Made by a program: the position numbers and the translations under genes
DNA from: Entophlyctis helioformis
Taxonomy: Eukaryota > Chytridiomycota > Chytridiomycetes > Chytridiales > Chytriomycetaceae
Assembly (NCBI GenBank): GCA_025526915.1
Contig: JAHLKH010000076.1
Coordinates: forward strand, 52,869 to 116,868
DNA: 64,000 nucleotides
Reading direction: 5' to 3'
Notes under the pieces: generated by a model
What the model was told of the DNA's origin: nothing
Database searches by the model: none
Seen by the model: the letters and a program-made list of their open reading frames with translations, nothing else
In this document: positions 1 to 64,000 of the stretch, piece after piece
Numbering within the stretch: position 1 is the stretch's first letter
Layout of the letters: each line of letters starts with the position of its first letter

Positions 1-1253
1 TCTCGGTGGAGATCTTTGGGTTCCTCGGTCTTGCCGGCTACCTCAACGCCGTCTTCCCGTCCGAGTTTGGCGTGCAGAAGCCGTGGCACTTCCCGATCAC
101 CGAGCCTATCGCCGCCATCCAAAAGTACAGACGCAAGAAGGCCAACGGCGGTGTTGATCCGCTCTCCGAGACCGTCCTCGCTGTTGCCGTTGATGTCAAC
201 GAAGCCGAGACCCAGTTTGAGGACGCTGATGTCAAGGCCGAGCGTGCACGCGTTGATGACCAAAAGTACGACCCTGCCTCTCCGCTTGTGATGAAGCACA
301 TGCGCAAGGTGTACGCTGGCCGTGGTGGTGCTGGACCCAAGCTCGCTGTCAAGGACGTCACGTTTGCTGTCGAAGAGGGCATCGTGTTTGGTCTCCTTGG
401 TCCCAACGGTGCCGGCAAGACCACGCTCATCAGCATCCTCACTGGTCTCTACGAGGCATCGACCGGAGTTGCGACTCTCGCAGGCTTTGACATCAAGACG
501 CAGACGTCCGAGGTGTACAAGCGCATCGGCATCTGCCCGCAGTTTGACATTCTCTGGGACGATCTAACGATCGAGGAGCACCTGTACTTTTATGCGCGTC
601 TGAAAGGTGTGCCGAGGGATGAGCTGGAAGACTCTGTTCTCAAGGCGATGCAGAACGTGTCGCTGGACAAGTTTGCAACGCGCATCACAAAGGGTCTCTC
701 TGGCGGCGAGAAGCGTCGCCTCAGTATCGCCATCGCGCTCGTCGGTGATCCTATCGTTGTCTTCCTTGACGAGCCCACGACCGGTCTCGACCCAGACGTT
801 CGTCGTATGATCTGGAACATTGTCAACGAGGCACGCATTGGCAAGACCATTGTGCTCACCACGCACTCGATGGAGGAGGCCGAGGCTCTCTGCCAGCGCA
901 TCGGCATCATGGCCAAGGGCACGCTCCGCTGCATTGCCAACCCCATCCGTCTCAAGCAAGTGTACGGCTCTGGATTCCGCCTGTACTTCAACTCGCTCAT
1001 TGAGGACACTCCCCGTGCGTCGGCGTTCCTCGAGTCGATCCTCCCTGTTGGATGGACCAAGGTTGATGCTTTCGCCACCAACACGTCGTACGAGTTCCCG
1101 CCTGTCGACGGAGTGCTCTCGTACCTGTTTGAGAAGATCGAGGCCGAAAAGGCCAACTACGGCATCCTCGACTGGGGCATTGGCCAGACCACCCTCGAGG
1201 AGGTCTTTATCCGCCTGATCAGCGAAGACGATGCTGGTGCCGATGCCAACTGA
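1..1253 (+). CDS. Half-size ABCA-type ABC transporter, 3' end only (copy 1)
   Basis: About 415 residues of the C-terminal part of an ABCA-family ATP-dependent membrane (probably lipid) transporter. The reading frame is open at the left edge, so the true start lies outside; the GTG at base 6 is not a start. A last membrane segment (FLGLAGYLNAVF) is followed by a linker and the nucleotide-binding domain. Walker A is LLGPNGAGKTT (about residue 130), the signature LSGGEKRR, Walker B VVFLDEPTTGLDP, and the switch histidine lies in TTHSMEEAEAL. A regulatory tail ending at a TGA follows. The protein is nearly identical to the C-terminus of the ABCA gene at 46363-50086 (minus strand), so the two are recent paralogues. 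It converges on the oxidoreductase gene at 1365-3110 with about 110 bp between stops. Family assignment is firm; substrate is unknown. Confidence 0.93.
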   Translation, partial: SVEIFGFLGLAGYLNAVFPSEFGVQKPWHFPITEPIAAIQKYRRKKANGGVDPLSETVLAVAVDVNEAETQFEDADVKAERARVDDQKYDPASPLVMKHMRKVYAGRGGAGPKLAVKDVTFAVEEGIVFGLLGPNGAGKTTLISILTGLYEASTGVATLAGFDIKTQTSEVYKRIGICPQFDILWDDLTIEEHLYFYARLKGVPRDELEDSVLKAMQNVSLDKFATRITKGLSGGEKRRLSIAIALVGDPIVVFLDEPTTGLDPDVRRMIWNIVNEARIGKTIVLTTHSMEEAEALCQRIGIMAKGTLRCIANPIRLKQVYGSGFRLYFNSLIEDTPRASAFLESILPVGWTKVDAFATNTSYEFPPVDGVLSYLFEKIEAEKANYGILDWGIGQTTLEEVFIRLISEDDAGADAN

Positions 1254-1364
1254 TCCGACCCATGTATGTCTTTTTATCTTGTCTGCAGCATGCCGCTCTG
1301 CCACGTTTAGACACTTTGCTTCCATTGAATACTCCTATGACGTGTATATGAGGTGTTTTTAGAA

Positions 1365-3110
1365 TCAATAGTCTTCAACCGTGAGGGTCATGCCAGCCTT
1401 GCGGAGACGTTCAATGAGGAGCATGCCCATGCTGGACGCTGTTGTAGCCACGCCGCCGGTGAGCGACTTGAAATTGCCCGTAGCAGGCGTGCCGATCTGT
1501 GCACGCTGGAGCGCGAGGCACATGGCGGCTTCCGAGACCATCTTGGCAGTCTCGCCGTAGCCAGGGTCAGACACGCCCTTGACAAGAGCCTTGGCCTTGA
1601 CCTGCTCGCCGGCATCCTGTCGATATGAGACGGGATGGTCAGGCACGCGCGTCTTTACAGTCACACAGCCCGCATCCTATCCGCCGATCCAACATACATT
1701 GCGCTGCGAGTATCCAACAATGTCGTACGAGAAGCGGCCGTTCTTGAGCGTGGCATCGGTCGGTCCGGTTCCAGGAGGCACAATCCTGCCGACGATCCAT
1801 CCAACAAACGGGATGACGAGCGACATGAAGGCAATCCAGACAGCGACCGCCTGGAACACGGCAAGAAGCAGGTTGCTCCACGCCTTGGTTTCCGTAACTC
1901 GGAAGACGGGGCCGTAGTTGTTGAACCAATTGGAGCGGCGCACAATACCCGAGTTGGGCAAGTCCATTGGCCAGAATGCCTGCCACGAGCCAAAATCACG
2001 GTCGTAGCGGATGAGCGTCGGGATGACCGTGAGCTTGTCCTTGGACTCGGGAACATGGAAGTTGCCGTTGGTGATCATGGGCACGAGCTCAGAGATGCGG
2101 TTGATCTTGAAAATGTCGCTCATGCTGGCAAGCGTGCCGCCTGAAATGCCGCCGACAAAGTCGTTGAGACTGATCTTGACGGTTTGAGTCTGGAGGCCCT
2201 TGGACGCGAAATGGTTTGCAACCCTGTGTGCACAATGTGAGCGCGTTGCATCAACAGAAGCGATTCGCATGTGCGGCTCACATGAACGTGCCGAGGTCCG
2301 AGGGGATCGAGTCGAAGCCGCAGCTGTTGACAATGAGCACGTTGTTCTTGACGGCCAGATCGTGGTACTTTTCGGCCATGGCCCGAATGAAATGAGGTTC
2401 GGCAGTCAGGTCGACGTAGTCGGTCTTGATGCGGACGCATGCGCTGACGAGCTTCTCGCCGTACTTGGCGTAGGGACCAACAGTGGTGATGACGACCTTG
2501 GCCTGAGCGACCATCTTGTCGAGCGAGTCTTGGCCGTTGGAGTCGGCGATGATGATGTCGGCCGACTCCTGCAAACAGCGGGCAGCAGAGTGTTCATGTC
2601 AGCGATGCAAGATCTGGCTGTGAGCAGTGGTGCTGCATGCACTCGACTCACAGAGATGCCGGTGCGTGCAGCCACACGGTCAAGGACCTGCTGGAGCTTG
2701 GCCTTGTTGCGGCCGCCGACAGCGAACTTGATGCCGTTGGCCTGGAGAGCGTGGAGTGGGAACCGAGCGAGGTTGCATGAAGACGATCGAGCGGACCAAG
2801 CCACACACACACAAGCCAAAGACGGCACAGACGATCCAGGTGGTGAGTCGCAGATGCTTGTGCGGCAGCACACAACCCAGTGATAGCCACGGCCCAAGCA
2901 GCCTCACTCACAGCGGCGTTGTTGGTCAGGTATTCGACGACGAGCGCACCGGTGAAGCCGGTTGCTCCCCTGAAGCAGCCGCATGCGCCACACGAGTCAG
3001 CACCATTGGCAGACAAGCATCAGGCGGACAGGATGCCAACAGAGCAGGTGGCGAGTGACGCACCAGACGACAATGTCATACGGGCGGGACGAGGTTGCGA
3101 CAGTGGACAT
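1365..3110 (-). CDS. Saccharopine dehydrogenase-like oxidoreductase (copy A)
   Basis: Six exons: 3110-3064, 2969-2912, 2741-2652, 2568-2282, 2223-1698 and 1616-1365. Each intron runs GT to AG and the lengths add to 1260 nt, giving 419 residues, close to the usual size of SCCPDH-like proteins (about 430). An N-terminal Rossmann fold carries the dinucleotide motif GATGFTG, split by the first intron. TVGPYAKYGE and CGFDSIPSDLG are typical family blocks. Near the C-terminus a hydrophobic stretch (VAVWIAFMSLVIPFVGWIVG) suggests membrane or lipid-droplet association, followed by VPPGTGP. This family is named for saccharopine dehydrogenase but mostly acts on other, poorly known (often lipid) substrates, so no lysine-pathway role is implied. 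First of three tandem minus-strand paralogues. Its 5' half is almost identical to copy B. Confidence 0.88.
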
Positions 3111-3150
3111 GATGAGGTCTCTTCGAGTTGAAGTCTTTGGCGGCAACCCA
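2238..3150. repeat. Near-identical duplicated tract, copy 1 (partner 4228-5140)
   Basis: About 910 bp covering the first four exons, the introns and the sequence just upstream of the start codon of oxidoreductase copy A. It matches 4228-5140 (offset 1990) with only scattered differences, introns included. Sequence outside the tract is far more diverged: the large exon, the last exon and the upstream region beyond about 3155. This is the pattern expected from recent gene conversion or partial duplication. Confidence 0.85.
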
Positions 3151-3331
3151 AGACCGTTGGTTGACGTGCGGGCAATCTACACGGGTCGCAACTGAAACTC
3201 CGCTTCAGATACCGATCGAGGACTCTGGTGGTCATGAAGCGTTCATTTCGCGATAAGATGCAATGAGAAGACAAGGGCGGGCGGATGGATGGCTGCACTG
3301 CTGAGAAAGTGTCAATGTGGTCGGTGGCATT

Positions 3332-5100
3332 TTAGAGGCTCTTGACCTCAAAGGTCATGCCAGCCTTGCGGAGACGCTCGACAAGGAGCATGCCCATGGT
3401 GGAGGCAGGCGTGGCAACACCACCTGTGACAGACTTGAATCTGCCGGTGGCCGAGGTGCCGATCTGAGCACGCTGGAGGGCGAGGCAGAGAGCAGACTCA
3501 GAGATCATCTTGGCAGTCTCGCCGTAGCCAGGGTCAGAGATGCCCTTGACCACAGCCTTGGCCTTGACCTGCTCGCCGGCATCCTGCTCATCCAAATCTC
3601 ATGGTGTGAGTTGGCTGATCGCTGTTGGGGGTCATCACGCATGGTAAGTGCAGCCACGCGCAACTCACGCTAAAGTGGGACTGGCCGACAAGGTGGACGG
3701 TAAAGCGGCCTTTCTTGATGGCGGCATCAGAGGGACCAGAGCCGGGAGGGAGAACCTTGCCGATGATCCAGCGAGTGATCGGGAACCAAATGAAGAAGAA
3801 GCCAGCGGAAATGGCAATCGTCGTGATAAGGGCAGCAAAGTAGTTGGAGCAGCGCATGCTCTCGGTGTACTGGAAGCCCTCGCCGTAGTTGTTGTACCAG
3901 TGGGAACGGTACACGTTGCGGATGTTGGCAGCTCCATGACACCGATCGTCTGCCAGGCGTTGAAGTCCTTGTCAAAGTCCATGATGACGGGCTTGGCGCG
4001 GACGATCTCCTTGGACTCGGGCACCGAGTAGTTGGCGTTTTGGCCAAGCGCAATGAGCTCCTTGCGGGGCACGGTGCTCATGATCTCAATGGCACTGCCG
4101 ATGGTACCACCAGAGATACCGCCAGACAAGCCAACGAGCGAGTACTTGACCGACTTGGTCTTGAGGCCCATGGCCGCAAAGTAGTCGGCGATGCTGTTAA
4201 AGTGCAAAGGGAGGTCGGTCAATAGACTGCAATGTGTGCATCGGCAGAAGCGATTCGCATGCGCGGCTCACATGAACGTGCCGAGGTCCGAGGGGATCGA
4301 GTCGAAGCCGCAGCTGTTGACAATGAGCACGTTGTTCTTGACGGCCAGATCGTGGTACTTTTCGGCCATGGCGCGGACAAACTGCGGCTCGCCGGTAAGG
4401 TCGACGTAGTCGGTCTTGATGCGGACGCAGGCGCTGACGAGCTTCTCGCCGTACTTGGCGTAGGGACCAACAGTGGTGATGACGACCTTGGCCTGAGCGA
4501 CCATCTTGTCGAGCGAGTCTTGGTCGTTGGAGTCGGCGATGATGATGTCGGCCGACTCCTGCAAACAGCGGGCAGCAGAGTGTTCATGTCAGCGATGCAA
4601 GATCTGGCTGTGAGCAGTGGTGCTGCATGCACTCGACTCACAGAGATGCCGGTGCGTGCAGCCACACGGTCAAGGACCTGCTGGAGCTTGGCCTTGTTGC
4701 GGCCGCCGACGGCGAACTTGATGCCGTTGGCCTGGAGAGCGTGGAGTGGGAACCGAGTGAGGCAGCATGAAGACGATCGAGCGGATCAAGCCACACACAC
4801 ACAAGCCAAAGACGGCACAGCCGATCCAGGTGGTGAGTCGCAGATGCTTGTGCGGCAGCACACAACCCAGCGATAGCCACGGCCCAAGCAGCCTCACTCA
4901 CAGCGGCGTTGTTGGTCAGGTATTCGACGACGAGCGCACCGGTGAAGCCGGTTGCTCCCCTGAAGCAGCCGCATGCGCCACACGAGTCAGCACCATTGGC
5001 AGGCAAGCATCAGGCGGACAGGATGCCAACAGAGCAGGTGGCGAGTGACGCACCAGACGACAATGTCATACGGGCGGGACGAGGTTGCGACGGTGGACAT
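3332..5100 (-). pseudogene. Saccharopine dehydrogenase-like oxidoreductase (copy B), one-base frameshift
   Basis: Same six-exon structure as copy A: 5100-5054, 4959-4902, 4731-4642, 4558-4272, 4193-3669 and 3583-3332. The parts add to 1259 nt, one short of copy A. The frame breaks near 3928-3930. Upstream the protein reads GVMELP; downstream the homologous sequence NVYRSHWYNNYG continues in another frame, consistent with one lost base after the proline codon (CTGCCAAC on the coding strand). I see no intron that would repair it. All other family features are present: GATGFTG, CGFDSIPSDLG, the hydrophobic stretch, VLPPGSGPSD and a normal stop. It is either a very young pseudogene or a base missing from the assembly. 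Introns 1-4 and exons 1-4 match copy A almost base for base. Confidence 0.8.
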
Positions 5101-5140
5101 GATGAGGTCTCTTCGAGTTGAAGTCTTTGGGGGCAACCTC
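4228..5140. repeat. Near-identical duplicated tract, copy 2 (partner 2238-3150)
   Basis: Second copy of the tract described at 2238-3150, covering the 5' half of oxidoreductase copy B. A short patch of clustered differences lies around 4375-4400, against 2385-2410. The frameshift of copy B lies outside the tract, in the diverged half. Confidence 0.85.
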
Positions 5141-5332
5141 ATACCTCTCACACGACCAAATCCATGCGGCGTTCCGCATTGATCCGCATTGTTTGGTAGT
5201 CGCGCAAATATATATCGCGTTTTTTGCAAGCGCGATCTGACACGTGCCCTGCTGCCCGTCTCTGCCATGAAATCGCAGAATATCTTCATTATGACGGCAG
5301 GTGACAGGCGGGCCACTGGAAGCAGTGCAGAT

Positions 5333-6989
5333 TCAGGCGTCACTGACATCCATTTCGAATCCAGCATGCGCGAGGCGTCGAAGCAGCGTGGCGCCAAGAC
5401 CAGATGCCGCAGTAAGGATGCCGCCCTCGTGTGTCGGGAATGTGTTGCGGACAGGGTCGCGTAGACTGCTCTGCTCCAGAAGCAGACAGAATGCACTTTC
5501 GCCAAGGATAACGGCTGTGCCATAGTAGCCTGGATCTTGACCGAATCTGATCCTAGCCGAACACTTTTGAGACTGCATGTGTGACATTCCATGTCAGTGT
5601 ATGCATTGTGCACCATGCACAGCAAACCCACAGCCAGGATGATGACATGCGCGTACCTTGTCGCTCGACTCGCCAACAATCTTGACGTCAAGGCTGCCTG
5701 CCCGCATCGACTTTTCGCTGGGGCCAGTGCCTGGAGGGACAATGCGGCCAACCAGCCATCGCACAAGGCGCAGCTGCAGCAATGCAAACACGAGCGTCTG
5801 TCCAAACGCAGCGAGTGCGGCCATGAGCGCATTGCCGTGCGCCAGCGTTTCATAGAAAGAAAAGTTGGATCCGTATCCCAGCAGCGCGTTGGAGCGACGC
5901 GAGTAGCGCACGTTTCCGGGCGAGGGCATGAACCAGCTCTGCCACGCATTGAGATCCTCGTCAAAGTAGTAGGACGGCATCGTGGCCGGATGCTGGTTGT
6001 ACGTTGAGCTGTTAGCCGGCTCAAGGCAGTTGGGGTTGTCGTCAATGGCACGCAGAATGGACTTGTCCAGTGAGAGGGTCGTCGACAGCGAGTGGATCGT
6101 TCCACCAGAGATGCCAGACGCCTTGAGCTTGACGACAGAGTAGCGCACGGTGCCTGTCGTGAGGTTCTTTGCTTTGAGGTGTCTTGTGATGCTGCATAGC
6201 CAACCGCCCAAACAATGTCAGTCGCAAGCACGGCCAAGAGCTGCAGCGCTGAGACGGAAACACACAGGAATGCACCCAGATCAGGCAAGAATGCCTCGAA
6301 TGCGCAGCTGGGCAGCACGACTGTCTTGCTGGCAACGGCTCGGTCGTGCAGCGTGTCGATCAGCTTGCGGATAAAGTGCGTCTCGCCCGTGCAGTCCAAG
6401 TAGTGTGTGCTGTGGCGAATGCATGCCTCGACGATCGACGGCCCATGCTCCCAGAACGGACCGACGGTTGAGATGAGCACGCGGGTGCTGGCTGCCAAAG
6501 CATCGATGGATGCATTGTCGCCGCCCTCTGCAATGATGATGCCAAGCGTGCTCTGCAGGCGATGTCAGATCTCGCCGCACGATAAGCTCCGACATTGCTG
6601 AGCATGTCATCCATATACCTTGATGTCTGGGTTGAGCTGGATAAGACGCTGGCGGACAGCCTCGAGCTTCTGCTCGTTGCGGCCAGCGATGGCGAGCCGC
6701 AGGTTCTGCTGCAATCAAGGCAGTGAGTATCCCATGCACAGTGGTCAGCCCAGAGAACGCTGCAGGTGCCGCGCCAGATGACCGACCTTTGGCCAGTGCT
6801 CGGCGAGATAAGCTGCCGTCACACCGCCAGTAAAGCCAGTTGCACCACTGCACACACACACACACACAGAGGCAGAGAGAGGCAGAGAGAGGCAGATGGC
6901 ATGGCTTGCGTAAGACGGGTGTGGTGTGCAACACAGTGCCTGCCATGCGCCACTCACAGAACGGCAATGTCAAAGGACTTCGACGCCAT
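5333..6989 (-). CDS. Saccharopine dehydrogenase-like oxidoreductase (copy C)
   Basis: Third tandem paralogue, more diverged but with the same intron positions: exons 6989-6958, 6847-6787, 6708-6619, 6552-6266, 6191-5657 and 5572-5333. They total 1245 nt, or 414 residues, in one open frame. The start MASKSFDIAVL leads straight into GATGFTGG, the dinucleotide-binding loop, as in copies A and B. STVGPFWEHG, LDCTGETHFI and LPDLGAF are the matching family blocks, and a hydrophobic segment precedes VPPGTGPSE. The C-terminal exon (GYYGTAVILGESAFCLLLEQ) is the least conserved part. The first intron holds a CA-dinucleotide run and short GGCAGAGA repeats. One donor is GTCGGT, weaker than the others. 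Substrate unknown. Confidence 0.85.
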
Positions 6990-9900
6990 TTCCGGTTTGT
7001 CCGTCAACCTGGGCCCGATATTGATACAATTACCAAGGATTTTGGAGTTAAATTCGACCAGAGAGGCGACGGATGCAAGCCCACATATCACGTGATTGAA
7101 GGTTCGAGTCAGCAACGAGCATGCGACGACAGGCGGGCGAGGCACATCCAACAAGCATCTCACCTTCTATTGAAGTGACCCGTTAGGTCGATCGGGAGGT
7201 GCCCCGATTCAAAGTGTTGTTGTTGGCAGACATGGCAGCATGATCTGATCCCATGAGGCCACATGCGACTTGAAGGGAAGCAGATCAGGTGACGGAGGCT
7301 GCTGGACGACAGGCTGATCAGGCGGTGTCGCGAGCAGCATGATGTGATGTTGTGCACGCCGCTGGATGTCATGATGAGTTGCCTCAATGTCTGCAAGGTA
7401 CTCTTGCGTGGCTGGATTGCTGTCAGGTGGCGTGTGCGTCAAGTAGAGCGGTCGTTGTCCATAGAGCAGATGCCACAGTGCGACCATCCCGATGTTGGTG
7501 GCTCCAAGAACGTCTCGGTGGTAGACGGTCTTGCAGTCTGTGCACTCGTAGCGTCGCAGGTTGGTGCGGTTCTTGTCTGGGATCCGCTGCTTGCACTGCG
7601 GGCACATCTGGCTGGTCAGGTTCTCGTTGCAGCGGTAGATCTGTGTGTGTGTGGTGCATGATCGTGTGGTCAGTTGGTGCACAGATGGATGGATGGCATC
7701 AGACGCACATAGGCATATCCAGACGACCGCAGATGCCTGATGAGAAACTTCTCAAACACAGCGTGCCGGCCACCTTGGCCTGTAAAGTCGATGCCAAATG
7801 CCCACACAACGGGAATGTTGTCCTTTGCCGGCTTTGTTCGGTCGACAGGGAGGCCTTGAGATGCATCGGATGCACGCTCTCCAGTCTTTGATCCTGCCAG
7901 CTTCATGATGCCCTCAAGAGCGTTTCCGCGATCAGACGTGCTGTTGCTGCGCATGGTGAACCGCTTGGCCTTGACCTTCTGTGGAATGCCATGCCATGCC
8001 ATGCCATGCCATGCAGCACGATCAGCAGGCAATCAAGCAGCATGGCGGTCATGTCAATGGGCATCCAGAAACAGAGAAAACGTACCTGTGCATTCAGGAA
8101 TGGCGTGCAGTACGCATGGCAGCGCAGATCCCAAAAGGCTCTCTCGCCAGGCTTGACGTTTGGATTGGCATGCTTTGCTGTCTTGAATGCAATCGCCTTG
8201 TGGATGTCGGCTGCCTTGGCATATCGATTGTTGAGCCTGGCACAAGAGACAGGCACTGTGAGTTGATCTGGTCAAGAGTGCGCGTGGCAGAGTCATTGCA
8301 TGCATACCACCGCTGAAGGCTGTGCTCGGCTCGTGCCATGCCAGAGGAGAGCACGTAGTTGGACTCGAGGGTATAGGTGAAGGTTGCCAGATCGACCAGC
8401 ATGCTGGACGCGCCATACATGTACCGCTCGCCCCAATCAATGCCGACAATACGCACAAACCGGTAGCCCTTGTTGGTGAACAACTTGTTGGCTTTGACAA
8501 TGTTGAGCAATCGCTGCGAGGTGTAGAAGCTGAGCTTGCCCTGTCATGCCATGACATGAGTGAGGAATGTGCAATGCATGTGCACCAATGCGCGAGTTTA
8601 GCATGCAAGTGACTTACAGGATTGGTCGCTTTTGGCTTGGTGGCTGATGGGTCGGCAGGATTGGCGGCTGTGGATGGCATGTCAGTCGGTGTGGACAACA
8701 AGTGCGCGTCTGGATTGGCACAGCAACTCACATTCGCCATCCAAGTGATCATGCCCATCATCAGCCTCATCGTCATCATCATCAGAATCATCATCATTGT
8801 CAGGCATGCCATCAGCAAGGCTGGGCTGCTCGCCTAAAGATGCCATGTTGGAGCATGCAGATCAAGGCGGCAGTCAGAACCAATGTGTGCACCAAAGCAT
8901 TCAAGCACGCCACATACTGCGAGGCGACTCTGGACGGTCTGTGCGATAGTCCAGCGCCAGCTGAAAGATGCTGTATCCGTCCGTCCGGAAGCTGCCCACC
9001 GCGGTCGGTTTGCTTGGAATTGCAGGAGGAAGACCATCGATCACGGCGTCTATAAACTCCTGGCGCTCCTTGTCAACCAGACCCTTGTGCTCAGCCAGTT
9101 GCATCGCATCAGCAATGACTGCGTCATTTGCTTGGACCTGCTCAAACACCTCCTTGTCGGCCTCGTCTGGCGTCTGATAGCGGCCTTTCTTGGGGCGGAG
9201 GCCGGGAAGGAGTATGTTGAGGATACAGAGCTCCTTGCTATTGCTGAACGCCTTCTTGATCGTCGTGTTGGATGACGCGAGGCCCAAGCTGGCTTTTTGG
9301 TAGTCTTGGATAAAAGTGCAGTGTCAGCATCATATCATGTAGACATGGCATAAACAGGCAGTGCGACCTACTGAGTACAGCAAGGAGCTGCAGTCGCAAG
9401 TATGCCAAAGCAGCACTTTGCTCGCCACGGATGCGATCATCACTACTCCCCATCACCGCCCAAAAGAGCGTTGTCTCGGTGATGAGGATGAAGGGATCGC
9501 GGCTGGCTGCTTGCGGGCACAGCTTGTTTGTTGTGCCAGCAAGCTTGGACAGCTCGTAAAAGATCACGATCTCTGACCGAGACACATCAGGCACAAGCGT
9601 CTTGAGCTCGTGCAGCTCTTGCGGGACTGTATCAATACCGCTGTCCTCAGTGGCTGAGGAAGAGCTGGATGCCGCGTCCTTGGTGGTGGCTGCCTTCCTG
9701 CCCCGTCGCTTCTTGGGCCTGCCGCCCTTGTTGGCTGACGAAGAGGTGGACCGGCCCCGCTTGAGACTTGAGGTGGGAGGAGCAGTGTCCAAAGTGGCCA
9801 GCGGTGTGGCGTCCTTGATTGCTGGTGGTGTAGCGTCCTTGGCAGCCTTGGCAGCAGCAGCCTTGGCGGTCTTGAAAAGTGCCGCAATCCACACTCTCAC

Positions 9901-10195
9901 ATCCTCAATGGATGCACTGGGCATCATCTTGAGGGCTGCAGTGACGGCCAGCTCAGACTGGCTAGAGATGTAGTGCCGCGCGAGCATGCCACACACATCC
10001 CTGGCCAGATTGCTGTAAATGTCATGCCTTGCATCCGTGCAAAGGCTGCCATCAAGCCTGTAGGGCAAGACAGCCTCCATAGTGCCCGCGTGCACAGCGT
10101 CTGCCGTCTGTGCACTTGTGTGCATCAAGGCCGACAGCTCTGCATCTGCCTGCACCACGGCTGACAGGATCGCGTCGGCCTGGATTGTCACCGTC

Positions 10196-10340
10196 AATCA
10201 ACGATCTTAGCTCAGGTAGGGAGGGATCAGACCGCAATAAGATAGCTTAATTCTATGGAAAGAACGCAAGAGCCACAACGCGAAGCCACAGATCCCAGTC
10301 ACGTGATCTTGGCTGCGGAATACAACGAGAAGCGTTGATA
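10196..10340 (-). repeat. 145-bp LTR (3' copy) of the non-autonomous element
   Basis: Direct repeat of 12925-13069 with about three mismatches. Its outer ends form a short inverted repeat (ATCAACG / CGTTGAT). It contains one CACGTG hexamer. Confidence 0.8.
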
Positions 10341-10634
10341 CCTCCTTTTCCTGGGTGCCGTGGAACCAACCGAGACATATTTCGGCAACGGACTGCCGAT
10401 GAGGTGACCACAACAAGACGCGGTAGAGGCTTTGGAGGAGACGGCTGGCTAGAAGCGACGGGTATAACGGCCCGGACGGACGCGGCAGACGTGCAGACCA
10501 AGAGACGGAATGGATAGAATGGCCAGAATGGACACAACCAGGAGATTGGTACGGGTAGAGTGGACGCGATGGAAGAGCCAGGAGATCGAAAGAAGAGATT
10601 GTGGTGGACCAGGAGGATGCAGCGTGGCGTGGCG

Positions 10635-11120
10635 TTACGCGGTGGAATGAGACGGTGTGACATGGCGCAGAGCGACGTGGCGCGACAAGACGGACGCGTC
10701 GGAAGAGGCCAGAGACGGAGAGCCGAGACGAGAGGAAGACTGGAAGTGCACAGCGTGTGGAACGACGCCAAGTACAATGGATAGCAGCACGGCCGGCGTC
10801 GCCTTGTCTGGCGTGAGGATTGCGACCTTGTACTCGCTCTGGGGGTCTGCCGCGACGCGCACCAACGCGTTGCCACGGCCTGTCCTTGGTAGTGGGCTCG
10901 CAGCATCCATGGAGATCTGCTGGAACGGTACTTGGGCGTGCACCACGGGACATGAGCGGCGTGGACACTTGATGACGGAGCTCAGCGTCCTTGTGTGCCA
11001 GGCTCCAGAAGTGGACTCTACTCTTGCCACTCCGACGGCCGAGGCGTTGAGGAGCGACCAACTGCCGTGCGGCAACACGCAGACTCGGTGGAGGATGATG
11101 GTATGCGATCTGTTGCCCAT
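10635..11120 (-). pseudogene. Decayed integrase-like stretch within the non-autonomous element
   Basis: Open frame of 161 codons on the element's coding strand. The segment PFQQISMDAASPLPRTGRG followed by NALVRVA resembles the start of a retroviral-type integrase core, where an Asp sits in a similar hydrophobic strand. No further catalytic Asp/Glu pair can be placed, and the neighbouring frames are broken. This is a guess from one motif; it could be chance. Confidence 0.3.
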
Positions 11121-11234
11121 TGCAGGTCGTGAGTTGGAGTATGTGACATGACGGATGGACTATGGGACACGGCCTGGTGCACAGCCAGGGAGGATGGGCT
11201 GGCAGGAGGAACATGATGTGATGGAAGGACTGTC

Positions 11235-12083
11235 ACATGACGGGCGCCACCCGCGACAGCAGGCCGTGAGTAGATCAATCCCGTGGTCCTGCCTTGGCAA
11301 TGCCACGCATAGCCGACCAGCGGTATGGTGCGTGTGGGACGACCCCACATCGCCACCCTAATACCGGGCGGGAGTGACCGGCGCACAAGTCAATCCCATG
11401 GTCCTGCATTGGCACGCGCCAACACAGCCGACCAGCGGTATGGTGCGTGTGAGGATTCCACATCTGACACCCTAATACCGACGCGGGGGTGACCGGCGCA
11501 CGAATCAATCCCGTGGTCCTGCCTTGGCACTGCCACGCATAGCCGACCGGTGGCAGGGTGTGTGGGAGGATTCCACATCGACACCCTACAGCGACGCGGG
11601 ATGACCGCAACACGCCGCCTGCTGCCCAGGGGTCGCAGATTGTGCACAGTGGAGGAGACGGTGTGGTATGGAGAGTGCCATGACGCGCGCCACCCGCGAC
11701 AGCAGGCCGTGAGTAGATCAATCGCGTGGTCCTGCCTTGGTAATGCCACGCATAGCCGACCAGCGGTATGGTGCGTGTGGGACGACCCCACATCGCCACC
11801 CTAATACCGGGCGGGAGTGACCGGCGCACAAGTCAATCCCGTGGTCCTGCATTGGCACGCGCCAACACAGCCGACCAGCGGCAAGGTGCGTGTGAGGATT
11901 CCACATCTTACACCCTATACCGACGCGGGGGTGACCGGCGCACGAATCAATCCCGTGGTCCTGCCTTGGCACTGCCACGCATAGCCGACCAGCGATATGG
12001 TGCGTGTGAGGATTCCACATCTTACACCCTATACCGACGCGCGGGATGACCGCAACACGCCGCCTGCTGCCCAGGGGTGGCAG
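11235..12083. repeat. 115-bp tandem repeats in a higher-order duplication
   Basis: Monomers of about 115 bp are recognised by the shared start CAATCCCGTGGTCCTGC, at about 11276, 11391, 11506, 11717, 11834 and 11948. Three monomers plus a spacer form a unit of about 445 bp. Its leader (GCCACCCGCGACAGCAGGCC) occurs at about 11245 and 11690, so the whole block is duplicated. It lies inside the non-autonomous LTR element. Confidence 0.8.
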
Positions 12084-12924
12084 ATCGCGAGGGGCGACGG
12101 AGGTATGGGACGTGGAAGCAACAACAGTAGACGGAAGGCGGTACCAGAGACAGAGACTGTAACAGAGCACAGGCAGATGCACGGCGAACCCACTACTTAA
12201 CGGGGAATTGCGGACAAGAGACCGTCGTCTGTGCGAGTGTTGCTGAGGCTGGCCAAGATCCGATGAGCCTGCTGACGCGGCTGACGGCATGCCGATCTGG
12301 GCGAACGAGGCATGGTATGGTGGCATGATGTGCGGGAGCGTGGGGTGACGGCTTGGTGACACTGGTGGTCGGCAATCCATGCGACCGAGGAGGGATCACA
12401 GAGACCGCGCTGCTGCGTGGCGGCCGGGAGTGAGGGACGGAATCATGCGCATTGGCGAACGCATTCGTGGATAGGATGTGACATCCATGCGAGCTGTGCG
12501 AGGCAGACCGTGACGGCCAGTGCCTTTGTTGACACCGTGACGGGCAGGCCGACCTGCGTGGCAGGGCCTGGGAGGAGGCTATATGGGAGCGGAGCAGGAA
12601 TATGGCCGTGAGGCGTGTCTGGGTGGCACGGTGGCACAGCGGCATGCCAGAGGCAGCGGGGCAGACCGACGAGAACCATATCACACTTATCTTTTGGCAG
12701 CAGCAGCCACATGGCACGGCTGAGCAGGGAGGACGACGGCGGCACCGATGGGAACACATGTCTGGCCGCTCTGACAGGGACAACTTGCTATGCGATGGCG
12801 GGAGGGCGAGGGAGCATACCGTCCACCGCAAGAGAGGCCAACGGACACAAGCAATCGCTACTCGGGCGGCCTGGAGATGGCCTTGGCTGCGGGTCGTATC
12901 AATAGGATTCCGAGAAGTCGGACC

Positions 12925-13069
12925 AATCAACGATCTTAGCTCAGGTAAGGAGGGATCAGACCACAAGAAGATAGCTTAATTCTATGGAAAGAACGCAAGA
13001 GCCACAACGCGAAGCCACAGATCCCAGTCACGTGATCTTGGCTGCGGAATACAACGAGAAGCGTTGATA
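12925..13069 (-). repeat. 145-bp LTR (5' copy) of the non-autonomous element
   Basis: Direct repeat of 10196-10340, same length and orientation. Because the element lies on the minus strand, this is its 5' end. The Fanzor reading frame runs a few codons into it and then stops. Confidence 0.8.
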
Positions 13070-15476
13070 CGTCTGCTGCGTCGCGTCCATCATGTCGACA
13101 TCCATCATGGCTGCTCGCATCGTGTCCATCTGTGCCATGTCCATCATGGCTGCTTGCCGCGCGTCTTTCTGGAACGTGTCGCTGTGTGCCGTGGCCGCCT
13201 GCTGCATTGCATCAATCAGTGACATGTCCATCAGCATTGTGCACGTCTGCATCATGTCCATCCGTACCGTGTCATCCTGCAGCTTGGCTGCGTTGGTTTG
13301 CAGCACCCTCCGCGTCCAGGTGCGATGGATCATCATTTGCATGACTGTAACGATCCAGGAGTGGATGGCATGCTTGGTCGCTTGCGGCTGCACCATCATG
13401 CTGTCCGCCAGGACATAGCCAAGATGGCGCAGCAGCATGTCCACAGCACCGCCTCCACCTGATATACTGCTGGTGAGGGCCGTAAGCAGCTCATTTGCTG
13501 ATGGAACTGCTGCTGCTGGTGGTGGTGGTGGTGGTGGTAGTGGCGGTTGGACGGCTGAAGATGAAGCGCCGGTGCTGCTGGCTGCTGTCGGCTGATTGTG
13601 CACATCATGCTCGTCCTGGATGCATGGGTCGTCAGGCTGCACAGGCAGCTCGTGCTCGTCCTGATCGTCCTGCTCGTCCTGCTCGTCCTGATTGTCGTGC
13701 TCGTCCTGCTCGTCCTGATCGTCGAGGTTGCCATGCATGTTGGGTTGCTTGGCAATCTTGGCAGTATCAAAGGCGCAGATCTTGAGAGCCGTGTCACTCT
13801 CGAGAGTCACCAAGCTGCCATAGCGAGGGATGTTTGTGTCGCTGCTGTGCGGACCGGTGCCGTACATGTGCCAAACAATGATGCCCTGCTTGTGAATGCA
13901 TCCACCTGACAAGAGCGTCGCGCTCTCGTCCTCATCAAAGTCCTCCGGGTTGACATAGTAATACTGCGTCAGCTTGCCTTGGCTTGCCTCCAGGACACAG
14001 TACTCCAGAGGCAGTGGCACGTCTGCATCCAGCTTGACCAGATCCGCGACCATGGCGCCGATCAAGGCAAGGGCAGCACGCCACAAGCCGGCCGTGAAAT
14101 AGTAGACTGTGAGGGTGGTGTCGTGGCTGATTGAACTGGGTGTCTGCTCGGCGAGTGGTGTCTTGGTTTGGGGCCCAAAAAACTTGGTGTTTGCGAGATC
14201 GCATGACTGCATCTCCTGCATACCACACAAGTCAGCATCCACAAAGCCAAGCAAACAGAGCAGCATGCCGATCAAACCCCATACCGCCATTTTGACAATC
14301 TGCTCAGGGCGGCTGTGTGCATTGCCTTTAGGTCTTGGCTGTCCTTTGGGATGGGTGGCCGCGGCAAGTGTCATGACTGGCATCGCAATCATGCGGCCGA
14401 GCTTTGCAAGCTTCTGACGAGTTGCCACTCGACTGCCAGCAACCCATCTGTGGCATGACACACGTGTCAGCAAGCACATTCAAGGCACATGACATGCCAT
14501 ATGTCGCGTACGCCTGCTTCTTGCCAACAGTTCCAGCCTTGCGAGCACGCAGGCCTGACTTCTTCTTGTTCTCTCTGATGATCTCCTGTAGTGTGGCCTT
14601 CTCTTTTTTCTTGGCACGCTCCTTTGTGTGTGCAGCCCGCTTGGCTGCCGTGAATTGGAATGGCGCCTGTGACGGTTGGATGCAGCATCAGGCGGCCATT
14701 CCAAGTGCACCAAACACAGCCACAATCGCCAATGGTGCACCAAACTCACCGTCGTCTCAGTGTCGGCAAGATCGCCAACGGGAAAGGTCTTGGAGCATGC
14801 CAGTGCTGCGAAGATGTTGTTGGACAACCGTGGTGGCTTGGGCGGCGGTGGAGGAGGACCAGCCTGTGGAGTGGGATGGTGAGCAATCGCGCCAAATCAT
14901 TCCATGCACATGCAGTCAGTGGAAGTCGAGACGCACTGCAGTTTGCTCAATGATGGACTGGAGCAGAGCGACGGCCTTTTGGCGCTGATTGATGAGTGTC
15001 GGCGGTTTGGCGTTTTCTGGATGTGGACCTATGGGGTGCTCCAGGAAATACAGCCAGGCTGAGGCCTTGTCGTGGATGGCAGCGACAATGGATCGCGGTG
15101 CAACTCGCGTGGTCATCCTGCCGTGGTACTTGACTTTCTGCGTCTCTGTGTCCAGTACTATGCATTCAACACAAATGGATCTGTGAGTGGATGCTGTTGA
15201 ATCATTTCAATGCAATCAACACCTACTGGGAGTGGATGTATGCCGGTGGGATGCGCATGGCGGATTGGCAATCTTGTCCAGCTGTGTCTGCATTCTCATT
15301 GCTGCGTTCTGTCCAGAAGCAATGGATCAAGTCAGCCGCATTCAAAATCAGCAAATGCACGTGGTGTGATAGCAACAGCATGCATTCAAGCCATGCAAAC
15401 ATACCAATGCGCGATAGATTGGCTCATCTGCTGGGAGGAGCTTAAAAATGCCATCTGCTCCAAGAAACTGCTCGCT

Positions 15477-15744
15477 TGTAGCACTGGGCCTCCAGGCGGA
15501 CTTGCCGGCTGGTCTCGGGGCAGTGAGTATGCACGCAGGGGAACGGCGGGCAGACGACTACTTCATTGGGAGGCAGCACAGACCTGGTCTCGGGGCAGTG
15601 AGTATGCACGCAGGGGAACGGCAGGCAGACGACTGCAAGAACGGGGGAAACCAGAGCGGCCAGTGCGGCCCGACAATGTCTGTCCGGTCACGTGGGTCAC
15701 GTGGATCACGTGGATCACGTGACCGCGACCGAGCATCCGTTACA
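15477..15744 (+). mobile_element. Solo LTR (LTR-B) in the 5' part of the Fanzor gene
   Basis: Starts TGTAGCACTGGG and ends CATCCGTTACA, flanked by a perfect 5-bp duplication TCGCT (15472-15476 and 15745-15749). It matches the LTR at 22955-23204 but is 18 bp longer, mostly from extra copies of a GTCACGTGGAT-type motif. Removing it with one duplication copy joins the Fanzor coding sequence in frame (QIAS then EQFLGAD). Confidence 0.88.
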
Positions 15745-15935
15745 TCGCTGGCAATCTGCAGCAGCTGGGCACTTGCTGCTTTGCAGATGGCCGCCAGGAT
15801 GTCGCGACGCGTGACAGCATCGTAGCTGCTCGCAAGGCGGTTGACTGTGCACCTGATGATGGTGTCGAGTGCCACATGGCAACCCTTCACCTCACTGAAG
15901 GCAGCATCCAACCGCCTGTTGCCAACAGTGCTGCT

Positions 15936-16127
15936 GTGTAAGCCGCGGCACCAGCCACGCGACCCGCCATTGCCATTTGCCTGCTACGCGCAATGCCATC
16001 TTCCCCAGCTGCTCTCTAAGAGCCCCACTGCAGGTAGATCCCGAGCCCACTCTGCTCCATGCAACCAATGAATCTAAGAGCCCCACTGCAGTGTTACCTG
16101 CCAGTCCACCGCTATACCTCACAGGGC
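15936..16127. other. Intergenic remnant left of the Ty3 nest
   Basis: No convincing gene. A 19-bp sequence (TCTAAGAGCCCCACTGCAG) occurs twice, at 16015-16033 and 16073-16091. The minus-strand frame here stays open into the Fanzor 5' exon but shows no clear start codon. Its right edge is where a truncated retrotransposon begins, so the original 5' end of the Fanzor gene may have been lost. Confidence 0.5.
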
Positions 16128-16201
16128 CCCATTCCCACTTGGCGTTTTTGGCTAGCAGCTTGTATAGCGGCAAGCACATGGTAGCGTACGCCTTTGCAGG
16201 G

Positions 16202-16452
16202 TGTAGTACTGGGCCGCCAGACGGACTTGCCGGCTGGTCTCTCGGGTCAGTATGTGTGCACGCGAGGAAGGGCGGGCAGACGACTCTTCATTGGGAGGCA
16301 GCACAGACCTGGTCTCTCGGGTCAGTATGTGTGCACGCGAGGAAGGGCGGGCAGACGACTGTAAGAACGGGGGAAACCAGAGCGGCCAGTGCGGCCCGAC
16401 AATGTCTGTCCGGTCACGTGGATCACGTGACCGCGACCGAGCATCCGTTACA
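16202..16452 (-). repeat. 3' LTR of Ty3 element 1 (251 bp)
   Basis: On the plus strand it begins TGTAGTACTGGG and ends CATCCGTTACA. It contains an internal direct repeat of about 85 bp (the CTCTCGGGTCAGTATGTGTG block occurs twice) and a GTCACGTGGATCACGTGAC palindrome near its end. Confidence 0.88.
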
Positions 16453-16505
16453 CTCCCCCCAGCGTAGACAGCCACTTATAGGAAAGAAGAGTGGATGAAC
16501 AGCGA

Positions 16506-18335
16506 CTAAGAGGATGCATGGGCGTTGCACACACGAGAGGCAGAAGTGCGGGCAACGATGGACGCGTAGGACACAGGACGGGGAACCGTGCGCTCAGAGC
16601 GACGAGGTGGGGCGGGATGGTTGAGAGGGGGAAGAGAAGAGAGAGAGAAGGAAGGAGGAGAAGAGGGAGGAGGGAGAGGAGGGAAAGATGGAGAGAGAGA
16701 GGGAGACGCGGGTGCAGCAGGTGTGATCGGCTCGTCAGCCGGAGCAGGTGCCGCAGGCGTGGCTGCTGCTGGAGCAGGGGCCACTGGTGCAGGAGCAGGC
16801 GCCGTGCGCTTGCGGCGAGAGGACTTGGATGCCTTGGGCTGCGTGGGAGCAGGCGCCGCGGCTGGAACAGGAGCAGCCAGTGCAGGAGCAGCCGGAGCAG
16901 GAGCCGCGTGCGGGGGCTGAGCCGGTTTGGATGCCTTGCCTTTAGGCGCCTTGGACGGCCGAGCGTGGAATGCCTTGACGAGGTCCTGGGCCTTGCGCAT
17001 GTCCGCGGCTGGGACCCATGTGTTGTCGTCGGCTGGATAGCCAACCCACTTGACCAGATACTCGATCTTGCCGCGATAAGTGCGCGAGTCGACGATCTGC
17101 TCGACCTCGTAGTTGTCCGACGTGCCGTCGTCGGCATGGTACTCGGGGTCAGGCCGGGAGGGCACATCCTTGCGGCCGGTGGGCGCAGACAGAGGGTCAA
17201 CATACGGGCAGATCCGGTCGGCATGGAACACGTTGTGGACGCGGTGCAGCGAGGCAGGCAGCGCGAGCGTGTAGTTGAGGCCAGATTCACCAGAGTCCAG
17301 GCTGGTGATGGCAAAAGGGCCAAGCCACTTGGCGGCCGTGAGCGGCGGGCGGTGCGAGTCCGCCGGCCAGGAGATGCCCTCAGCGTTGAGGAGCACCATG
17401 TCGCCGACCTTGTACGCAGGGTGGCGGCGGCGACGCTTGTTTGCCTGAACGGCCATAGCTGCCTGAGCTTTGCGCCGATTCAAAATGGCCGAGTCGCGGG
17501 CAGCGGCCATGTCCAGCAGCAGGTCGCGGGCCGCGGCAGACGGTGCCAGGGCCGGCTCAGACGGGAAGGACCGCGGGTGGCGGCCAAACGCCAGGAAGAA
17601 AGGTGCAAAGCCAGACGAAGCCGACGGCGCGCAGTTGAGGCCAAAGCAGGTGGGACCGAGCAGCAGCGGCCAGTCAGAGCCGTGGTAATCGGCCGCCTTG
17701 GCGAGCGCATCCTTGATGGTGCGGATGCTGCGTTCGGCCAAGCCGTCAGTCTGCTGGTGGCGAGCCGTGCTGAGGTTCTGCTTGATCCGGGCAGCGGTGC
17801 AGAGGCTCGACCAGAAGGCCGACAGCCAGCGGGCGTCGCGGTCCGAGACGATGTCGACTGGGAAGCCCTTGCCCGAGCAGACCCAGCGAGTCAGGAAGAG
17901 CTCGGCCAGCTCCTGGGCCGACGACGAGCGGCGGCACGGGAACGCGTCGCAGAGGCCGGACAGGCGATCGACCACAACCAGAGCAGCATCAAACGCATCG
18001 TCTTGTCCGCCCGTGGGCAGGAACATGACGTCCATGGCGACGCTCGAGAAGCAGTCGTCCGGGATCGCGAGTGGATGCAGCAGGCCGTCAGGCCGGTGGT
18101 TGGGCGTGCGGTGGCGCTGGCACACGTCGCATGAGGCGACATAGGCAGCAATGTCCTCAGACATTCTGGGCCAGAAGTACCGGTTCGACAAGCGGCTGGT
18201 GGTCCGCTGACGTCCCTGGTGCGCACCAAAGGGAGAGTCGTGGTAGTGGGCGAGCAGATCCGCGCGCAGAGACTGCGGCACATACAAGCGGTTGCCTTTG
18301 TACCACCACGCACCATCCAAGCACTCCATGTGCAC
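16506..18335 (-). CDS. Ty3 element 1 integrase with C-terminal chromodomain
   Basis: 609 codons. The zinc-binding HHCC region (HYHDSPFGAHQG, then CDVCQRH) is followed by the DDE core: Asp in VAMDVMF, Asp in DIVSDRDARW and Glu in TDGLAERSIR. A GPY-like region and a chromodomain follow (YEVEQIVDSRTYRGK, YLVKWVGYPADDNTW), which in chromoviruses directs insertion to particular chromatin. A Pro/Ala-rich tail ends close to the 3' LTR. The frame is offset from that of RNase H. The integrase frame upstream of 18335 (WLEGDPSSATPAD) overlaps the end of the RNase H frame, so a base was probably lost between about 18340 and 18420. Confidence 0.92.
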   Translation of the reverse strand: MHMECLDGAWWYKGNRLYVPQSLRADLLAHYHDSPFGAHQGRQRTTSRLSNRYFWPRMSEDIAAYVASCDVCQRHRTPNHRPDGLLHPLAIPDDCFSSVAMDVMFLPTGGQDDAFDAALVVVDRLSGLCDAFPCRRSSSAQELAELFLTRWVCSGKGFPVDIVSDRDARWLSAFWSSLCTAARIKQNLSTARHQQTDGLAERSIRTIKDALAKAADYHGSDWPLLLGPTCFGLNCAPSASSGFAPFFLAFGRHPRSFPSEPALAPSAAARDLLLDMAAARDSAILNRRKAQAAMAVQANKRRRRHPAYKVGDMVLLNAEGISWPADSHRPPLTAAKWLGPFAITSLDSGESGLNYTLALPASLHRVHNVFHADRICPYVDPLSAPTGRKDVPSRPDPEYHADDGTSDNYEVEQIVDSRTYRGKIEYLVKWVGYPADDNTWVPAADMRKAQDLVKAFHARPSKAPKGKASKPAQPPHAAPAPAAPALAAPVPAAAPAPTQPKASKSSRRKRTAPAPAPVAPAPAAATPAAPAPADEPITPAAPASPSLSPSFPPLPPPSSPPSFSLSSLPPLNHPAPPRRSERTVPRPVSYASIVARTSASRVCNAHASS

Positions 18336-19849
18336 TACGACCTTGCGGTCGGCCGGCGTGGCTGACGACGGGTCGCCTTCCAGCCAGGCAGTCTGGAGGC
18401 GAATGGGTCGGCCGGCAACGCCGCACGCACGTCTTTCGCCCAGTCAGAGTCAGTGCGCAGATTGGCAGCACGGATCGGGACAGGCGAGCGACAGTTTGTG
18501 CAGAGAGGGGCCTTTGAGGGATCGCGGGACAGCAGATCGGCCAGCGAGTTGAGCTCGCCAGGCACGTACTCGATGGATGTATCAAACTCCTGCAGAGACA
18601 GGACCCATCGAGCCTGCCGATCCGACAGGTGGGGCTGCGTGGCCAACCAGACCAGCGCCTTGTGGTCAGTGTGCGTGACAGAGCGCACACTGGACAGTAG
18701 ATGACGGAAACGCGAGAAGAACTCCACGATGGCGAGCAACTCGCGTTCGTGGGTTGGATAGTTCATCTCGGCTGGGCTAAGCTTACGTGACCAGCAGGCC
18801 ACCAGCTTCTCGCCATCTGGGTGGATCTGCGACAGGTAGCCGGCAATGACGTAGTTGCTGGCATCAGTGTAGACATGCGTTTCCAGAGCCGGGTCAAAGA
18901 ACCGCAGCTCGGTAGCCTTCAACACTGCCTGTCGCAGGTCCTCCACAGCCTGCTTTTGAGCAGGGCCCCATTCCCACTTGGCATTCTTGGCTAGTAGCTT
19001 GTATAGTGGCAGACACATGGTGGCGTACGCCTTTGCAGGGTTCGGCCCACCAATGAATGACTTTAGCCACACAAGCTTACCTAGCCAAGTTGCCAGAGTG
19101 GACGTGTTTGAGATGTGGGGGGCTGCTGCCATGTCCTGCAAGTGCTTTGGCGCAATGGAATAACCAGTGGGCGAGAGCACGTGACCACAGAACTCAATGT
19201 CCTGCTGCAGGATCATGCACTTGGACGGCTTAATGTACAATTGAGCCTCCAGTAGCAGCTTGAGAACAGTGCGTAGGTGTTCGATATGCTCCTCGTACGT
19301 CGCGCTGTAGATGTAGATGTCGTCCATGTACACCGAGACGCACGTGCCCAGCAGCTCATTGAGCGTCGACTGGATGGCCTGTGTAAACACCGCCGGAGCA
19401 TTGGTCAGCCCGAAAGGCATGACCGTGAACTCAAAGTGACCAAACTGGGTGGAGAACGCAGTTTTCCACTGGTCCTCCGCCTTAACACGAATGTTAAGGA
19501 AGCCCTCGCGGATGTCAAGCATCGAGCGGAAGGGTTTGTTTGCCAAGTTATCACGGAGGGTCTCAATCTCCGGGATCGCACTGTGGAACTTCACCGAGAT
19601 GTTGTTCAAGCCGCGGTAGTCAATGACCAACCGCAGCGAACCATCCTTCTTGCGGACAAAGAGCGTGCCGGCGCCCAAAGGCGATGACGAGCGGCGGATG
19701 TAACCTTTGGTGTACCACTCGTCCAGCTGCTTCTTGAGCGCTACGGATGCATCCTGGTTCAGTCTCTTGAGGCCACGACGCGGCGGCAGCTGCGCATCCT
19801 TAATGAAAGGGATCGCGATTGTTAGATTATCGTCTGTTGGCTTTTCCAA
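18335..19849 (-). CDS. Ty3 element 1 reverse transcriptase and RNase H
   Basis: Copies element RNA into DNA. Reverse transcriptase motifs are LRLVIDYRGLNN, FRSMLDIREGF, MPFGLTNAP and the catalytic SVYMDDIYIYS. RNase H follows with VYTDASN, HERELLA, THTDHKALVW and LADLLSRD. The first codons of the open frame lie in the inserted small LTR. The true coding sequence continues into the protease frame on the other side of that insertion at 20002. Confidence 0.93.
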   Translation of the reverse strand: MEKPTDDNLTIAIPFIKDAQLPPRRGLKRLNQDASVALKKQLDEWYTKGYIRRSSSPLGAGTLFVRKKDGSLRLVIDYRGLNNISVKFHSAIPEIETLRDNLANKPFRSMLDIREGFLNIRVKAEDQWKTAFSTQFGHFEFTVMPFGLTNAPAVFTQAIQSTLNELLGTCVSVYMDDIYIYSATYEEHIEHLRTVLKLLLEAQLYIKPSKCMILQQDIEFCGHVLSPTGYSIAPKHLQDMAAAPHISNTSTLATWLGKLVWLKSFIGGPNPAKAYATMCLPLYKLLAKNAKWEWGPAQKQAVEDLRQAVLKATELRFFDPALETHVYTDASNYVIAGYLSQIHPDGEKLVACWSRKLSPAEMNYPTHERELLAIVEFFSRFRHLLSSVRSVTHTDHKALVWLATQPHLSDRQARWVLSLQEFDTSIEYVPGELNSLADLLSRDPSKAPLCTNCRSPVPIRAANLRTDSDWAKDVRAALPADPFASRLPGWKATRRQPRRPTARS

Positions 19850-20001
19850 CTCTATGTCTCGCGTCTCTGCCTTTCCCTTGCTGTTCTATTCATTTGCCTG
19901 CCTCAGACGCTGTCGCCTGACAGCTCCTCTCCCTCTCTCTGTGTTGCAGCCAAACCCGCAGTTCCCTGTGCCTTCGCCGCACTCGAGCAGGAACTCTGAC
20001 A
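19820..20001 (+). mobile_element. Solo LTR of a small family (LTR-C), copy 1, inside Ty3 element 1 pol
   Basis: 182 bp, starting TGTTAGATTATCGTCTG and ending GGAACTCTGACA. Flanked by a perfect 5-bp duplication GCGAT (19815-19819 and 20002-20006). It interrupts the pol frame between the protease-linker codons (SEFEIA) and IPFIKD. Element 2 keeps that junction uninterrupted. No internal genes. Confidence 0.88.
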
Positions 20002-20978
20002 GCGATCTCGAACTCCGAGTCGTGCGCACGGCCTTGCGGCGGGCAGCAGACCTCGTAGTAGTCGATGAATGCCTTCTGCGTCTCCTCGTCCGGGCAGACT
20101 GGAAGGTAGGGGTACTTCTCCTTCAGCTCGTCCGGGGTGAGGCCGTTTGCAGCCGCGACGCGAAGGCGTGCATCGGCAGCTGCCTCACGGTCCTCGGGCA
20201 GGTCATCCACATAGACCAGCTCCGCGTACTCGTCAGGATGGGCGAGGATGTCCGACATGGTAACCACGATGTCAGAGTGCGGCCGGTTGTGGGAGGCAGC
20301 GGACGGCGGAGCGTCTTTGTGCTGCCAGATGTGGTGCACATCGGGGCGCGACTCGGTTGAGAAGCGGAAAACGCCGCGCCGGAAGTTGAACAACGCCTTC
20401 GCGGTTGTGCGCAGCCATGGCATGCCCAGGATGACATCATCCACACCATCGTAGACAAGGAACCGCACCTGGCTGACAGCATTAGATCTGTCCGCGAGCG
20501 TGAGGTAGACCTCCGAATCTAGTCTCTGCAAGTTGCCGTTGGCAAACTCGAGAGTCACCGCCTGCCGGGTGAACGGCCGGGCAGCGGCGAGCAGGCCGTT
20601 GGCATCCAACCAACGGCGAGCTACCAGATTCGCGCTGCTGCCAGTGTCCACCAGGACACTGGCACTGCGATTGTCCAGGAACACCGGGAAGGTGCACCGG
20701 TGCTTGGTGATCGGAGTCACCGGGGCAAGGTGCCCCTCCTTCAGCCGTGACGGCGGCATAACAGGGCAAGCAGGATGAACGGGGAGCCCAGAGGGCATCT
20801 TTTTATTCGCAACGCCACCCAGAGGGTCACTCTTCTTCGTCTGCGTCGCTGTACTGCGTCCCGTCGTCTGAGAACGACGAGACGGTTTCGAGCGACCGCG
20901 AGCCGGAGCCATTGCTGGTGCACCGTCGTCACGGGCAGGGACCGATGGAGATTCGGTGTCAGCATTGGGCTTACGCAC
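19890..20978 (-). CDS. Ty3 element 1 protease and pol N-terminal part
   Basis: A retropepsin-type aspartic protease with active site LVDTGSSANLV and flap/core strand DDVILGMPWL. It is preceded by a basic linker (RGRSKPSRRSQ) and followed by the linker that leads to reverse transcriptase. In element 2 this frame is continuous with gag. Here a base is missing near 21040 (GAGCAACG against GAGCGAACG in element 2), separating gag and pol. Confidence 0.88.
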   Translation of the reverse strand: MRKPNADTESPSVPARDDGAPAMAPARGRSKPSRRSQTTGRSTATQTKKSDPLGGVANKKMPSGLPVHPACPVMPPSRLKEGHLAPVTPITKHRCTFPVFLDNRSASVLVDTGSSANLVARRWLDANGLLAAARPFTRQAVTLEFANGNLQRLDSEVYLTLADRSNAVSQVRFLVYDGVDDVILGMPWLRTTAKALFNFRRGVFRFSTESRPDVHHIWQHKDAPPSAASHNRPHSDIVVTMSDILAHPDEYAELVYVDDLPEDREAAADARLRVAAANGLTPDELKEKYPYLPVCPDEETQKAFIDYYEVCCPPQGRAHDSEFEIAVRVPARVRRRHRELRVWLQHRERERSCQATASEAGK

Positions 20979-22762
20979 GGCTGCAGGCTTAGCCGCCGAA
21001 GCGCGCTTAGCCGCAGGAGCAGGAGGAGCCAGAGGGGGCGAGCAACGTACCCGGGTGCCTTGGCCTTTGCCGCGATGCGCCCGACCTTAGAGTGGGGCGG
21101 GCGCTGGCTAGGCGATCGGCCAGCATGGTCGGCTGTCGCAGCAGGCGAGGCAGCCTTGCGCGTCTCCGACGCGCTGCTACTGCCGGAAGGCGCAGGAGTG
21201 GCCTTGGGCGATGAGGAGCTCCAAGAACGCGGCGACGCGGCGGCTGTCTTGCCAGAGCTGGGCGTCGACTTGGCGTCTTGGGCCTTGTGAGCGTTGGCGA
21301 GGGCAGTGGCAATTGCAATGTTACGCTCGTGTTCCTCCGCGCCTGAGTGTCGCTTGATGAACGCCTCGCGGAGGGCCGAGTAGGTCGTGAGCGAATCCCA
21401 CGCCTCGGGCTTGTCCTTGATGCGCGTGCGGAGGAATGTGAGCATCTCCGCCTCCGTAAGCTGGGCGTCACCAAACAGCCGCTCGGCTGCATGTAGCCAA
21501 TCCTGCGGGACACGGCCATGGCACTCAGTGGGCGCAAAGTCGCGCTCCAGCTTCTGGCGAGCCTGGCCTCGGACTCGTTCCGGGGCACTGTGGCGCGACA
21601 CGAGGTCCGCAAGGAAGTGGGCGAGCGTCGGGGGCGGATCGTCTGTCTTGAGCGACTTGAACCAGGCAGTGGCAAATACGCGGGCCTCGCCTGTGAGGAG
21701 CGTCAGGAGGGTTGCGCCAATGTCGCTCAGGGGGATCGCATCCACGCCGGTCGCCTTGCAGGCGCTCTTGTAGGCCATCTCGATGGCAAGGACAAACGGC
21801 TCAAGGCTCTCGCGAGTGGCGTTCCAGTTGACCGTCAGCTGCGAGCCCTTGACCATGACAAGGCCGTTGAACGGCGCCTGTCTGCCAAGCGACTCCGAGA
21901 ACACCTTGGCCAAGTTTGGTGCACAGGCATCCACGACTGCTGGCAGGCGAGCATCCACCGAGGATCCAGACGCGGGGGCCGGACGCGAGTCCACCGAGGA
22001 CCCAAGCGCCTGGACCGGATGCTCCGCAAGCAGGGTCGCCGTGGCTGAGGCCTGCGCCAACACGGCATTTGCCGTTTTGGTGGCCTTGGCAACGGCATCC
22101 GAGAAGACCTGCTCCAGTGCGATCACGGATTCTGACGTGTTGGCGACGCTCTTCTGCAGGCCCCGTATGGCCTCTGAGTTGGCCTCGACGGAGTCAAAGA
22201 GTGCCACCAGGCGTTGATGGTGGAGCTGGGTGGCGCTGGAGTAGGCCTCAGCCTGCCTGGCGGCAGTGTCGCGGTCGGCCTGCAGCTGCAGCCGCAGATC
22301 ATCGATGGCCGCGTGGGCAGCGGCCGCAGATGATGTGGTTGCCTTGAGTGCTCGGCTGGTGTCTGACGCCCCCGTGTGGAGGCGCATGAGTTCGTAGAAC
22401 ATGTGCTCTCCAGTGATGGTGAAGGGCCGCCTGGGGGCACTCCCAGCGCCGGGCTGGACGGCCGGCGTGCTGGAGAGGAACGCCTCTTGGCGCCGACCAG
22501 CGTCTGCATCGTGGCGGCCCAACAGATCGGCCGAGGAGTGGCGGCGCGCTGGTGAGGCGCCAAAAGACGCGCCCAGAGCAGAGTCGGCCATCAAGACGGA
22601 CGACGTACCCGCAGGGTCGGGGCGGTGCTGGAACCTTGGGGGGGTGGCGTCGATGAACGAGCGGGCCGTATCGAACGAGGCCTCGCCAAGGAGGTCCTGG
22701 TCGGTGCCCAAGGGGGCGGCAGCCGAGCGAGCCGCGGGCTGGGGCGAGCGCTCGACGGCCAT
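20741..22762 (-). CDS. Ty3 element 1 gag
   Basis: Structural protein that forms the virus-like particle. The start MAVERSPQ lies about 100 bp inside the 5' LTR. Ala/Ser-rich and coiled N-terminal parts lead to a Retrotrans_gag-like region (MVKGSQLTVNWNATRESLE, AREAFIKRHSG-type helices, WLHAAERLFGD). I see no CCHC zinc knuckle. After KAPGY at about 21045 the frame is wrong, because of the one-base loss described for the protease, so the last 100 or so codons of the open frame are not real gag. Confidence 0.85.
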   Translation of the reverse strand: MAVERSPQPAARSAAAPLGTDQDLLGEASFDTARSFIDATPPRFQHRPDPAGTSSVLMADSALGASFGASPARRHSSADLLGRHDADAGRRQEAFLSSTPAVQPGAGSAPRRPFTITGEHMFYELMRLHTGASDTSRALKATTSSAAAAHAAIDDLRLQLQADRDTAARQAEAYSSATQLHHQRLVALFDSVEANSEAIRGLQKSVANTSESVIALEQVFSDAVAKATKTANAVLAQASATATLLAEHPVQALGSSVDSRPAPASGSSVDARLPAVVDACAPNLAKVFSESLGRQAPFNGLVMVKGSQLTVNWNATRESLEPFVLAIEMAYKSACKATGVDAIPLSDIGATLLTLLTGEARVFATAWFKSLKTDDPPPTLAHFLADLVSRHSAPERVRGQARQKLERDFAPTECHGRVPQDWLHAAERLFGDAQLTEAEMLTFLRTRIKDKPEAWDSLTTYSALREAFIKRHSGAEEHERNIAIATALANAHKAQDAKSTPSSGKTAAASPRSWSSSSPKATPAPSGSSSASETRKAASPAATADHAGRSPSQRPPHSKVGRIAAKAKAPGYVARPLWLLLLLRLSALRRLSLQPCVSPMLTPNLHRSLPVTTVHQQWLRLAVARNRLVVLRRRDAVQRRRRRRVTLWVALRIKRCPLGSPFILLALLCRRHG

Positions 22763-22858
22763 CTGAAAAAACGGAAAAATCGACGGAAAAATCGACGGAA
22801 AAATCGATCGACGGCGGCGGGAAACGGCGGCCGACGGTGTCGAGAGGGCGGTTCTTGC

Positions 22859-23373
22859 TGTAGTACTGGGCCGCCAGACGGACTTGCCGGCTGGTCTCTC
22901 AGGTCAGTATGTGTGCACGCGAGGAAGGGCGGGCAGACGACTCTTCATTGGGAGTGTAGCACTGGGCCTCCAGGCGGACTTGCCGGCTGGTCTCGGGGCA
23001 GTGAGTATGCACGCAGGGGAACGGCGGGCAGACGACTACTTCATTGGGAGGCAGCACAGACCTGGTCTCGGGGCAGTGAGTATGCACGCAGGGGAACGGC
23101 GGGCAGACGACTGCAAGAACGGGGGAAACCAGAGCGGCCAGTGCGGCCCGACAATGTCTGTCCGGTCACGTGGATCACGTGACCGCGACCGAGCATCCGT
23201 TACAGGGAGGCAGCACAGACCTGGTCTCTCGGGTCAGTATGTGTGCACGCGAGGAAGGGCGGGCAGACGACTGCAAGAACGGGGGAAACCAGAGCGGCCG
23301 GTGCAGCCCGACAATGTCTGTCTGGTCACGTGGGTCACGTGGATCACGTGACCGTGACCGAGCATCCGTTACA
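22859..23373 (-). repeat. 5' LTR of Ty3 element 1, interrupted by a solo LTR
   Basis: Same sequence type as the 3' LTR (TGTAGTACTGGG to CCGTTACA), split at the internal GGGAG by the LTR at 22955-23204. Without the insertion it would be about 260 bp, like its partner. Confidence 0.88.
22955..23204 (+). mobile_element. Solo LTR (LTR-B) nested in the 5' LTR of element 1
   Basis: 250 bp, TGTAGCACTGGG to CCGTTACA, flanked by a perfect duplication GGGAG (22950-22954 and 23205-23209). It belongs to the same subfamily as the solo LTR in the Fanzor gene and differs from the host LTR at many sites (GGGGCAGTGAGTATGCACG against CGGGTCAGTATGTGTGCACG). Confidence 0.9.
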
Positions 23374-23378
23374 CAGGG

Positions 23379-24879
23379 TTCGGCCCACCAATGAATGACT
23401 TGAGCCATACCAGCTTACCTAGCCAAGTTGCCAGCGCCCCCGTGTTTGAGATGTGGGGAGCTGCTGCCATGTCCTGCAAGTGCTTTGGCGCAATGGAATA
23501 ACCAGTGGGCAAGAGCACGTGACCACAGAACTCAATGTCCTGCTGCAGGATCATGCACTTGGACGGCTTAATGTACAATTGAGCCTCCAGTAGCAGCTTG
23601 AGAACAGTGCGTAGGTGTTTGATATGCTCCTTGTACGTCGCACTGTAGATGTAGATGTCATCCATGTACACCGAGACGCACGTGCCCAGCAGCTCATTGA
23701 GCGTCGACTGGATGGCCTGTGTAAACACAGCCGGAGCATTGGTGTCAGAGTTCCTGCTCGAGTGCGGCGAAGGCACAGGGAACTGCGGGTTTGGCTGAGG
23801 CACAGACAAAAGGAAGAGGAGCTGTCAGGCGACAGTGTCTGTGGCAGGCAATTGAATGTGTATTCTAAGAAGTACCTGAGGCACAGACAAAAGGAAGAGG
23901 AGCTGTCAGGCGACAGTGTCTGTGGCAGGCAATTGAATAGAACAGCAAGGGGAAGGGAGAGTCGCGAGACACGGAATTGGAAAAGCCAACAGACAATAAT
24001 CTAACAATTGGTCAGCCCAAAAGGCATGACCGTGAACTCAAAGTGACCAAACTGGGTGGAGAACGCAGTTTTCCACTGGTCCTCCGCCTTAACACGAATG
24101 TTAAGGAAGCCCTTGCGAATGTCAAGCATCGAGCGGAAGGGTTTGTTTGCCAAGTTATCACGGAGGGTCTCAATCTCCGGGATCGCACTGTGGAACTTCA
24201 CCGAGATGTTGTTCAAGCCGCGGTAGTCAATGACCAACCGCAGCGAACCATCCTTTTTGCGGACAAAGAGCGTGCCGGCGCCCAAAGGCGATGACGAGCG
24301 GCGGATGTAACCTTTGGTGTACCACTCGTCCAGCTGCTTCTTGAGCGCTACGGATGCATCCTGGTTCAGTTTCTTGAGGCCACGACGCGGCGGCAGCTGC
24401 GCATCCTTAATGAAAGGGATCGCAATCTCGAACTCCGAGTCGTGCGCACGGCCTTGCGGCGGGCAGCAGACCTCGTAGTAGTCAATGAATGCCTTCTGCG
24501 TCTCCTCGTCCGGGCAGACTGGAAGGTAGGGGTACTTCTCCTTCAGCTTGTCCGGGGTGAGGCCGTTTGCAGCCGCGACGCGAAGGCGCGCATCGGCAGC
24601 TGCCTCACGGTCCTCGGGCAGGTCATCCACATAAACCAGTTCCGCGTACTCGTCCAGGATGGGCGAGGATGTCCGACATGGTAACCACGATGTCAGAATG
24701 CGGCCGGTTGTGGGGTGCAGCAGACGGCGGAGCGTCTTCGTGCTGCCAGATGTGGTGCACATCGGGGCGCGACTCGGTTGAGAAGCGGAAAACACCGCGA
24801 CGGAAGTTGAACGACGCCTCTGCGGTGGTGCGCAGCCATGGCATGCCCAGGATGACATCATCCACACCATCGTAGACAA
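23379..24879 (-). pseudogene. Ty3 element 2 reverse transcriptase remnant
   Basis: Two blocks, 24879-24007 and 23742-23379, are homologous to element 1 pol. They include VIDYRGLNN, FRSMLDIRKGF and SVYMDDIYIYS and are split by the LTR-C insertion at 23743-24006. A one-base insertion near 24655 (CGTCCAGGATG against CGTCAGGATG in element 1) breaks the upstream linker. The sequence then ends at element 1 and resumes for only 74 bp at 16201-16128. Confidence 0.85.
23743..24006 (-). mobile_element. Solo LTR-C, copy 2, inside Ty3 element 2 pol
   Basis: 264 bp in the opposite orientation to copy 1 (plus strand reads TGTCAGAGTTCC to AATCTAACA). A perfect duplication ATTGG lies at 23738-23742 and 24007-24011. 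An internal segment of about 70 bp beginning TGAGGCACAGACAAAAGGAA is present twice. Confidence 0.88.
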
Positions 24880-25398
24880 GGAACCGCACCTGGCTGACCG
24901 CAGCTGATCTGTCGGCCAGCGTGAGGTAGACCTCCGAATCTAGTCTCTGCAAGTTGCCGTTGGCAAACTCGAGAGTCACCGCCTGCCGGGTGAACGGCCG
25001 GGCAGCGGCGAGCAGGCCGTTGGCATCCAACCAACGGCGAGCACCAGATTCGCGCTGCTGCCAGTGTCCACCAGGACACTGGCGCTGCGGTTGTCTAGGA
25101 ACACCGGGAAGGTGCACCGGTTCTCTGTGATAGGCTTCACAGGAGCCAGGTGCCCCTCCTTCAGCCGCGACGGCGGCATAACAGGGCAGGCAGGATGATC
25201 GGGGAGCCCAGAGGGCATCTTTTTATTCGCATCAGCCACAACTGGACTACTCTTCTTCATCTGCGTCACTGTACTGCGTCCCGTCGTCTGAGAACGACGA
25301 GATGGTTTCGAGCGACTGCGAGCCGGAGCCATTGCTGGTGCGCCGTCGTCACGGGCAGGGACCGATGGAGATTCGGTGTCAGCATTGGGCTTACGCAC
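24623..25398 (-). pseudogene. Ty3 element 2 protease region
   Basis: Homologue of the element 1 protease (LVDTGSSANLV, DDVILGMPWL). A lost base near 25041 changes frame just after the active site (ARRWLDANG in one frame, SSANLVLAVGW in the other), so the copy is not functional. Confidence 0.8.
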
Positions 25399-27452
25399 GG
25401 CTGCAGGCTTAGCCGCCGAAGCGTGCTTAGCCGCAGGAGCAGGAGGAGCCAGAGGGGGCGAGCGAACGTACCCGGGTGCCTTGGCCTTTGCCGCGATGCG
25501 CCCGACCTTAGAGTGGGGCGGGCGGTGACCAGACGATCGGCCACCGCGGTCCGGACTCGGGCGGTCGGCCGGCGCTGCAGGCGAGGCGGCCTTACGCGTC
25601 TCGGACGCGCTGCTGCTGCCTGAAGGCGCAGGGGTGGCAGCCTTGGCGACGAGGATGTTAGATTATTGTCTGTTGGCTTTCCAATTCCGTGTCTCGCGAC
25701 TCTCCCTTCCCTTGCTGTTCTATTCAATGCCTGCACAGACACTGTCGCCTGACAGCTCTTCCTTTGTCTGTGCCTCAGGTACTTCTTAGAATACACTTCA
25801 TTGCCTGCACAGACACTGTCGCCTGACAGCTCCTCTTCCTTTGTCTGTGCCTCAGCCAACCCGCAGTTCCTGTGCCTTCGCCGCACTCGAGCAGGAACTC
25901 TGACAGAGGAGCTCCAAGAACGTGGCGACGCGGCAGCGGTCTTGCCCGAACTGGGCTTCAACTTGGCTTCCTGGGCCTTGTGAGCGTTGGCGAGGGCGGT
26001 GGCGATTGCAACGTTACGCTCGTGCTCCTCAGCGCCCGAGTGTCGCTTGATGAACGCCTCGCGGAGGGTCGAGTAGGACGTGAGCGAGTCCCACGCCTCT
26101 GGCTTGTCCTTGATGCGCGTGCAGAGGAAAGTGAGCATCTCCGCCTCTGTAAGCTGGGCATCACCGAACAGCCGCTCGGCTGCGTGCAGCCAATCCTGCG
26201 GGACACGGCCATGGCACTCTGTGGGCTCGAAGTCGCGCTCCAACTTCTGACGAGCTTGGCTGCGGACCCGTTCAGGGGCGCTGTGGCGCGACACGAGATC
26301 CGCAAGGAAGTGGGCGAGCATCGGGGGCGGATCGTCCTCCTTGAGCGACTTGAACCAGGCGGTGGCGAACACGCGGGCCTCGCCCGTGAGGAGCGTCAGG
26401 AGGGTTGCGCCAATGTCGCTCAGAGGGATCGCGTCCACACCGGTCGCCTTGCAAGCGCTCTTGTAGGCCATCTCGATGGCAAGGACAAACGGCTCAAGGC
26501 TCTCGCGAGTGGCGTTCCAGTTGACCGTCAGCTGCGAGCCCTTGACCATGACAAGGCCGTTGAACGGCGTCTGTCTGCCAAGCGACTCTGAGAACACCTT
26601 GGCGAGGTTTGGTGCACGGGCGTCCGCGGCGGCTGGCAGGCGTGCGTCCACCGAGGACCCAATCGCGAGGGCCGAACGCGACGCCTGCAAGGCAGCCGTG
26701 GCAGCGACAGCCTTGTCCGCAGACTGCTGGGCCAAGGCAACTTGCTTGCTAAGGGCGATCATCGATTCCACGGTCTTGGTGGCCTGCGTCTGCAGGTTTC
26801 GCACGGCCGTCGTGTTGGCTGACACCGAGTTGAACAGAGCGGCCAGACGCTCCTCATTGGACGCGGCAGACGCGGTGAAAGAGTCCGCCTGCTGGACTAG
26901 CAGCTCGTGGGTGTCATGCAGACGGGTCTGCAGGTCCTCGATGGAGGCCTGAACCGCAGACAGCGATGCGGCGTGGTCATCCAGTGTGATCCAGACGTCT
27001 TCGCTGGCTGAATCCTGCGGCTGGTGCACAGAAGCGGACGCGGTGCCAACAGAGTGGACAGGAAAGGCATGCGAGCCGCCCGCGCTGCCCAACAGAGCAC
27101 CTCCGCCGCCCCGAGGCGCGGCAGAGGAGTGGCGAAACGCGGGCGTGCTGGAGGCCACGGCAGAGGTTGCACTGCCCGATGGAGCACCCTGGCGGCCACG
27201 AGAGCCAGCCTGAGGGAGGCGGGATGCAGACATGCCGCTGGCCATGGAGCCAAGCCCAGAATCACGCGTGCGGCTATCAGCCCAGATGGTAGAGTTACCC
27301 GTAAACCCATGCAGGAGGTGTGACGGCTCGTCGGCGAATGAGGTGCCTGGCGAGACAAACAAGGCACTGTTGGCGTCCGGGTCGGCGTCGGCCGCAGTGC
27401 TGGCAGGGCCGGCGCCAGGGGTGGGCGTGCGAGACAGGCCCATAGGGCACAA
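25266..27452 (-). pseudogene. Ty3 element 2 gag, interrupted by LTR-C
   Basis: The open frame is long only because it reads through the inserted LTR. The gag-like part (MVKGSQLTVNWNATRESLE region, WLHAAERLFGD) runs from about 27443 to 25906. The N-terminal 200 residues differ from element 1 gag while the central domain is almost identical, so the two are distinct subfamilies or have recombined. Confidence 0.82.
25656..25905 (+). mobile_element. Solo LTR-C, copy 3, inside Ty3 element 2 gag
   Basis: 250 bp, TGTTAGATTATTGTC to GAACTCTGACA, flanked by a perfect duplication GAGGA (25651-25655 and 25906-25910). It carries the same internal duplication as copy 2, here with CTTCATTGCCTGCACAGACAC at the junction. 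Confidence 0.88.
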
Positions 27453-27509
27453 AAAAAATCGACGCCACAGGTAACGGCGGCTGGCGGCGTCGGTGGCGTT
27501 GGTTGTTGT

Positions 27510-27792
27510 TGTAACTGTCCTCGTCGAGAGCGGCTGGCCGTCTGGTGGCAGAGGGCAGTGAGTAAGGGCTGGACGTCATGGTGGCAGAGGGGCAGTGAGT
27601 ATACAGGCTTACGGCTTGGATACGACTTCATTGAGACTCATGCACAGACCTGGTGGCAGAGGGGCAGTGAGTATACAGGCTTACGGCTTGGATACGACTA
27701 CAACAACAGGGCTAAGCCAAGTCCGGGCGAGGCGCGTCCAGATCAACGCCAGCAGGTCACGTGACCACGGGACTGCGGCGGCATCCGTTACA
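27510..27792 (-). repeat. 5' LTR of Ty3 element 2 (283 bp)
   Basis: Plus strand begins TGTAACTGTCC and ends CATCCGTTACA. It contains a duplicated block (GTGGCAGAGGGGCAGTGAGT, about 90 bp apart) and one GTCACGTGAC palindrome. The right flank is the transposase-like gene. The left partner LTR is lost, so no target duplication can be read. Confidence 0.82.
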
Positions 27793-30270
27793 AGCTGGGT
27801 CCGTGAGCACGGAGGATTCCGAGACAGCGGCATCCACCATCACTATGGAAGATGCAGTAATGGCAGCAAGTCCCACGGACACGGCGCCGTACGTCCGCTT
27901 AAAGATGCAGCAGTTTGCGTCTCTGGAAAGCCGCATCGCTGTCCTTGAAGATCTTGCCAATCTTGCCAACAGTTTGGTGGTGTCCATCAAGGATCTGGTG
28001 CACACTGCTGGACAAGGAGATGCAGCGTCAGCAACAGCAGCAACAGCAGCAACAGTGGGTTTGGTGCGGCAGCTGTTTGACGTGCTGCGCCATGTTGAGA
28101 CTGCCTGCATGGAGCCGGCTACCTTGATCCAGGCGTTTGTTATTTCTGACCAGTGCGGCCAAAAGCAGTGGTTCCTTGGAGCTGTCCCCATCACGGCAGC
28201 AAATGCCAAAGCTACGCGGCACATGTCCAATGGCATTGTGGATGTCCTGAAAGGGGCAGGCATTCATGTGTCAGTCGTAGTGTAACGGATGCTCGGTCGG
28301 GTCACGTGATCCACATGATCCACGTGACCACGTGACCGACAGACATTGTCGGCCGCACTGGCCGCTCTGGTTCCCCGTCTGCAGTCGTCTGCCTGCCCCC
28401 CGCCCCCCCCGGACCAGGTCTGTGCTGCCCCATGAAGTAGTCGTCTGCCCCCCCCGCATACTCACTGCCCGACCAGCCGGCAAGTCCGCCGGCCCAGTGC
28501 TACTGTAGCGTGCGACGGCGGGTCGTTATCGGCTTTGGAGGACCTTCGTGACGATGAGATCTTCACCTCACTCCGCGCTGTTATCCGCTCTGTCGACACG
28601 TCCAAATTCTTGAGCCCTGATGCTGGCAAGAGAGGGGCAGCGCAGTACTTTGCTGATAAGGCTTGTGGCCAGATTGCCGAGGTGGTGCAGATTGCTGGAG
28701 ACAAAGACCGCGCGGAAAATGTCAATGGCGGTCTTGCCGGCATTCCTCACCTATATCGCGATCTGGAAAATGCTCTCAAGGTTGTGGTTGACAAGGTAAG
28801 AAAGTGGCCAAGACGATCAACAATGGAAAGCATTCTGCAAATGAGGCATGGGCTTACACATCCGATGCCTTCAAGTGCAAAGAATGGCTGGCCAACAAGA
28901 GTGGCGTCAATCTGGAACAGTCGAGCATGTTGGGAGCAGCCATCAGTCTTCCAGCTCGCGATGCAGAAGGGGAGGCATCATCCTTGGCGACTCTTACCAG
29001 CAGCATGCCGGTCGAATGCGCTAGCAGCCTCGACATGTGCGAAGCAATACCAGTCTGCGACGAGGGCAGCACGTGCAATGCGATGGATGTAGACGCGATG
29101 GTCGACGATGACGATTCCCACGGCGAAGACGAGGAGCCCGCCGCCAAGGATGAGCACGCAGTCGAGGATGATGACGATTCCAGCACCGAAGACGATGAGC
29201 ACGCGGCCAGGGATGACCAGGATCTCAGCAGCGAAATCGAAGTTGATCTTGACAATGCGGCCGTACCTGCGGAGCAAATGAGGACCGCGGAGAACATCGC
29301 GATGCAGGTCACCAACAGTTCGAACGCACAAATCACGGGCGTGTTCGGCAATGTGCTCCAGCTACAGCCACTTGCACACGTAGACCCAATAACGGCCTCG
29401 CGCAGCAACAACCCTGTCGAGTCAACCGATCAGCCCAAATCGATACAAGACATTGCAAGCACTCTCAGCGACCTCAAGTCGATGATCGAATCCAACAAGC
29501 AAGCTCGGGGGAACCGTAAAGCCATCCAGGAGTTGTCGAAAAGCGTCACACAAGTCCTTCGATGCATCATCATCGCGGAGAAGCTGCACAAGATCAAAGT
29601 CGCAACAGGCGCGACGAAGTACCTCTCGGAATCGATCTGCGACGGCGTCAGACATCCAAATGATGACGGCAAGAGGCTGTTTGGCTGTCTCGACATCTAC
29701 CATCTGCTCAAGAACGCGATCCGCAGCTTCGAAACGAACGGGTTTGGGCAGGCAAACCGAGAGATCTTCGCCTACCTGTCCAAGGTTGCCCCCACACTGC
29801 TGCCCAAGCAGTGGTTCTTGCGGGACAAGCAGGACGTCAAAGACACCGTCCGTGTCCTCAGCCCTGTGCATCTCAACGCGTTCAAGGCGATCGCCGAGGC
29901 AGAGAGCCGGTTTCTGGAACAAGAAAGTGGCATGAGCGACGTCGAGTTCACGATCATCGACAACAACAACCAGGCGATCCCAGCCGTGCTTACCAAGGAC
30001 GACATCGACGAAAACAAGGAGGAGAGCCGATTTTCGATGGAAGCAAGCTACCAGTACCTACTGCACCTGTCCAAGCTGTTCCACGCAATCGATTGCCGCG
30101 GCATTGATCAGCAATCACGAGCGCTGATGGTGAACGAGTTCCTGGGCTACTTTTTGGGCGTGATCGGCGACGAGGTGTCAAATCTGCACACAACACCTGC
30201 TCACTACGGCGCTAGGAAGTCAGGAACAAGAAGAACGCTGGCATTTCGTGGCAAGGAGCTCTCGGGTTGA
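27793..30270 (+). pseudogene. P-element/THAP-like DDE transposase-type gene, interrupted by a solo LTR
   Basis: Coding blocks are 27845-28280, 28509-28795 (after the LTR) and 28876-30270. Phases agree once the LTR and one duplication copy are ignored, and would give about 705 residues from the first ATG. The region QKQWFLGAVPIT, then VLKGAGIHVSVV followed by ACDGGS, resembles the second catalytic Asp region of P-element/THAP9-type transposases (Gly-x-x-Val then DGA/DGG). GIPHLYRDLENAL and YHLLKNAIRSF resemble their PHLLKN motif. The second exon begins with an acidic Asp/Glu-rich segment and ends with conserved-looking helices without known motifs. The assignment rests on these short motifs only. 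It starts directly at the LTR of element 2, so the 5' end may be lost. Confidence 0.45.
28281..28503 (-). mobile_element. Solo LTR in the transposase-like gene
   Basis: Reverse-oriented relative of LTR-B (plus strand TGTAACGGATGC to CCCAGTGCTAC). The flanks CGTAG (28276-28280) and TGTAG (28504-28508) differ at one C/T site, so the duplication has aged. It contains GTCACGTGATCC and CACGTGACCACGTGACC motifs. Removing it restores the reading frame (VSVV then ACDGG). Confidence 0.8.
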
Positions 30271-30272
30271 TC

Positions 30273-30834
30273 ATGACAAGCACGACGTACATTGGCGTCC
30301 ACAACCAGAATCTGGGCATGCTTGCGACACTTGATCCAGATGCAGAGTTTGCAGTCCCAGAAGGAGCGACCTTTACGCACCTGTATGGTCGCGCGCTTAC
30401 GTCCTATCCCGTGGAGCAAGTAAGCCTTACAAGCATGGCAGGCGACACACTCTCCTGACAATCAGCACTAACCATTGCATGGGACACAGCTGTTTAACGC
30501 GTGGCGAGACAGTTTACGACGGACTGGAAAGGGCCGGAATGACAAGTCAGACCTGGAAGAGTTCAGGTCAGTCGCGCGACAGATGCAACTCATCTTCAAG
30601 ATCAGGTCGATGGACATCGAGCAGCGCGGATTCCTTGTTGAGCCATCATTCAAATGCCGGTAGGATGTTCTCATAGGATTGTATGCACTGATCGCACAAC
30701 AGACTGACTGCACAAACAGCACATACACAACCTATGAAAAGTCATACAACATCTTTGTCTGGGGCCCTATCAGCGATCCCGTCCGGAAAGAGTATGCTGT
30801 CTACACAAGGCAGCCAGGACAGAGGTTGACATGA
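30273..30834 (+). CDS. Hypothetical protein, 143 residues
   Basis: Three exons with clean GT-AG junctions and matching phases: 30273-30419, 30490-30659 and 30720-30834. The start ATG lies 3 bp after the stop of the transposase-like gene. The protein is soluble-looking, with a basic central part (FNAWRDSLRRTGKGRNDKSD) and WGPISDPVRKEYAVY near the end. I recognise no family. The close spacing suggests it may be a further part of the same element-encoded gene rather than an independent gene. Confidence 0.5.
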
Positions 30835-31633
30835 GTGGAGCAGAATTGCTGCAGGCATTCTGTGTGTATCGCCTCGACAGTTCTCAAAGTCAGACCAATC
30901 CAAGCGCGATGCCTTACAGCAGCTCAACGATACGCGGCAGCTCAACGATCCGCCGAGTGATCCATCCATGTCCTTGTTGGTGAGCTCGCCTGCCTCTTGT
31001 GCGATGGCTGTCAACAGTTGCGACTCTGTTGACACTGTGTGCCTTGACAATCTCGACGACGACAAGGACCTTGCGGACGAGCCTGGACAGACCAACCGTT
31101 GCTGTAGCTGCCACGCCAACGGCCAGCCGCCAAAGAGTGTCAAGCAAGCGGAAGAGAGCAGCAGCAGATGCCAGTGCGTCTGTGTCGGCTGTGACGTCGG
31201 TCGTTCGGACATTGCAGCAGGCCGCCCCAGCAGCACGCACAAGAGCGCCGCCTGGACGCAGAAGGCCAACAGCTGCAACAGACAGTGGCAGGACAGTTCT
31301 TCGTGACATTACCAACACGCAACCAACTGCTGCCCCTGGGACAGGCTCAGCAGACCACAAGCAAGCATCAAAGCGGGCACGACTTGAGAAGGCATCGACT
31401 GCAGACCGCTCAGAGTGACTGGGAATTCGGACAAGAATATGAAATTGGATTCGAAAAGATTGGAAATTGGATGCCAAATTGAACAAAATTCGAGGCAAAC
31501 CAGCCGACCAATCAGATGCCGGCAGGAGGTCCTCCATGGGAACGAAATCAATTACCCCCCCCCTCGACTGAAATAGGACTCTCAAGAGGCAAGCGAAAAG
31601 TCCACCCCTAGTGGAGAACCGGGCCTCAACTCG
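30835..31633 (+). other. Region with a possible coding remnant (basic, Ala/Thr-rich)
   Basis: A plus-strand frame at about 31070-31418 codes for an Ala/Thr/Arg-rich stretch with a nuclear-localisation-like SSKRKRAAAD and ends at a TGA. Upstream, SKSDQSKRDALQQLN (about 30885) looks coding and could join it by an intron beginning GTGAGC at about 30980, but the phases do not fit. Possibly the 3' end of the preceding gene in decay. From about 31420 to 31633 the sequence is AT-richer, holds a C-run and shows no gene. Confidence 0.35.
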
Positions 31634-33469
31634 ATGCTGCAGTCAAACACGAGACGAGGTCGCGACCAGGTCCGCAAAGACACAAAGTCCATGTGCGTTG
31701 CGACATACAGACTGCGTGCGTGCGTGCATGTGTGTGTGATGCAAGACGAGCCGTTCTCCGCTGACCGGACGGCGCAACACGCAGCCTCAACCGTCTGCGG
31801 TCCATCCAGCACGACGCCGGCTTTGTCGAGTACGTCGCACGTTGGATGCCGTCCTTGCCGGTTGTCCCAAACGAACGGGCTGGGACTTGGTACGTCCATC
31901 CATCTCTCCGAGTCAGTAAGCGATGCCATGCGTGCTGGCATGCCTGTCTACACGGACGCTCCTGCTGAACAGCAGCCGCCATTGTCTGCTTTAGATGCAC
32001 GGTCAGTCGGTCTACTTCAAGTCGACAGACGGCCACTTTGGCAAATGGGACTTTAACCTGCGGCGGCTCAACTACCACATCCTCGCCTTCATTGCACAAC
32101 ATGGCGGCTGCATCATCGTCGACATCACCCGCAAGGGCAAGCGGTTCCCAGACGCCATGGCCAAAACCATTCCGCTGTGGTGTGCTGTCATCAACCGCGC
32201 CATTGCAAAGCATCAACTGGGCAAAGATCCTGCGGATGCCCAGCACACCGCCTCTGGCGCAGCAAGTGCAGATCGACTCGAGGGGCATCAGGCTAAATGG
32301 GATCTACGGCTCCACTGCCCGCTGAGCGTGTCAGAGTCGGAGCACTCGCAAATGAGCGCACTCGTTGACGGATTTGCAGACAAGCTCATTGTGCGTTCAG
32401 ACATGTGCATATCACGCTGCAGTGGTGCGGATCGCTTATCCTTCATGCCACGCTGGACAGGCATCATTCGTGGACGTGTCTGCCATTGCCGCCATGATCA
32501 CAAAGCCTCTGCGACCCCTCTGGATCACACCCGTCACGCGCATGTTCATGGCAAGCGAAGCTGGCCGCCCACTATGGACCGATCCCAAAACCGAGCTTGA
32601 CTTTATCCCAATCGTGTGTCTGTCTGCGTCCATGGACCCGCTTCACATGGATACAGACGATATCCCAGTCATGCCTGTCGGCTCCGGATTCGAGTACGTG
32701 CAAGGCGCCGCAGACGATAGCGAGCTATGGGCTCCAGGACTCACCAGCGCGCTATTCTGGGACCATGTGGACGGTTTGGATCTGCAAAACACAACGGCAG
32801 CTGCCTGCGAGCAAGACGTACTGTCGCTCATCAAATCTGCCTCTGCTGCTGGAAACGACAAGGACGATTGCATTGCCAGCGGGGAATCCAGCAAGGAACA
32901 CTTTCAATGGATCGTCGGCACAGGCATCGCCGTTGGGTCGTTCCATGCAGCCGCTCCTCCAGCGTGCTGGGAATGCTTTGATGTCATCATCAACTGCGGT
33001 GCAAGAGAGTTTGACAGCAACATGCAGCACCGCGATGGCAAGCAGGGCAAACTGTACGTGTACTTGGACATTCCAGAAGGGAAGAAGGGCCAGAACCAGC
33101 TGTTTGCATGCATCCCGACGGTCATTGAGAGCGTGTCAGGGAAATGGATGCAACCTGGCCGTCGGATACTGGTACATTGCATGCAGGGCAAAGACCGATC
33201 AGTTGGCATTTGCCTTGCGTTGCTTCTCAAGTTCATGGACAGCGATGGTACCATGACGAAAGATGGCCAGCCATGCCAAGGTTCGCGGTGCTTATCGGGA
33301 TGGTATCAAGCATCACAATAGACTGACAGCCTTTTTTGCAGGTGTTCTGGACAAGGAGACCATTCGGAACCGACTCCTGCAAATCCAGCAAAGTCGGCCA
33401 CTGGCGTCTCCGTCACGGGCAACACTCAAGAAAATCAACTTGTACTTTCTTGGGCGAGAAGCAGAATAG
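31634..33469 (+). CDS. RIT1: Initiator tRNA A64 2'-O-ribosylphosphate transferase
   Basis: Rit1 adds a ribosylphosphate to position 64 of initiator tRNA-Met, which keeps it out of elongation; it is typical of fungi and plants. Five exons (31634-31692, 31785-31911, 31995-32390, 32461-33247, 33342-33469) total 1497 nt, or 498 residues, close to the yeast protein (about 510). Diagnostic segments are RLRSIQHDAGFVEYVARW, PNERAGTWYV, YFKSTDGHFGKWDFNLRRLN and GGCIIVDITRKGKRFPDA. KPLRPLWITP and the C-terminal phosphatase-like loop VHCMQGKDRSVG also match. The last exon has the expected PSRATLKKIN. The third and fourth introns begin with the donors GTGCGT and GTACCA. It converges on the P450 gene. Confidence 0.93.
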
Positions 33470-33739
33470 AGCAATACACGAGTTGTAAATGGCAGTTTAG
33501 AGTCAGAGAACATCAAGATTGGAAAATGGTGAGGTTGGCAAGAGACGATAATGATGCAGCATGTGATTCTGCCAAGGGAAAGCGCTGGCAGTGAGCGTCG
33601 CTCGCGATGCCCTGTTCAGAGTGAAGAGGATTATGGTGGTACGTATGAGGTCTGATTGTTGCGGATAAGGTGAACTCGAAGGCAAGGAAACGCCATTTTC
33701 CATCGGTGGATGTCACGAGACTTCATTCCCTAACTAGCG
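33470..33739. other. Intergenic region between convergent genes
   Basis: 270 bp between the stop of RIT1 (plus) and the stop of the P450 gene (minus). No open frame or repeat of note. It probably holds both 3' untranslated regions. Confidence 0.6.
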
Positions 33740-35698
33740 TCAAAGCTGGCGCTCACGGATCGTGCAAGGCATGCCCTTGAGCATCGGCATGGTGAGAGAG
33801 TTGCCATATGTCACTGCGCTGAGATTGTTGACCGTGACTTTGAAGCGGCGAAGGAGCGACACGAGCACGTACACGCCCTCCAGCTCGGCAAAACCCTTTC
33901 CAAGACACAGACGCGGACCTGCATGGAATACAGGGTATGCGAATGGCGAAGGCTGCTTGAGCTTCGGATCCAGCCAGCGATCGGGGACAAACTCGGCGGC
34001 GTTGGCTCCCCAGATGTTCGGATTGCGCGCCATGACGTAAGGGAGCCACATGACATTCGCGCCAGCAGGAACGATCGTGCCGTCTGGGAACACTGTGTCC
34101 TTGATGCACATCTTGGTATTTTTGGGAACCGATGGCGACAGACGGAGAGCCTCGTGAAAGACTGCATTGGCGTACTTCATGCCGCGAACCTGCTCGTATG
34201 TTGGACGGTCCGCGTTGCCGAGTGTGGCGTCGATCTCAGCCACAAGCGCCTCCATCGTCTTGGGGTACTTGTTGAGATAGTAGATCGTCCACGACAGAGC
34301 CTGCGCAGTGGTGTCGCGTCCAGCAATGATAAAGTTGAGAACGGCGTCGGTCTGCATCTGCTCGCTGTAAGCATTGCCGTCATCGTCACGGATCTTCAAG
34401 AACAGTGACAGCAGGTCGGTGCGTTGCTCGCGCACTCCCTCGGGCTCGGCGAGACGGTCCTTAATAACCTTGGAAGCAAACGTGCGGATGGTCTTCAGAT
34501 CGGCTCTGGTGCGAAGCCATGAAAACAGCGACAGTGGCTCCTCAATCCACCACAGAGGCTGGATGAAGCGGTATGCGATGACGCCCTGGATGCGATCAAA
34601 GGCATCGGCAAAGGGCACATTGTCGCGCTTCATGGAGTCGATGCTGATCTGGAGCGACAGAGTGTGCGCAAGATGCAAAGTGTATCAATATCCCGTGACA
34701 GAGCAAGGACAACCAAGTAAAACTTACACCAAAGGCGATTGCGCCGAAGCTGTCCATGGTGTATCGGAAGAAGAGATCATGCAGATCAACAGGCTTGGCT
34801 GACTCGGCGGACGACGCGAGCCTGTCAACGAACACGTCCATCTCGTCGGCAAAGACGGTTTCAGTGAACAGACGGAACTGTCTGGTGTTGAAGATGTTGG
34901 AAGCCGTCTTGCGCTGGACAAGCCAGCTGTGGCCATCGGCGTTGAAGATGCCGTCGCCTTCAGTGTGATGTGAAAGCAGGGTCAGATGCATATGGGGTGG
35001 AAAGCAGCAGGGGGGGCAACCGGGCATACCAAGGAGGATATGTGTACGCTCGCTAAAGTACGATCCCTTGACAAAGTTGTCGAACTGAGACTTGAGGATG
35101 ACTTCGATGCTCGCGGGGTCCACAAAAACATAGGCTGTCGGCGAAAATGGCGTCGACAGCACAAACGTCTTCCAGCCGTTTTCCTTGCACTCTTCGACGA
35201 CGTAGTCGATGATACTGCGGCACATGAAAGGATGGCCGCGGCGCTGTGAGTCATGTGCTTGGGCACGTGTCGGAAACAAGATGCTTTTCGAGAGACAGCG
35301 GACCAAGACAAGGGGGGTGACGATGGTCCTCACACGTGCAGGTTCTTGAGGACAGCTAAGAGGCCGCCAATAACAGGCAAGGTTCCTTTGAGGCTGCGTT
35401 ACAGAAAGAGTGTCGACCCAAGCCGGTCAGTCCAAACATGCTTGTGTGTTTCTGGCACCGTGGCACCGCGGCACCATGGCACCATGGCACGGCCGTTGGT
35501 GGCACGTGGCATGGGCGGTTGGTGGCTGCGGCGACTCGTTCGAGCCAACGTTGGAACTCACCGTCTGATGTGCTTGGGCGCATGGGCCGACGAGCCAATG
35601 GCGTTGTATCGGTAGCGGATACAAAGCAGCACGATGAGGGCGGCAACAGCCGCAGCGACCTTCCTTGGCGAGCGGCGTCTGACCAACTCAAGGAGCAT
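33740..35698 (-). CDS. Cytochrome P450, microsomal
   Basis: A haem monooxygenase anchored in the endoplasmic reticulum. Five exons (35698-35562, 35393-35336, 35243-35030, 34957-34728, 34648-33740) total 1548 nt, or 515 residues, normal for the superfamily. The N-terminus has a basic patch, then a membrane anchor (VAAAVAALIVLLCI). The proline/glycine hinge is GTLPVIGG. The oxygen-binding helix I motif is AGRDTTAQ, the K-helix EALRLSP (ExxR), then FVPDRW, and the haem loop is FHAGPRLCLGKG with its cysteine ligand. The pattern resembles fatty-acid omega-hydroxylases (CYP52/CYP86/CYP704 type), but substrate is not shown. The start at 35698 is chosen because it precedes the anchor and leaves 79 bp to the divergent RGS gene. 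Confidence 0.9.
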
Positions 35699-35777
35699 TT
35701 TTGAGATAAAGGAGTCAACGTACACACTTGCCAACGTTTCCAAAAACACCGGAACGTGACACTTGACAGCAACACAG
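35699..35777. promoter_or_regulatory. Compact bidirectional promoter (P450 / 7TM-RGS 1)
   Basis: Only 79 bp separate the inferred start codons of the P450 gene (minus) and the first RGS gene (plus). Both promoters must overlap here or lie partly within the neighbouring coding sequence. No clear TATA box. Inferred from gene positions only. Confidence 0.4.
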
Positions 35778-37558
35778 ATGACCAGCAATCACGAGCTCGC
35801 GCTGCAGCTCACGCGCTTTGGCCAGTTTGGGCCTCTCAAGCTCTCGTTTGCAATCGCACAGGTTGCCGTCCTGCTCGTCTGCGCACCCATCATCATCGCC
35901 CACCGAGATCACCCTGTCATCAAGTTTCGGTCATGGAGTGTCAACATTACCATGGTCGTCCTGCTGTGCATCTCAAGCTTTGCGATCTCGATCCCGTCGT
36001 TTGACTACGCAGTGCCTTACAACCATGCACGAATGTGGTACATGGCGCAGAGCATCGCATGTAAGTCGGGCTTGACAGAGGTGTCTATAGCGACATGCTC
36101 ACGAGGCTATATGAAGCTACACGCCATGACGGCGTGCACTCTGCCAAGGTGCTCTGCACCCTGATACTATACTGACGCCGCTGATGCCCTTGCTTTGTAT
36201 GCAAACAAACACATGCACAACAATGGGATCTGGCGGAACAATGCGAATGGCGATGTGCACATTGCGGAACCCGGTTTGATCAATGCTCCGTTACAGCGTG
36301 CTGCATCCTCCCTGGCTTCATCGCCACGTACCTGCGCCACTATTTCCTTCTCCATCTTCCGGTTGTTCAGGCGCAGCTGCTTGACCACCAGACCATGGTC
36401 GACCCAGACAAGTACAAGTCGCTGTCAATGCAGCTAACACGCATCCGCCTCTTGTCGTCTGAGCGCGGCGCGTGGCTCTTTTACCTCCCGCATGCGGCCA
36501 TCGTTGCGTCGCTCGCCATCTGGCTGTCACTGGCGACTGACATTGATGCTGCATTCCTCGGCAAGCAAAACCTGCTTGACACGGGCAAATCAGGCATCTA
36601 TGTGCTCGAAGTGCTCATCGCGACAGGTAATCAGACACTCGGTCATTCCAAACTCTGAGCATGTGTGAAGCGGGTGCGTGACGAGACATACTGACACCCA
36701 AGTGCACCCCAAGTCGGTTTGTTCTACTACCTCCCAAAAGCCCCAAAAGACAACCTATACATCAAGCACCAGCTGTACACGCTCCAGCTGCTCACCGACG
36801 CCACGGTTCTTCAGGCAGCAGCCGCGCTCGTCTTCAAGGGAGACGCAGCTGTTCTGACCAACCAGATTCTGACGGCATCCATCTCGTTGTGCCTCACCAT
36901 TGTCGACTTGGTCGTGCCCGTGTTACTGCTTTACTTTGGACACAGCTACGAAATCAATCTTACCAAGTCCAAGTCGCAGGCTGGGGCAGGCTGGTCTGTG
37001 TCGAGCAAGGGCGAGGCAGACGGCTCAACTGCAAGCAACGGATCAATCAACTCGCTGTCCAGCCCAGCACTCAGCACAAAAAGTGGCGTTCTGATGAATC
37101 CCGATCCAAAGACACCCAAGCTCGGCGGCGGTAGTGGTGGTGGTGGCAACCTCACCATTCCGCGCATCCTCGACGACGAAACACTCAAGGCTGCGTTTGC
37201 AAAGTACCTCGCGCGGGAGTTTTCCATGGAAAGTCTGCTGTTTATCGAGGCTGTGCGCCACTATCGCAGCCTTCTCCAAAAGAACGCAAAGTTCACTGCC
37301 AAGGATGTCAGCGACATGTGCGCCAAGATCGTGCAGGAATTCATGGAGCCAAACTCGATCAACGAAGTCAACCTACCCAAGATCGTGACTGACAAGACGC
37401 TGCGCGAGATCGAGGCGGTCAGCGAGGGCATATCTGAGTTGCATGCGGCGCGCCACCTGTTTGACCATGCGGCGGACCACATCGCCAACATGCTGGCTGT
37501 CAATCACATCCGCAAGTTCCAAGCAAGCCAGATCTACAAGGAGGCATTCCCAGCCTAG
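35778..37558 (+). CDS. Seven-transmembrane RGS-domain protein 1
   Basis: Likely receptor-like regulator of heterotrimeric G proteins. Exons 35778-36060, 36297-36626 and 36714-37558 give 485 residues. About seven hydrophobic segments fill the first 300 residues (for example FAIAQVAVLLVCAPIIIA, ITMVVLLCISSFAISI, ATYLRHYFLLHLP, AAIVASLAIWLSL, ISLCLTIVDLVVPVLLLYF). A Ser/Gly-rich linker leads to a C-terminal RGS domain: FAKYLAREFSMESLLFIEAV, then EFMEPNSINEVNLP and ANMLAVNHIRKFQAS. RGS domains speed GTP hydrolysis by G-alpha. The 7TM-plus-RGS layout recalls plant RGS1 and fungal GprK, though sequence closeness to either is untested. First of five tandem paralogues. Confidence 0.85.
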
Positions 37559-37783
37559 ACTCATGCGTGACACCTTTGATTATCGTCAAAACACAATAAT
37601 GCTCTTGTTTTCGAAAGACGCTACACCGCATAATACGACTATTGTCCACGGCAAATAAAGGTATCGAAATGACGTCACCATCCAGTCTCACAGAGGTGTC
37701 AGACCCCGAATTGTTCTTGTCGCGAAATCGACCCCAACAGCCGTCGAGTCCCGAGCATTGAGCATCGCAGATTGCTGGCGCAA

Positions 37784-39606
37784 ATGTCGAGCAACCACGA
37801 GCTGGCACTGCGCCTGACTCGCTTTGGAAACTTTGGCACAATCAAGCTCACGTTCGTCTGTATCAACGCCTTGGTCTTGGCGTGTCTCGTGCCGCTCTTT
37901 GTATACCATCGCGAGCAGCCCATGATCAAGTATCGGTCATGGACGCTCGGCATCGTTGGCGTCGTCGTGATGCTGGTCAAAAACACACTCAACATGGCGC
38001 GGTCTTTTGACCATTTTATGACATATGAGCAAGTCCGCATCACGATTGTGATCGAGTACCTCGCCGGTACGTAGTTGGCCGGCCGGTGCTGCTCTGTTTA
38101 CATTGCATGCCGCGTATCCACCTAGAGATGGTCTCTGCCAAGCCCCAAATGCATCGCTGCTCAAAGCCCGTCTCGCCTGTGTCGGCGATGCTGGGCTCGC
38201 TTGATGATCACGATTTTGTTGGTTTCCACAATGTCAGGCTGACAAGTGACACGTACCTGGACACCAGTGGCGTGTGTCATACCCATGTACATTTCCCTGT
38301 ACCTCCGCAACTACTTTTTGCTGCAGCTACCTGTTGTGCAGGCACAGCTGCTCGACCAATCGAGCATGGTTGATCCAGAAAAGTACAAGGCCATATCTAA
38401 GCGGCTCACTCGCATGCGCGTACTTTCATCCGAGTTTGGCGCGTGGCTCTTTTATGTCCCACACGCCATCGTGCTCATGATCATTATCGTCATGCTGTCG
38501 CTCAAGACAGACTTTGACGCCATACTGCTCGAAAAGCCCAATCTCCTCGATCTTGCCCGGTCCATATTGTATGTCTCCGAGTTCACCATCTCAACAAGTA
38601 TGTCTCAGTCGATGCTAAAGACTGCATGCGTGCAAGCGCATACCGCATACATCCCGAGATAGGCTAATTGCAATGCTCGATGGCGATTGTCGCAGTTTGG
38701 CTCTTGTACTATCTGCCAAGAGCACCAAGGGACAACTTCTTCATCCGTCACCAGCTATACATTTACCAGTGGTCAGCCAACATTGTGATCCTCGAGCAGT
38801 TTTCGGCCCAGCTGGTCAAGACAAAGCCGGGCGTCGCTGTTTTCGACGAAATCTTCATCTCGGCGAGCGCAGTGTTCAACACGTGCGTCAGTATTGGACT
38901 GCCCCTTTGTTTCATTTACTGCGGCGGCTTCCGATACCGACTCAAGATAAGCGTGGGATCGATCACGCGGCTGTCGACCGTCAAAAGCAGTGGCAGCCAG
39001 CAATCGTCACTGAATGGAGCCGACGGCCTGACACCGCTCCGGAGCAATGAGCAAAGCGTGCCTCAGCGCGGCATGACAACGAGTGCGAGCGGCAGCGAGC
39101 TTAGCGGACAAGCAGGTGGCGTTGTGGGCGTTCCTGGACTGCATCGCAGCCCAACCGCAAACTCTGGCTTCGCTCGAAAAACGCCAATGGCCATGGCGCT
39201 GGACGTGGTCTTGCGCGACGAGAAGCTCAAGGCAGCGTTTGCAAAGTACCTCGCACGGGAGTTTGCCATGGAGAGTTTGCTGTTCATCGAAGCCGTGCAC
39301 CATTACAAGATTGCCCAAGCGTCAGGAGCACACGGCCAGCAAGAAATAGTAGACATGTGCAACAAGATTGTCGAAGAGTTTATCGATCCCAATGCCATGA
39401 ATGAGATCAATCTGCCCAAGATAGTCCGCGACAAGACACTGCGCGAGATTGAGGCGGTCAGCGACGGGACTGCCGAGGACCATCGCGCAAGGCATGTCTT
39501 TGACGATGCAACCGGCCACATCGAAGCCATGCTTGCCATAAATCATATTCGAAAGTTCCAAGCCAGCCCGCTGTACAAGGCAGCCGCGGGCACTGATGAA
39601 TCGTGA
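37784..39606 (+). CDS. Seven-transmembrane RGS-domain protein 2
   Basis: Exons 37784-38066, 38268-38597 and 38696-39606 give 507 residues. Exon 1 (283 nt) and exon 2 (330 nt) have exactly the lengths of RGS gene 1. The N-terminus MSSNHELALRLTRFGNFG is almost the same as in gene 1. The membrane part ends at CFIYCGGFRYRLK. A long Ser/Gly linker follows, then the RGS domain (FAKYLAREFAMESLLFIEAV, FIDPNAMNEINLPKI, IEAMLAINHIRKFQAS). The short intergenic gap to gene 1 (225 bp) and shared orientation point to tandem duplication. Confidence 0.85.
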
Positions 39607-39816
39607 TCAAATGAACATGAATGACGTCACTCAATAGCCCCATTGTCGACCATGACGTTTGAAAAATATCTTGCCGACTTGGCCAGCCAGGAAAACAAAC
39701 GCCTTGACATCTGTGCATCGCGTTCAGACGTCCATATTGTGCCGATACACATACACGAATAGACGCCTTACCGTCAGCCACCACAAGCAGGATACGCCTT
39801 TCCAACAGCTGCTGCC

Positions 39817-41721
39817 ATGAATGCGACAGAGATCGCCGACGCGGCTCGAAAGCTGACACGCTTTGGCGAGCTCGGCGGCCTGAAGCTGTTTATTGGAGTC
39901 TTTCAGCTCGTCACCCTCGCGATCTGCTCGTACTACTTTATTCGCGACCGAGAGCAGCCCATGATCAAGTATCGCTCCTGGAGTATCAATCTATGGGCTG
40001 TCTTCTGGGTGGTTGTCGGCAACTTGACCGACGGATCGCTGTCAATGGACGGATGGGTGTCATACAGTAACCTTCGGCTATGTATCTTTGTCAGGACGAT
40101 CGCTGGTGAGTGACCGACCGCTGTGCGCCATGCATTCACAACGACGCGTTTAGTTCGCGCAATGCTGATTGCTGTGCCGCCACTGTCGCAAATACGCATT
40201 GTACTGACGGGTACATTCTCTGCTGCGTGCTTCACTGTGCTTCCGTCGATGCGCACTGCGGCTGGCGCCACGCTCATGACCGACTTCCGTATCGTGTACG
40301 CTACGCTCGACGTCTGACTGTCTACTGCCTTCGATTGGCATGCTACAGGCATGCTGGTGATGCCATCGTTCCTGGCCATCTTTCTTCGCCACTACTTTTT
40401 GCTCCGTCTGCCAATCGTGCAGGCCGAGCTACTCGACCACAAGACGATGGTCGACCCCGACAAGTACAAGCTTATTCGCGCCAAGCTCGAGCGTGTCAAG
40501 TTTCTTTCGACCGAGTACGCCGCATGGTACTTTTACCTTCCTAACGCAGTGGTCACGACGGGCATTGTCGCCTTCCTGTACTCTCGGGCAGACATCGACC
40601 GCATCGCGGTTGGCTACCCGACTCCTGCCGACCAAACACGCTCATGGATATTGCTGGCACAAATTGTTGTCGCTGCAGGTACACATTCACTCTCTCGCTT
40701 GTGCGCATGTGTAAATGCCCAGCCAGTGGCTAAATCACCGGTTGCGCAAAACACGTCCGTGCCTTGCTGCTCTCAATGTGTGTCGCCAGGCTGGTTCTTT
40801 ATTTACATGAGAACGTGAGTGGGACTCGTAACCGCCGCTTGTTGAACACGCAATGGAAGATCGAGACGACTGACTGCTTGTCTACGTCTCAGTGCACCCA
40901 AGGACAACTTTTACATCAAGGAGCAGTTCTGGGCTCTTACCATCATCACCATCATCTCGCTCGGCCAAAGTGCTGTCCTCAATCTCTTCAAGACACCTAT
41001 CATTGCCCCGATAATCGGAGTGATCTCGGCGTGTCTCAGTGTCACAACTATTCTCATCGATATTGCCGTGCCCACCTATCTCGTCAACCGCACCCGGTAC
41101 AAGCTGACATGGACGCCACGTGCATCGACCAAAAACCGCGATGGCTCGTCGGTCGGCGGCGGATCGAGACCGAGCGTGCTTGCCAGGGACGTCGGCGCGA
41201 GCTCGTCAACGAGCGAAACAGCCAGTGGTGTTACCGGAGGAGATTCTCAGCGGTCGTCGGTTGCAGCCCCCGCCCACATGGCACCACGCAAGACAGTCAG
41301 TCTCACGATCCCCAAGATCCTTGCCGATCCGACGATGCGCGAAGCCTTTTGCCGATACCTCGCCCGCGAGTTTTCCATGGAGAGCCTGCTCTTCATTGAG
41401 GCGGTCAAGCAGTTCCGCGAGTCGTTTTCAGCGAATGCTGCGCCAGGTGCCAGGACACCCGAAAACGTGCGCGCCGCCTGCGCCAAGATGATGGCCGAGT
41501 TTGTGACGGCCAATTCGGTCAACGAGGTTAATCTGCCCAAGAAGTGTGTCGACCGCATCAAGGCGTCGATTGAAAGCGTCGTCGACGGCACGATTGATCC
41601 TGATAAATACGGTAACATCTTTGACGACGGTGCCGAGCACATCCAAGCCATGCTTGCTCTCAACCACTTGCGCAAGTTCCAGACCAGTCAAATCTACAAG
41701 GACATGATGGGCATCAAATAG
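39817..41721 (+). CDS. Seven-transmembrane RGS-domain protein 3
   Basis: Exons 39817-40105, 40349-40678, 40790-40814 and 40893-41721 give 490 residues. Exon 2 is again 330 nt. An extra intron cuts the segment after the fifth membrane helix and leaves a 25-nt micro-exon (GWFFIYMRT), shared with genes 4 and 5 but absent from 1 and 2. The RGS domain has FCRYLAREFSMESLLFIEAV, FVTANSVNEVNLPKK and IQAMLALNHLRKFQTS. The N-terminus (MNATEIADAARKLTRFGELG) fits the family. Confidence 0.85.
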
Positions 41722-42002
41722 TGCGAGGCGCTGCTCTCCATGTCGCATGCTTGCTGTAACGGCTACAATGGCTACTGGCCATCACGAGCCGTCCTTTTGT
41801 TGAAAATGAAAGCCTAATGACGTCATACACAAACTCCGCTCGTGTTCAGCCTCCGCCTCCGACCATCAACCCGTGTGCCGACGAATGCTCGCGAATTCAC
41901 TGGTTGCCCCTTCGTTCTGCACAACAAACGTGCAAAGCACGCCCTCTCGACGCACTCGGCGCACTCGGCGCTCTCAATACCCTCGCAAGAAGGCTGACAG
42001 AC

Positions 42003-43905
42003 ATGGCCACCGATCACGAGATTGCCGTAAACGTCGCCAACTTTAGCGAGCTGGGCCAGCTCAAGTTTGCAGTATCGGCAGTCGAGACCGTTGTCTTTCT
42101 GCTCAGCGTTCCGCTCTTCATGAGCTTCAGGGAGCATCCAGTCATCCGCTACCGGTCATGGTCGGTAAATCTGTGGACGGTGTTCACGGTTGTGATGGCG
42201 CACTGGCTCGAGACGGCCATGTCGATGCCCTACTGGGTACCATACGAGCGGTTCCAATGGGTCCTTCTTTCCAAGGGTATCTTTAGTAAGTGGCGCCGCC
42301 GTGTGTTGTCTACGTGCTCGATACGCACAGGCCTCCGCCTGCCTGACCTTGGCACGCTCCCGCCGCCACCCGCGCCACCAAGATTGGTAGTCGACGGCGA
42401 TTGCCTGCTTCCAACACAATACTGACCAGAATGTGTGGATACTCAATCCGCCAATCTAGCCATGGCATGTCTGCCCACCTACCACGCCATCTTCATGAGG
42501 CACTACTTCCTGCTGCGTCTCCCTGTTCTCCAAAATGAGCTGCTGGACCACAAGACGATGGTCGACCCGGACAAGTACAAGGAGACTCGCGCAAAGCTCG
42601 AGCGCGTCAAGCTTCTCTCGACCGAGTTTGCAGCCTGGTGCTTTTACATTCCGCACGCAGCGATAACTGTCGGCGTCTACGTGTACTTTGCAGCGACTGT
42701 TGATATCGATGCATTCCTTGCTCGCAAGAGCACCATGCTGGCGAATGTGCGGTCGGGAATCTATGTGTTGGAGGTCCTCAGCGCGTCCGGTGTGTTGTCT
42801 GTGCTCGTAACATGGCGTCATCGAGTGCTTGGTGTTAACCTTTGACTTTCTTCCAAACATGGTCCGCACGGCAATGCCAGGATGGCTCTTTTGGTACTTG
42901 CCAAGGTTGGTTGCAGCATGGATGACCGTGATCGTGCATCGCTGCCGCCGTATTGGCAAAGAACTGACGCGACCAATGGCTCAACAACCGGCGACAGAGC
43001 ACCAAAGGAAAACTTTAGGATCGGGGAGCAGTTTTACGCATTCATGTTGCTGACAGACGCTGTCTTTATCGTCACTTTGACGGTCATGTTTCTGTTCAGA
43101 ACGTCGTATGCTGCGCAGATATTTGACGACGCGTACGTTATGGACTATTGCAGGACAGTTGTACTGCACGTGCAAACAGTATACTGACAAGCGAGGTTGC
43201 ATGGGCAGTTTCGGCACCATGTGTGTGTTTACAATTGTCATGATCAACGCGCTGCATCCCTTCGCCACCATCTATCGCGAAAAGAGGCGGTTGTTCACGT
43301 CGTCGGCACGGTCAAGCATGTCATCAGTCAACATCAACTCCCACGATGACCGATCGAGCACCAGCAGCCAAAACCAAGCCCCATCCTTGGCAAAGTCACC
43401 AAGCGAAGTGACTGCGACATCGGCAACAAGCACGGCACCGATGATGCGCCAGGCTGGACACCAGCCATCTGCCAAGGCGAAAGGCTCGCACAGCCTTACG
43501 ATTCCCAAGATTCTGGCCGATCAGACCATGCGTGGCGCGTTCTGCCAGTACCTTGCCCGCGAGTTCTCGATGGAGAGTCTCATGTTCATCGAGGCCGTCA
43601 AGTCGTACCGCGAAACGCTATCTGCGACCAACATGCCCGGCATGGACCAGATCCGGTCAGCCACCGAAAAGATTCTGGAAGAGTTTATCGTGGCCAACTC
43701 TGTCAACGAGGTCAACCTGCCCAAGAAGTGCGTCGACAAGATCCACCAAAACATCCGGGACGTGATTGAGGCGACCGTTGGCCGCGATCGAGCAGCGTAC
43801 GTGTTTGACGAAGGCGCAGAGCACATTGAGGCCATGCTTGCGGTCAACCATTTGCGCAAGTTCCAGGCGAGCTCGATATTCAAGGAGATGATGGAGAGCA
43901 AGTGA
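42003..43905 (+). CDS. Seven-transmembrane RGS-domain protein 4
   Basis: Exons 42003-42285 (283 nt), 42460-42789 (330 nt), 42881-42905 (25-nt micro-exon), 42998-43136 and 43192-43905. With this model the total is 1491 nt, or 496 residues. The last intron is uncertain: its donor GTTATG is weak, while a better donor (GTACGT at 43133) would break the frame, so this junction may be misread or decayed. The RGS domain is intact: FCQYLAREFSMESLMFIEAV, FIVANSVNEVNLPKK and IEAMLAVNHLRKFQAS. The linker is Ser/Thr-rich. Confidence 0.8.
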
Positions 43906-44075
43906 TGCCAATTGCCAACAGGCTAGCTCTCGGTCTAGCTGCATTCTGTCCAGAAAAAAGGGAAGATCTTGTCGCATTGTCCTCCTCCGCCATTGAGCAG
44001 CCACCATCACCGTCCTCGTTTGCACGGAATGCACGGAATGAAATCTACATCTGACTCCACTTTACAACACCAGCA

Positions 44076-46278
44076 ATGACGGCCGAGGAGGACGCAATTC
44101 ACCAGCAAGCACTGGGGCTAATACGATACGCAGAGCAGGCGACACTCAAGCTGACGATATCATCGATCGAGACGCTGGCGTTGTTCGTCTGCATACCCTT
44201 GTACATCATCCACAGGCACCAGCCTGTGATCAAGTTTCGCACGTGGTCGATAACCGTCTTTGCCACGGCGTGTCTTATTGGCAGCCACTGGCTCGATGCC
44301 ATTATGGGCATTGATAATGCCGTGCCGTACGAGCGACTACAATCGGTTCTGTTTGCACGGAGCATTCTGAGTACGTGTCTGCATTGGTTGGTGTTGCGTG
44401 CCATTCTGGGTGATCTCGACATTGTGCAGCTGTGTGCAGTCATTGCAGGCTGGCGATATCGCACGATGCGTCGTGCCTGTTTGGTGGCAGGGACAAGGGT
44501 TGCGGGGCTCGGCTCCAACTTGCCGTTGTCGCTGCTGCATCTCGCATTATGCTTCGGTAAACATGGCTCGATTGCCGTAGACACGCATTGCTGACATCAC
44601 TTGTGTATTCTCCTTCTGCGACGGCAAAACACTCGTGGATGGGCACCTTTCCGATAATCGCTCCGATGCGGGGCACTACATTCAGACGCATTCACCATAT
44701 CATTCCCACACGCCGTCTTTCTGCGGCACTACTTTCTGTTGCAACTTCCCATCATCCAAGCAGAGCTGCTCGATCCGAGCACCATCACAGATGCGGTCAG
44801 GTACACGACCGTCAGACGCAAACTGAAGCGCGCCAAGTTTCTGGCCAGCTGGAAGGCAGCGTGGCTCATGTACCTCCCGCACGCGATACTGCTCGGGTTC
44901 GTTTTCGGTGGAATGGTGCGAAGGATGAACATTGATCTGTTCATCGTTGGCAAAGCAGCCACGTTCACGATTATTCGGGCAAGCATCTATATCTTTGAGG
45001 TTGCCTCCTCCACAAGTGCGTGCCATGCAGCTGGACAGTACGATTGGAATAGCCCGACTGACACTGGTTGGATGGTGTGACAGTCATTCTGGTATTCTTG
45101 CTTCCAAAGTAAGCATGCGTTTCGACTTTGATGCTCTCGACAAGAGACGCTGACATGTGTGCAATGATTGGATGTGCAGAGGATCGCCAGAAGACAACTT
45201 TCACATCAAAAGCCAGTACTACGCCATGTCCACGTGCACGGTTCTGTTTCTGGTCATGTCTGCAATAGTTACGGGGCTGTTTCCTACCAACACGACAGCA
45301 AGGTCGATTGATGGCGTGTAAGTGGCTCAGAGTCAGTCCTTAAGAGCGGAGAGAGTTTGACGGCTGCTGACACCTACATGTGATGGATGGCATGGCATGG
45401 CTAGATGGGGATCCATCACGATGGGATGCACGGTGCTTCTCTCGCTGTGCGTTGGCCCTGCACTGGTTTTGTCGGGCGTGACGTACAAGGTTGGGATCAG
45501 CAACAACGGCAGCGGATCGTCGCAGTCTGGATCGTTTGATGGAGTTGCCAAAAAAGAGGGGGACATGACATTCAACCAGCAACTTTCGGCATCGGTGTTG
45601 TCGGCCGACAGCATTAATGCAGCCAGCACACCCATGTCGCCCACGTCGCCAGGCGTGACGCTCTTGGGCGGAAAGAGCGCGTTGACGTCGGTGTCAAGCG
45701 CCATCACACCGCCCATGCCCAAGTCGCACAATACAGCGGCGGCAGGTATTGCAAGCACCGGTGCACCGCCAGGATCGAGTGGTGCCGGGACTGGCGGCTC
45801 GAGTGGAGGATCTACATGCCCAATCACTGGTCCGAAGCCGCTCACCATCAAGCGGATCCTCAAAGACCCCGCCAAACGCGATGTGTTTGCAAAGTACCTC
45901 GCACGCGAGTTTGCGATGGAGTCGCTGCTCTTTGTCGAGGCCGTCAAGCGGTACAGGGAGCTGTTCAACGGACAGATTGGAAACGATGCCGAGATCCGGT
46001 CGACGGCCAAGTCGATACTGAGCGAATTCATCGAGCCCAACGCGGACAACGAGGTCAAGCTGCCCAAGCGCATCACGGACAAGATGACGATTGTGTGCGA
46101 GAGCCAGATTGAGATGTCGGATACGGTGCCACGGGACACAGCCAAGCATGTGTTTGACGCGGCCATGGAGTATGTGCTGCAGATGATGTCGGCCAACCAC
46201 CTCAAGAAGTTTGAGGCAAGCACGTGCTTCCGAGCATTCAAAGCTGCACAAGCGCGTGCAGGTGGCGGTGCGAGTTGA
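44076..46278 (+). CDS. Seven-transmembrane RGS-domain protein 5
   Basis: Exons 44076-44370 (295 nt), 44686-45015 (330 nt), 45084-45108 (25 nt), 45180-45317 and 45405-46278 give 553 residues, the longest of the five because of a 120-residue Ser/Gly/Thr linker before the RGS domain. Domain blocks are FAKYLAREFAMESLLFVEAV, FIEPNADNEVKLPKR and LQMMSANHLKKFEAS. It is the most diverged member (RYAEQATLKLTISSIETLA at the N-terminus). It converges on the ABCA gene at 46363 with about 85 bp between stops. Confidence 0.83.
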
Positions 46279-46362
46279 TGGGTGCCACACATGCCAATAC
46301 ATTATTGATCTATGGCTCGTGAGGAACACAAATTTCATTGAGTGTAGAAGAAGTACAAATGT

Positions 46363-49300
46363 TTAGTCGGCGCCAGCATCGTCGTCGTTGATCAGGCGGA
46401 TAAAGACCTCCTCGAGAGTGGTCTGGCCAATGCCCCAGTCGAGGATGCCGTAGTTGGCCTTTTCGGCCTCGATCTTCTCAAACAGGTACGAGAGCACTCC
46501 ATCAACTGGCGGGAACTCGTACGACGTGTTGGTGGCGAAAGCGTCAAGCTTGGTCCATCCGACAGGGAGGATCGACTCGAGGAACGCCGACGCACGGGGA
46601 GTGTCCTCAATGAGCGAGTTGAAGTACAGACGGAATCCAGAACCGTAGGTCTGCTTGAGACGGATGGGGTTGGCAAGGCAGCGGAGCGTGCCCTTGGCCA
46701 TGATGCCGATGCGCTGGCAGAGAGCCTCGGCCTCCTCCATCGAGTGCGTGGTGAGCACAATGGTCTTGCCAAGGCGTGCCTCGTTGACAATGTTCCAGAT
46801 GAGACGGCGGACCTCGGGATCGAGACCGGTCGTGGGCTCGTCCAGGAAGACGACAGACGGGCTGCCAAGAAGTGCAATGGCAATACTGAGGCGACGCTTC
46901 TCACCGCCAGAGAGACCCTTGGTAAGACGGTTCTCAAAGGCAGTCAGCGAGACGTTGGTGAGTGCCTGGGCGACAGCGATCTTCTCCTGGGCGGCGGGGA
47001 TGCCCTTGAGACGCGCGTAGAAGTACAGGTGCTCGCCGACGGTGAGCTCCTCCCAGAGAATGTCAAACTGCGGGCAGATGCCGACGCGCTTGTACACCTC
47101 GGACGTCTGCGTCTTGACATCGTATCCACCAATGGTGGCAAAGCCAGTCGATGCCTCGTAGAGACCAGTGAGAATGCTGATGAGCGTGGTCTTGCCAGCA
47201 CCGTTGGGACCGAGGAGACCAAACACAATGCCCTCCTCGACAGCAAACGTGACGTCCTTGACAGCGAGCTTGGGACCAGCACCACCACGGCCGCCGTACA
47301 CCTTGCGCATGTGCTTCATGACAAGCGGAGAGGCAGGGTCGTACTGAGAGTTGTCGACACGAGCGCGTTCGGCCTTGACATCAGCGTCCTCGAACTGGGT
47401 CTCGGCCGCGTCGACGTTGACCGAGAGGGCAAGCTCAGCCTCAGACTTGGGGTCCACACCGCCATTGGCCTTCTTGCGCTGAGCACGCTTGTAGGCGTTG
47501 ATGGGGTCGGTGATCGGGAAGTGCCACGGCTTCTGCACGCCAAACTCGGACGGGAAGACGGCGTTGAGGTAGCCGGCAAGACCGAGGAAGAGAGCAATCT
47601 CAACGATCATGAAGATCATGGCGTCGTAGACCTCGTTGCCCGGAGCAAGGTCACGGAGGGCAAGAGGGCGGAGGAAGGGCAGGTACGACGCGCGGTTGAT
47701 GGTGCCAAGAGCGCGGTAGAAGGCAAAGGGAGGCCAGATGAAGAAGGTGATGGGAGCGGCCGAATCCTGGTAGATCTGGTCGACGGCAAGCGAGATGATG
47801 ACGGAGCAGAGCACGGCGAGGAAGACGATAATAAGGGCAAGACGGCTGCGGTTGAAGAGGGTCGCGAAGAAGAAGGCGAGCGCGATCTGGACGTTACCCC
47901 AGATGAAGAAGAGCAGGACGTAGACGGGGGACTCGGTCAGGGTGAAGAACGAAAGCTTGGCAACGTAGCCTGCACCGAGGAAGATGGCGGTCGAGACGGC
48001 GTAGAGGATGAAGAAGGTGACGTAGTGGCTGACGTAGTAGGACAGGGTCTTCATGCCGTTCATCTTCATCATGACGAGGATACGGGCTTCCTTCTCCTGC
48101 ACGAGGATGATGGTAAAGATCTGTTGGTCGAAGGTGTCAGTTGCTGAAGCGCGCACCACAAATGCACACGACAGGATGGATGTAGACAAGACAGGTTGGC
48201 GACTTACAGGGAGGAGGAAAGAGACACCGAACGGGTACAGAATGCTGCCAATGAGACCGCCAAAAGCAAAGTTGATCTTGGTATTGGTGATCTGGGGCAT
48301 GATGCGGAAACCGTGGGTGATCTTGGCCGAGCCGAAACGGGCAGGGTTGGAGTTGCGGAAAATCGAGTTGGTGAGCTGGGTGAGGTGGTAGATCAGACGC
48401 GAGCCAGGACGGGGGAAGTTGGACGCAGCGGCCAGACGGATGTCCGTGCCAAAGTTGAGCTGGAAAGCGTACTTCTTGAGGGCGTGGTCGATCTTGGTGA
48501 AGTAGACACCACCGTTGGGGAGGTCCTGGAGGATCTTGCCAATGTTACGGAAGAGCTCGTTGACAGCGCGACGGTCGGCGTTACCACCACGGAGAAGGAC
48601 GGACTTGTCGACCTTTGCGATCTCGAGAATGACCTTGTCAAGAGCAGCCGAGACGGCATCGTCCATGGCAAGCGAGTCGCCGCCACCGCGGACGGGCTGG
48701 TACCACGGGACGGTGGTGACGTTGGTGGAGGCGATGAAGGCCTGCGGGTTGGCAGAGAAGGATCCAAAGTCGAGGAAGTAGCGGTTGGGGATGGTGCCGA
48801 GGAGGCCAGTCGACGCGTTGGCGGGCGAGGTGAACGAAGGGCCAGAGGGCGTGGCGGCAAAGGCGGGGAGGGGAATGGACGCAACGGGGGGCTTGACACC
48901 GACCAGCGAGAGGTCGACGCTGGGGTCGGCGCCGTAGATGGCCCAGGCGCGGAGCTGCAGGTTCTGGAAGATGGTCAGGGTCTGGGGGTCGGCGATCTTG
49001 CCAGTGGCGAGGCTGTTGAACCAGCCGCCGATGGGCTGGGCGGTGAAGGACGCGTCGCGGGCAAGGTTGCCAGCGGCGCCAGAGACGGGCTCGTAGACGG
49101 AGCCGGCGATCTGGGGGTAGTCCTCCTCGTACCAGTAGACACAGGGACGCTTGGAGTTGAACGAGCCGGCGCCGGGAGGGCCGTTGCGGAAGGGGACGAA
49201 GCGGGCCCAGTTGGTGTGGTAGACCTTGGACTCGACGGCGGCGGGCATGCCCTCGGGGCCGGTGACGGGCAGGTTGGGGTCGGTTTCGTTCCAGAGCGGG

Positions 49301-50086
49301 ACGCCGATCGAGTCGGTCGCGTTGAGCTTGGAGCAGTAGAGGTAGTCGTTGACCGGGTTGGAGCGGCTGATGAGCGTGAGGATCAGGTTGCCGAGGAAGG
49401 CGGAGATGCCGACCATGAGAATGGGGCACAAGCTGGAGATGAGACGATGCAGGCGGATGCAGGCGGACGCAAGCAGACGCAGGCAGATGAGGGGTTAGAT
49501 GAAGCTTTGATGGCCGACGGCAGGCCATTGCGATTGCACAACAACGCGGGCAGAGGGGCAACGAACCTGATGCAGCACACGTTGGTGAACCACTGGCGCT
49601 TCTGGTACGAGACGGCCTTGCGAGCAAGGGCAGAGGCCTGGCGGGACGGCCAGTCTCAAACACAACCGTGGGCTTGGCGCGGGCATTGACCTCGAGGGTC
49701 TCTGACGACGAGGCGGCGGCTGCACAATCGGGCCAGCGGGAATGGTTCGCAAAGGGCGGGTGTAAGCGTCAAGTGCACCAGCAAGATGGGCAAGATGGGC
49801 CAGATGGGCCAGAGACGATATGAGCAGGTGCAAGGAGCGTACCTTGGGCAGCGGGCTTGTCGGCTGGATGCGGCAACGACCAGCAGCAGCAGCAGGGGGC
49901 GGCAGCCGGTTGTTGTTCAGACACGAAATGGCGGCCAATTGGATCCGCGGAAGCAGTCGATAGGCGCAACGTCAGTACAAGTGTGCACAGGCGCGGGCGT
50001 GAAGGCTTGTAGGCGTGTAGGTGCACAGGCGTGCAGACACAGGGCCGTTCTACAAGTGTGCACGCACCGTTCTTCTTGCCGAACAT
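46363..50086 (-). CDS. Half-size ABCA-type ABC transporter (copy 2, complete)
   Basis: Five exons: 50086-50068 (MFGKKN), 49719-49691, 49637-49567, 49432-48208 and 48120-46363, together 3102 nt or 1033 residues. Layout is that of a half ABCA transporter. A first membrane helix after KRQWFTNVCC is followed by a 350-residue extracellular domain, five or so further helices, then the ATPase domain (LLGPNGAGKTT, LSGGEKRR, VVFLDEPTTGLDP, TTHSMEEAEA) and a regulatory tail. The first two small exons are tentative. The 53-nt intron 49638-49690 has a weak donor (GTCAAT), and the alternative is a one-base frameshift at about 49650. The intron at 48121-48207 is a multiple of three and readable through. 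Nearly identical at its C-terminus to the copy at 1-1253, in opposite orientation. Head to head with the next ABCA gene. Confidence 0.88.
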
Positions 50087-50165
50087 GAGTGGCGTCAAAG
50101 TGTTGGGTGCTGAGTGTTGAGCAGGCGGTGACAAGGAGCCGAGTGCGGGCTGGCTGGCTGGCTGT

Positions 50166-50724
50166 CAAACAGGAGGCGGCTGCTGCTGGTGCTGGACAGA
50201 GGCTGCTGCTGGACAGAGGCTGCGGGGACGGCTGCTGATGGCGACGGGGATCAGGCGGCTGCGGGCAGACAGAGACAGAGACAGAGACAGAGGCCGGGCG
50301 GAGCTGCTGGGGGAGGGGGCAGGCGAGCGAGCAGGCGACGGCGTCGATGACGAAGCAAGCAGCAAGAGTGGGGGAATGCCGCTCGTTTTGTCTGGACTTG
50401 CGGGATTTGTCCGCGCGTGTTCGAGTCCCGCCTTGTTTGGGTGTTTGGGCGCTGCTAATTGCAGGCCGAAGGGCGGCGCTGGCCAGCAAACAGCCGGCGC
50501 GGCGCGGGGCGGGGCGGCGCTTGGCGGCAGCGGGGCGGCAGCGCTCCACGGCAAAGGCGTCGCAAGCCCAAAATTTGCACTGACTCAAGATGCCATGCCG
50601 CATCCTGATTGGCCGGCGTGTCTGGCACGGGGGCGCTGGCCATCGGCGGCTGTTGACGTCCAAGTCGCCGCGGCAGAATCAGATCCCTACAACGCACGTG
50701 CACAATTCTCCGCGGAAAATGAAC
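50166..50724. repeat. Inverted repeat, left arm (about 560 bp), upstream of ABCA copy 2
   Basis: Reads as the reverse complement of 51084-51644 with few differences. It contains a GGGCGGGGCGGC-rich core, a run of AGACAG repeats and the palindrome-like end TCCGCGGAAAATGAAC. It lies just upstream of the ABCA copy 2 start, so it probably supplies promoter and 5' untranslated sequence. The 745- and 1000-bp open frames that cross the arms are by-products. Confidence 0.85.
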
Positions 50725-51083
50725 AACGTCATCGATGCTCCAGCACCATGGCTGAGTGGCTGAGTGGATACTTTGAGCTGAGGGACTGTAGCCCTCCTAC
50801 ATGGCGTATACCACACCGTGCTGCGATCCATTCAGCGGTTCACTCTGCTGCGCAGGCTCGTTCAGGCCTGTCTTCACATCAGCTGGAGTTGCGCCAGGCT
50901 GCCAGCCATCAATCGACTTTCGAACGTCACGAGTTGGTGGCGTCTCACAACATGCCGCAACCGGCAGCTTCGGTGGAGAGCGAGTACGTGCAATGAGCCA
51001 GATTGTCAATGCTCTCCACCGACTGCTGATCGAACTGCCGTGTCGGTTCTTGCCGTGCCATTGACGCCTTTCGTTGCCGCAGT
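50725..51083. other. Unique spacer between inverted-repeat arms
   Basis: 359 bp between the two arms in the head-to-head ABCA promoter region. I see no gene, repeat or recognisable motif cluster. Confidence 0.5.
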
Positions 51084-51644
51084 GTTCATTTTCCGCGGAG
51101 AATTGTGCACGTGCGTTGTAGGGATCTGATTCTGCCGCGGCGACTTGGACGTCAACAGCCGCCGATGGCCAGCGCCCCCGTGCCAGACACGCCGGCCAAT
51201 CAGGATGCGGCATGGCATCTTGAGTCAGTGCAAATTTTGGGCTTGCGACGCCTTTGCCGTGGAGCGCTGCCGCCCCGCTGCCGCCAAGCGCCGCCCCGCC
51301 CCGCGCCGCGCCGGCTGTTTGCTGGCCAGCGCCGCCCTTCGGCTTGCAATTAGCAGCGCCCAAACACCCAAACAAGGCGGGACTCGAACACGCGCGGACA
51401 AATCCCGCAAGTCCAGACAAAACGAGCGGCATTCCCCCACTCTTGCTGCTTGCTTCGTCATCGACGCCGTCGCCTGCTCGCTCGCCTGCCCCCTCCCCCA
51501 GCAGCTCCGCCCGGCCTCTGTCTCTGTCTCTGTCTCTGTCTGCCCGCAGCCGCCTGATCCCCGTCGCCATCAGCAGCCGTCCCCGCAGCCTCTGTCCAGC
51601 AGCAGCCTCTGTCCAGCACCAGCAGCAGCAGCCGCCTGTTTAAC
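51084..51644. repeat. Inverted repeat, right arm (about 560 bp), upstream of ABCA copy 3
   Basis: Partner of 50166-50724. It ends about 75 bp before the ATG of ABCA copy 3. Similarity to the other gene's leader continues patchily (CACCGCCTGC, CAGCACCCA, CACTTTGAC) almost to both start codons. Confidence 0.85.
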
Positions 51645-51720
51645 AACCACTCGGCTCCTTGTCACCGCCTGCCCAACACCCAGCACCCAGCACCACCACT
51701 TTGACTTGACGCTTCCCGCC

Positions 51721-54700
51721 ATGTCCAAGAACACCGACGCCGTCCAGGTCGAGAGCGGCAAGCCCGACACCATGTTCCAGACCACCATTGAGGAGAAGGG
51801 CTTCTTCCAGTCCTTCTACGAGCAGCTCAAGATTATGCTCTGGCGCAACACTGTCCTGCAGGTGCGTCTTGCCTGTCTGCACGTCTGCCTGTGTCCATCT
51901 GCCTTGTCCATCTCCATCTACCTTGTCCATCTGCCTCTGTCCATCTGCGGCGCCTCCAAGCCAGCCCGGCTGTGTTCGGGCTTGCTCTCTTGCTCGCTCG
52001 CTTCATCGCCGCCATGTGTCTGCCAGATGCCTGCTGTGCCTGCGGTGCCATCCGCGGCTCTTTTGCGATTAAGCCGCCGCCCCTTCTTGCTGGGGCACTG
52101 CGAGCAGGCTGCCCAGCAGACCCATCAGACCTGCCCTGGCTAGCACAGCAGACCACGCAGCCACCTCTGCGTCCTCCGTCTGCAGTGGCAGTGCCTGCCC
52201 CCTGCCCCCTGCCCCCTGCCCCCTGCCCCTCCTGCTCCCTCCCCTTGCCACTTCTGTCCAATGCGCAGCCGACAGCCAACTGACGCCTTTTCCGCCCATC
52301 CGACCGCATCCCGATCCGGCTTTGATATGATATGATATGGCACCGCCTGCCTGTCGACGTCTGCCACAATCCCACGATGCCCACCATGCCCTTGCCTTGC
52401 CGCACGCAGATCCGCTACCTCAACTCGACGCTCGCCCAGGCCGTGCTTGCGCCGTTCATCTTCCAGCTGCTCATCTTTGTGCTGCAGCGCGCCGACTACA
52501 CCAACCAGTCGCGCTCCAACCCGCACCCGCCGCTCGGCGCGCTGCAGGGCGTGCAAAAGTGCCAGGGCCGCAACCCCGGCAACCCCTGTGTGTCGATCAT
52601 GTACACGCCCGCCTCGACCGTCAACGGCGTCGACTACAACAAGATCATGACCACGTTTGCCCAGCTCAACAAGGACCGCTCTGGCTTCGAGTTTGCCATT
52701 GAGCAGCCGTTTGCCGACGTCAACCTCGCCCCCTCGCGCGTCTACGACATCGTGCCCGTGCCCAACGCCGACTTCATCTACGACTACGCCCTCAAGCACC
52801 CCAACACCACCGCCTGGGGCATCACCTTCAGCCAGCCCGCCGCCGCCACGCCCCTCAACGTGCAGTACCAGGTGTGGTTCAACGCCACCAACGTCGCCAA
52901 CGGCTCCGACATCTTTGGCCGCGACGTGCTCGCCTTTGTCCGCGGCATGGACGAGGCCATCATCACCGTGCTCAACGACCCCACCGCCACCGTCAAGGCC
53001 AACATCGACGTGCAGCTCAAGGACTGGCCGCTCATCCCGCCCGGCACGCTCTCCGACTCGATCGTGCAGTCGCTCGGCCCCGTCTTCTTCTTCTGTTCCG
53101 AGATGATCATCTTCATCAACGTGCTCTCGCAGATCGTGTCCGAGAAGGAGCTCAAGCTGCGCCACGGCATGGAGCTCATGGGTCTGCGCCCCACCGTCTA
53201 CTGGCTGTCGCACTTCATCTCCAACACGCTGCTCGTGTTCCTGTCGGCGCTCTTCACGTCCATCTGGGGCCTGATCTTTGGCTTCCAGGCCTTCAAGAAC
53301 ACAAACTTTGCCATCCTGCTCATCACCTTCTTCCTCTTTGGTGAGGCCATGGTCATGCTCGCCTTCTTCATCACCACCTTTGTGCGCAAGACCCGCGTTG
53401 CCATCCTGATCGGCATCTTCATCTTCATCATCGGCCTGCTGTTCGAGTCGTTTGTCTTCTCGTCCGGCTTCATCGGCTACATCTGGTGGTCCAAGGAAAC
53501 CATCGACTCGACCGGCTGGCTCATCCTCATGTTCCTGCCGTTCTTCAACTTTGGCCACATGTTCCTCGACATCTCGACCCTCACCACCGGCCAGCTCGAC
53601 ACCCTTACCAACACGTTTATCCCCGGCCCCGGCTTCCCGTGGGAGTCGCTCTACTCGGCTCTGCCCAACTCGTCGCTCCCCGTGTTCGCCGGTGGCATCC
53701 CCCCTGCGGTGCCCCCTCCCGTCCAGGCATGGTACTTCCTGATCATGAACTGCGCCGTCTACGGTGCCCTCCTCTGGTTCTTTGACAACGTCATCCCCGA
53801 CGAGTTTGGCATGTCGCGTCCCATCTGGTTCTTCCTCACCGCCGACTACTGGGGCATCGAGTCCAAGACCGCCGCCTCGACCGATCTCACCAACTGGCAG
53901 ACGCTCAACTCGACCGGCCGCAACAACATTGAGCTGGAGGGCGGCGAGGACTCTGATGTCGTCGAGGCTCGGGAACGCGCTCTCGACGCGTCCTACTTCC
54001 CTGCCCTCAAGATCCTTAACCTGCGCAAGGTCTACAAGAACGGCATCTTCCCCTCCAAGAACGACAAGGTCGCCGTCCGCGGCTCTGCATTCACTGTCGA
54101 GGAGGGCAAGCTGCTCGCGCTTCTTGGCCAGAACGGTGCCGGCAAGTCGACCTCGATCTCGATGCTCTCTGGCCTCACCCCCTCGTCGTCGGGCGACGCC
54201 CTCATCTACAACCTCTCGGTCCGCAACCAGAGCCAGCGCATCCGCAAGATTATGGGTATCTGCCCCCAGCACGACATTCTCTTTGACGACCTCACTGCCC
54301 GCGAGCACATCCAGCTCTACGCCGGTCTCAAGGGTGTGCCTGCTTCCCAGTGGGAGCCCCTCATCCAGGAGCGTCTCCAGGCTGTCCGTCTCCTGACTGT
54401 TGCCGACGTCCGTGCTGGCACCTACTCTGGTGGTATGAAGCGCCGCCTGTCGCTCGTCATCTCCACCATTGGCGACCCCAAGATCATCTTCATGGACGAG
54501 CCCACCACCGGTATGGACCCCGTCAACCGTCGCCACGTCTGGTCGTTTGTCGAAAAGTTCAAGAAGAACCGTGTCATTATCCTCACGACGCACTCGATGG
54601 AGGAGGCCGACGTGCTCGGCGACCGCATTGCCGTCATGTCCAACGGCCGTCTCCGCGCCATCAACAACTCGATCACCCTCAAGAACAAGTTTGGCACGGG

Positions 54701-54971
54701 CTACCGCATCTCGGTCGTCACCGACCAGACCGAGTCGCCCAAGGTCAAGGAAATCATCAAGACCATGATCCCCGGTGCCAACCTCGAGGACGACTCGGCC
54801 GGTGCCCTCATCTACCAGTTCCCATCGTCGTCCACCAGCTCGATCCCCGAGTTTGTCAAGTGGCTCGAGCAGAACAAGGACGGCCTTGTCAAGTCCTGGG
54901 GTATCTCGCAGTCGACGCTCGAGGAGGTCTTCCTCAAGCTCATCCGCGAGGCCAACAACAAGTTCCAGTAA
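51721..54971 (+). CDS. Half-size ABCA-type ABC transporter (different subfamily)
   Basis: Two exons (51721-51861 and 52410-54971) give 900 residues. The first exon, MSKNTDAVQVESGKPD to WRNTVLQ, is followed by a 548-bp intron with CCTGCCCC repeats. Exon 2 holds the first helix (LAPFIFQLLIFVLQ), an extracellular domain of about 200 residues, then helices including GPVFFFCSEMIIFINVLSQI and AILIGIFIFIIGLLFESFVF. The ATPase domain follows: Walker A LLGQNGAGKST, signature YSGGMKRR, Walker B IIFMDEPTTGMDP and TTHSMEEADVLGDR. The tail ends STLEEVFLKLIREANNKFQ. It differs clearly from copies 1 and 2 (GQNGAGKST against GPNGAGKTT), so it is an older paralogue despite sharing the promoter repeat. Strong C-ending codon bias suggests high expression. 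Confidence 0.93.
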
Positions 54972-55240
54972 ACTGCCTCTTTCACGGGGCCTGTTTGTCC
55001 ACATTGCCAGTCTCCTCGTGTTTTTGTTGCACCGGTCCGTGACTCTGCCATTGGTCGTCGCACCTTGTCTGTTCTCCTGTTCCGATTTCTATTGTCGGTG
55101 TGCTTCCATCGGCCGTCGCGTGGCTGTGCTTTCCCCCCCTCAAATCCCCCCCACACACCTTTCCATTGTTTCAATACAGCAGTCGTCTCCATCACTTGTT
55201 TTTATTGACGTTCTTGTGAATGCATTTCGTGCTCAGGCCG

Positions 55241-56719
55241 TCAATAGTACTCGTCCGAAGCGTGGTACCAGATGTTGACGTGGCGTCGCACAGGATCGAT
55301 GCTCAGATAGCAAAAGTTTTGTGGGTGCTGCAGAGGGAACAGCGGCGACACGGAGGACTCGACGCCAGTGATCTTGTACACAAGCGACGCCACCTTGAGC
55401 TTTCCTGTCGCAGCGTCCTTGGCCACACTGCATGCACCACATCAACCAGTCAGCACGACGCACACACGAGCCGGCACGGATCCATGCGGCGTACGTGATC
55501 AGGTCCTTGTAGATGCGCTTGGTGACATCCAGGTATGCGTCCAGCCTGTCCTCGAACTGGCACAGCCGGCCACCCAGACAAATGGCCTTGAAGGCATGGA
55601 AAATGAACTCGGAGCGGTCGGCCGGCGTGAACACGTCGTACGACTCGTACTCGGGCATCAGCAGACACTTGCGCAGCTCGTCCGACACAATGAACGAGTC
55701 CACGTACTCGTCGAGGCATTTGCGGATCTCGCCATCGCCGCGCGTGATGCCTGCCAGCGTGCGGCTGCGTGTGAGTACGCGCGCGGCACTGCCATGGCAC
55801 AAGCCCAGAGCCAGACTGACCGTGGTCTCGGAGACGGTCAAAGAACGACAGCGATGTCACGGTGTGCTTGGTCTCTTCCTTGTGGACAGCCGTCACGCGA
55901 CCCAGCGTGCCCCACTGATCCATCTTGCCCTGCACCTGTTGTTGGCGTGTCAACAACGGTCAGACACGGCCAGCCAGCCATTCCCAGCTCAGCAGCACGC
56001 TGGCATAAAAACTCAAGACCCACCTTGATGTGTGGGTTGTTGTTGAAAAAGTCGACCAGGAACGCATCAATGTTGTATGGCTCGAGGTACTGGTCGTACG
56101 TGAACCGCTTCACGTAGCAGTGTCCCTGCATCCCCCTGGAGCCCAGCCCGTCCGCAGCGTCAGCACGACGCGGCTTGCATGACGCGACCATCAACGAGCA
56201 CCAGCAACAACAGACCACGCACCATTTGTACAGCATATCCTGCGTGTCCTTGTTGTTGAACCCTGGAAACTTGGCGCTCTCGAGCAGCAGGAAGGCGAAC
56301 CGCTTGCGGTCGGTCTCGGCTGTTGTTGCCAGCGCTGGTGTCGGCAGCGTCTGTGGTGGCTCAGCCGAAGCGGCCACGGCAGCCGACGTGGCCGCTGACG
56401 GTGTCTGCGCGGCAGGCTCAAGCACAGTGATGGCGGGTGCTCGCTGCTCCTTGGCAGTCGCATTCATCTCGGCATGCTTGTCTGTGGCGAGGCTGAGCTC
56501 GGCAGACTTGGCAGGCGTGGCAGGCGTCGCAGGCGTCGCAGGCGTCGCAGGCTCGCCAAAGGACGTCTTGTCGTGCGTGGCTTTCGCTGTCGCTGGTTTC
56601 TTGGAGGCAGCCAGAGCCTCTGCGGTGGCAGCAGTTCTGAGCACGGTTGTGCCGTCACTGCGCAATACAGTCACAGTCTCCTTGGACACGTCGTAGTCGT
56701 CGGGCAGCTCGGTGATCAT
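55241..56719 (-). CDS. CFAP300: Cilia- and flagella-associated protein 300 homologue
   Basis: CFAP300 (C11orf70 in humans) is a cytoplasmic factor needed to assemble axonemal dynein arms. Five exons (56719-56223, 56135-56024, 55935-55821, 55750-55495, 55427-55241) total 1167 nt, or 388 residues. The recognisable core is FLVDFFNNNPHIK, SLSFFDRL, KCLDEYVDSFIVSDELRKC and LCQFEDRLDAYLDVTKRIY. The end is IDPVRRHVNIWYH. The first 130 residues are a low-complexity extension with an ATP/ATPATP repeat not expected in animal homologues. Its presence implies a flagellated life stage, as in zoospores. Confidence 0.88.
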
Positions 56720-56776
56720 GTCTTGCGGTTGTTGTTGGTCACGTCAACTGTTGGGAGAACAACAAACGCGCTGTAT

Positions 56777-59700
56777 TCACGACGCCGTCACTGGCGTCAC
56801 ACTATCCACACCATCAACATCGGCATCGGCTTCGGCGTCCTTGCCCATAGCCATCGCAGACGGCCCTCGTCGCTTATCAAGCCCAACGCGATGATGGATG
56901 CGCGCCATGGTGGCCTGCTCCCCAGCAGTCGGTAGATCCTGCACTCGAACATTCCTGCTCATCACGACCATGGCCCCTAACACCAGCGGTATCACATCGT
57001 CTCTCCAAAACCACCCATACTCCCTTGTCCCGCCATCAACGGGGCCAGCCAAGTGCCGCCGCATATTCCGTCCAACGTCCGAGTACAGCCCCCACATATC
57101 ACTGACACGCTGCTTCTCGACAATCAGATCCAGCAGTCGCGGCAGCAGAGCTGATACCTCGCGTCGGTAGTCGGCATGCGGTCCCGTCACAGCAACCATG
57201 GCGCGAAGCAGCCCAACGGCCCGATAATCGCTCTGGCTCCAAAGCAGCTCAAAAACCCGTGCCAAAGACGCTCGGTTATCGACCTTGAATCACCGCTGCC
57301 GGCAGAAGCAACGGCCAGGCTGCTGACCATCGCAGCACCAATGACATGTGTCTCTACGCACGCAATCGCCTTGTCGGTGTCAGCCGTTGACGCCGTCGCA
57401 GATTGGAGCAGCGTTGTCGCCAGCCGCAGCACCATCTGCCGGTCCTGGTTGTTGAGCAGGTGCGGCTGCATCCGCGCCAACCACCCAAGCGTATGCACAG
57501 CGTCTCCAGCGACTCGGCTGCCATACATCATCGCCATCGAGCGGCAGAGCCGTGAAAATGCGTCAAGATCGGCCGGTGTGCTGCCATGCACCAGCTGGCC
57601 AGACGAGATGATCGAGCCAACAGCAGACGCGAATAGCTGTGCTGCTCGAGTGCTGTTTGCTGCTGCATTGGCGTTCTTGGCCAAACTTGGATGCTGCTGC
57701 GAATGGAGGTCCTCGAGAACAGCTTGCAGGCACTTCCAGAACTTTGGTGGCGGTATGAGTATCGGCCCATCTTGCTCCGTACCGCTCCTCCAGAGATCGT
57801 CCTTGCATGATTGCAGAAGCACCGCGCAGATCGCCTCAAAGCCTGCTGTCCCGCCTGCAGCATCAACGGCTCCACAGCTGCGTAGGAACTGCGCAAAACG
57901 GCCCGGCTGCGACACAAGGCTTGCTTCCATGAACGTGCCCAGCTGCACAACATCCGCGTGCCGGCCCAGCTCCAAACAGATGCCAAACAGCATCTCAACT
58001 GCCTGCCGGTCTGGTGCCATGCCGACGCTCTTGAACAGCGGCAGGTCCAGCATGCACGCGTCAATGTGCGCGTTGGCAAGCGCCAGGGTATCGCCCGCAA
58101 CTCAGTGTGGAGCCCGATGAGCTCGACCAGTGGAGCAGTCCGCTGCGACAAGCCGAGCGCCAAGCTCTTGCACAAGGGAGTCAGCCACTCCTCCAGCCTC
58201 TGCCGCAACGTCGTAACCTGACGTGGGGTCGTCGTATCGGTCATTCGCGCCAGGATCCTGCGACTGCGAGTCTTGGAGCCAGCCAACCGCGACGCAGAGC
58301 GCGAATGTGCCGTGCAGTGGCCAGGTCGGCTGCAGTGCCTGTGCTGGGAACCGCGAGCACAAACTCAATGCCATGGACGATCCAGTCGCGCTGTTGGCCA
58401 CCTTGCGTCTCAAGCCCCATCGCACAAGTGCTAGCCGCATGAACGCCGTGTCCATTAGCTTTTCCCGAGACGTTGCTCCGGTGCGGCGAGCTGGTGTCGT
58501 GTCCCAGATGGCCGTGTTGAGCTGCAGCAGATCCGTATCGACTGGCATGCGTCTCAAAATCATCTGCGCAATCAGAAGCAACACGCCCTGTGCGTCTGCC
58601 AGACTGGGCTGCTGACGATGAGCAGCTTCCACCGTGAGAGTGCTGGACGTCCAAGATAAACGCGGGACACTGCGGCTGTTTCGAGCACACGGACCGCAAG
58701 CTGCTCGCAGTCGATGCTGCTGTCGGCTGCCGATGCTGCCGATGCCATGTCCAGCAGTCGGCTCGACAGCTCTGGATAGGAATAGTCGGGCATGACAGGC
58801 CAGCCATTGCTGCTTTGCCGCTGCTGCTGGTGTTCTTGGTGTGTTTGGGCAGTTACCACATGCAGATACGAACGGCCATATCTTGCGTGTCCCGCACTGC
58901 AATGATATGCAGCAGCAACTGCGACAGCGCGTCGCCGTCCAAATCAAACCGTTGGTGGTCCGTCGCGAGCATCTCTGCAAACGTGCGCAAGCAGACCGCG
59001 TCGTTCGCCTTGACCAGTGCTGCAACAAGGCTGGATGTCAGCGACCGTGGCAGCCGCTCGGAAATGGATTCGGCGGCGGGTCCTGGAAGTGGCGACAGCA
59101 GAACGTCCCGGACGAGTCTCAAGGCAGCTGCAACACGGCCGCCCTTCAAGAGCACCTGCACGACCTGGCTCACTTGCTGGCGCGACACGATGCCGTCCTT
59201 GGCACGCTGCTCAATGATCCCCGCAATCCGCTCAAGGGGAGCCGCATCGCCTTGCAGAACGCAGAGATCCACAAGCGCCAGCAGCCATATCGGCGGCGAC
59301 TCGTGTATCAGGCTCGGGTCGTCCTGTGTAAACTGCAGCAAGCTGGGCAAGTCGCACAGGACACGACACGCATCCACAATATCGCTGTGCATCTCGGCTG
59401 AGAGAGGTATCGCCAGAATGCGCATGTCGGCATAGAGACGCCGGACGACCTCGAGGTTCGGCTCCTTGATAGTGTAGTAGTGGATGAGCAGGCGGATCGA
59501 CTCAATAGACGGTGCAACTGCCCCGCTCTTTGTTGTTTTCGTGAACAGATCGAGAGCGGCGTTTGCGTGGTGCTCGGCAAGCAGCCCGCGGAGCGTCGTG
59601 ACAAAGAGATCGTTGCGCACAAGTGTCTTGGAGCGCAGAGCGTCCTCGAGCAACGATTTGGCCTCCATGGACTGCAAGGTGGACGTGAGATGGCCAAACA

Positions 59701-60907
59701 GCCACGCACAGTCTGCAGACGAGGGCGACGTTCCAGCCGCAACCATCTCCTTGAACACCGTCATGGCCAACGCGACGACCTTGGCTGTGGCTTCCTTGTG
59801 GTGCTTCTCGATTTTCTGGTACTGCTTCTGGTGCTTCTGCAGTCCCGACGAGCCCTGGTCAGTCAACTGTGGCTTGATGGGGCCGAGGATGTTGGTGAGC
59901 GTCGATAGAATGTCGCCAGAGAGCATCCAGTTGTTCGCAGTTGATGTTGCAGAAGCTGCAACGGCTGGCGTTGAGACAGACGGCAGCTTTGCAAGCGATC
60001 GGATGCAGCTGCCCAGTGCACGTAGCAGCACGCTATTGCCAGATGCCCCAAGGACGACGCCGTGCATCGACGCCTGAGACGCGATCTGCAGGACGAGGTT
60101 CGTGCGGAGCAGGTATGTCGCCGGCGGCATGTTGGCTGATGGAATCGCCGTGCATGCTCGCAGAAGCATCTCGTATGCAGCCGGATCCGCCATGAGAGCA
60201 GATGCGCCATCGCCGTCCTGCTGCTGTCCCGACGTCAAAGAGGCAACCCAGTCCATCCAAGGCTTGACGAGATCGCTCGCACCAGAGGCAGCCATGAACT
60301 CCAGAATGAGGCGGGCAGCAGCAGCATCCTTGTCCGGCGGCCGCTGGCATGCGACCAGCTCGCGCAGCAGTCGGGCCAGGTCCGGCGTGGCTCGTGCTGC
60401 AACCAGAATGGTCGCCAGCTGCAGCATCGACTCGCTCGGCAGGTCCGCCAGAGCAGCGTGTCGCTTCGGCATGCTCCACAGCGGCCCGAGACCCGACAGC
60501 TTGGCGGACGGGCTCAGCTTGGACGCAGACAGCTGCTGCAGTCTGGCCGCCAGCGTTTGTGCAGTGAAAGACTCGCCACCAGCAGCGCCACTGCCGCTGC
60601 CTCTGCTGCTGCCCAAGCCTTGTCTCGCCATGGCGCTGCCTGCAGCTGATCTTGTTGACGAGCCGTTTGAGCTGTACAGGTTGACCCATGTAGGGCCACT
60701 GCCCTGCTTAGTGTGCGGTGCTGCAGGCGTGTCTTCAGGCGTTGCCTGCCTCTGCTTTCCGCTGCTGTTGCTGGTGTTGTTGCCGCTGGTGTTGTTGGCT
60801 GGTGTTGCTGTTGCGCTGGTGTTGCTGTTGCCGCTGGTGTTGCTGTTGCCGCTACGAGGTGTCCATCCAGACAGCGCTCGTCGTTGCACGACAACCGCCC
60901 GGCGCAT
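56777..60907 (-). CDS. Large helical-repeat (PPR-like) protein, probably mitochondrial
   Basis: Exon 1 (60907-58857, 683 codons) is certain. It starts MRRAVVVQRRALSG, a basic, hydroxylated N-terminus like a mitochondrial presequence, then low-complexity Asn/Thr/Ser repeats. Helical pairs follow, such as LFVTTLRGLLAEHHANAALD and RLYADMRILAIPLSAEMHSD, typical of pentatricopeptide (organelle RNA-binding) proteins. A 44-nt intron (58856-58813) joins it to NGWPVMPDYSYPELS. Further coding runs continue in shifting frames: VEAAHRQQPSLADAQG, LRQRLEEWLTPLCK, LDLPLFKSVGMAPDRQ and VFELLWSQSDYRAVG. They end at 56777. The later introns are very short and I could not place all of them, so the C-terminal half may contain errors or could be a second gene. 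Confidence 0.6.
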
Positions 60908-61333
60908 TCTGGCTGGAACAACATGTCATGACCAACGAGTCAGCAGCCTGCACGAGCGGCCAGTGAACGCCGCACATCTGCGTCCATGTCACCTTTATTA
61001 AAGCGACTCGTTTGGCCGACTGTGCGGATGCGGGCCAACAAATCGATGTCCAAAGTGGCAGGATGGAATCCGTGTCACGTGATATGACGTGACGTTACAC
61101 GTGACTGTACACGTGACCGCATGCCATCGAGGCGTGTCAAGTGCAGCGTCGGTGTCCAACGAGCAGATGCCACAGTGCGATCGTATGAGCAATCAGCGCT
61201 GTCGGTTTTGCTAGAATCTCGCTTGTGCAGGCACTCACAACGACTCTCAACATCAAGCGCAGCCAATCAGAGCAAGCCAACCAATGGTGATAGCGTTTGT
61301 GAAGCGCAATGATCGTTTACCACCAACAATCTG
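60908..61333. promoter_or_regulatory. Divergent promoter region with CACGTG cluster
   Basis: 425 bp between the divergent PPR-like and coiled-coil genes. Three CACGTG hexamers (61076-61081, 61098-61103, 61110-61115) and two GACGTGA/TGACGT variants lie within 45 bp. In fungi CACGTG is bound by bHLH factors such as Cbf1. Function here is inferred. Confidence 0.45.
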
Positions 61334-64000
61334 ATGAAGGCCATATTCGGACGTCGCAAGTCTGTGGCGCATTCGACGGACAAGGACAGAGATCGCGATG
61401 CAGGACAGCAGTCTGCAAGCTCCCACGACCCGCCGTCCGCCTCGATTGTCTCTCAGGGCAGCCATCCCAGCTATCATGGCATTCCTGGCGCAGGCACTGG
61501 CATCAGCAGCGCTGCTATCGGCAACAAGAGCAGCGCCAGCATCAACAGAAGCACGTCCAGAGATAACACCGCCGCTGTTCACAGCGTGGGAAGTGGCAGC
61601 GTCGAGGTTGGATTACCAATCACAGCCAACGGCACCTCATCGAGTTCCATACCCAGCCGCGATCCACTCTTTGAGTCTGCCCGTGCCGCACGATCACACG
61701 CCAACATCGGCATGGCCAGCAGCCCCAGCAACGATATGCTGCAGCAGGATTTTTCACGCAGCGCCAGAGGTCTGTTTACGAGCAGCAATCCCGGTGGTGC
61801 CGGCAAGGAGATAAGCGGATCGCCCCTCAAATTGGGTTCGTCGCTCGCGTCCGGAGGAGCACGCCTGTCAGATAACGACGACAACGACGACGACGAGCAG
61901 CAGTACCTTTCTGGTACCGGCACCGACGCTGGCAACATCGAGACATTGTCCGCGTCGGCACTCGGACTAAAGCAGGACGCATCTGGATCGGCTGGGCCGT
62001 CCGCAGCAGGCGGCACGAGCTCAAAGTCAAGCACCTTCAAACGCTTCCGCTTCAAGAAAAAGTCCAAATCCAAGAACGCTCTTCAAGAGGGCAGCGGGCC
62101 GCCTGTCCCAGAGATCTCCGTCACGACGTCGTTCTCGCCCAGTCAGTCGCAGGCTCTGCAAGCCCCGCAGCGCCACTCATCTCGCGACGATGCGGCCAGC
62201 ATCCACGAGCATGGGTCGAGTCTGCATTCGGAGCAATCCAGTGCACGTGCTCGCGTCGAGCATCGATTGCAGGAGAGACAGAGCCACTGTCGCCGTCACG
62301 TTCGGGATCCGGCAAGTCCAATCCCTTCAAGCGTCTGTTTGGGAAGAAGAACAAGAACAAGAATGCCTCCCTGGATGGCATCAACACGAGCGAAGCCGTG
62401 GGCAGCGGCGTGATCAACGGGCCGACTTTGCCAGGCGGACCATCGCAGCTCGCCGCCATGACAAGCGTCCTGCCAGCAAGCAGCGATCCAAGCAGCCGTG
62501 GTAGCGACGCTGCGCGCCCAATCTTCGACTCAGGCGGCCGGCGATGGTGCGCAGATCATGCATCGCCAAAGTACCAAAGCACGTCTTGCATCGGCCCTTG
62601 GGCACTTGGCGACAGACTCTGGAAATCTGCCTCAGTCAAACAGCAGTCTGCGTGCAAGCATCTTGTCAGCCTCGACAGGATCAGCACCTGCCTCTGGGTC
62701 AAAACAGCCGCAGTAGCAGCTTCAATGATCCGCCATCGCAGTCCCAGTCCCAAATGCCACAGCGCCAGCTGCACCAGCAGCAGCTTCAGCAGATCCAGCG
62801 GCAGCAGGCTGCTGCCCACGATCAACAAAACCTGCTTCGCCAGCAACAGGCCGAACAAGAGAAACTGCAACATGACTTGGAGCTCGCGTCGACAATCGGC
62901 ACAACGCTCTTGGCCCACAACAACGAACTGCAGAAGCTGGTCGAAGAGACCCAAGAGGCGTATCGCGGACTCGAGCAGGAGCGCAGCAAGCTCAGCGAGG
63001 AACTCAAAGCACAGATGCAGCTGCTCAATGAGGCACGCAATGCCAAAAAGAGTCTCGAGGACGAACGCAACTCTGCTCGTGGTGAGGCTGAGGAGGCTGC
63101 AACGCAAATCACCCGCCTCAAGACCCAGCTTCGTCGGATCCATCTTGTCGATGCCGAAAAGGGTAGGCCTACATCAACTTTTCTGCTTTCGATGATCCTT
63201 TCTCATGCTAATCTCTGACCGTGCCACACGGCGACAGAATTGCTCCATGGACGGATCTCGGAACTGGAAACGTCCAAGGCCAATCTTGCGACCGCACTCG
63301 AGTCTGTCCGTCGCGAGATGTTCGAATCGGCAAGAGAGAAAGAGACGCTTGCCGAAAAGGTCCGCGAGCTGACCAGCGAGAACCATTGTCTGCAAGACAC
63401 GGCCCACTCGATTCGCAATGCACACGATCGCGAAGTCAACGATTTACGCCGCATTGTGGGCAACCTCGAGGTGGGTCGTCAAGCTCGCTCTCGACTCGTT
63501 CAGTCACATTGATTCCTGCTAACCCTTTGAGCCTGACTGTATAGGAGGACAAGATGGATCTGCTGGGTCGCGTCGAAGAGCTCGCGGTTCGTCTGGAAGA
63601 GTCTGAAGCACGCACTGCATCCGCTGTTGCCGCAGCACGATCGCATGTTGCAGGCACGCCAGACAACGAATCGGTTTCGAGCAGTGGCGGAAAGCTGTCG
63701 CAAATCGGTCCATTCCATATCGAGCCGTCTCTGTCGCGCGAAGTCTACCTCCAGTCCGAGCTGGAAGAGTTGCAGCAGGCTCTCGAGACAGCCGCGTCCC
63801 AAAACAACGAGTACAAGGAAATGACTGCGGAGCTGCAGGAGACCGTGCAAGCTCTGCGCGAAGAGCTTGAGAACATGGTCGCCTTGTCCCAGCCAGACAG
63901 CTCTCAGCCGGCCAAGATGCAGGAGATGCAGGAGCAGATTGCACAGCTCAACGAGGCTCTCGCCGCAGCCAAGCAGTCGTCGCAGAATGCTGCCCAAGAA
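61334..64000 (+). CDS. Coiled-coil protein with basic Ser-rich N-terminus, partial
   Basis: Starts MKAIFGRRKSVAHSTDKDRD. The first 300 residues are Ser/Gly-rich and disordered, with basic patches (FKRFRFKKKSKSKN and, after a 41-nt intron at 62241-62281, NPFKRLFGKKNKNKN). From about 62700 the protein becomes a Gln-rich then heptad-like coiled coil (LQHDLELASTIGTTLLAHN and on). Exons 63238-63470 and 63545 onward have clean GT-AG junctions (donor at 63163, acceptor ends at 63237 and 63544), and the frame is open at the window edge. Splicing between about 62400 and 62720 is unresolved: three frames carry sensible sequence in turn. No family recognised; the layout would suit a cytoskeletal or tethering protein. 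Confidence 0.65.

Follow-up and report, generated by a model that had tools for sequence, protein, structure and literature searches.

Organization of the locus

The window, a 64,000-nucleotide stretch at positions 52869-116868 of contig C76 in the genome of the chytrid Entophlyctis helioformis (29.6 Mb, 482 contigs), carries on its minus strand the 3' remnant of a DNA transposon with terminal inverted repeats (TIRs). The reading frame runs on from 10191 through a middle region to 15936; from 15936 to 7209 it comprises 1,527 codons with the final stop only, two retroelement-like insertions being left out. The gene model contains 13 introns of 64-107 nt each, all GT..AG; its splice sites were chosen by us, one being backed by annotated sister proteins and the rest by frame and motif. 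The features, with the supporting matches in parentheses, are as follows.

7012..15936, minus: transposon remnant, right end intact, left part (FEN half and left repeat) missing (sister-copy matches)
7012..7034, minus: right terminal inverted repeat, GGTAATTGTATCAATATCGGGCC (matches left repeat of other copies)
7012..7208, minus: conserved non-coding block from stop codon to element end, candidate guide-RNA scaffold
7209-7211, minus: stop codon
7209..7640, minus: last exon, with shifted Glu, TNB zinc finger, RuvC-III, variable tail and stop
7512..7514, minus: RuvC-III Asp codon (HRD)
7533..7604, minus: four-cysteine zinc finger CPQC..CTDC (PF07282 match)
7623..7625, minus: shifted (alternative) RuvC-II Glu codon
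7709..7978, minus: Fanzor exon, canonical RuvC-II site FGIDF
8086..8236, minus: Fanzor exon
8237..8307, minus: 71-nt intron whose 3' 20 nt mimic a frameshift (P0008, P0010 and P0013 splice QRW/LNNRY)
8308..8540, minus: Fanzor exon with RuvC-I (GIDWGE)
8436..8438, minus: RuvC-I Asp codon
8618..8667, minus: Fanzor exon
8732..8833, minus: exon with Asp-rich stretch
8918..9304, minus: exon with TDG motif (codons 8976-8984)
9372..10191, minus: exon with REC-like region (label from position) and basic patch KRGR..KKRRGRK at about 9690-9766
10196..13069, unstranded: 2.87-kb insertion, terminal direct repeats of about 150 bp, 4-bp duplication GACG
13070..14215, minus: middle-region exon, unknown domain, DQDE acidic repeats 13653-13724, Met/Asp repeats 13073-13154
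14285..14447, minus: exon
14512..14666, minus: exon, basic (KERAKKKEK)
14750..14863, minus: exon, proline-rich
14937..15157, minus: exon
15227..15308, minus: exon
15405..15476, minus: split exon, 3' part, with one copy of the 5-bp duplication of the solo-LTR-like insertion
15477..15744, unstranded: 268-bp solo-LTR-like insertion (TG..CA), 5-bp duplication
15745..15936, minus: split exon, 5' part; element truncated at 15936 (overlaps C-terminal end of annotated P0001)

The initial annotation had placed the gene at 7209..10195. Its exons and stop codon stand, whereas 10195 is the edge of the insertion 13069-10196, and the frame continues beyond it to 15936. The long N-terminal region with repeats that it described is a real extension, but the DQDE and Met/Asp repeats lie at 13.07-13.73 kb, outside that interval. 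It was right that the gene is broken upstream: the element is truncated at 15936, and the FEN half, the start and the left repeat are missing.

The direct repeats of the 2.87-kb insertion (12924-13073 and 10195-10344) match at 97%, and the insertion is absent in all six sister copies read at that place. Five of the six sister copies lack the solo-LTR-like insertion at its place; in C58, the other one, the region is rearranged. Repeats related to it occur at 16202-16429. A 20-nt mini-intron (8256-8237) or a frameshift after RuvC-I was ruled out, since the annotated sister proteins use the 71-nt intron 8307-8237. The middle region also shows a TM-like segment, most likely produced by reading through an intron. 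The structure model of the middle domain has a pLDDT of 45.2. No known RNA families or tRNAs were found in the window.

The Fanzor-type core

Splicing of the window DNA over eight minus-strand exons (10194-7209) yields an 815-aa protein without internal stop. The profile PF07282 (Cas12f1-like TNB/OrfB_Zn_ribbon) matches ORF 7209-7682 (E 1.7e-10) and the spliced protein (E 6.6e-11, 42.6 bits, cut-off 26.3). NCBIfam guided_TnpB covers the zinc finger (E 7.4e-7, under the model's own cut-off). A sequence comparison of the Fanzor profile with the PDB returned a sole related entry, LaTranC (E 0.48), which we take to be a TnpB/Cas12 relative; no Fanzor matched. The profile search against Fanzor/TnpB families, proposed by the initial annotation as a check, upholds its call of a Fanzor-type gene on the minus strand. 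The protein also fits both published patterns, ExxxxxxCxxCx(12,18)CxxCx(4,8)D and D-X(125,275)-[TS][TS]xx-C4-X(5,50)-RD, the latter taken from an excerpt of PMC3627910.

The catalytic motifs are VGIDWGE, CNENLTS, CPQC/CTDC and HRDVLG. The Glu of RuvC-II is shifted to six residues ahead of CPQC (ENLTSQMC), and the canonical site FGIDF lacks Glu; excerpts of PMC10711439 describe this residue in Fanzors as lying close before the finger rather than about 50 residues upstream. The window protein contains the TDG motif FRTDGYSIF (codons 8976-8984), which reads MTDG in two divergent copies and RTDG, MTDG or KTDG in annotated proteins. According to the same excerpts, TDG is typical of the Fanzor1 WED domain. 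RuvC-I reads DWG in the window protein and thus departs from the DPG expected of Fanzors; DWG recurs in 7 of 10 other loci (the remaining three being unreadable there) and in annotated P0009 and P0014-P0017. The available parts of PMC10711439 give DPG for Fanzors near exclusively and treat proteins combining Ealt with DPhiG as a clade separate from Fanzors. Because DWG is found here, while DPG is only near exclusive in that account, we use the label "Fanzor-type protein". The claim that all expected catalytic positions are present therefore holds for the two Asp motifs, the shifted Glu and the C4 finger, with the qualification that DWG is atypical against DPG. The core, previously called intact, is a Fanzor core at the sequence level; the FEN N-terminal half of the protein of about 2,000 aa has been lost.

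The gene is real: it recurs in sister copies with 91-95% identity, and dN/dS of 29 copies against the window reading ranges from 0.34 to 0.81, below 1 in all, the six diverged copies being covered over about half. The Fanzor part is free of stops and frame-breaking gaps in 5 of the 29 (L011, L015, L017, L020, L030).

Copies, ends and target duplications of the transposon

A DNA search with 6950-10194, in which the best 40 of 320 candidates were scored, found at least 17 other copies (L010-L026) with 91-95% identity over more than 3 kb, as well as incomplete copies and a subfamily of about 77% identity, making at least 56 matching pieces. Of 205 TNB candidates in the genome, 150 were scored, and every one of these exceeds the Pfam cut-off, giving at least 150 matches. 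At the right end, 24 of 28 matched sister copies stop at window position 7012 plus or minus 2 bases and four stop slightly earlier; one further locus gave no match. Flanks past this point differ among copies, apart from a few that share one. The left end, as read in sister copies, is the inverted repeat of the right end: GGCCCGGTTCTCATACC.

The transposon is about 9 kb long, its inverted repeats start with GGCCCG.., and it makes 8-bp target duplications. When at most two mismatches are allowed, the repeat pattern identifies 214 ends in the genome against none in the reversed control. Among nine copies with both ends read, the target duplication is an exact 8-bp one in four, matches at 7 of 8 positions in two, which have the same flanks and hence represent one event, and is lacking in three. 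Copy C172 has an odd 15-bp target duplication that is absent from nine other copies with both ends read. Two deletion derivatives of about 1 kb share an inner breakpoint; the duplication is 7-of-8 in one and exact in the other.

Among 100 ends listed (of the 214), 23 pairs lie within 22 kb of each other. The FEN exon described below is inside all 23, and a scored TNB match is inside 18; of the other five, C24 and C60 carry Fanzor by DNA match. Taken singly, a FEN exon lies no more than 4 kb from 38 of the 46 left ends in this list, and a scored TNB match no more than 1.5 kb from 38 of the 54 right ends. The window copy is the 3' remnant of a TIR transposon that has greatly expanded in this genome. 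The 150 TNB copies, the repeats and the duplications rule out a chance match or a host gene. The TIRs and 8-bp duplications place the gene in a eukaryotic DNA transposon, not in IS607, as is the case for Fanzor1.

FEN and Fanzor parts of the element

Sister copies extend past the truncation point at 15936 and encode a nuclease domain upstream of it. This domain, followed by the region where the window remnant begins, is contained in the annotated protein P0001 (520 aa); the sum of P0001 and the window remnant gives an estimated full protein of about 2,000 aa. The N-terminal extension of the window gene is, then, the remnant of a protein that in sister copies starts with a FEN/Exo1-like nuclease, which the initial annotation had missed.

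FEN and Fanzor are linked in the genome. A FEN exon lies upstream on the same strand within 15 kb of 71 of the 150 scored TNB matches; as controls, a downstream exon occurs for 1 of 150 and an upstream exon on the opposite strand for 5 of 150. In 49 of the 71 linked pairs the FEN-to-TNB distance is 6.1-6.6 kb. Within the scored lists, 79 of 150 TNB matches and 74 of 146 FEN matches are without a partner; contig ends, decayed copies and unscored partners may be included among them.

That FEN, middle region and Fanzor form one fused polypeptide is well supported but not proven. An exon-chaining script with free start recovered the order FEN, middle region, Fanzor in two divergent copies; for copy C24 the start at FEN was imposed, and on copy C172 the FEN part was not reached. 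The alternative of two adjacent genes of one element, with the middle region belonging to either, draws on that unjoined FEN part in C172, on a possible internal start codon just ahead of the middle region, and on the annotated models, which are short and none of which spans FEN to Fanzor. This reading is unlikely, given that the frame 15936-7209 is free of stops once the GT..AG introns are spliced, that P0001 carries FEN into the middle region, that chaining joined FEN to Fanzor in two divergent copies, and that the spacing is conserved. We therefore retain a single fused protein as the preferred reading.

Mobilization of the element

Profile scans of pieces of the element revealed no recognisable transposase. 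A sub-threshold Integrase_1 match was observed in one Fanzor exon (E 0.016, 15.6 bits, cut-off 23). Exon-by-exon search of the genome gave no matches to the MULE and IS1595/Merlin domains and four matches to the KDZ domain on three contigs.

These results, together with the presence of FEN inside every pair among the ends listed, are what would be expected if FEN-Fanzor itself mobilised the element, with no DDE transposase for these repeats and with movement achieved by RNA-guided cutting, FEN processing and copy repair. We regard this as rather improbable: the short inverted repeats, the 8-bp duplications and the deletion derivatives with duplications resemble ordinary cut-and-paste transposition, the transposase families searched were MULE, IS1595/Merlin and KDZ, with a hAT search lacking a working control, and the Integrase_1 match, though weak, lies in the Fanzor part. 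A transposase acting in trans on a fused FEN-Fanzor element remains our preferred account.

The 3' non-coding block and possible RNA guidance

The block of about 200 nt from the stop codon to the end of the repeat is full in 37 of 40 loci, partial in two and absent in one, and the stretch from the finger to the element end measures 459 to 707 nt across loci. In studied Fanzors, the guide RNA derives from the 3' end region of the gene, as established in the Fanzor literature cited here, and the right-end block is a possible source of a guide RNA here. The block folds no better than shuffled sequences (z 0.19). In an alignment of 33 loci, a structure chosen by eye shows weak covariation: double changes occur at three pairs, where shuffles average 2.0 and 42 of 500 attain the observed number. 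One of the four helices of this structure is paired in just 69% of cells.

The unsupported guide-RNA fold and DWG in place of DPG would both suit a Fanzor half that is no longer RNA-guided and whose sole role is in DNA binding or structure. The catalytic motifs and the zinc finger are nevertheless kept in readable families, dN/dS is below 1, and the right-end block is strongly conserved, which leaves such a loss with little probability beside a Fanzor half that would still be RNA-guided. We give even less credence to a more far-reaching scenario, namely a transposase-free family in which one two-nuclease protein of about 2,000 aa (RNA-guided Fanzor plus structure-specific FEN) would excise or copy its own TIR element. 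Such a system would represent self-contained RNA-guided homing and a DPhiG/Ealt TnpB capture separate from the known Fanzors.

The FEN/Exo1-like half

Of 152 genomic candidates for the FEN first exon, 150 were scored; they yielded at least 146 matches, with identities as low as about 27%. Many second-exon matches contain stops, some of which coincide with the P0001 intron. Comparison with FEN1 positions that we take to be metal-binding shows six Asp invariant in 9 of 9 members and the Glu before Ala-Asp in 8 of 9. The structure model has a mean pLDDT of 49.5, with 86 of 520 residues reaching 70; a Foldseek search with it returned 17 matches at E<=1e-3, all 17 of them 5'-nucleases. At the level of sequence profiles, XPG_I_2 matches 4 of 9 members (best E 0.0013), the first member being unmatched, and nothing relevant was found among PDB sequences or NCBIfam. 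Because the carboxylates are kept and the Foldseek list consists wholly of 5'-nucleases, a FEN/Exo1-like 5'-nuclease fold is predicted for the N-terminal half; this assignment, which combines a structure model with conserved residues, is well supported but not proven. The near failure of sequence profiles to detect FEN might suggest that the gene is simply an ordinary Fanzor1, unusually extended at its N terminus and similar to FEN by chance; this is very improbable in the face of these carboxylates and this Foldseek list.

Protein searches with the FEN and Fanzor profiles, which need shared words, found 7 and 10 proteins, respectively, all from E. helioformis; with the window protein as query, the same kind of search, again dependent on shared words, matched no protein. 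Distant relatives elsewhere may escape such searches. Among viruses, neither profile gave a relative.

Comparison with known systems

The predicted fold and the metal-binding carboxylates relate the FEN half to the FEN1/Exo1/XPG/GEN1 superfamily of 5'-nucleases, from which it differs by its very divergent sequence, its location in a transposon and its joining to Fanzor. Academ DNA transposons likewise bear a nuclease of the XPG type; they have a transposase of their own and target duplications of 3-4 bp, whereas here no transposase was recognised and the duplications are 8 bp. Among the matches listed from the open-licence literature, no paper on Academ elements appeared by title.

Fanzor1 proteins, exemplified by SPu-1 of Spizellomyces punctatus (SpuFz1; excerpts of PMC3627910, PMC10432273, PMC11423790), share with the window protein the RuvC with shifted Glu, the C4 finger, RD and TDG, as well as residence in a eukaryotic TIR transposon with many copies per genome. 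Known Fanzor1 proteins are mostly 600-700 aa and some about 800 aa long (PMC11423790 and PMC10711439, in part), unlike the protein of about 2,000 aa with FEN-like nuclease and DWG for DPG proposed here. In the available text of PMC3627910, the viral Mariner PGv-1 carries Fanzor1 and a GIY-YIG nuclease; it resembles our element in combining Fanzor with a second nuclease, but its two nucleases are separate proteins, the second nuclease has another fold, and a Mariner transposase is present. The repeats and the 8-bp duplication match no element described in section 12 of PMC3627910, and no earlier report of a FEN-Fanzor fusion was found in the portions of the open-licence literature covered. As far as this literature reaches, the fusion, DWG and the repeat family are new; copy number alone is not, since excerpts of PMC3627910 and PMC10711439 place Fanzor1 in several transposon superfamilies with up to hundreds of copies.

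Proposed mechanism and implications

Taken together, the window copy is the 3' remnant of a TIR transposon whose one recognisable gene probably encodes a protein of about 2,000 aa, with a FEN/Exo1-like 5' nuclease at its N terminus, a Fanzor-type RNA-guided nuclease at its C terminus and a long middle region between them. For such a FEN-Fanzor we infer a guide RNA, cleavage and a role in repair, as follows: (i) the element would be excised, probably by a transposase acting in trans, (ii) a guide RNA would be made from the 3' end of the transcript, beginning at the stop codon and extending across the right repeat to include flanking sequence, (iii) the Fanzor half would cut the empty site that matches, either the one that excision leaves behind or one on the sister chromosome, (iv) the tethered FEN half would trim 5' ends or flaps, and (v) repair from an element-bearing template would then copy the element back. 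The window copy itself is not expected to act because it lacks the FEN half and the start; its Fanzor frame and right end are intact.

For genome editing, the fusion would be an example from nature of a guided nuclease coupled to one that processes ends. It also bears on what Fanzors do for their carrier transposons. With a nuclease for 5' flaps or end resection attached to the Fanzor, RNA-guided cutting would be coupled to the repair step that follows, which suggests that Fanzors steer break repair so that the element gets copied back. The many similar copies in E. helioformis, some with an intact Fanzor part, and the tiny deletion derivatives would make this idea testable.

Deletion derivatives and flanks of the sister copies

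Two sister copies of the Fanzor element are deletion derivatives of about 1 kb:

C35:164489-165478, L007, target duplication matching at 7 of 8 positions
C109:11838-12881, L062, target duplication exact

These derivatives share an identical inner breakpoint, each has its own target duplication, and both retain the left repeat, the TNB exon (the last Fanzor exon, encoding the zinc finger) and the right-end block between the stop codon and the element end. Because these parts are retained, both derivatives probably moved in trans.

Some sister copies are characterized by common flanks or unusual ends. One right flank (CACGACGTCC..) is common to four copies (L016, L018, L022 and L025), which suggests that the region was segmentally duplicated, that the contigs are allelic, or that the copies inserted into a different repeat; right flanks are also common within the pairs L019/L030 and L027/L028. 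The two ends of the copy on contig C172 (L039:259-273) match over 15 bp, whereas the other copies have 8-bp duplications, and the left repeat of the C172 copy is damaged.

Insertion and genomic neighborhood of the window copy

The window copy contains an insertion with an internal array:

10196-13069, 2.87-kb element with 150-bp terminal direct repeats and a 4-bp duplication
11275-12052, 115-bp tandem array inside this element

No gene was recognised in the 2.87-kb element, which looks like a miniature LTR element. Other features of the window are:

6-1253, plus strand, ABC transporter domain (PF00005)
1386-4536, several repeats spaced at 1.97-1.99 kb, 77-95% identical
16506-19849, minus strand, Ty3/gypsy-type pol pieces (reverse transcriptase, RNase H, integrase zinc finger, chromodomain)
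52332-54971, plus strand, ABC transporter domain (PF00005 and PF12698), also with an ABCA1-like R1 match under the cut-off

The repeats at 1386-4536 suggest tandem gene duplication. The pol pieces lie upstream of the truncated Fanzor element, and contig C58 holds a 96% match to positions 16202-19819.

Right end and the adjoining gene

The right end of the element (7012) lies upstream of an adjoining minus-strand gene, about 22 bp before its likely start codon (6989). The first exon of this gene reads MASKSFDIAVL, and its product, judged by eye, appears saccharopine-dehydrogenase-like. Given this spacing, a putative right-end RNA of the window copy would carry the 5' end of that gene as its guide.
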